A stretch of 21,413 nucleotides of DNA from a virus. The stretch is from positions 1 through 21,413 of the IMG/VR virus record IMGVR_UViG_3300034073_004006, one strand, 5' to 3'. Below are positions 1 through 21,413 of the stretch, in pieces. The first letter of the stretch is position 1; every line of letters begins with the position of its first letter. The notes beneath the pieces were generated by a model. The model worked only from the letters and a program-made list of their open reading frames with translations, made no database searches and was not told the origin of the DNA. Both the position numbers and the translations under genes were made by a program.

Positions 1-216
1 AATAGACTTGTCAGACAGACGACGTACCGAAAGAACCTTTCCTTCGATTACCGTTGGCATAGTCGCCGTAGGCTGAAGATAAGTGAATCGGTAATACTTG
101 CCGACTTGAGCCTTGACAAGCGTATTGTCGATACCGTAAACTAGTGCGAATACGATATAGGCGAGGGCGACAGAAGCAGAGAGACAAGCAGCAGAGTAGA
201 ACAGGATCGATTCCAT
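1..216 (-). CDS. membrane-anchored small protein, 3' part cut off by window edge
   Basis: The first 72 codons are in the window and the frame is open to the left edge. Residues about 4-27 are a hydrophobic helix (signal anchor), followed by a soluble part containing the motif KYYRFTYLQP. It is a clear paralog of the protein at 2778..3161: both have a Ser-Ala-Ala-Cys membrane segment, a NAQ/KAQ-x-G turn and a YLQP motif. The start at 216 was chosen because AAAGGA lies 8 nt upstream. Its promoter is at 260-287. I do not recognise a function; the shared layout suggests a membrane-tethered domain facing one side of the inner membrane. Confidence 0.75.
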   Translation of the reverse strand, partial: MESILFYSAACLSASVALAYIVFALVYGIDNTLVKAQVGKYYRFTYLQPTATMPTVIEGKVLSVRRLSDKSI

Positions 217-259
217 TTCATTTTTCCTTTTAGTAGTATGTTTCCAAGTGATAGAGCGT

Positions 260-287
260 ATTGTAACCCAAGAATAGAGTAAGTCAA
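260..287 (-). promoter_or_regulatory. promoter for 1..216
   Basis: -35 TTGACT, 16-bp spacer, -10 TACAAT on the minus strand. Confidence 0.75.
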
Positions 288-310
288 GTGGGCGATTGTA
301 ATTTTTGTGG

Positions 311-354
311 CTGCCATTTTGGCAGTTATGGTGGCGGGTCTGCCATTTTGGCAG
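311..354. repeat. paired palindrome copy 1
   Basis: Two CTGCCATTTTGGCAG units, starts 29 bp apart, 17 bp past the stop of 372..1073. Confidence 0.95.
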
Positions 355-371
355 TTGCCCTGTTGCCTATT

Positions 372-1073
372 TTAGTGGCACGGGAAAAGCACGTTCGCTA
401 ATCCTCGCGGACACATATCGCAAGCCAGACTATCCTTTGTCCCGGTGCAAGTAATAGTAGCACGACCCCGCCTAATTTCCGGGCATGTCACAAACTTTTC
501 ACCGTTCAGCACGACTAGCTTAGGGAGCGATGCCCGCCACTGGTCGGCCTTAGCCTTAGACTTTGGCCGCTTTGGAGCGATGGAAGTGTCGTCGCACCAT
601 GCGAACAGTTTGAAACCTACAGACTTTGCTTCGTTCATTTGTTCGGCATTATGTACGCTCGCATAGACCGCCATATACTTGTCCAGAGCAACAAGCCGAC
701 TATCGTAAATATGAGTGTAGAACCACATTTCGGGCAACTCGCCACCATCCTTGACGATAGACTCACATGCCCATATCACATTGTTGAGATAATCGGTATC
801 GAGTTTACCGTTGAGAAACCAATCGCCACGTTCATGCCATCGAATAGACTTACCCTTTTTGTGGGCGTCAATAATCATGGAGCGAATACGACCCTTTTCC
901 GTAATGATATTGGCGAAGCCTGCAACGCGAGCATTTTGGTACTGTCGCTCCGTCGCTTCCGCATAGCATCCGTTTCCAAGAAACGCACAGCTTGAAGGGC
1001 AAGTGTCGCCAACCGGACGCGACACTACAATACAATTCTTTCCGAGCTTGTCATTACCAACAGCAGTTTTCAT
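372..1073 (-). CDS. Cys-rich phage protein, GP88/DUF7227-like
   Basis: This 233-aa protein is the largest product of the array. It has an N-terminal cluster C25-x3-C29-x6-C36-Y, a central RWHERGDW motif (residues 78-85) and a C-terminal cluster (C197, C209, C218, C221, C232). A Cys cluster ending in CYA, an (F/I)RWH-x-x-GD motif and a C-terminal Cys cluster recall the phage GP88-type families of unknown function; this is from memory of the motif pattern, not a search. The Cys clusters could hold metal or an Fe-S cluster. SD AAGGA lies ahead of the ATG at 1073, and the promoter is near-consensus. What it does in infection is unknown. Confidence 0.85.
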   Translation of the reverse strand: MKTAVGNDKLGKNCIVVSRPVGDTCPSSCAFLGNGCYAEATERQYQNARVAGFANIITEKGRIRSMIIDAHKKGKSIRWHERGDWFLNGKLDTDYLNNVIWACESIVKDGGELPEMWFYTHIYDSRLVALDKYMAVYASVHNAEQMNEAKSVGFKLFAWCDDTSIAPKRPKSKAKADQWRASLPKLVVLNGEKFVTCPEIRRGRATITCTGTKDSLACDMCPRGLANVLFPCH

Positions 1074-1100
1074 CGTCGTTATCCTTCGGGTGATAGGTGA

Positions 1101-1128
1101 ATTATATCACGCAATTCCACTATGTCAA
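1101..1128 (-). promoter_or_regulatory. promoter for 372..1073
   Basis: Full consensus: TTGACA, 16 bp, TATAAT. Confidence 0.9.
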
Positions 1129-1178
1129 GAGCCTACTAAAAGATTTTCTGTAGTGTGCAAATGCTGTGCCAAAAGCCC

Positions 1179-1193
1179 GTTGGCGTTTGAAAC
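1179..1193 (+). repeat. CGTTTGA box, plus orientation
   Basis: GTTGGCGTTTGAAAC, abutting paired palindrome copy 2; preceded by TGTGCCAAAAGCCC as in the 11192 copy. Confidence 0.7.
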
Positions 1194-1236
1194 TGCCATT
1201 TTGGCAGGCCCGGTGGAGAAGCTGCCAATTTGGCAG
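1193..1236. repeat. paired palindrome copy 2
   Basis: CTGCCATTTTGGCAG and CTGCCAATTTGGCAG, 29 bp apart, 28 bp past the stop of 1265..1477. Confidence 0.95.
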
Positions 1237-1239
1237 TCT

Positions 1240-1258
1240 GTCTCAAACGGCGTCGGCC
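1240..1258 (-). repeat. CGTTTGA box, minus orientation
   Basis: GTCTCAAACGGCGTCGGCC on the plus strand, between the palindrome pair and a stop codon. Here the two orientations of the box flank the palindromes. Confidence 0.7.
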
Positions 1259-1264
1259 TTGGTT

Positions 1265-1477
1265 TTAGAAAGTCTTGGGGATACGCGGAATATCCCGGTT
1301 CAACTCTTTATGATATTCGATATGGTCTCGGATTGCTTCTATATCGTCCACCAGTTCCGCAGTAGCTACATTCTCATGGTCAAGTGTCGGAAGTAGGTAG
1401 TCGAAGTTTTGAACGATCCTTTCGAGACGATCAATCGAGAGTTGGATCAATCCTACATTAAGTTTGTCGTTTGCCAT
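1265..1477 (-). CDS. small helical hypothetical protein
   Basis: This 70-aa protein looks all-helical, with regularly spaced Leu/Ile and many Asp/Glu, and no Cys or membrane segment. SD AAAGGTG sits 6 nt before the ATG and the promoter is at 1541-1568. That promoter's -35 box is one base from the stop codon of the gene at 1570..1845, so the two units abut without a palindrome pair. No family is recognised. Confidence 0.85.
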   Translation of the reverse strand: MANDKLNVGLIQLSIDRLERIVQNFDYLLPTLDHENVATAELVDDIEAIRDHIEYHKELNRDIPRIPKTF

Positions 1478-1540
1478 ATTTCACCTTTTATATCAATGGG
1501 GGCGGTTGGTTCCGTCCCCCGCTTTGGGCTTAATGATCTA

Positions 1541-1568
1541 TTTATACTCGCCCAAACGAGTTTGTCAA
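1541..1568 (-). promoter_or_regulatory. promoter for 1265..1477
   Basis: TTGACA, 16 bp, TATAAA; its -35 box begins one base after the TGA of the upstream gene. Confidence 0.85.
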
Positions 1569-1569
1569 C

Positions 1570-1845
1570 TCACTCCGCAGTGGATTCCGTATGAGTCTCA
1601 AGGTTCGGAGCCTTGACCGGTTTTGGATTCGCACCGTCGCCAGCCTGATCAACTCCAATACCGAAAACTCGCTTGCGAGCAACCAGATAGCCCTGATGTG
1701 TCATCGGCTTACCACCCTCGTCCTTGACCGTCGCAAGAACACCCTCGGGCAGAGCATCCGTCAGACACTCCTTGATCGAAGTCGCAACGACTTCCGTATC
1801 CAGCGATTCAGCCATAACCGACACTACGAACTTGTACTTCTGCAT
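1570..1845 (-). CDS. hypothetical protein, 91 aa
   Basis: The N-terminal half has alternating beta/alpha character (KYKFVVSVMAESLDTEVVA), followed by a Gly-rich HQGYLVARKRVFGIG segment and a disordered acidic tail. It has a strong SD (GAGGAGTG) 6 nt before the ATG. Two promoters in tandem face it (1895-1922 and 1964-1991), which is unusual in this array and suggests high expression. I do not recognise the family. Confidence 0.85.
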   Translation of the reverse strand: MQKYKFVVSVMAESLDTEVVATSIKECLTDALPEGVLATVKDEGGKPMTHQGYLVARKRVFGIGVDQAGDGANPKPVKAPNLETHTESTAE

Positions 1846-1894
1846 TATTCACTCCTCAAAAGGTTTACCGTTCCAATCGTTCACTGATACACCT

Positions 1895-1922
1895 ATTGTA
1901 CCAGTAGTTTTCTACTTGTCAA
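1895..1922 (-). promoter_or_regulatory. proximal promoter for 1570..1845
   Basis: TTGACA, 16 bp, TACAAT. Confidence 0.85.
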
Positions 1923-1963
1923 GCCTTCGTTTCTATTGTTTCTCGCTTGTCTCTTATGTCAGT

Positions 1964-1991
1964 ATTGTACCATACCATTCGTTCCCGTCAA
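1964..1991 (-). promoter_or_regulatory. distal promoter for 1570..1845
   Basis: TTGACG, 16 bp, TACAAT, with no ORF between it and the proximal promoter. Confidence 0.7.
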
Positions 1992-2014
1992 GAGCTTGGG
2001 CGAAAAAGATTCGT

Positions 2015-2058
2015 CTGCCAAATTGGCAGGCGGGCTACAGGAACTGCCAGATTGGCAG
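2015..2058. repeat. paired palindrome copy 3
   Basis: CTGCCAAATTGGCAG and CTGCCAGATTGGCAG, 29 bp apart, 28 bp past the stop of 2087..2362. Confidence 0.95.
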
Positions 2059-2086
2059 GCCGAAGCCTACCAACCCAGCATAATGT

Positions 2087-2362
2087 TCACTTGAAGTATC
2101 GTTTGGCACGATCAACAACAATATCGAAAGTTTGTTCGAGAGAATTTGGGCAGATTGTTACTTCTGCATCTACACGACCAAGAGCAATCTCCAAAGCCCG
2201 AGCCTTATTGAAGCGATCACCCTTACGACAAAGGCTAAAGCCGTATCGAACTTGTCCATCAACCATCCTCGCCACAACCACACCCACAGGATTCCTATTC
2301 TTATCCCTCTTATATTGCACAAGGGTAAAAGCAGGCACAGTAAAAGTCTTAGAATGGGCCAT
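2087..2362 (-). CDS. phage hypothetical (GVVVA...SLCRKGDRF...A-x-GR family)
   Basis: This 91-aa protein has an N-terminal beta-rich part (YKRDKNRNPVGVVVARM), the motif YGFSLCRKGDRFNKARAL and then A-x-GR. This pattern recurs in small uncharacterised proteins of many phages, as I remember it; no function is known to me. SD AAAGGAG lies 7 nt before the ATG. The promoter is at 2405-2432 and palindrome copy 3 follows the stop. Confidence 0.88.
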   Translation of the reverse strand: MAHSKTFTVPAFTLVQYKRDKNRNPVGVVVARMVDGQVRYGFSLCRKGDRFNKARALEIALGRVDAEVTICPNSLEQTFDIVVDRAKRYFK

Positions 2363-2404
2363 TATCGTCTCCTTTATTTCATTATCGGTCAGTTTCGTTC
2401 CAGT

Positions 2405-2432
2405 ATTGTATCACACCAGATCAAATTGTCAA
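2405..2432 (-). promoter_or_regulatory. promoter for 2087..2362
   Basis: TTGACA, 16 bp, TACAAT. Confidence 0.88.
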
Positions 2433-2505
2433 GTCGCCCACAATCTTCTTTCCTGCACAATAGACCCCAAAGACTCGCTGACTTAGCTGACTATACCACG
2501 AAAAT

Positions 2506-2522
2506 CGAATCCGAAGGATTGG
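2506..2522. repeat. CGAATCCGAAGGATTGG hairpin, copy 1
   Basis: Stem AATCC/GGATT, just past the 2542..2622 stop. A second copy lies at 4770-4786, and both are preceded by GCTGACTAYACC. Both lie 3' of genes that lack a downstream palindrome pair, so it may serve as their transcript end. Confidence 0.6.
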
Positions 2523-2541
2523 GAGAGACTATAACAAAGTC

Positions 2542-2622
2542 TTAATCTTTCGATTTCAGCCAAATGGTATAAACTACCCAAGCTACACACGAGTAGCCCA
2601 CAAAAGCATTAGCTAAAAGCAT
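2542..2622 (-). CDS. 26-aa membrane peptide
   Basis: This very short ORF encodes a hydrophobic stretch (residues 1-22, with Trp and Tyr at the edge) ending in KSKD, typical of a single-pass peptide with its basic tail in the cytoplasm. Support comes from context. A near-perfect promoter (2648-2675) gives a leader of about 20 nt containing AGGG 7 nt before the ATG, and no other ORF fits the transcript. A hairpin repeat follows the stop. Function unknown; small phage membrane peptides often act on host envelope proteins, but nothing here shows that. Confidence 0.65.
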   Translation of the reverse strand: MLLANAFVGYSCVAWVVYTIWLKSKD

Positions 2623-2647
2623 ATCGATACCCTGGTTGATAAGATAG

Positions 2648-2675
2648 ATTATACCAGAAGAATCCGTAATGTCAA
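2648..2675 (-). promoter_or_regulatory. promoter for 2542..2622
   Basis: Consensus TTGACA, 16 bp, TATAAT. Confidence 0.9.
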
Positions 2676-2680
2676 GCTCT

Positions 2681-2724
2681 CTGCCATTTTGGCAGTAGCG
2701 GTAGGGAGTCTGCCAGAATGGCAG
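2681..2724. repeat. paired palindrome copy 4
   Basis: CTGCCATTTTGGCAG and CTGCCAGAATGGCAG, 29 bp apart. Only 5 bp from the -35 box at 2670-2675. Confidence 0.95.
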
Positions 2725-2777
2725 CTAGGATCGCAACCCCTTACAATCCTAACTACACTTTTCTGGCGACTCAACCA

Positions 2778-3161
2778 TCACACCCCTACAAGAAATCGCA
2801 ACCCACCCAGCGGAAGACGGTGAACGCTCACGCATCGCTCGGCATAAAACTGTCGATATTCGCCAGTTGGATCAACAGCACGAATCAAAGTACCAGTACG
2901 CTTGAAAATCGAATCACTGGCACGATAATTGCTGGTGCGGTTCAATCGCCTAATAGTGTTGTCGTCCAACTTTTGTACCTCAAGCACCTTTACTATGTGC
3001 CGATGATGCTCTCCACTATTTGGTTGCAAGTAATCGAAAGAGTATACTCCACCCTTTTGGGCATTTGAGAGCGTATCGTGAACGCCCAAAAACATACCGT
3101 TATAGACAGCAAGAGCAGCAAGAAAGCAAGCAGCAGAACAAACAATCAAAGCAATCAACAT
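2778..3161 (-). CDS. membrane-anchored protein, paralog of 1..216
   Basis: This 127-aa protein has a hydrophobic helix at residues 2-25 (signal anchor) followed by a soluble domain with YSFDYLQP and a basic middle. It aligns with the partial protein at the left edge across the membrane helix and the first 45 residues of the soluble part. The start at 3161 (SD GAGGTG, 5 nt spacing) is preferred over an in-frame ATG at 3200, because that one lies at the -10 box of the promoter at 3192-3219. The duplication within one array suggests unit copying. Function unknown. Confidence 0.82.
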   Translation of the reverse strand: MLIALIVCSAACFLAALAVYNGMFLGVHDTLSNAQKGGVYSFDYLQPNSGEHHRHIVKVLEVQKLDDNTIRRLNRTSNYRASDSIFKRTGTLIRAVDPTGEYRQFYAERCVSVHRLPLGGLRFLVGV

Positions 3162-3191
3162 CGTACACCTCGTTTGGGTTTGGTTTCTTCT

Positions 3192-3219
3192 ATCATACAC
3201 TAGGTTTTGGGTTTGTCAA
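3192..3219 (-). promoter_or_regulatory. promoter for 2778..3161
   Basis: TTGACA, 16 bp, TATGAT. Confidence 0.8.
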
Positions 3220-3231
3220 GACTGAGAAGTT

Positions 3232-3441
3232 CTAGTTTGTACTAGGGGCAACAGCTAGAAAACGCCCATTTTGTTTGATTGATCGTATCGCTTCACAAAT
3301 ACTTTTAGCTTCAGCGATGGTGAGTCTGCGCATTGCTTCTACTTTGAGTTGAAACTCTTCAGTAGTTTTGTGTGGAAGTGTCTCAATATGAATCATCGTC
3401 TTGGCGTATTCGAGCAAGATTTCAGCAAGTAGGGTTTCCAT
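3232..3441 (-). CDS. small helical hypothetical protein
   Basis: This 69-aa protein is predicted helical (LLAEILLEYAKTMIHIETL, then EEFQLKVEAMRRLTIAEAK), with no Cys. The start region is odd: the only purine-rich SD (AGGAAGG) is about 20 nt upstream. The gap is filled by a copy of the GGCCGTCGCCG...GAGAC box (3444-3462) that abuts the start codon, so initiation may depend on folding of that box. Promoter at 3484-3511. The stop lies 12 bp before the next -35 box. No family recognised. Confidence 0.8.
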   Translation of the reverse strand: METLLAEILLEYAKTMIHIETLPHKTTEEFQLKVEAMRRLTIAEAKSICEAIRSIKQNGRFLAVAPSTN

Positions 3442-3443
3442 AT

Positions 3444-3462
3444 GTCTCAGGCGGCGACGGCC
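3444..3462 (-). repeat. CGTTTGA box, minus orientation, in a 5' leader
   Basis: GTCTCAGGCGGCGACGGCC on the plus strand, a variant copy between SD and start codon of 3232..3441. Confidence 0.65.
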
Positions 3463-3483
3463 TTCCTAGTGGGTGATTGCTTC

Positions 3484-3511
3484 ATTCTATCATATAATAT
3501 CGGCGTGTCAA
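3484..3511 (-). promoter_or_regulatory. promoter for 3232..3441
   Basis: TTGACA, 16 bp with GCCGATA in the spacer, TAGAAT. Confidence 0.87.
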
Positions 3512-3546
3512 TACTCTGCTCTTGAGTTTTTTGAGAGAAGTATACG

Positions 3547-3590
3547 ATGCCAATTTGGCAGTCTCGCTGGCGTAGCTGCCATAATGGCAG
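3547..3590. repeat. paired palindrome copy 5
   Basis: ATGCCAATTTGGCAG and CTGCCATAATGGCAG, 29 bp apart, 9 bp past the stop of 3600..3812. Confidence 0.95.
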
Positions 3591-3599
3591 CCGGATCAC

Positions 3600-3812
3600 T
3601 TATTCGTAATCCTCAAACCCGTCCTCATCGAAAGGAAAGCCCTCTTCTTCGAGCAGATCGCGTGCAGCACAACGAGCAGACTCAAGAAGCTCTTCTTGGC
3701 TCATCCCCTCGTCAAAATAGTTCCACAAATCAAAATCTGGCAGATCGTCAATACCAACGCCAGCAATGTTGGAAACTTCCCGGTCAACCATTTTGCGAAA
3801 TTGTGCAATCAT
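3600..3812 (-). CDS. acidic small hypothetical protein
   Basis: This 70-aa protein is strongly acidic, with a C-terminal run rich in Glu/Asp/Phe (EEEGFPFDEDGFEDYE). It could mimic DNA or bind a basic host protein, but nothing proves that. SD AAGAGGT overlaps the TAA stop of the upstream gene (3817..4206), and its promoter (3854-3881) lies inside that gene's last codons, so the two units are interlocked. Palindrome copy 5 follows. Confidence 0.85.
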   Translation of the reverse strand: MIAQFRKMVDREVSNIAGVGIDDLPDFDLWNYFDEGMSQEELLESARCAARDLLEEEGFPFDEDGFEDYE

Positions 3813-3816
3813 CGTT

Positions 3817-4206
3817 TTACCTCTTGTGAATGAAAACTCTTCTACCTTGCGTGATTATACGTGCAAATCTTGCGTTGTCAAGTATATTGTCGGTGGATGG
3901 ACAATACCAGTATGGGCGAATCTTGGGATCGTAGGTTGCTTCAATCAACTCCTGAGTCATAGGTGTGTGTGCCGGAACAATCGTTACCGAATCGCACTCA
4001 ATCCAGCCGGAAACGTCACGAACTTGGCTTTCAAAAACTCGTTTGGCCGTTCCTGGCATATTTCGCAGCGTACAGTTTGAAAGAACGAGACAGTTTTCTG
4101 TTGGATCGTAGTAGGATACGCCCCCAGAATTCTTATCACGAATCTGCCATTGCTTGTAGTTGATTCCGGCTGCGAGATGGAATCTTACGTGAAGTTTATT
4201 CATCAT
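3817..4206 (-). CDS. hypothetical protein, probably leaderless mRNA
   Basis: This 129-aa protein is a mixed alpha/beta sequence with several Tyr, Trp and Cys; no family recognised. No SD is visible. The -10 box (4213-4218) is followed by exactly six bases and then ATGATG, so the predicted first transcribed base is the A of the start codon. A start at the second ATG (4203) is possible. The last 24 codons also carry the promoter of the next gene (3854-3881), so this C-terminus is constrained at DNA level. Confidence 0.83.
   Translation of the reverse strand: MMNKLHVRFHLAAGINYKQWQIRDKNSGGVSYYDPTENCLVLSNCTLRNMPGTAKRVFESQVRDVSGWIECDSVTIVPAHTPMTQELIEATYDPKIRPYWYCPSTDNILDNARFARIITQGRRVFIHKR
3854..3881 (-). 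promoter_or_regulatory. promoter for 3600..3812, inside coding sequence
   Basis: Consensus TTGACA, 16 bp, TATAAT, embedded in the 3' end of 3817..4206. Confidence 0.88.
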
Positions 4207-4212
4207 ACAGTT

Positions 4213-4240
4213 ATTGTATCACTAGTATCGGCAATGTCAA
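4213..4240 (-). promoter_or_regulatory. promoter for 3817..4206 (leaderless)
   Basis: TTGACA, 16 bp with GCCGATAC, TACAAT, then 6 nt to ATG. Confidence 0.9.
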
Positions 4241-4277
4241 GCGATGGAATCCAATCAAAATCGAGTCAGTCGAGCCG

Positions 4278-4292
4278 GTTGGCGTTTGAAAC
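4278..4292 (+). repeat. CGTTTGA box, plus orientation
   Basis: GTTGGCGTTTGAAAC abutting palindrome copy 6. Confidence 0.7.
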
Positions 4293-4335
4293 TGTCAATT
4301 TGGCAGTTGTGGTAGGGAAGCTGCCATTATGGCAG
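4292..4335. repeat. paired palindrome copy 6, holds a stop codon
   Basis: CTGTCAATTTGGCAG and CTGCCATTATGGCAG, 29 bp apart. On the minus strand the right unit reads CTG-CCA-TAA and ends the gene 4327..4485. Confidence 0.95.
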
Positions 4336-4485
4336 TTTTCTCGTATAGATCATACAAAAATCCATAAAATCCCAATCATAAAACTCATTACCCACATAAA
4401 AAATCACATGATCACTATCAACATAAGTAATATGAGCAATACTACCAGTATCAAGATCCATCCATTCTTGGTCGGCTTTTAGCAT
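4327..4485 (-). CDS. 52-aa hypothetical, stop inside a palindrome
   Basis: This short acidic-aromatic protein has a TG-x-IAHITYVDSDHVIFYVG core that looks like a small beta sheet. It is translationally coupled: its ATG overlaps the TGA of 4485..4673 (TGATG), and it has no promoter of its own. Its last codons, CTG CCA TAA, are half of a palindrome unit, so this repeat copy is both coding and structural. No family recognised. Confidence 0.75.
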   Translation of the reverse strand: MLKADQEWMDLDTGSIAHITYVDSDHVIFYVGNEFYDWDFMDFCMIYTRKLP

Positions 4486-4673
4486 CACTTTGCTCCAAAA
4501 CCATAATATTTTCGGTAATGATAATCGATATCATCCTCAGAAATTTCCCCATCATCCTCAAACAAAGGAACCCCATTCTCATCCAATTCCTCACCACAAA
4601 TATCACAGTACAGATGACCCCCATCCTCTACAATAGAGTCCTCACAACAATAGCTCCATGACGCCTTACACAT
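4485..4673 (-). CDS. Cys-rich acidic small protein, probable zinc site
   Basis: This 62-aa protein has Cys at 2, 9, 10, 23 and 26, including a C23-x2-C26 pair followed by an acidic C-terminus. A zinc-ribbon-like fold with the N-terminal Cys is likely but not certain. SD GGAG sits 9 nt before the ATG, with a consensus promoter at 4713-4740. It is the first gene of a two-gene operon with 4327..4485. No family recognised. Confidence 0.83.
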   Translation of the reverse strand: MCKASWSYCCEDSIVEDGGHLYCDICGEELDENGVPLFEDDGEISEDDIDYHYRKYYGFGAK

Positions 4674-4712
4674 GATTTTTCTCCAAAATCGCCCAAACCC
4701 CTCTTCTGCACC

Positions 4713-4740
4713 ATTATATCAGACACATTTCAAATGTCAA
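4713..4740 (-). promoter_or_regulatory. promoter for 4485..4673 and 4327..4485
   Basis: Consensus TTGACA, 16 bp, TATAAT. Confidence 0.9.
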
Positions 4741-4769
4741 GCCATTTGGCTGACTACACCCATCCAACC

Positions 4770-4786
4770 CGAATCCGAAGGATTGG
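4770..4786. repeat. CGAATCCGAAGGATTGG hairpin, copy 2
   Basis: Identical to 2506-2522, 3' of the gene 4798..4965, where no palindrome pair is present. Confidence 0.6.
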
Positions 4787-4797
4787 CTCGGACAGAG

Positions 4798-4965
4798 CTA
4801 TTCGTCCTGCCAACCCTTCTTTTGGGCGCTTCTCGTGCGTTGACGTTTGGTTCGCTTGTCGCCCATGATCGTGCAAGCAGCGGAACGAAAATCCTTGTGG
4901 CCCGTCCCAATTTTCCAGGGGGCTTTCGTCTCGATCTTAACTTTGCCATACTTGTTCTTAGCCAT
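4798..4965 (-). CDS. basic small protein, 55 aa
   Basis: This Lys/Arg-rich protein (KRTKRQRTRSAQKK near the C-terminus) is likely nucleic-acid binding or partly disordered. SD AAGGTG lies 7 nt before the ATG, and its own promoter is at 4996-5023. Longer overlapping frames here read through promoters and repeats and are not genes. A shared hairpin repeat follows the stop. No family recognised. Confidence 0.8.
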   Translation of the reverse strand: MAKNKYGKVKIETKAPWKIGTGHKDFRSAACTIMGDKRTKRQRTRSAQKKGWQDE

Positions 4966-4995
4966 CGTATCACCTTGGAGTTGTTGTGTTTTGGT

Positions 4996-5023
4996 ATTGT
5001 ACCATACACTATCGGCGTGTCAA
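4996..5023 (-). promoter_or_regulatory. promoter for 4798..4965
   Basis: TTGACA, 16 bp with GCCGATA, TACAAT. Confidence 0.88.
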
Positions 5024-5044
5024 TACCTCTTGCTTGAATAATTT

Positions 5045-5063
5045 GTCTCAAACGGCGACGGCC
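5045..5063 (-). repeat. CGTTTGA box, minus orientation
   Basis: GTCTCAAACGGCGACGGCC, followed by TTTGGCACAG; matches 10478-10496 and its flanks. Confidence 0.75.
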
Positions 5064-5080
5064 TTTGGCACAGTATTTGC

Positions 5081-5099
5081 GATACTTTCCCAAAGTATC
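5081..5099. repeat. GATACTTTCCCAAAGTATC hairpin, copy 1
   Basis: Perfect 8-bp stem with CCC loop, directly touching palindrome copy 7. The same 19-mer recurs at 10514-10532. Confidence 0.85.
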
Positions 5100-5142
5100 T
5101 GTCAAATTGGCAGGCGCGGTAGGGAAGCTGCCATAATGGCAG
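5099..5142. repeat. paired palindrome copy 7
   Basis: CTGTCAAATTGGCAG and CTGCCATAATGGCAG, 29 bp apart, immediately next to the stop of 5143..5334. Confidence 0.95.
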
Positions 5143-5334
5143 TCAGTCCTCAAATCGATTGTCAAAAATTTGCCGATCTGCCTCGCTGCGATCACGCGTA
5201 TCACAATACACACGATCACCCCGGCAGCGTCCACAGTTGCAACCCTTACGCCCATAGGTTTTCTTGGGTCGCTTACTCTTGAACTTCTTAGAGCGATCAC
5301 CACGCCATGCGGCTTTTGAGTCTTCGTATTCCAT
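5143..5334 (-). CDS. basic Cys-cluster protein, leaderless
   Basis: This 63-aa protein has a Lys/Arg-rich first half and the cluster C32-x-C34-x2-C37-x6-C44, a likely zinc knuckle, suggesting nucleic-acid binding. It has no SD. The -10 TACAAT at 5341-5346 is followed by exactly six bases and the ATG, so the transcript probably starts at the A of AUG. The stop touches palindrome copy 7. No family recognised. Confidence 0.83.
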   Translation of the reverse strand: MEYEDSKAAWRGDRSKKFKSKRPKKTYGRKGCNCGRCRGDRVYCDTRDRSEADRQIFDNRFED

Positions 5335-5340
5335 GATGGT

Positions 5341-5368
5341 ATTGTACCAGTTTGGTCGAGTTTGTCAA
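5341..5368 (-). promoter_or_regulatory. promoter for 5143..5334 (leaderless)
   Basis: TTGACA, 16 bp, TACAAT, 6 nt to ATG. Confidence 0.9.
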
Positions 5369-5373
5369 GCGAA

Positions 5374-5565
5374 TCAGATATATTCCTCAATCGGTTCATC
5401 CGTTTCATATTGCGGATTCGTCAGAACCTCTGGGCGATACTTGGCGAGTTGCTTTTCGCGGCACTCAGGGCAAACGCGAGCAAGTGGAATCCCACGAGCA
5501 TCCGTCTCCCACCAACTCATTTCGCCTGATCCGCATGGGCAAACTCTGGGCTTGTCGTAGTACAT
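5374..5565 (-). CDS. zinc-ribbon-like protein, 63 aa
   Basis: C9-x-C11-GSG near the N-terminus and C32-x2-C35 (VCPEC) form a probable four-Cys zinc ribbon, followed by a charged tail. The start at 5565 follows SD AAAGGA with 9 nt spacing; an upstream in-frame start would read through the promoter. The stop lies 5 bp from the next -35 box. The exact role is unknown; such ribbons are common in small phage regulators and accessory proteins. Confidence 0.85.
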   Translation of the reverse strand: MYYDKPRVCPCGSGEMSWWETDARGIPLARVCPECREKQLAKYRPEVLTNPQYETDEPIEEYI

Positions 5566-5590
5566 GATTGGTTCCTTTAGGTATAGGTGG

Positions 5591-5618
5591 ATTGTACCAT
5601 ACGATTTTAGATTGTCAA
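5591..5618 (-). promoter_or_regulatory. promoter for 5374..5565
   Basis: TTGACA, 16 bp, TACAAT; 2 bp from the TAG of 5621..5881. Confidence 0.88.
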
Positions 5619-5620
5619 GC

Positions 5621-5881
5621 CTAGTTATATATCGGAATCTTCTGCTGTTGTGGCGGATAATCCCTCCATGAACCATCGGCGTGTTGGTAGTAAACTTTCT
5701 CGACGTTGGGGTCGTAGCACATCAAACAATACTGATACATAAATCGGGGAGGTTGAGGAGTTTCGGCAGTTTGGGAAACTTGAGAAGTATAAGGAATCTT
5801 TATCGTTCCGTTCTGATAATCACGAATTCCACCATAAATAAAACCACATACAGCCAGAATCACACCAATCCATTGTACCAT
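5621..5881 (-). CDS. single-pass membrane protein, 86 aa
   Basis: Residues 3-20 form a Gly-rich membrane helix (IGVILAVCGFIYGG). A Pro/Gln-rich linker, a C-L-M-C pair and an aromatic tail with HADGSWRDYPP follow. SD CGGAG lies 7 nt before the ATG; the sequence around the start resembles that of the 33-aa membrane peptide at 6317..6418. The promoter is weak or unusual (5929-5957). A GCCGA/TCGGC hairpin lies in the leader at about 5909-5922. Confidence 0.8.
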   Translation of the reverse strand: MVQWIGVILAVCGFIYGGIRDYQNGTIKIPYTSQVSQTAETPQPPRFMYQYCLMCYDPNVEKVYYQHADGSWRDYPPQQQKIPIYN

Positions 5882-5928
5882 GATAATACTCCGTTTGTTG
5901 GTTACTAGCCGATCCTTCGGCCATACTT

Positions 5929-5957
5929 AGTATATCGACCAATTCCACCCGCCACAA
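5929..5957 (-). promoter_or_regulatory. weak promoter candidate for 5621..5881
   Basis: -10 TATACT with a poor -35 (TTGTGG), 17-bp spacer. Confidence 0.4.
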
Positions 5958-6015
5958 TAGCAAAAATTCGCCCAAAAACATTTTCTTTGGCACGATATTT
6001 GCTCTCCTACACAAT

Positions 6016-6059
6016 CTGTCATTTTGGCAGAGCGGGTAGGGAGCCTGCCATAAAGGCAG
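6016..6059. repeat. paired palindrome copy 8
   Basis: CTGTCATTTTGGCAG and CTGCCATAAAGGCAG, 29 bp apart. A TTGGCAC-N5-TTGC arm ends 13 bp to its left. Confidence 0.93.
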
Positions 6060-6067
6060 GCTTGTTG

Positions 6068-6229
6068 TCAGGAGTCTTCGTTGTCTCCCCAATCTTCGTA
6101 CTCGTCATCTTCCCAATCATCTTCGTCAAACTCGTCATCTTCTTCAAAATCGGAAAAGTCTGGCTCGTCCGAATAACCAGTACCAAAATCAAACTCGTCC
6201 TCAAGCATCTCATCTTCATCACGAATCAT
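6068..6229 (-). CDS. highly acidic protein, 53 aa
   Basis: More than half of the residues from 18 on are Asp or Glu, spaced by aromatic residues (DFSDFEEDDEFDEDDWEDDE). This is the charge pattern of DNA-mimic or disordered inhibitor proteins; a DNA-mimic role is speculative. The start at 6229 follows SD AGGAG with 9 nt spacing. The leader between promoter and SD contains a copy of the GGCCGTCGCCGTTTGAGAC box (6244-6262). Palindrome copy 8 follows the stop. Confidence 0.8.
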   Translation of the reverse strand: MIRDEDEMLEDEFDFGTGYSDEPDFSDFEEDDEFDEDDWEDDEYEDWGDNEDS

Positions 6230-6243
6230 CTTAGTTTTCTCCT

Positions 6244-6262
6244 GTCTCAAACGGCGACGGCC
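6244..6262 (-). repeat. CGTTTGA box, minus orientation, in a 5' leader
   Basis: GTCTCAAACGGCGACGGCC on the plus strand, just upstream of the SD of 6068..6229. Confidence 0.75.
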
Positions 6263-6283
6263 TTGTGGCAGTCGTATAGGTGA

Positions 6284-6311
6284 AGTGTAACTGAAAAAAC
6301 CGAATTGTCAA
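6284..6311 (-). promoter_or_regulatory. promoter for 6068..6229
   Basis: TTGACA, 16 bp, TACACT. Confidence 0.85.
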
Positions 6312-6316
6312 GTGGT

Positions 6317-6418
6317 TTATTTTGGTGGCGAAATGAAGTCCATAAAGGTATAAACCAAACAAAATACAACAGTAATGAAACCGGCAGTATTGAAAGGGTT
6401 GTGGAAAATCCATTCCAT
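6317..6418 (-). CDS. 33-aa membrane peptide
   Basis: A short amphipathic start (MEWIFHNPFN) is followed by one membrane helix (AGFITVVFCLVYTFMDFI) and SPPK. SD CGGAG lies 9 nt before the ATG. A promoter-like pair (6420-6447) ends one base before the ATG, so a transcript from it would start inside the gene. Expression is therefore more likely by read-through from 6444..6656, whose stop is 25 bp upstream. Function unknown. Confidence 0.7.
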   Translation of the reverse strand: MEWIFHNPFNTAGFITVVFCLVYTFMDFISPPK

Positions 6419-6419
6419 G

Positions 6420-6447
6420 ATGATACACTCCGTTTTTGGTTTGTCAA
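6420..6447 (-). promoter_or_regulatory. promoter-like sequence overlapping a stop codon
   Basis: TTGACA, 16 bp, TATCAT. The TGA stop of 6444..6656 lies in the -35 box. Too close to the 6418 ATG to express it normally. Confidence 0.45.
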
Positions 6448-6656
6448 GTAGGCTCGTACATATAAAGGAAATCTTCAAGGCTCTTTTGTTTGATATTACG
6501 TTCACCTTCGATCATATAATATATAGTTGTACCCTTATCTAGTCGATTATGGTAATTTACCCAATTTTCAACACGAAGGATAGTACAATAGGCTTCACTT
6601 GCCAGGAGTCGCCAGCGTTTGCCTGATTCGAGATCGCTCTTTTTTGTGATTTTCAT
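6444..6656 (-). CDS. hypothetical protein, leaderless, 70 aa
   Basis: This basic, mixed alpha/beta protein has the core KRWRLLASEAYCTILRVEN. No family recognised. It has no SD; -10 TAGAAT (6663-6668) is followed by exactly six bases and ATG, as in the two other leaderless genes. It probably heads an operon with the 33-aa membrane peptide 6317..6418. Its TGA lies inside a TTGACA sequence. Confidence 0.83.
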   Translation of the reverse strand: MKITKKSDLESGKRWRLLASEAYCTILRVENWVNYHNRLDKGTTIYYMIEGERNIKQKSLEDFLYMYEPT

Positions 6657-6662
6657 AGTTTC

Positions 6663-6691
6663 ATTCTACCAATAGATATCGGCTATGTCAA
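6663..6691 (-). promoter_or_regulatory. promoter for 6444..6656 (leaderless)
   Basis: TTGACA, 17 bp with GCCGATA, TAGAAT, 6 nt to ATG. Confidence 0.9.
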
Positions 6692-6734
6692 GACCCAAAA
6701 TCTACAAAATCGCCCCAAGTTTCTCTCTGCTCAA

Positions 6735-6778
6735 CTGCCATTTTGGCATAGCCGGTAGGGAGCCTGCCAAATTGGCAG
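6735..6778. repeat. paired palindrome copy 9, 3' of the candidate RNA
   Basis: CTGCCATTTTGGCAT and CTGCCAAATTGGCAG, 29 bp apart. It follows an ORF-free unit exactly as other copies follow genes. Confidence 0.93.
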
Positions 6779-6780
6779 GA

Positions 6781-7142
6781 ATGTGCGGTCCCGCAAACTG
6801 GACGTTACCCAGGAACCGATCTAGCATGAGAGCCTAGGTCATCTAGTCGATGGCACGAATCGCCTTGCAGGAATAAGGTGGCAGAGTTTTCCAGGTCGCT
6901 CACTTTGTTGATCCTGCTCAGTTACAAGCGGCACGAAGCCTCACCTCGCTACCACAACGCTATGCCCTCGATGAAACCTAGCCGTGTTGTGCATGACGCA
7001 GGAGGGTCGCTACTCCACTCACAAACAAGCGTACCTTAGACTCCCATAGCCGGGGTGTCAACCGTCATCCTCTATAAGCGAGGCTTTTTCAGTATTCGAT
7101 ACGGGCTATCTTGTTTGGCTTGCGATAGATGGCTCTGCGTGT
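6781..7142 (-). ncRNA. candidate structured RNA, about 360 nt, unidentified
   Basis: This unit has a good promoter (7149-7176) and a downstream palindrome pair like the coding units, but no ORF of useful length and no SD. The minus-strand transcript can form several local helices by eye: GAC-a-CCC with GGG-a-GTC, CCTC with GAGG, CACAAC with GTTGTG enclosing GCTA with TAGC, CGAT with ATCG, GTCC with GGAC. AGAGCC near the 5' end could pair with GGCTCT near the 3' end. It does not show the landmarks of tmRNA, RNase P RNA, tRNA or 6S RNA that I know. A decayed gene is the main alternative. Confidence 0.55.
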
Positions 7143-7148
7143 TTCGTG

Positions 7149-7176
7149 ATTGTATCAGACTATGATTGATTGTCAA
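7149..7176 (-). promoter_or_regulatory. promoter for the candidate RNA
   Basis: TTGACA, 16 bp, TACAAT; predicted start near 7142. Confidence 0.88.
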
Positions 7177-7180
7177 GTGT

Positions 7181-7322
7181 ATTGGGCCGATAAGGTTTCC
7201 GCGAATTAACGCACCCAATATTTTTACGTCACTCGGCCTAGATGACAACCAACTTTTTGCTCAGATGGCAGGTTGCTTCTGCCGTGATGCTTGAATTTTC
7301 TGGAAGCTACTCGGTTGGATAT
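7181..7322 (-). other. transcribed ORF-free stretch (possible second small RNA or gene remnant)
   Basis: It lies downstream of a good promoter (7329-7356). There is no minus-strand ORF with an SD. Possible helices: GGCCGA with TCGGCC, GGCAG with CTGCC, CAACC with GGTTG. No palindrome pair separates it from the next promoter, so both promoters may serve the RNA at 6781..7142. The whole gap 6657-7480 has no protein gene I can support. Confidence 0.35.
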
Positions 7323-7328
7323 AGCATC

Positions 7329-7356
7329 ATTCTACACTCAGTATCGGTCATGTCAA
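7329..7356 (-). promoter_or_regulatory. promoter upstream of ORF-free stretch
   Basis: TTGACA, 16 bp with CCGATAC, TAGAAT. Confidence 0.87.
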
Positions 7357-7411
7357 GGGGTTGGCTTGAAAAAATTTTTTGTGTGCAAATCCTGTGCCAA
7401 ACTAAATTTGT

Positions 7412-7455
7412 CTGCCGTTTTGGCAGTCGGGGTGGCGGCTCTGCCATTTTGGCAG
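7412..7455. repeat. paired palindrome copy 10
   Basis: CTGCCGTTTTGGCAG and CTGCCATTTTGGCAG, 29 bp apart, 25 bp past the stop of 7481..7867. Confidence 0.95.
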
Positions 7456-7480
7456 ATACCCTTTTTTTAGGCAGCGGTGC

Positions 7481-7867
7481 CTAGTTTCTGAACGGACTCA
7501 CTTCGTGGCCGCTTGCTCCGATTGCGGCGTATTGCTCGCAAAGGGCGTCGATTCGCTCCTTGCTTCCGGGTTTGCCAACTACGACGATCATAAGGTCGTC
7601 ACAAGCCGGGTTATACTTCTTGTCGTGTTTGAATCGACTCACCCGCTTCTTGCGGCGACGACCCGCAAACTTCAGGAGCTTTTCGCAGACGGCGTAACGC
7701 TGGCCCTTGATCGTGTCGAACAGTCCTGTGCCAAAAACGTACTGCTCATCTTCGATCATTTGCTCGTCGGCCACAGCAACGAGTGACGGGATGGCGATTC
7801 CCTCAAAAAAGGACTCGGCCATCTCTCGGAGTTCTCGCTTGATTCGCTTGGTGATTTCGCTGGACAT
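7481..7867 (-). CDS. hypothetical protein, shares C-terminal domain with 14520..14942
   Basis: This 128-aa protein has a helical charged N-terminal half, a basic stretch (GRRRKKRVSRFKHDKK) and then a C-terminal block YNPA-x2-D-x-MIV-x-VG-x-PGS-x-ER-x-DAL-x2-QYAAI that ends in VSPFR. The block is nearly the same in 14520..14942, while the N-terminal halves differ, so these are paralogs with a conserved tail domain. The start at 7867 follows SD CCAGGA. Promoter at 7896-7924. I do not recognise the family. Confidence 0.86.
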   Translation of the reverse strand: MSSEITKRIKRELREMAESFFEGIAIPSLVAVADEQMIEDEQYVFGTGLFDTIKGQRYAVCEKLLKFAGRRRKKRVSRFKHDKKYNPACDDLMIVVVGKPGSKERIDALCEQYAAIGASGHEVSPFRN

Positions 7868-7895
7868 GGTGGGGTTCCTGGGGGTTGTGAGATGA

Positions 7896-7924
7896 AGTGT
7901 ACCAGACTTGTCCAGACTTGTCAA
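7896..7924 (-). promoter_or_regulatory. promoter for 7481..7867
   Basis: TTGACA, 17 bp, TACACT; the -35 directly follows the TAG of 7925..8128. CAGACTTGTC is repeated in tandem within it. Confidence 0.85.
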
Positions 7925-8128
7925 CTACCGAATCCAGTCCGCATAGACGTGTTCGGCAGTATACCGATTGAACGGGCAGCCGCAATCGCAATCTTCCCAT
8001 TCGTTTTCAATTCGCACGATGCCGCTGTTGTGACACTCGCCACAAATAGGCTCACAGTGTTCACCGCATCGTGAACAAATGTCCTCGTGAACGACCGGAG
8101 CATCACAGCAATCAGAGAGATTCGACAT
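7925..8128 (-). CDS. Cys-rich double zinc-site protein, 67 aa
   Basis: Ten Cys lie in a 45-residue span: C7, C8, C18-x2-C21, C25, C29-x2-C32, C47-x-C49-x-C51. CSRCGEHC looks like a zinc ribbon, and CGECHNSG with CDCGCP resembles half of a DnaJ-type CxxCxGxG zinc centre. It probably binds two metals. The start at 8128 follows SD AAAGGA with 11 nt spacing. The TAG stop directly touches the next promoter's TTGACA. Specific role unknown. Confidence 0.86.
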   Translation of the reverse strand: MSNLSDCCDAPVVHEDICSRCGEHCEPICGECHNSGIVRIENEWEDCDCGCPFNRYTAEHVYADWIR

Positions 8129-8156
8129 TGTTTGGGTTCCTTTGGGGTATGTTGTG

Positions 8157-8185
8157 ATTCTATCATTAGGTATCGGCTTTGTCAA
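8157..8185 (-). promoter_or_regulatory. promoter for 7925..8128
   Basis: TTGACA, 17 bp containing CCGATACC, TAGAAT. Confidence 0.9.
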
Positions 8186-8255
8186 GCGGAAAAATTGAGT
8201 CTGTTTCGGAAAAGTTTTTGGGCGATTGGCACAGGTTTTGCTCTAGCGGCACCAT

Positions 8256-8299
8256 CTGCCATTTTGGCAGTCGCCCTAGCCAAGCTGCCAATATGGCAG
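8256..8299. repeat. paired palindrome copy 11
   Basis: CTGCCATTTTGGCAG and CTGCCAATATGGCAG, 29 bp apart. TTGGCAC-N5-TTGC ends 14 bp to the left. Confidence 0.95.
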
Positions 8300-8303
8300 T
8301 CTT

Positions 8304-8342
8304 GCTGGCTATACCCATTTGGCCGAGCCGATTGGATCGGCT
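8304..8342. repeat. GGCTATA / AGCCGAT hairpin block, copy 1
   Basis: GCTGGCTATA, a variable middle, then AGCCGATTGGATCGGCT with an AGCCGA/TCGGCT stem. Starts 5 bp after palindrome copy 11. Confidence 0.8.
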
Positions 8343-8367
8343 GAAACTGACAGTATGGCATGCTTTT

Positions 8368-8559
8368 TCAGAAGCGACGACTCGGATCGGTTACATTTTG
8401 TGTCACTTTCACTTGTTGAATGTCGATAACCTCGTGCTTTGTTTGCAGCAATCGCTTCAGAGCGTCAATATGAACGCCATTCAGAGATCGAACAGTTACA
8501 ACAAAGGTTTGCGTCACATTGTCAAGCATCACACAAACGCAGTCGCCATCTCGTGCCAT
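8368..8559 (-). CDS. small hypothetical protein, 63 aa
   Basis: Beta-rich N-terminal half (CVCVMLDNVTQTFVVTVRSL) followed by a helix (HIDALKRLLQTKHEVI) and another strand, suggesting a small alpha/beta fold. The start at 8559 follows SD AAAAGGA; an in-frame start nearer the promoter lacks an SD. Promoter at 8592-8620 with the CCGATACC spacer. No family recognised. Confidence 0.84.
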   Translation of the reverse strand: MARDGDCVCVMLDNVTQTFVVTVRSLNGVHIDALKRLLQTKHEVIDIQQVKVTQNVTDPSRRF

Positions 8560-8591
8560 TGTTAGTTTCCTTTTCTTTTTGGGTATGCCTG

Positions 8592-8620
8592 AGTCTACCA
8601 TTAGGTATCGGCTTTGTCAA
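8592..8620 (-). promoter_or_regulatory. promoter for 8368..8559
   Basis: TTGACA, 17 bp containing CCGATACC, TAGACT. Confidence 0.9.
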
Positions 8621-8644
8621 TACCAGAAATTGAGGAATTATTAG

Positions 8645-8688
8645 CTGTCAAATTGGCAGATCGCGTAGGGAAGCTGCCAAAATGGCGG
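8645..8688. repeat. paired palindrome copy 12
   Basis: CTGTCAAATTGGCAG and CTGCCAAAATGGCGG, 29 bp apart. Confidence 0.93.
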
Positions 8689-8718
8689 ATTTCTCCACCA
8701 CTTGGCAACCCACCCTTC

Positions 8719-9189
8719 TTAGAGCGACATGAATTTTTCGTGAGAAATTGCCAAAACCTTATATTCCTCAAAGGAACGCGGGAAAAAGTCTCGCTCAAGA
8801 CGCTTCTTGCTGACGATTTTCACATTGATACCATGAGGAGCGATCCCGACCAGCACAATCGTATCGAAACAGTCAAGGCCGACATGCTGAAACCTGTAGT
8901 AAAGTTTATTTCCAGCAAATGTGGCGAGAGCCGATTTGATTTCGACCCGCTTGCCGTTCACCAAAAGGTCAAACGTGAAATTCTTACCGAACACCTGTAC
9001 TGCACGACCCTTTTGCTCGAAGTAATGACGAATCATACGCTCCACAGCATTGCCGCGTGGATTGCCCTTCATCCTCGAAAGACGCCACGCAAGATAGTGC
9101 TTTTTGGGCGAAAACTTTGGCTTCGCCTTTTTCACACTATTCATTTCCAAAACTGCCAGATCAAACGAACTCTGATTGATAGTAGCCAT
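8719..9189 (-). CDS. PD-(D/E)XK-like nuclease, 156 aa
   Basis: The core matches the restriction-nuclease fold pattern: helix with E50 (GNAVERMIRHYFEQKG), strand with D74 (FTFDLLV), turn, then E83-x-K85 (KRVEIKSA), and later a hydrophobic strand (DTIVLVGIAPHG). D-x8-E-x-K is the catalytic signature of PD-(D/E)XK enzymes, which cut DNA with metal ions. The start ATG at 9189 follows SD GAGGA with 8 nt spacing. It is the one evident enzyme in the array; it could degrade host DNA or process phage DNA. It could also be an inactive or structure-specific member. Confidence 0.8.
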   Translation of the reverse strand: MATINQSSFDLAVLEMNSVKKAKPKFSPKKHYLAWRLSRMKGNPRGNAVERMIRHYFEQKGRAVQVFGKNFTFDLLVNGKRVEIKSALATFAGNKLYYRFQHVGLDCFDTIVLVGIAPHGINVKIVSKKRLERDFFPRSFEEYKVLAISHEKFMSL

Positions 9190-9234
9190 CAAAAAATTCC
9201 TCAGAAGGGTAAGGGTTCCAAATCACATGAATGA

Positions 9235-9262
9235 ATTATACGACAAAATTTCCTCGTGTCAA
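9235..9262 (-). promoter_or_regulatory. promoter for 8719..9189
   Basis: Consensus TTGACA, 16 bp, TATAAT. Confidence 0.9.
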
Positions 9263-9305
9263 TAGGCTCATATTGAAAATCGCCCAAATTCCTTCTCTGC
9301 ATAAT

Positions 9306-9349
9306 CTGTCATTTTGGCAGAAAGGGTACTTGGCCTGCCAGAATGGCAG
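9306..9349. repeat. paired palindrome copy 13
   Basis: CTGTCATTTTGGCAG and CTGCCAGAATGGCAG, 29 bp apart, 56 bp past the stop of 9406..9720. Confidence 0.95.
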
Positions 9350-9405
9350 GGAGAGCAGAGCGAAAACCAACCCCTTAGCCTCGCCCTGCTCTCGACCCGC
9401 AACCC

Positions 9406-9720
9406 TCACCACACCAACAACATCCCGTTTTGGAATTCGACATCACGACCGTTTTCACGGGTGAACCATGTGAAGTTACGTTGCCAGACGGAAAATGGCG
9501 TAAACTGATTGAGTCGCCGCTTTGTGGTCACGGTCTGGTATCCACCATTATTCAAAACGAAAGAACCAGACGGGAAAGCCCGAATGATATGGGTCTTGTG
9601 AAAAGTGACGGTTATCATACCTGTCACTGGGTCGATTTCACCCCACGTATTACCAGCAATCTTGCGACGGCTCTTGTTGTTCTTGCCACGAATCAGAGAG
9701 TGAAGTTCAGCGTATGTCAT
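9406..9720 (-). CDS. widespread phage hypothetical (NGGYQTVTTKRRLNQF family)
   Basis: This 104-aa protein has an N-terminal IRGKNNKSRRKIAGNTW segment, a beta-rich middle (ITVTFHKTHIIRAFPSGSFVLN), then GGYQTVTTKRRLNQF. The order 'RKI-x2-NT ... H-x-T-x-I ... LN-x-GG(W/Y)-x-T-x-TTK-x-R-x-N-x-F' is one I remember from small proteins of many phages and plasmids, without known function. SD AAAGGA lies 11 nt before the ATG. Promoter at 9750-9777. Confidence 0.88.
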   Translation of the reverse strand: MTYAELHSLIRGKNNKSRRKIAGNTWGEIDPVTGMITVTFHKTHIIRAFPSGSFVLNNGGYQTVTTKRRLNQFTPFSVWQRNFTWFTRENGRDVEFQNGMLLVW

Positions 9721-9749
9721 TTTCGGGTTTCCTTTTGGGTTATGTTTCG

Positions 9750-9777
9750 ATTATATCATGGGCAGATTTTTTGTCAA
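9750..9777 (-). promoter_or_regulatory. promoter for 9406..9720, contains a stop codon
   Basis: Consensus TTGACA, 16 bp, TATAAT. The TGA at 9774-9776 inside the -35 box ends the gene 9774..10010. Confidence 0.9.
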
Positions 9778-10010
9778 GCCCTAAGTGGTGCCAGATTTTT
9801 GATTTTTTCCAGAACCTCGGCAACTCCCGCGAAGTCCAGCCAGCCGATTACGTCATTGGTGACCGGCGTAGTGTAGCAGAGTTCGCCATTACTATCCAAG
9901 ACAGCAACTTCAAACAGTCCTTTTTCTCCACCATACGAATTCGGCCCACTAACAATACTAGCACCATAGCCGTTATCAAACTCTACAACTTTCCGATATT
10001 TACCAGACAT
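9774..10010 (-). CDS. widespread phage hypothetical (FDNGYGASIV family)
   Basis: This 78-aa protein has the motif FDNGYGASIVSGPNSYGGEK, then a strand (LFEVAVLDSNGELCYTTPV) and DVIGWLDFAGVAEVLEKI. The sequence NGYGAS-V...SYGG...GL-E-AVL...Y-TP-T-DVIG is a pattern I know from small uncharacterised phage proteins. The start at 10010 follows SD AAAGGA; upstream in-frame codons run through the promoter and a palindrome. It ends ...LRA with its TGA inside the next promoter's TTGACA. Confidence 0.88.
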   Translation of the reverse strand: MSGKYRKVVEFDNGYGASIVSGPNSYGGEKGLFEVAVLDSNGELCYTTPVTNDVIGWLDFAGVAEVLEKIKNLAPLRA

Positions 10011-10036
10011 GATTGATTCCTTTGAGTTATGCACTG

Positions 10037-10064
10037 ATGATACCATATATAATCGACCTGTCAA
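10037..10064 (-). promoter_or_regulatory. promoter for 9774..10010
   Basis: TTGACA, 16 bp, TATCAT. Confidence 0.83.
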
Positions 10065-10135
10065 TGGGTCAAAATCCACAAAATAATTTTTCGCCCAATT
10101 ACAATCTCTGGTATGATATTTGCTCTCCTGCAAAA

Positions 10136-10179
10136 CTGCCAAATTGACAGAAACCGTACCCCGCCTGCCAAAATGGCAG
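10136..10179. repeat. paired palindrome copy 14
   Basis: CTGCCAAATTGACAG and CTGCCAAAATGGCAG, 29 bp apart. It and its flanks match copy 17 closely, including the linker AAACCGTACCCCGC. Confidence 0.94.
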
Positions 10180-10230
10180 TCGGCTTCCAGCCAGGGCGGA
10201 CGCACCCATTACGCCCGCCCCGGCTTTCCG

Positions 10231-10395
10231 TCACTCGAACCAAGCTGGTTCCGGGTAGATTTCGTCGATGATTTCGTCGAGAATTCCCGCGATTTCCGCG
10301 AATTCCATCGGGTGAAGGTCTGAATCGGCTGGGGATTCGCACTCGCAGCAGGCGAGTTCAGCGTTCACGGCGTCAAGATCAATAACAGCGTTCAT
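10231..10395 (-). CDS. acidic small protein, 54 aa
   Basis: This acidic helical sequence has a CCECES Cys patch in the middle and a C-terminal EIAGILDEIIDEIYPEPAWF helix. The start at 10395 follows SD CAGGA. Promoter at 10428-10456 with a CCGATACC spacer. A GGGCGG/CCGCCC inverted repeat lies between its stop and palindrome copy 14. No family recognised. Confidence 0.82.
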   Translation of the reverse strand: MNAVIDLDAVNAELACCECESPADSDLHPMEFAEIAGILDEIIDEIYPEPAWFE

Positions 10396-10427
10396 CGTAT
10401 AATTCCTGGGGTGGTGATGATGCGTCA

Positions 10428-10456
10428 GTTGTACCATTAGGTATCGGTCCTGTCAA
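10428..10456 (-). promoter_or_regulatory. promoter for 10231..10395
   Basis: TTGACA, 17 bp with CCGATACC, TACAAC. Confidence 0.83.
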
Positions 10457-10477
10457 TGGAAGGAATTGAGAAAATCT

Positions 10478-10496
10478 ATCTCAAACGGCGATGGCC
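10478..10496 (-). repeat. CGTTTGA box, minus orientation
   Basis: ATCTCAAACGGCGATGGCC; same arrangement as 5045-5063. Confidence 0.7.
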
Positions 10497-10513
10497 TTTG
10501 GCATAGCATTTGC

Positions 10514-10532
10514 GATACTTTCCCAAAGTATC
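10514..10532. repeat. GATACTTTCCCAAAGTATC hairpin, copy 2
   Basis: Identical to 5081-5099 and also touching the following palindrome pair. Confidence 0.85.
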
Positions 10533-10575
10533 TGTCAAAATGGCAGCCCCGGTGGCGAGCCTGCCAAAATGGCAG
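10532..10575. repeat. paired palindrome copy 15
   Basis: CTGTCAAAATGGCAG and CTGCCAAAATGGCAG, 29 bp apart. Confidence 0.95.
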
Positions 10576-10620
10576 GCAGCTCATCTTGTGAGCAGTTGCT
10601 GCCTCATTGGCGGGCAGAGC

Positions 10621-10794
10621 TTACCAACCGTTTCGGCGGCACTCTTCGTCCCATGCACGATCCTCTTCCCGTTGCCAATCGGTGACGGCGGGGCCACCGT
10701 TCCACCAAGCATCTTTCGCTCGATCATAACCATCATCGGTGTTGTCGCAGTCGAAGTCGTCGTCGTAATCGCGGGTAGGGTCAGGATGGCTCAT
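10621..10794 (-). CDS. acidic Trp-rich small protein, 57 aa
   Basis: The N-terminus is Asp-rich (DYDDDFDCDNTDD), then a Trp-containing helix (YDRAKDAWWNGG) and an amphipathic W/E/R segment. This layout of an acidic start plus 'A-x-D-A-W' recurs in small phage proteins, but I cannot name the family. SD AAAGGA lies 9 nt before the ATG; promoter at 10824-10852. Palindrome copy 15 follows the stop. Confidence 0.82.
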   Translation of the reverse strand: MSHPDPTRDYDDDFDCDNTDDGYDRAKDAWWNGGPAVTDWQREEDRAWDEECRRNGW

Positions 10795-10823
10795 GGTTGG
10801 GTTTCCTTTGGGTTGATGGATGA

Positions 10824-10852
10824 AGTGTAACAGATTGGAGGCAGATTGTCAA
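10824..10852 (-). promoter_or_regulatory. promoter for 10621..10794, contains a stop codon
   Basis: TTGACA, 17 bp, TACACT. The TGA at 10849-10851 ends 10849..11058. Confidence 0.87.
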
Positions 10853-11058
10853 GCGAACGATCCGGTTTTTTGTCGCAGGGCGATGAGCATATCGCTCGCC
10901 GCCATCGAGGCCATGTGAGCTTTGTTCCACGCGGTAAAAGCCTTTTTGAATTCGCGGCTTTCCTTCTGGCCGATTTTCGCACGAAGACTTTCCATCTTGC
11001 GATACAATTCGCTTGAGTGGTTGTGAAGGGCAGAGCAGAGTTCGTTTGCACTAATCAT
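10849..11058 (-). CDS. helical hypothetical protein, 69 aa
   Basis: Predicted to be two or three helices (ELYRKMESLRAKIGQKESRE, then AFTAWNKAHMASMAASDMLI), with coiled-coil character. SD AAAGGA lies 9 nt before the ATG and the promoter has a CCGATACC spacer (11088-11116). It ends ...GSFA with TGA inside the TTGACA of the next promoter. No family recognised. Confidence 0.85.
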   Translation of the reverse strand: MISANELCSALHNHSSELYRKMESLRAKIGQKESREFKKAFTAWNKAHMASMAASDMLIALRQKTGSFA

Positions 11059-11087
11059 GGTTGAGTTTCCTTTGGGGTTATGTCATC

Positions 11088-11116
11088 ATTCTACTGTATG
11101 GTATCGGCATTGTCAA
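11088..11116 (-). promoter_or_regulatory. promoter for 10849..11058
   Basis: TTGACA, 17 bp with CCGATACC, TAGAAT. Confidence 0.9.
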
Positions 11117-11148
11117 GCGGAAAAATCAAGACAAAATTCTTGGGCGAA

Positions 11149-11186
11149 CGGCATACCGTTTGCTATATAGCAATTGCTGTGCCAAA
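11149..11186. repeat. TGGCA-TTGC inverted repeat
   Basis: CGGCAT-N5-TTGC, then GCAA-N5-GTGCC: facing arms with the perfect core TTGCTATATAGCAA. Confidence 0.7.
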
Positions 11187-11191
11187 AGCCT

Positions 11192-11206
11192 GTTGGCGTT
11201 TGAAAC
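11192..11206 (+). repeat. CGTTTGA box, plus orientation
   Basis: GTTGGCGTTTGAAAC abutting palindrome copy 16. Confidence 0.7.
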
Positions 11207-11249
11207 TGCCAAATTGGCAGTCGCGCTAGGGTTCCTGCCAAAATGGCAG
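11206..11249. repeat. paired palindrome copy 16
   Basis: CTGCCAAATTGGCAG and CTGCCAAAATGGCAG, 29 bp apart. Confidence 0.95.
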
Positions 11250-11253
11250 GCTG

Positions 11254-11292
11254 GCTGGCTATAGCGATTTTGGCGAGCCGACAGGATCGGCT
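11254..11292. repeat. GGCTATA / AGCCGAT hairpin block, copy 2
   Basis: GCTGGCTATAGC...AGCCGACAGGATCGGCT, 5 bp after palindrome copy 16, 22 bp past the stop of 11314..11535. Confidence 0.8.
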
Positions 11293-11313
11293 AGAACAAG
11301 ACAAACGAGCCTA

Positions 11314-11535
11314 TCAGCCCATACCCATCCAAGCTGCCTTTTCGGTACAATAATCACAAAACATATCATTCAAAACCTGAACATAATTGTCAGAATTCAA
11401 AGCTCGACGAGAAAGGATTTCGTCGCATTCGGCATAAAATTTGCCAGATGAAACATCCTGAACAATCGTACAATGTTGTGATTCATAGCCCCAGATTTGA
11501 GCCTTAGCACCCATAAACACATCAAACATTCTCAT
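11314..11535 (-). CDS. hypothetical protein, 73 aa
   Basis: A beta-strand start (IWGYESQHCTIVQDVSSGKF) is followed by an acidic helix and a C-terminal region with MFCDYCTEKAAWMGMG. Two isolated Cys near the end (C-x2-C) could join a metal site but there is no second pair. The start at 11535 follows a strong SD (AAAAGGAGAG). Promoter at 11562-11589. No family recognised. Confidence 0.84.
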   Translation of the reverse strand: MRMFDVFMGAKAQIWGYESQHCTIVQDVSSGKFYAECDEILSRRALNSDNYVQVLNDMFCDYCTEKAAWMGMG

Positions 11536-11561
11536 TTTTCTCTCCTTTTCTCTTTCATATG

Positions 11562-11589
11562 ATTCTATCATGAATATCGTCCGTGTCAA
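11562..11589 (-). promoter_or_regulatory. promoter for 11314..11535
   Basis: TTGACA, 16 bp, TAGAAT. Confidence 0.87.
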
Positions 11590-11660
11590 GACCCAAAATC
11601 CACAAAATTATTTTTCGCCCAAATACAACTCTTTGGCACACTATTTGCTCTCCTGCAAAA

Positions 11661-11704
11661 CTGCCAAATTGACAGAAACCGTACCCCGCCTGCCAAATTG
11701 GCAG
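11661..11704. repeat. paired palindrome copy 17
   Basis: CTGCCAAATTGACAG and CTGCCAAATTGGCAG, 29 bp apart; a near-duplicate of copy 14. Confidence 0.95.
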
Positions 11705-11734
11705 TCTGCCCAGGTTATGAGCAGAACTGCCTTT

Positions 11735-11896
11735 TTAGCAAGCATAGAAGCTAGTATCATGCTTCATCCGTTGCATGATAGTAATAACCTCTGGATTGGT
11801 CATGATGCAATGCCACATGTACCAGTTACAGAAGTTGAGCCATCCAGCCTCAGTTATTTGTCCGGTCTGGTAGAGGGTCCACATAGTTGTTCGCAT
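11735..11896 (-). CDS. small phage hypothetical (LYQTGQITEAGW family), 53 aa
   Basis: Motif LYQTGQITEAGWLNFCNWYM followed by a helix (NPEVITIMQRMKH). The order TG-x-(I/V)-T-x-x-x-W-x-x-FC...L-x-x-(I/L)-K is one I have seen in very small proteins of several phage groups; function unknown. Strong SD AGGAGG lies 6 nt before the ATG and overlaps the TAG stop of 11906..12085, so the two genes form a coupled operon. No own promoter. Confidence 0.85.
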   Translation of the reverse strand: MRTTMWTLYQTGQITEAGWLNFCNWYMWHCIMTNPEVITIMQRMKHDTSFYAC

Positions 11897-11905
11897 AGGT
11901 TCCTC

Positions 11906-12085
11906 CTAACAGCTATAAGCTGCAAGGTTTGCGTTTGGTCGATCATACAAAAAGGTTGCTACATTATCCTTGACCACATAAACACGATGACTTAGAGCAT
12001 ACAGAAAAATATAAAGGTTGCCATGAGGAGTTGACCTAACTACTGGCTTGACTTTTTCCGAATTAAGAATAGCTTGGATGGACAT
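11906..12085 (-). CDS. hypothetical protein, 59 aa
   Basis: Helical start, then a beta-rich core (HGNLYIFLYALSHRVYVVKD) and a short tail. The start at 12085 follows SD AAGGA with 10 nt spacing. Promoter at 12113-12141. Its TAG sits in the SD of the next gene (TTAGGAGG), and translation of both is likely coupled. No family recognised. Confidence 0.84.
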   Translation of the reverse strand: MSIQAILNSEKVKPVVRSTPHGNLYIFLYALSHRVYVVKDNVATFLYDRPNANLAAYSC

Positions 12086-12112
12086 TGCTAGGTTCCTTAG
12101 GGTTATTTGTGA

Positions 12113-12141
12113 AACATACCAGACTAGACGCGATTTGTCAA
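12113..12141 (-). promoter_or_regulatory. promoter for 11906..12085 operon, contains a stop codon
   Basis: TTGACA, 17 bp, TATGTT. The TGA at 12138-12140 ends 12138..12308. Confidence 0.8.
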
Positions 12142-12308
12142 TCGTATGTCTCCAATCGGAATTCATCGATATAGATATCGAAATATCCAGGTTCTTGACT
12201 CATGCGAGACATCATTCGTTCGGCAATCGTTCGTGTCTTACACACAAAAAGAGTGCGAGGATAGTTTTCGTTCACAAACTTCATTTGAATTAGGAAAACG
12301 GTCTGCAT
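12138..12308 (-). CDS. hypothetical protein, 56 aa
   Basis: A beta-alpha-beta layout (VFLIQMKFVNENYPRTLFVC, helix TRTIAERMMSRM, then an acidic strand FDIYIDEF). SD AAAGGA lies 10 nt before the ATG; promoter at 12337-12365. Ends ...ETYD with its TGA in the next -35 box. No family recognised. Confidence 0.84.
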   Translation of the reverse strand: MQTVFLIQMKFVNENYPRTLFVCKTRTIAERMMSRMSQEPGYFDIYIDEFRLETYD

Positions 12309-12336
12309 TGCTTGGGTTCCTTTGGGGTGTGCTCTA

Positions 12337-12365
12337 GTTGTACCATTAGGTATCGGCTTTGTCAA
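12337..12365 (-). promoter_or_regulatory. promoter for 12138..12308
   Basis: TTGACA, 17 bp with CCGATACC, TACAAC. Confidence 0.83.
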
Positions 12366-12425
12366 GCTGAGAAATTGAGAAGAAATTGTGAAATCTTTGG
12401 CATGAGATTTGCTGTGGTGTGTATG

Positions 12426-12469
12426 CTGCCAAAATGGCAGGGAGGGTGCCGCGCCTGCCAAATTGGCAG
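12426..12469. repeat. paired palindrome copy 18
   Basis: CTGCCAAAATGGCAG and CTGCCAAATTGGCAG, 29 bp apart. A TTGGCAT-N5-TTGC arm ends 13 bp to its left, and TTGGCAC-N5-TTGC (12479-12494) lies to its right. Confidence 0.95.
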
Positions 12470-12499
12470 TCGCTTTTGGTTTGGCACAGTAATTGCTGG

Positions 12500-12691
12500 T
12501 TAATCCCAGCCCCAGCCATTATCCTTGAAGTCGTTGGGGGTGTGTGGCAGCTCTCGCTTACGAGCCTGGAAGGCGTCATATATCGACCAAGCGACATCTC
12601 GGTGAGCAAGGTAAGTTTTCGTCCAGAGGGCGTTAACTTCAAGGTCGGTTGCGCAAGCGGCGATGGCGGCGAGGATAGCTTCGGTGTTCAT
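12500..12691 (-). CDS. helical hypothetical protein, 63 aa
   Basis: Three short helices are likely (EAILAAIAACATDLEVNALW, HRDVAWSIYDAFQARKREL), with a polar tail rich in Asn/Asp/Gly/Trp. SD AAAGGA lies 9 nt before the ATG. Promoter at 12720-12747, shared as DNA with the stop of the upstream gene. No family recognised. Confidence 0.85.
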   Translation of the reverse strand: MNTEAILAAIAACATDLEVNALWTKTYLAHRDVAWSIYDAFQARKRELPHTPNDFKDNGWGWD

Positions 12692-12719
12692 TTTTAGGTT
12701 CCTTTGGGGTTGTGTTCTA

Positions 12720-12747
12720 AGTCTACAAGATGTTTTGGTAATGTCAA
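12720..12747 (-). promoter_or_regulatory. promoter for 12500..12691, contains a stop codon
   Basis: TTGACA, 16 bp, TAGACT. The TGA at 12744-12746 ends 12744..12929. Confidence 0.87.
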
Positions 12748-12929
12748 GCGGAATGTTCTAGCATCAACCTGTCGATTTCATCCGACAACAACCTGTCGAT
12801 TTCGGCATACAGTTGCTTGGCCGTCCCTAGAGCGACCAAGTCGTCGTTCATAGGAACATTAAGTTTCTGGCAGGTCGCCCAGTAATCGTAGCAGGCAACT
12901 TCGAGGTATGTTTCGCACGCGTGACGCAT
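12744..12929 (-). CDS. helical protein, possible distant paralog of 15143..15364
   Basis: This 61-aa protein contains DDLVALGTAKQLYAEIDRLL. The gene at 15143..15364 has a similar DDRLMTVGTADELLAEIGRM segment, so they may share an ancestor. The start at 12929 has a weak SD (CGGAAA). The promoter is atypical (TTGCAA in place of TTGACA). It ends ...EHSA with TGA in the next promoter's TTGACA. The DNA DRLLSDEIDRL region carries a short tandem duplication (CAACCTGTCGATTTC twice). Confidence 0.82.
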   Translation of the reverse strand: MRHACETYLEVACYDYWATCQKLNVPMNDDLVALGTAKQLYAEIDRLLSDEIDRLMLEHSA

Positions 12930-12963
12930 CGTTCGGTTTCCGGGAGGGTTGTTGTATGCTATC

Positions 12964-12992
12964 AGTCTACATTTTGGTATCGGCAATTGCAA
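12964..12992 (-). promoter_or_regulatory. promoter for 12744..12929, variant -35
   Basis: TTGCAA, 17 bp with CCGATACC, TAGACT. Confidence 0.75.
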
Positions 12993-13009
12993 GTAAAAAA
13001 ATTAGGGCG

Positions 13010-13059
13010 AAAAAATTTTCTTTGGCATAGAAATTGCTGGGTGCAAACGCTGTGCCAAA
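13010..13059 (-). terminator. probable intrinsic terminator (TGGCA-TTGC inverted repeat)
   Basis: On the minus strand TTTGGCAC...TTGC...GCAA...ATGCCAAA can pair, followed by AAAATTTTTT. The plus strand also shows TTGGCAT-N5-TTGC at 13022-13037. Confidence 0.5.
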
Positions 13060-13068
13060 CCTCGGTGT

Positions 13069-13112
13069 CTGCCAAAATGGCAGGCGCGGGAGCGGGTCTG
13101 CCAAAATGGCAG
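13069..13112. repeat. paired palindrome copy 19
   Basis: Two identical CTGCCAAAATGGCAG units, 29 bp apart. Confidence 0.95.
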
Positions 13113-13158
13113 TCTCGTTTTGTTGTTAGATATGTTATTTGGTACGCGGATTGCTAGC

Positions 13159-13398
13159 TCAATTGTCTCGCCATGAGTAATCGACCAAGACGCCAGTAGA
13201 ATCTACGCGAACCCAGCCTAGATCGGAGCGAAGCCTATCTGGATAAACAAAAATGATACCGTTATTGGTATTGGCGACTCGCAGCAGTATACCGCGAACG
13301 GCGAGCGTACCAGTCGCATCGTCTACGCGGTCGTGGGCAAGGTGGACAGAATCCACGAGATCGGCAAAAGTGGAAACAGTGTGAAGTTCGCGCGACAT
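13159..13398 (-). CDS. hypothetical protein, 79 aa
   Basis: A helical start (STFADLVDSVHLAHDRVDDA), then a beta-rich domain (GILLRVANTNNGIIFVYP, LGWVRVDSTGVLVDYSW). The start at 13398 follows SD GGAG; an in-frame ATG farther up lacks an SD. Promoter at 13444-13472. No family recognised. Confidence 0.82.
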   Translation of the reverse strand: MSRELHTVSTFADLVDSVHLAHDRVDDATGTLAVRGILLRVANTNNGIIFVYPDRLRSDLGWVRVDSTGVLVDYSWRDN

Positions 13399-13443
13399 GG
13401 TATCGGCTCCGCGTGTGATGAGGGGGTTGATGGTCATGCGTAT

Positions 13444-13472
13444 GTTGTACCAATAGGTATCGGCTATGTCAA
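13444..13472 (-). promoter_or_regulatory. promoter for 13159..13398
   Basis: TTGACA, 17 bp with CCGATACC, TACAAC. Confidence 0.85.
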
Positions 13473-13512
13473 ACAAAAAAATTGAGCCTGTCTCGAAAAA
13501 ATTTTTGAGCGA

Positions 13513-13551
13513 ATTGGTATGAGAGTTGCACTATGCAAATACCGTGCCAAA
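13513..13551. repeat. TGGCA-TTGC inverted repeat, degenerate
   Basis: TTGGTAT-N5-TTGC facing GCAA-N5-GTGCCAA; spacing as at 13021-13059. The gap 13399-13763 holds only this, a promoter, palindromes, the hairpin block below and a GGCAACCCCTT repeat (13699, 13714); no gene seen. Confidence 0.6.
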
Positions 13552-13560
13552 TGGAGGCGT

Positions 13561-13604
13561 CTGCCAAAATGGCAGGCCGGGGAGGGTGGCTGCCATAATG
13601 GCAG
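13561..13604. repeat. paired palindrome copy 20
   Basis: CTGCCAAAATGGCAG and CTGCCATAATGGCAG, 29 bp apart, unusually far (159 bp) from the stop of 13764..14027. Confidence 0.95.
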
Positions 13605-13637
13605 TTAACTTACAATTCCGATAAGAGTCCTCAACTC

Positions 13638-13677
13638 GCTGGCTATAGCCCACCTTGCCTAGCCGATAGGATCGGCT
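13638..13677. repeat. GGCTATA / AGCCGAT hairpin block, copy 3
   Basis: GCTGGCTATAGC...AGCCGATAGGATCGGCT, stem AGCCGAT/ATCGGCT. Confidence 0.8.
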
Positions 13678-13763
13678 GATACAATAGGACAGGAGCAGGG
13701 CAACCCCTTGTACGGCAACCCCTTACAACACAAAGGATCGCCCCGCTCAACTGTCAACCCCGA

Positions 13764-14027
13764 TCACGCAAGACGAACAACATCGGAGGTGGTGGTCTTG
13801 ACGTATACACGCAAGCCAGTGGAGAGTGTCACGATCCAATTGTTTCCGCTTCCATCTTCGATCTGGATGCCATTGATCATTCCTTGGAATTGATGGCCGC
13901 TACGATCAACAAGGTTCACATGCTTACGCTGTTGCATGCACAAGCAAAGGTCTTTGTAGACATAGAGTGGAGGAGAGATCAGGGGCTTGGCAGGAGTGTT
14001 GGGCTTGCGGAGTGAATCGGTGTTCAT
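13764..14027 (-). CDS. hypothetical, small beta-barrel-like, 87 aa
   Basis: After a Pro-rich disordered start, residues about 33-87 look like a small Sm/SH3-like barrel: RKHVNLVDRSGHQFQGMING, then IQIEDGSGNNWIVTLSTG and VYVKT. An 'IEDGSG' turn between strands is common in small phage proteins. SD AAAGGA suits the ATG at 14027 (9 nt) better than the in-frame ATG at 14033 (3 nt). The same double-ATG layout occurs at 15993..16205. Confidence 0.83.
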   Translation of the reverse strand: MNTDSLRKPNTPAKPLISPPLYVYKDLCLCMQQRKHVNLVDRSGHQFQGMINGIQIEDGSGNNWIVTLSTGLRVYVKTTTSDVVRLA

Positions 14028-14067
14028 GATCATGGTTCCTTTGGGGTATCGTTCCTTTGATGCTTCA

Positions 14068-14096
14068 ATGATACTGTATGGTATCGGCAATGTCAA
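14068..14096 (-). promoter_or_regulatory. promoter for 13764..14027
   Basis: TTGACA, 17 bp with CCGATACC, TATCAT. Confidence 0.85.
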
Positions 14097-14178
14097 GGGG
14101 AGAAATTGAATCCTTCTCAAAAATCTTTCGTGTGCAAATACTGTGCCATTCGAGAAGAATTGTTCAACGAAGTGTATG

Positions 14179-14222
14179 CTGCCTTTTTGGCAGACAGGGT
14201 AGCGGGCCTGCCATAATGGCAG
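14179..14222. repeat. paired palindrome copy 21
   Basis: CTGCCTTTTTGGCAG and CTGCCATAATGGCAG, 29 bp apart. Confidence 0.93.
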
Positions 14223-14248
14223 GTTGTTACTATTGTGTTACTATTGTG

Positions 14249-14365
14249 TTACAAAAACACTGTGAACGGAATAGCAAATAGTAATACTACGATGAACAGC
14301 ATAGTATACCCGGCGATACTCTCTTGTCGCTCGAATATCTCGCGTTCGGTGGGTTGCTTTTTCAT
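14249..14365 (-). CDS. 38-aa membrane peptide
   Basis: A charged N-terminus (MKKQPTEREIFERQES) is followed by one membrane helix reaching the end (AGYTMLFIVVLLFAIPFTVF). SD AAAGGA lies 7 nt before the ATG. The promoter is unclear: TACAAT (about 14403-14408) and TATAAT (about 14458) lie upstream without a good -35. Palindrome copy 21 follows. Function unknown. Confidence 0.72.
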   Translation of the reverse strand: MKKQPTEREIFERQESIAGYTMLFIVVLLFAIPFTVFL

Positions 14366-14519
14366 GTTACTATCCTTTGTTGGGATGTTACTATTTGTTG
14401 ACTATTGTATGGTGCCACTAGCCCAACACTAAACGCTCGGGGTGCGGTTGTCCCGAATTATAGGGCTGCGATTTTGTAAGATACCATTCGAGGCTTATGG
14501 TCATCTGTTTGTTTGACTA

Positions 14520-14942
14520 TCACTCGTCCCTGAACGGTGACACGTCGTGCTTTCCTGCTTCGATTGCGGCGTACTGGTCGCGGAGAGCATCGAGACGCTC
14601 CCGACTACCGGGGGTTCCGACCTTGACAATCATGTTATCATGGGCGGCTGGATTGTAGTTGCGATGGTGCTTGTACTTGCTCTTGCTTCCGCGTGACTTG
14701 GGGAACTTCGTGACCTTCTCGACCCACAGGCAAGGCACACCGTCCTCACCCGTGAAGTATTCGACACCCTCGACGGGATCGGTGACTTCGACCAGTTCGG
14801 CACCGCTCGCAATGCCGTAGAACATGGCTCGTGCGGCTCGCTTGACTCCGCGAACGGCTTGACGGGCGTTGGCAATGAGGGCTTCGTCGCTCACGGCGAG
14901 AATCTCACGGTCACACATGTCGGGGGTGATGAGGGTACGCAT
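14520..14942 (-). CDS. hypothetical protein, paralog of 7481..7867
   Basis: This 140-aa protein has a helical N-terminal half (SDEALIANARQAVRGVKRAA), a middle with EGVEYFTGEDGVPCLWVEK, a basic SRGSKSKYKHHR stretch, and the C-terminal block YNPAAHDNMIVKVGTPGS...VSPFRDE shared with 7481..7867. The shared block and differing fronts suggest recombination or divergence after duplication. SD AAGGA; promoter at 14984-15012. Function unknown. Confidence 0.86.
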   Translation of the reverse strand: MRTLITPDMCDREILAVSDEALIANARQAVRGVKRAARAMFYGIASGAELVEVTDPVEGVEYFTGEDGVPCLWVEKVTKFPKSRGSKSKYKHHRNYNPAAHDNMIVKVGTPGSRERLDALRDQYAAIEAGKHDVSPFRDE

Positions 14943-14983
14943 GGTTCGGGTTCCTTCTGGGGTTGTCGTTCTTGTATGCTCTG

Positions 14984-15012
14984 ATTGTACACTTTGGTAT
15001 CGGCCATGTCAA
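14984..15012 (-). promoter_or_regulatory. promoter for 14520..14942
   Basis: TTGACA, 17 bp with CCGATACC, TACAAT. Confidence 0.9.
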
Positions 15013-15030
15013 GCGGAAAAATTGAGTGCG

Positions 15031-15081
15031 AAAAAAAATTTCTTTGGCACGAGAATTGCTGTATGCAAACGCTGTGCCAAA
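15031..15081 (-). terminator. probable intrinsic terminator, copy A
   Basis: Minus strand: TTTGGCAC-N5-TTGC, loop, GCAA-N5-GTGCCAAA, then GAAA and eight T. The plus strand shows a perfect TTGGCACG-N4-TTGCT. Nearly identical to 15446-15496 including flanks. Confidence 0.55.
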
Positions 15082-15090
15082 CGAGTGAGC

Positions 15091-15134
15091 CTGCCAAAAT
15101 GGCAGCGCGGGGGCGCGGCCTGCCATAATGGCAG
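15091..15134. repeat. paired palindrome copy 22
   Basis: CTGCCAAAATGGCAG and CTGCCATAATGGCAG, 29 bp apart, 8 bp past the stop of 15143..15364. Confidence 0.95.
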
Positions 15135-15142
15135 TTAGCTTT

Positions 15143-15364
15143 TCAGCGACCACCAGCAACATAGCAGAAGTCCCATGCGGGGTGTGCGCTAGCTTCGTCC
15201 CACATCACATCGACCATGCGGCCGATCTCGGCCAACAGCTCGTCGGCGGTGCCTACCGTCATGAGTCGGTCATCCGGCAAGCAGCCGTGCATCTCTTCGA
15301 ACAGAGCGGAGTACTCTTGGCGAAGGCAATCAACTTCCGTCATGCGGGCGAAGGTGTTGGACAT
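15143..15364 (-). CDS. helical hypothetical, possible paralog of 12744..12929
   Basis: This 73-aa protein is helical: VDCLRQEYSALFEEMHG, then DDRLMTVGTADELLAEIGRM, then a Trp/aromatic tail. The second segment resembles the one in 12744..12929. The start at 15364 follows SD GAGGA; longer in-frame readings pass through the promoter and repeats. Promoter at 15399-15427. Function unknown. Confidence 0.84.
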   Translation of the reverse strand: MSNTFARMTEVDCLRQEYSALFEEMHGCLPDDRLMTVGTADELLAEIGRMVDVMWDEASAHPAWDFCYVAGGR

Positions 15365-15398
15365 AATCAAGGTTCCTCGGGGTTGGGTGTTTGGGACG

Positions 15399-15427
15399 AG
15401 TATAATGTATGGCATCGGCAATGTCAA
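15399..15427 (-). promoter_or_regulatory. promoter for 15143..15364
   Basis: TTGACA, 17 bp with CCGATGCC, TATACT. Confidence 0.88.
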
Positions 15428-15445
15428 GGGGAAAAATTGAGTGCG

Positions 15446-15496
15446 AAAAAAAATTTCTTTGGCACGAGAATTGCTGTATGCAAACGCTGTGCCAAA
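15446..15496 (-). terminator. probable intrinsic terminator, copy B
   Basis: Same hairpin and T-tract as 15031-15081; about 72 bp around the two copies differ at a single base. Confidence 0.55.
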
Positions 15497-15505
15497 CGGG
15501 CGGGC

Positions 15506-15549
15506 ATGCCATTTTGGCAGGCCGGGGGGCGCGCCTGCCAAAATGGCAG
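15506..15549. repeat. paired palindrome copy 23
   Basis: ATGCCATTTTGGCAG and CTGCCAAAATGGCAG, 29 bp apart. The two units also complement each other, giving a possible 15-bp long-range stem. Confidence 0.95.
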
Positions 15550-15586
15550 TCTGCCTTGTTTGTTGGCGGTGCTGCACGGTTTTAGG

Positions 15587-15793
15587 TCAGGACCATATCA
15601 CGCCTACGTTTTCGCCATACTTGGCTCGGGCATCTGCGAGTGCATCCCGAACACAGTAGGCTTGAATGTAGCCCAGGCTCTCATTCTTGCCGTTCCATCT
15701 GTCGCCAACGAAAACCAAGTAGGTTTCCAGACGACCAACGTATACGTCATCGTGTTCACAACCGCGAGGGGCATAGGTGCGATACTTGCTCAT
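15587..15793 (-). CDS. hypothetical protein, 68 aa
   Basis: An alpha/beta layout: ETYLVFVGDRWNGKN strand-turn, SLGYIQAYCVRDALADARAK strand-helix, then a final strand ENVGVIWS. It resembles small phage proteins of the 'V-x-A-x-S-x-x-x-A-x-x-x-A' accessory kind but I cannot name it. SD AAGGA; promoter at 15833-15861. Palindrome copy 23 lies 37 bp past the stop. Confidence 0.85.
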   Translation of the reverse strand: MSKYRTYAPRGCEHDDVYVGRLETYLVFVGDRWNGKNESLGYIQAYCVRDALADARAKYGENVGVIWS

Positions 15794-15832
15794 GATTAGG
15801 TTTCCTTGGGGCTATCGTTCTGGTGTGAATAT

Positions 15833-15861
15833 ATCGTATAGTATGGTATCGGCCATGTCAA
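15833..15861 (-). promoter_or_regulatory. promoter for 15587..15793
   Basis: TTGACA, 17 bp with CCGATACC, TACGAT. Confidence 0.8.
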
Positions 15862-15915
15862 TCATAGAAATTGAGAAAATCTCGCGTGAGCAAATCCTGT
15901 GCCAAACCGAAGTGT

Positions 15916-15959
15916 ATGCCAAAATGGCAGGCCGGGGGGCGAGCCTGCCAAAATGGCAG
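15916..15959. repeat. paired palindrome copy 24 (rightmost)
   Basis: ATGCCAAAATGGCAG and CTGCCAAAATGGCAG, 29 bp apart; linker nearly the same as in copy 23. Confidence 0.95.
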
Positions 15960-15992
15960 TGAGCCTAATTGGCGGGCATCGCTGCCTGCCTT

Positions 15993-16205
15993 TTAGGCGT
16001 TCGCTGCTCGTCGTGCGATCATGTGGAGATTGTCGCAGATCGTCTGTACGGCACGTGCCACAGTACCACGAAACACGTAGTATTTCATGTGGATGTCGAA
16101 CAAAGCAACCGTACCATCCGTCTGCGGGTGATACGTGAAGCCTGCCTTGTAGGCATACTTGTAGATGTGCTTGCGGATCGTCGATTCTTTCGGTACTCGT
16201 TTCAT
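15993..16205 (-). CDS. basic hypothetical protein, 70 aa
   Basis: Basic helical start (STIRKHIYKYAYKAGFTY), a beta hairpin (GTVALFDIHMKYYVFRG), then a helix (VARAVQTICDNLHMIARRA). Could bind nucleic acid. SD AAAGGA favours the ATG at 16205 (9 nt) over the in-frame ATG at 16211 (3 nt). Promoter at 16234-16262. No family recognised. Confidence 0.84.
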   Translation of the reverse strand: MKRVPKESTIRKHIYKYAYKAGFTYHPQTDGTVALFDIHMKYYVFRGTVARAVQTICDNLHMIARRAANA

Positions 16206-16233
16206 CGTCATGGTTCCTTTGGGGTATGTGTGA

Positions 16234-16262
16234 AGTCTACACTTTGGTATCGGACATGTCAA
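16234..16262 (-). promoter_or_regulatory. promoter for 15993..16205
   Basis: TTGACA, 17 bp with CCGATACC, TAGACT. Confidence 0.9.
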
Positions 16263-16280
16263 GCAGAGAAATTGAGAGAA

Positions 16281-16514
16281 TCACTCTCCAAAACTTCCGC
16301 AGGCATAATACTCGTAGTTTACGATTCCGTTACAATCGATTCCGATTGCCTCGCCCTCCATACCGTAAAAATCGCCAAGGTATCCATCGCGGCTCGCCTC
16401 GCAGAGCAACTCGCCCACCAACCGGCAACCGATCAGCGTAAATCCCTCGATTCCATCGCGGGTGGCAAGATCGATATGGGCGGTGAGTTCAGCGTGAGTC
16501 GAAAAAGTGGGCAT
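16281..16514 (-). CDS. hypothetical protein, 77 aa, first gene of the array
   Basis: Mixed fold: a helical start (HAELTAHIDLATRDGIEGFT), then LVGELLCEASRDGYLGDFYG and a Gly/Ile-rich beta end. SD AAGGA; promoter at 16543-16571. The stop lies 18 bp before the next promoter with no palindrome pair. It is the gene closest to the control region. No family recognised. Confidence 0.85.
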   Translation of the reverse strand: MPTFSTHAELTAHIDLATRDGIEGFTLIGCRLVGELLCEASRDGYLGDFYGMEGEAIGIDCNGIVNYEYYACGSFGE

Positions 16515-16542
16515 TTTCAGGTTTCCTTGGGGTTATGCCTCG

Positions 16543-16571
16543 ATTCTATACTTTGGTATCGGCTTTGTCAA
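16543..16571 (-). promoter_or_regulatory. promoter for 16281..16514
   Basis: TTGACA, 17 bp with CCGATACC, TAGAAT. Confidence 0.9.
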
Positions 16572-16642
16572 CCGGAAAAATTGAGTCCATCCAGAAAAAA
16601 ATTTTTTGGGGCATTCGGCACAGGAATTGCTAGAAGGATCGA

Positions 16643-16719
16643 GGGGGTTTTTCTGTTTTTTTTGTAAGGCATGGCTGAACTGCCCGTCGCCGGGGGTGGT
16701 CTAGACATAGTAAACCCCC
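16643..16719. repeat. GGGGGTTT / AAACCCCC inverted repeat
   Basis: Eight-base arms 61 bp apart, enclosing a T-rich run (16651-16661) and CCCGTCGCCGGGG. The gap 16515-16856 has no gene I can support: it contains the array's first promoter, a single TCGGCAC-N5-TTGC arm (16615-16630), this repeat and two hairpins. It lies where array and packaging genes meet. Confidence 0.6.
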
Positions 16720-16766
16720 AAAAATCAAAATGTACTACCTAATCTATCCCTCTAAGCCCTTTGATA

Positions 16767-16788
16767 CTTTTGTTTCCCAAAACAAAAG
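16767..16788. repeat. CTTTTGTTT / AAACAAAAG hairpin
   Basis: Nine-base stem, four-base loop, directly joined to the terminator hairpin. Confidence 0.7.
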
Positions 16789-16817
16789 ACTCGCCGATTC
16801 TAAAAAACCGGCGAGTC
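16776..16817 (-). terminator. intrinsic terminator of 16857..17114
   Basis: Minus strand: GACTCGCCG, 12-nt loop, CGGCGAGTC, then TTTTGTTTT. The nine-base GC-rich stem and the T-run fit a standard rho-independent terminator, 40 bp past the stop. Confidence 0.85.
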
Positions 16818-16856
16818 CTCACCTTAATGTATCAGCTAAACTATTAGATTAGGCCC

Positions 16857-17114
16857 CTATAATTGATTCCTGTCGCCTTTGATCCCAGTTTCAACTATAT
16901 CAATAGCATTTCTGACCTTATCACTGCGCTTTGGTCGTCCGCGACCGCGCTTAATATTCATTTTTCTGCGCTGGTTATTAATCATACGTGGCGTAATAAT
17001 TTCGCCCGTCATATTACTCAATTTGATAGCAATAACATTATCAGTCATGGTATCACTATTTTCCTTAATAAATTCTAATTCACTAGGACTCCATCTTTTA
17101 TACATTCTGCTCAT
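16857..17114 (-). CDS. small DNA-binding protein with AT-hook-like tail
   Basis: Residues 7-50 (RWSPSELEFIKENSDTMTDN ... ITPRMINNQRRKM) resemble a SANT/Myb-like or homeodomain-like helix-turn-helix: W-x-x-x-E-x-x-F(L)-I...NVIAIKL...RM-x-x-N-x-R. The tail KRGRGRPKR contains an RGRP AT-hook core. The start at 17114 follows SD AAAGGA. It sits alone between the array and the rightward operon, transcribed away from the latter from a divergent control region. That place and fold fit a regulator of one or both gene sets (inference). Confidence 0.8.
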   Translation of the reverse strand: MSRMYKRWSPSELEFIKENSDTMTDNVIAIKLSNMTGEIITPRMINNQRRKMNIKRGRGRPKRSDKVRNAIDIVETGIKGDRNQL

Positions 17115-17172
17115 AAGATACCTTCCTTTATTTACTTGGTGTGAAACACTTGCACAATTTTCCTGTCTTGTT

Positions 17173-17200
17173 ATTATAAAGGGTGTGGAAAATGACGCAA
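17173..17200 (-). promoter_or_regulatory. promoter for 16857..17114
   Basis: TTGCGT, 16 bp, TATAAT; weaker -35 than in the array. Confidence 0.65.
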
Positions 17201-17224
17201 TAATATTTTTTATCAACGCATTAA

Positions 17225-17296
17225 CGACACATTAACAACACAATATTGACACATTTTAGGAATTATCGCTTAAAAATAACAGATAAACGACACATT
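17225..17296. promoter_or_regulatory. three GACACATT direct repeats, possible operators
   Basis: GACACATT at 17226, 17248 and 17289, that is 22 and 41 bp apart, about two and four helical turns. They lie between the divergent regulator gene and the packaging operon. Confidence 0.5.
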
Positions 17297-17304
17297 TCAA
17301 AAAT

Positions 17305-17332
17305 TTGGTGTAATTAAATCAGCACTTATAAT
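17305..17332 (+). promoter_or_regulatory. candidate promoter of the rightward operon
   Basis: TTGGTG, 16 bp, TATAAT. A start 7 nt after the -10 would cut off the GGAGG SD at 17333-17337, so either start spacing differs or the true promoter is upstream. A phage sigma factor using only a -10-like box is also possible. Confidence 0.35.
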
Positions 17333-17343
17333 GGAGGTATATT

Positions 17344-17727
17344 ATGGCTCGCCCAGAAACAATTTTTAATCCCCTTGCCGTTAAAAATCGCCAAATTGAA
17401 GAAGTTCAAAAAGTTCAGCAAGTTTTAGCGTCAGAAAAACCTAGCGAACCCGCCCAATCAACATATTTCTCTTCAGATTTAGCTTCTTCCCTTCTTTCTG
17501 TCCATTCTGACGTAGATATAAGTGAAGATCTTAAAGCAGAACCCACAAAAACAATTGCCGAACTCCTATCTCCTAATACCGATACGCCAACTTCAGAAGC
17601 TGAAGAATCGCCCAAACCTAAAAAGAAAACAAAAAATAAATCAAAAAATCCACAAGAGGTGACTGATGAAGAAAAAGCCGAGAGCGAACAAGAAGATCAA
17701 GAAACTGAAAAAGATTCGACCAATTAA
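17344..17727 (+). CDS. disordered, charged hypothetical protein
   Basis: This 127-aa protein has an N-terminal helical part (NRQIEEVQKVQQVLASEKP) and then low-complexity sequence rich in Glu, Lys, Ser and Pro. Such proteins in head-gene clusters may be scaffolding or accessory factors, but no family is recognised. SD GGAGG lies 6 nt before the ATG. Its last 62 bases overlap the next gene in another frame. First gene of the rightward operon. Confidence 0.82.
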   Translation: MARPETIFNPLAVKNRQIEEVQKVQQVLASEKPSEPAQSTYFSSDLASSLLSVHSDVDISEDLKAEPTKTIAELLSPNTDTPTSEAEESPKPKKKTKNKSKNPQEVTDEEKAESEQEDQETEKDSTN

Positions 17728-18379
17728 AATCAAACAACCAACACCCTCCTCTGCTAAACCCAAAAAACTAACTTCCAATAAGAAGGTAAATGAAGAGGAC
17801 TTCTTAATCGCCCTAGATAATGTAACCAAAAAACTCGTATATAAATTTCGTTTTGGTTATCACGATATAGAAGATATGAAGCAGCAAGCTACTATCTTTG
17901 CTTTAGAAGGAATAGAGTTATATGACCATAAAAGGCCCCTCGAAAATTTTCTATGGACCCATATTCATAATAGACTCTTTAATTTCAAGAGGAACAACTA
18001 CAAACGCCCAGATTCTCCCTGCACAACATGTCCTTTTAATGACCCCAAATTATTAAAGTCTAAAAGCGGATGTCTTCAATTCACCGATAAAGAATCTTGT
18101 GAACTATATCGTCCTTGGCTCGATAGAAACAAAAATAAACAAAATATAATGTCGCCCGCTTTATTAGATCATGAATTATATACCGCAAAAGATCTTTCCG
18201 ATAATGTTGCAGACTTAGAGATGCTCAAAGAGATCGAAATGAATCTCACGGGCGAGTACCGCGAATATTATTTGCGGCTTAAAAACGGCGAAAAACTTTC
18301 TAAACAAAAACTTGAAAAATTAAAAGCGCACATAAAATCAATTATCAATTACGAGGAAGATTCCAATGACGACGAATGA
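17666..18379 (+). CDS. phage sigma-70 region-2-like protein with Cys cluster
   Basis: This 237-aa protein has a very basic N-terminus (1-40). Residues about 55-110 match sigma region 2: FRFGYHDIEDMKQQATIFAL, then EGIELYD, then FLWTHIHNRLFNFKRNN (the core-binding and -10-recognising helices). An inserted cluster C119-x2-C122 ... C136 ... C145 may bind zinc. The C-terminus is helical (LRLKNGEKLSKQKLEKLKAH) and could be a remnant region 4. SD AGAGG. A T4 gp55-like late sigma role is the natural guess; it overlaps both neighbours, which fits coupling to late genes. Confidence 0.72.
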   Translation: MKKKPRANKKIKKLKKIRPIKIKQPTPSSAKPKKLTSNKKVNEEDFLIALDNVTKKLVYKFRFGYHDIEDMKQQATIFALEGIELYDHKRPLENFLWTHIHNRLFNFKRNNYKRPDSPCTTCPFNDPKLLKSKSGCLQFTDKESCELYRPWLDRNKNKQNIMSPALLDHELYTAKDLSDNVADLEMLKEIEMNLTGEYREYYLRLKNGEKLSKQKLEKLKAHIKSIINYEEDSNDDE

Positions 18380-19235
18380 ACGCTTTAATGATGACGGTAC
18401 TCCTATCGATAATGATATGGGGCATGGCAATCGTAAAAGAGGTAAACTATCTCTTGATGAGGGAAAATTTATCAGAGAAAGTTATGGTAAATTAACTATT
18501 CAACAAATCGCCCATGCTCTTAATCGTACCGAAGAACCTATTCAGAAATATGTTAAAGAGAATAATTTATCGATCATTGATATGAGCGAGGTTCAACGAG
18601 ACAATGAAATACTGCGCCAAAAACTATACGCTAAAACTTTTTATCCAGAAATTAAAAGACAGTTTGATGAAGGCTCAGGGGAACTGAGATATTTTGAGGA
18701 TACCTGGATAAATCTTATTAAACAGTTTCGTGAGGACGTTCTTCCTACCGAAGAATCTCAGATCAAAGAATTTATTACTATTGAAATCCTTATTAATAGA
18801 AGTATGCAAGATCGTAAGGCCCATATTGCCGAAATGGACAAACTTCAAAAACAAATTGATGCAGAATACGATAAAGATGAGGGCGACAGAGATCTCGCTA
18901 AATTAACTGCCCTAGAAACTAATCTTACATTTACTCGTAATGCCCTATCTAATTACACAAATGAGTTTACTAAACTTCTTAACGAAAAACAAAAAATCAG
19001 CAAAGATCTAAAAGCCACAAGAGAACAAAGAATTAAACGTATCGAAGAAGGCAAAAGTTCATGGGCTGGACTTATTCGTATGTTAGAGGACGAACTAGTG
19101 CGCGAAAAAGAAGGGCGTGAAATGGAAATCCTTGCAATGGCAGCAGATCGCTATAGAGAAAAACTATCTGATTATCACACTTATTTAGATAATACAGTTG
19201 ATCAACCTTTATTAACACCTGATACCGTAAAGTAG
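18366..19235 (+). CDS. probable terminase small subunit
   Basis: This 289-aa protein has an HTH at about residues 28-68 (LSLDEGKFIRESYGKLTIQQ, IAHALNRTEEPIQKYVKENN) and then long charged helices with coiled-coil character (residues 150-220). A DNA-binding N-terminus plus helical oligomerisation region upstream of the large terminase fits a small terminase, which recognises the packaging site and assembles as a ring. The call rests on position and layout; it could also be a packaging-linked regulator. SD GAGGAAG; the start overlaps the previous gene by 14 bp. Confidence 0.62.
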   Translation: MTTNERFNDDGTPIDNDMGHGNRKRGKLSLDEGKFIRESYGKLTIQQIAHALNRTEEPIQKYVKENNLSIIDMSEVQRDNEILRQKLYAKTFYPEIKRQFDEGSGELRYFEDTWINLIKQFREDVLPTEESQIKEFITIEILINRSMQDRKAHIAEMDKLQKQIDAEYDKDEGDRDLAKLTALETNLTFTRNALSNYTNEFTKLLNEKQKISKDLKATREQRIKRIEEGKSSWAGLIRMLEDELVREKEGREMEILAMAADRYREKLSDYHTYLDNTVDQPLLTPDTVK

Positions 19236-19238
19236 TTT

Positions 19239-19574
19239 ATGAAACGCAACTTTGATGACCCCCAATATAAACAATGGAGAGCAGATGTGCGAAAAAGAGA
19301 TGGTGCTACTTGTGTGTGGCCCAACTGTAATTCCCGCAAAAGAATTCATGCCCACCATATATATCCGTGGACTCAATTCCCTCACCTAAGATATTTAGTA
19401 GATAATGGATGTTGTTTATGTTACACTCACCATAAATTAGTAAATACTAATGAATTAATATATGCGCCCTTATTTCTATCAATTATCAAACAATCTAAAA
19501 TCGCCCAAAAACCTCAAAAAACACGTAAGCCCCCTCGAAAAACGCGTCCTTCTAATAAAAGGAAAAAGCTATGA
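19239..19574 (+). CDS. HNH endonuclease
   Basis: This 111-aa protein has the treble-clef zinc frame C25-x4-C30 and C58/C61 with H64/H65, and the HNH signature HAHHIYPW (37-44), N56-G57 and LCYTHHK. It cuts DNA with a metal ion. HNH enzymes next to terminase genes are needed for cos cleavage in several phages (HK97 gp74 type), so a packaging role is likely. The C-terminus is basic. It starts 3 bp after the previous stop with a weak SD and overlaps the next gene by 4 bp (ATGA). Confidence 0.88.
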   Translation: MKRNFDDPQYKQWRADVRKRDGATCVWPNCNSRKRIHAHHIYPWTQFPHLRYLVDNGCCLCYTHHKLVNTNELIYAPLFLSIIKQSKIAQKPQKTRKPPRKTRPSNKRKKL

Positions 19575-20068
19575 ATGAACAAGAATTTACAGTAATTGTA
19601 GACACAAGAGAACAAACACCCTGGGAATTACCTCATTTTACAATAGCTAATCATAAACTTGATGTAGGAGATTATAGTATTCAAGGTTTAGAAACAATAT
19701 TCTGCCTTGAAAGAAAACGCACAGTAAATGAATTTGCTAATAATATTACTGAATCTCGTTATGAAGACTTTATTGGGCGCCTCAAAAATATCACCCATCC
19801 ATTCGTCCTATTTGAATTCTCTATGGACGATGTTCTAAGATATCCCGTTGGAAGTACTGTTCCTAAAAAATTATGGCACAAAATCAAAATATCGCCCAAG
19901 TTTATTATGCGGCACATTATAGAACTACAACTCCTGCATAAAATCCCCGTGTATTTCTGTGGCGACACCTCTAATGCTGAAGCTCTAGCTGCCCAAATCA
20001 TTGAAAAAGTCCACAAAATGTATCCTAACCCACCACAAAATACCCCAGAGGTGAATCGTGAAACTTAA
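19571..20068 (+). CDS. ERCC4 (XPF/Mus81)-type nuclease
   Basis: This 165-aa protein has the family core: VIVDTREQTPWE (D11, R13, E14), LDVGDYSI (D31), then CLERKR (E47-R-K49), that is the D-x(n)-D...ERK-x3-D-like active site of ERCC4 nucleases. These cut branched or flapped DNA. No helix-hairpin-helix domain is seen, so it is a stand-alone nuclease core. Between the HNH gene and the large terminase, a likely job is trimming junctions or branches before packaging, comparable to T4 endonuclease VII (inference). SD AAAGGA. Confidence 0.88.
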   Translation: MNEQEFTVIVDTREQTPWELPHFTIANHKLDVGDYSIQGLETIFCLERKRTVNEFANNITESRYEDFIGRLKNITHPFVLFEFSMDDVLRYPVGSTVPKKLWHKIKISPKFIMRHIIELQLLHKIPVYFCGDTSNAEALAAQIIEKVHKMYPNPPQNTPEVNRET

Positions 20069-21413
20069 AGGTCACACAGAATTTGATGATGCCTGGTTAG
20101 GTTTAGGTGATTTATCTAAAATTAAAATCGCCCAAAACCCTCTTACACACCGCTCTGAACGAGACATAGAATATCCTGATTTGCATATGCTTAAGAAGCT
20201 CCGCGATCCCCGATATTTAGGATCTACTGCTAAAATTTTGCTCAATATCGAATTACATCCAATACAGATTTGTGTTTTGCAGGAAATTTGGTCTCGTGCT
20301 TTTCCCATGTTAATTGGTTCCCGTGGTTTTTCAAAAAGTTTTTCATTAGCTTTGTACGCTATTTTACGTTGCGCTCTATACCCAGGAACCAAAGTAGTTA
20401 TTGTTGGTGCTGCTTTTCGTCAATCCAAAATTATTTTTGAATATATGGAAAATATGTGGAAGAACGCACCAGTTCTACGTTCTATTTTTGGTCATGCTGA
20501 TGATGGCCCTCGTAAAGATGTGGATAGATGTACGATGCGTTTGGGTGAAAGTTGGGCTATTGCTATTCCTCTAGGAACTGGAGATAAGATTAGAGGTCTA
20601 CGCGCCCACATTATTCTTGCAGACGAATTTTCGTCTATTTCGCCCGATATTTATGAAACAGTTGTTGCGGGCTTCGGTGTTGTTTCATCTGATCCTATTC
20701 AAAACATTAAGAATGAAGCTAAAAAACAAGCGATGATCGAGGCTGGCGTATGGAATGATGACTTAGAAACATTAAATGTGGCTCGTAGTAATCAGGCTGT
20801 ATTGTCTGGAACCGCTGATTATGATTTCAAACATTTTGCAGCTTACTGGAGAAGATATAAGGGCATTATTGAAAGTAAGGGCGATGAAAGAAAATTGGGC
20901 GAAGTATTAGGCAATGATATTCCGGATAGTTTTAATTGGAAAGATTATTCTATTATTAGAATTCCATATGAATTAATTCCTAAAGGATTCATGGATGATA
21001 AACAGGTGGCTCGTGCTAGAGCTACAATTCATAGTGGTACATATAATATGGAATATGGGGCCATCTTTGTTAAAGATAGTGATGGATTCTTTAAGCGTAC
21101 TTTAATAGAAGGGTGCGTAGTATCTAATCAAATAATAAAGATTAATGATGAGCAAATTCTATTCGATGCTATGATTAAGGGCCATTCAGATAGAGAATAT
21201 ATATACGGAATTGACCCTGCTTCTGAACAAGATAATTTTTCAATAGTAATACTAGAAGCCCACCCAGAACATAGTCGTGTGGTTTATTGTTGGACAACTA
21301 ATCGTAGTAATTTTAAAGAAAGACAAAAGACCGGCCTTATTAAAGAACAAGATTTTTATGGGTTCTGTGCGAGAAAAATACGAAATCTAATGAAGGTGTT
21401 TCCACCCGCGAGG
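20058..21413 (+). CDS. terL: terminase large subunit, 3' end cut by window edge
   Basis: 452 codons are present and open to the edge. It starts at GTG (20058) after SD AGAGG and overlaps the previous gene by 11 bp. Motor domain: Walker-A-like GSRGFSKS (residues 87-94), Walker B IILADE (185-190) with the catalytic Glu, coupling motif LSGTADYD (249-256). Nuclease domain begins with YGIDPASE (D386), the first metal ligand of the RNase H-like fold. It pumps DNA into the prohead and cuts it. The remaining nuclease motifs lie beyond the window. Confidence 0.93.
   Translation, partial: MKLKGHTEFDDAWLGLGDLSKIKIAQNPLTHRSERDIEYPDLHMLKKLRDPRYLGSTAKILLNIELHPIQICVLQEIWSRAFPMLIGSRGFSKSFSLALYAILRCALYPGTKVVIVGAAFRQSKIIFEYMENMWKNAPVLRSIFGHADDGPRKDVDRCTMRLGESWAIAIPLGTGDKIRGLRAHIILADEFSSISPDIYETVVAGFGVVSSDPIQNIKNEAKKQAMIEAGVWNDDLETLNVARSNQAVLSGTADYDFKHFAAYWRRYKGIIESKGDERKLGEVLGNDIPDSFNWKDYSIIRIPYELIPKGFMDDKQVARARATIHSGTYNMEYGAIFVKDSDGFFKRTLIEGCVVSNQIIKINDEQILFDAMIKGHSDREYIYGIDPASEQDNFSIVILEAHPEHSRVVYCWTTNRSNFKERQKTGLIKEQDFYGFCARKIRNLMKVFPPAR

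Follow-up and report, generated by a model that had tools for sequence, protein, structure and literature searches.

The window analyzed here, that is, the whole 21,413-nt (21.4-kb) stretch of virus record IMGVR_UViG_3300034073_004006, holds chiefly small minus-strand ORFs below ≈17.2 kb and, from 17.3 kb on, a compact late-type block on the plus strand in the order sigma-like protein, 289-aa HTH/coiled-coil protein, HNH nuclease, ERCC4 nuclease, and large terminase TerL. The conserved late block begins with a sigma-70 region 2-like protein of 237 aa (17666..18379, plus strand), which matches phrog_1740 (RNA polymerase sigma factor; E 3.6e-6) and, below the cut-off, Pfam Sigma70_r2 (E 1.9e-4), and whose gene keeps the same position in most relatives. 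The 289-aa protein (18366..19235, plus strand), a candidate small terminase by position, is followed by the 111-aa HNH nuclease (19239..19574, plus strand), a stand-alone ERCC4 (XPF/Hef/Mus81-type) nuclease domain of 165 aa (19571..20068, plus strand), and TerL, which has a GTG start and is open at the window end (20058..21413, plus strand). The HNH and ERCC4 ORFs overlap by 4 bp (an ATGA common to both) and the ERCC4 and TerL ORFs by 11 bp, and a simple scan found no terminator-like site from the HNH start to TerL. The initial annotation had placed two overlapping nuclease genes between the small and large terminase genes; their overlap and their position ahead of TerL are confirmed, and the upstream gene is a small terminase by position only. 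A contig of the same phage (L002; 99.95% over window 15410-21413) carries the complete TerL of 679 aa and, 3′ of it, ORFs of 732, 537, 150, and 335 aa that, read from sequence and gene order, are probably portal, protease, and head/capsid proteins.

Several elements lie elsewhere in the window. Positions 300-16600 carry at least 26 copies of a double palindrome (CTGCCA..TGGCAG-N-CTGCCA..TGGCAG), mostly 400 to 900 bp apart, and a second element (GGTATCGGC..TGTCAAG..AATTGAG), both apparently situated between the small minus-strand ORFs; together these look like per-gene regulatory units. The minus strand also encodes a Pistol ribozyme (window 1492-1561; Rfam RF02679, 61 bits, above the gathering score) and a DUF7227/GP88-like protein (window 372-1073). 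The start of L002 matches window 14957-15135 (93%) and then resumes at 15410; comparing window 15135-15410 with the L002 start, a repeat unit of ≈415 bp is missing or misassembled.

We are confident in assigning the ERCC4 ORF, from its sequence and a predicted model, as an XPF/Hef/Mus81-fold nuclease domain. The ORF scores over the cut-off against Pfam PF02732 (E 5.8e-11) and matches phrog_3490 (E 4.3e-11), and a 39-sequence ERCC4 profile matches the Hef nuclease (E 1.3e-10), with the D..RE, GDY, and ERK residues aligned to those of Hef. The model (pLDDT 90.6) finds Hef, XPF, and Mus81 as its best matches by Foldseek/VIA, with VIA Z-scores of 14.7 for Hef (1j24; rmsd 2.2, 127 aligned), 14.6 for XPF (2bgw; rmsd 2.3, 125 aligned), and 13.7 for Mus81 (4p0p; rmsd 3.1, 143 aligned); unrelated chains begin at Z 5.6. 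Residues D11, R13, E14, D31, D34, E47, R48, K49, E54, and R63 are invariant in all 66 non-redundant relatives, which were drawn from 137 loci with L113 left out as incomplete. The active-site signature of the ERCC4 superfamily is GDXnERKX3D; GD and ERK are invariant in 66/66 sequences, the X3D acid position is N53 in the window, and the invariant E54 stands next to it. The C-terminal (HhH)2 domain of XPF and Mus81 grips DNA. The ERCC4 ORF stops ≈15 residues past the nuclease domain, with the last helix ending at residue 150 of 165; it therefore lacks an (HhH)2 domain and, although it belongs to the nuclease-domain superfamily, is no complete XPF or Mus81. Sequence and model predict its nuclease activity and substrate. 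An endonuclease VII identity was rejected for both the HNH and the ERCC4 ORF, neither of which matches PF02945 at E 0.1.

The HNH ORF matches phrog_119 (E 1.3e-8) and, under the cut-off, Pfam HNH_2 (E 0.039), and C25, C30, H39, H40, N56, C61, and H65 are invariant in 66/66 non-redundant relatives. TerL matches phrog_2 (E 7.3e-19), and the closest TerLs of named phages are ≈26 to 31% identical over part of their length. Columns invariant in nine of nine diverse TerLs include the Walker lysine and D303, D363, and D488 (Stills TerL numbering), which by motif assignment we take to be the nuclease acids; since TerL retains its own nuclease acids, the genome-end cut need not be made by ERCC4. The TerL ORFs of L124, L152, and L168 contain LAGLIDADG intein-like inserts of ≈350 aa, two of them at the same Walker A place and the third elsewhere. 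The 289-aa protein, with 62 to 73% identity in 29 aligned relatives, matches transcriptional regulators (phrog_323 and phrog_14101, E 1e-3 to 6e-3) and no small terminase family among the Pfam and PHROG profiles at E 0.1; a fold search returned nothing better than E 0.13, with weak matches to coiled-coil proteins alone. Its position makes it a candidate small terminase. Profile-profile comparison with the equivalent protein of a second clade (see below) gave E 0.0082 at a probability of 4.9%, for which homology is not claimed, and comparisons with gp001 of phiCDIF1296T and with the Stills/MaeS protein gave no match.

To survey terminase loci for ERCC4, as the initial annotation had proposed, we examined loci that carry the 289-aa protein and TerL and found both nucleases in between in 137/137 cases, with some contigs entering twice; this exceeds what chance would give. 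Across three TerL-led surveys of viral contigs, between which a few contigs recur, ERCC4 precedes TerL in 226 of 240 loci; each set keeps only the 80 best of its matches and therefore leans to its query. ERCC4 is beside TerL in 78/80 loci of the first set (best 80 of 530), made up of 75 with HNH and ERCC4 and three with ERCC4 near a contig end, with TerL at the contig end in the other two. The second set (best 80 of 581) has it in 77/80, of which 73 are fused (see below) and four have ERCC4 near the end, and TerL is at the end in three more. The third set (best 80 of 580), where TerL is <60% identical to that of the window in 75 of 79 measured cases (median 52%), has it in 71/80, comprising 62 with HNH and ERCC4, eight with ERCC4 near the end, and one with ERCC4 and no HNH (L326); the rest are five with TerL at the end and four without ERCC4. 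Ten of the 14 misses thus lie at contig ends, and four are truly without ERCC4: L296 and L297 (phage Stills and a near relative), L299, and L361. In L361, whose TerL is 50% identical, a trypsin-like peptidase gene (L361:181-1146) lies directly before TerL at the expected ERCC4 place. The gene is therefore kept in related packaging loci, where its absence had been named as the outcome that would count against a packaging role.

Approached from the nuclease, an ERCC4-led survey found this TerL adjacent in 38 of 41 loci, the window's own phage among them. Among bacterial genome contigs, 18 of 20 ERCC4 loci have no TerL of this type; the whole block is present in L196 (Flavobacteriales MAG) and L197 (Alphaproteobacteria MAG), which may be binning strays. 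Among named phages, the window ERCC4 matches HRTV-25/27 only (four records), and neither the second-clade ERCC4 nor the protein at the portal position of the window phage has a match. SPbeta, Lactococcus 949, phiCDIF1296T, Stills, and MaeS have another protein directly before a similar TerL, with no ERCC4 gene listed there, and the module is therefore not required by this TerL type generally. In Lactococcus phage 949, the protein encoded ahead of TerL (L376:2838-3866) has an N-terminal stretch that faintly resembles zinc fingers of the HNH/endonuclease VII kind (E 5e-4 to 0.06).

The surveyed loci fall into two architectures. In a second clade, with TerL ≈25% identical to that of the window clade, ERCC4 forms the C-terminal portion of a ≈300- to 320-aa protein, its signature reads DRKxxxD, and no HNH gene lies upstream (0/78 loci). 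The N-terminal part of this fusion resembles PF18780, the homing-endonuclease-associated repeat (E 0.0017-0.087), as well as a C2H2 finger (E 0.0018-0.0097); every one of these matches falls below the Pfam cut-off, but both kinds recur in all three members scanned. Among the 265 loci whose upstream DNA spans 1.5 kb or more, 187 have a separate HNH, 78 have the fusion, and none has both or neither; the corresponding counts are 116, 60, 0, and 0 for 176 distinct ERCC4 cores and 55 separate to 37 fused for 92 loose ERCC4 clusters. L326, which has neither HNH nor fusion, falls just outside the upstream-length limit of this count. The either-or pattern is the main reason to regard HNH and ERCC4 as belonging together, with ERCC4 the constant part; it partly reflects the two clades and so does not represent 92 independent events. 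Two further genes occur in these operons. A GDP-mannose 4,6-dehydratase gene (L043:8269-9255 and relatives) lies upstream of ERCC4 in 176/265 loci, in none of the fused clade and not in the window, and a conserved protein of ≈195 aa without known family (L050:8943-9530, L052:9385-9981) is encoded between HNH and ERCC4 or between ERCC4 and TerL.

ERCC4 is under TerL-like purifying selection and co-varies with TerL. Pairwise distances correlate at 0.748 for ERCC4 and TerL and at 0.645 for HNH and TerL, with 0/2000 permutations as high in either case (61 loci, five of the 66 having been excluded for intein-bearing, cut, or misread ORFs). Median dN/dS values are 0.022 for ERCC4, 0.070 for HNH, 0.026 for TerL, and 0.023 for the 289-aa protein, medians that are rough, as they come from 16 pairs per gene in which some phages are doubled via duplicate loci.

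What might such a pair do at a packaging locus? We propose, with a probability of roughly one-half, that HNH and ERCC4 form a late, packaging-time module that processes DNA structures, that is, trims branches. ERCC4 would be the constant catalytic core, a stripped-down, nuclease-domain-only structure-specific nuclease of the XPF/Mus81 type; its gene overlaps the reading frame of the packaging motor TerL within a shared late operon. The enzyme would most likely cut flaps, Y-forks, and perhaps nicked junctions in the replicating concatemer, letting TerL move past the branches. Having no (HhH)2 domain, it would rely on a zinc-type partner, either the separate HNH of the window clade or the fused C2H2 finger and repeat of the second clade; we infer that HNH and ERCC4 act together and that they are physically coupled to TerL or the portal. 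The simplest reading of an XPF-fold nuclease encoded alongside the motor is a trimmer of branches or flaps for packaging. T4 offers the precedent, in that its motor halts at Y- and X-branches and endonuclease VII bound to the portal frees it (PMC10893049, PMC9958956; for Y-DNA also PMC3485210). Genomic placement favors the packaging module as well, in that ERCC4 lies in the late operon with TerL, whereas endonuclease VII instead adjoins a DNA ligase-like ORF (named from sequence) in both records inspected by ORF. Against it stand the L361 and L326 exceptions, the related isolates without ERCC4 before TerL, and the endonuclease VII of window-clade phages (see below), beside which a second branch cutter may be redundant; moreover, operon neighbors need not share function, since the GDP-mannose dehydratase gene occupies the same operon.

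Two other explanations are unlikely but deserve consideration. HNH, with or without ERCC4, could assist TerL by nicking or processing the site at which packaging starts or ends, much as the HNH protein gp74 of HK97 stimulates cos cleavage (PMC9410871). The HNH gene adjoins the terminase genes and keeps its HNH and zinc residues intact, as this accessory role in terminase cutting would have it; however, the second clade keeps ERCC4 in the absence of HNH, and TerL has nuclease acids of its own. ERCC4-fold enzymes, moreover, recognize structure, not sequence. To a similarly small degree, we consider that ERCC4 is a general recombination or repair nuclease placed in the late operon, with its link to packaging a matter of operon convenience. 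A sugar-nucleotide enzyme is among the operon neighbors, and ERCC4 of other phages lies away from the terminase genes, as in HRTV-25 and in Bacillus phage A9Y (ORF14, with terminase at ORF24/25; PMC10535572). A nuclease so placed for convenience is hard to reconcile with an ERCC4 gene that stays by TerL across clades with TerLs ≈25% identical, while the dehydratase and ≈195-aa genes come and go.

Far less probable is that ERCC4 serves as the phage's stand-in for endonuclease VII as main Holliday-junction resolvase. Of 21 long records, eight carry an endonuclease VII gene (PF02945), among them all five window-clade records >180 kb (G001, G003, G004, G005, and G021), with G008, G018, and G019 as the further carriers; one of these genes was rechecked by Pfam. 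ERCC4 occurs once per record in 14 of 15 long records, with a second match below the cut-off in G012. The replacement of a T4 endonuclease VII-like activity, which the initial annotation had coupled to packaging, is thus not supported in the window clade, where ERCC4 adds to endonuclease VII and does not replace it; what stands of that interpretation is the conservation of ERCC4 at the packaging locus, its co-variation and shared selection regime with TerL, and its branch-cutter fold. In the fused clade, where 0/3 long records (G012, G016, and G017) encode endonuclease VII, replacement by ERCC4 is conceivable, with the absence itself weak evidence because many records are fragments. Pfam ERCC4 missed G016 and G017, where a purpose-built profile finds ERCC4 beside TerL, and Pfam absence in the fused clade is therefore not evidence of absence. 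RuvC was not found in 15 records or in a second set of 10 that includes the three fused-clade records, nor RecU in 15 records that include all three, which is in keeping with a stand-in role; RusA was likewise absent from 15 records, but only one of the three fused-clade records was among those searched. NinG/Rap was found in 0/17 records, and the search for T7 endonuclease I (0/17) is uninformative, as no positive control registered in it.

HNH nucleases and homing-endonuclease-associated repeats are typical of mobile elements and LAGLIDADG inteins sit in some TerL genes of this lineage, but a selfish insert, in which a homing-type HNH with a hitchhiking ERCC4 invaded the space between the terminase genes, is scarcely credible and was already disfavored, given that both nucleases occupy 137/137 loci with no alternation with empty sites, that distances co-vary with TerL, and that dN/dS is 0.02 to 0.07. 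The patchy presence expected of a homing or selfish endonuclease was not seen, and this candidate was rejected.

The packaging module can be carried further, albeit tentatively and with less conviction than the module itself. An XPF/Mus81-type nuclease may be a dedicated, near-universal packaging component in a broad uncultured lineage, working with the motor and guided by a zinc module that can be exchanged, either HNH in trans or the C2H2/repeat in cis; one clade would retain endonuclease VII for junctions at the replication stage, and the other would have lost it. Such a nuclease would stand beside the five phage resolvase superfamilies listed in work on SPP1, a list on which ERCC4 does not appear (PMC3485210).

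The domain families themselves are not new, and a few phages already have annotated ERCC4 genes of the same domain family (PHROG 3490; HRTV-25/27; Bacillus phage A9Y ORF14); unlike the window, HRTV-25 has no terminase gene listed within 12 kb around ERCC4. With archaeal Hef/XPF and eukaryotic Mus81–Eme1, the window ERCC4 has in common the nuclease-domain fold and the D..RE, GDY, and ERK residues, but it differs in having neither helicase nor (HhH)2 domain, in placing the last acid of ERKx3D one residue later (E54), and in belonging to a phage late packaging operon with an HNH or C2H2/repeat partner. T4 endonuclease VII (gp49) has the same proposed job, freeing a motor stalled on branched DNA (PMC10893049, PMC9958956), whereas ERCC4 is of an unrelated nuclease family, its gene lies between terminase genes, and the window clade has a separate endonuclease VII. 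HK97 gp74-type packaging proteins are likewise small HNH proteins encoded beside the terminase genes, but the window-clade HNH is nearly always paired with ERCC4, and the sister clade has a non-HNH fused domain. The literature searched yielded no report that links ERCC4 to the terminase locus, describes the swap between HNH and C2H2-repeat partners, or records the lineage-wide spread.

The ERCC4 nuclease family is best known from archaeal and eukaryotic repair, and T4 endonuclease VII is the main case in which branch clearing during phage packaging has been elucidated. In the present loci, gene order links ERCC4 to the motor across hundreds of uncultured phage contigs, and its occurrence with a zinc-bearing partner before TerL suggests, from the genes themselves, that tangled DNA may be trimmed as it is packed. 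If ERCC4 does work at the motor, it would constitute a second, independent solution to branch clearing and, if true, a minimal XPF-like enzyme that obtains its DNA-gripping domain from a partner open to exchange.
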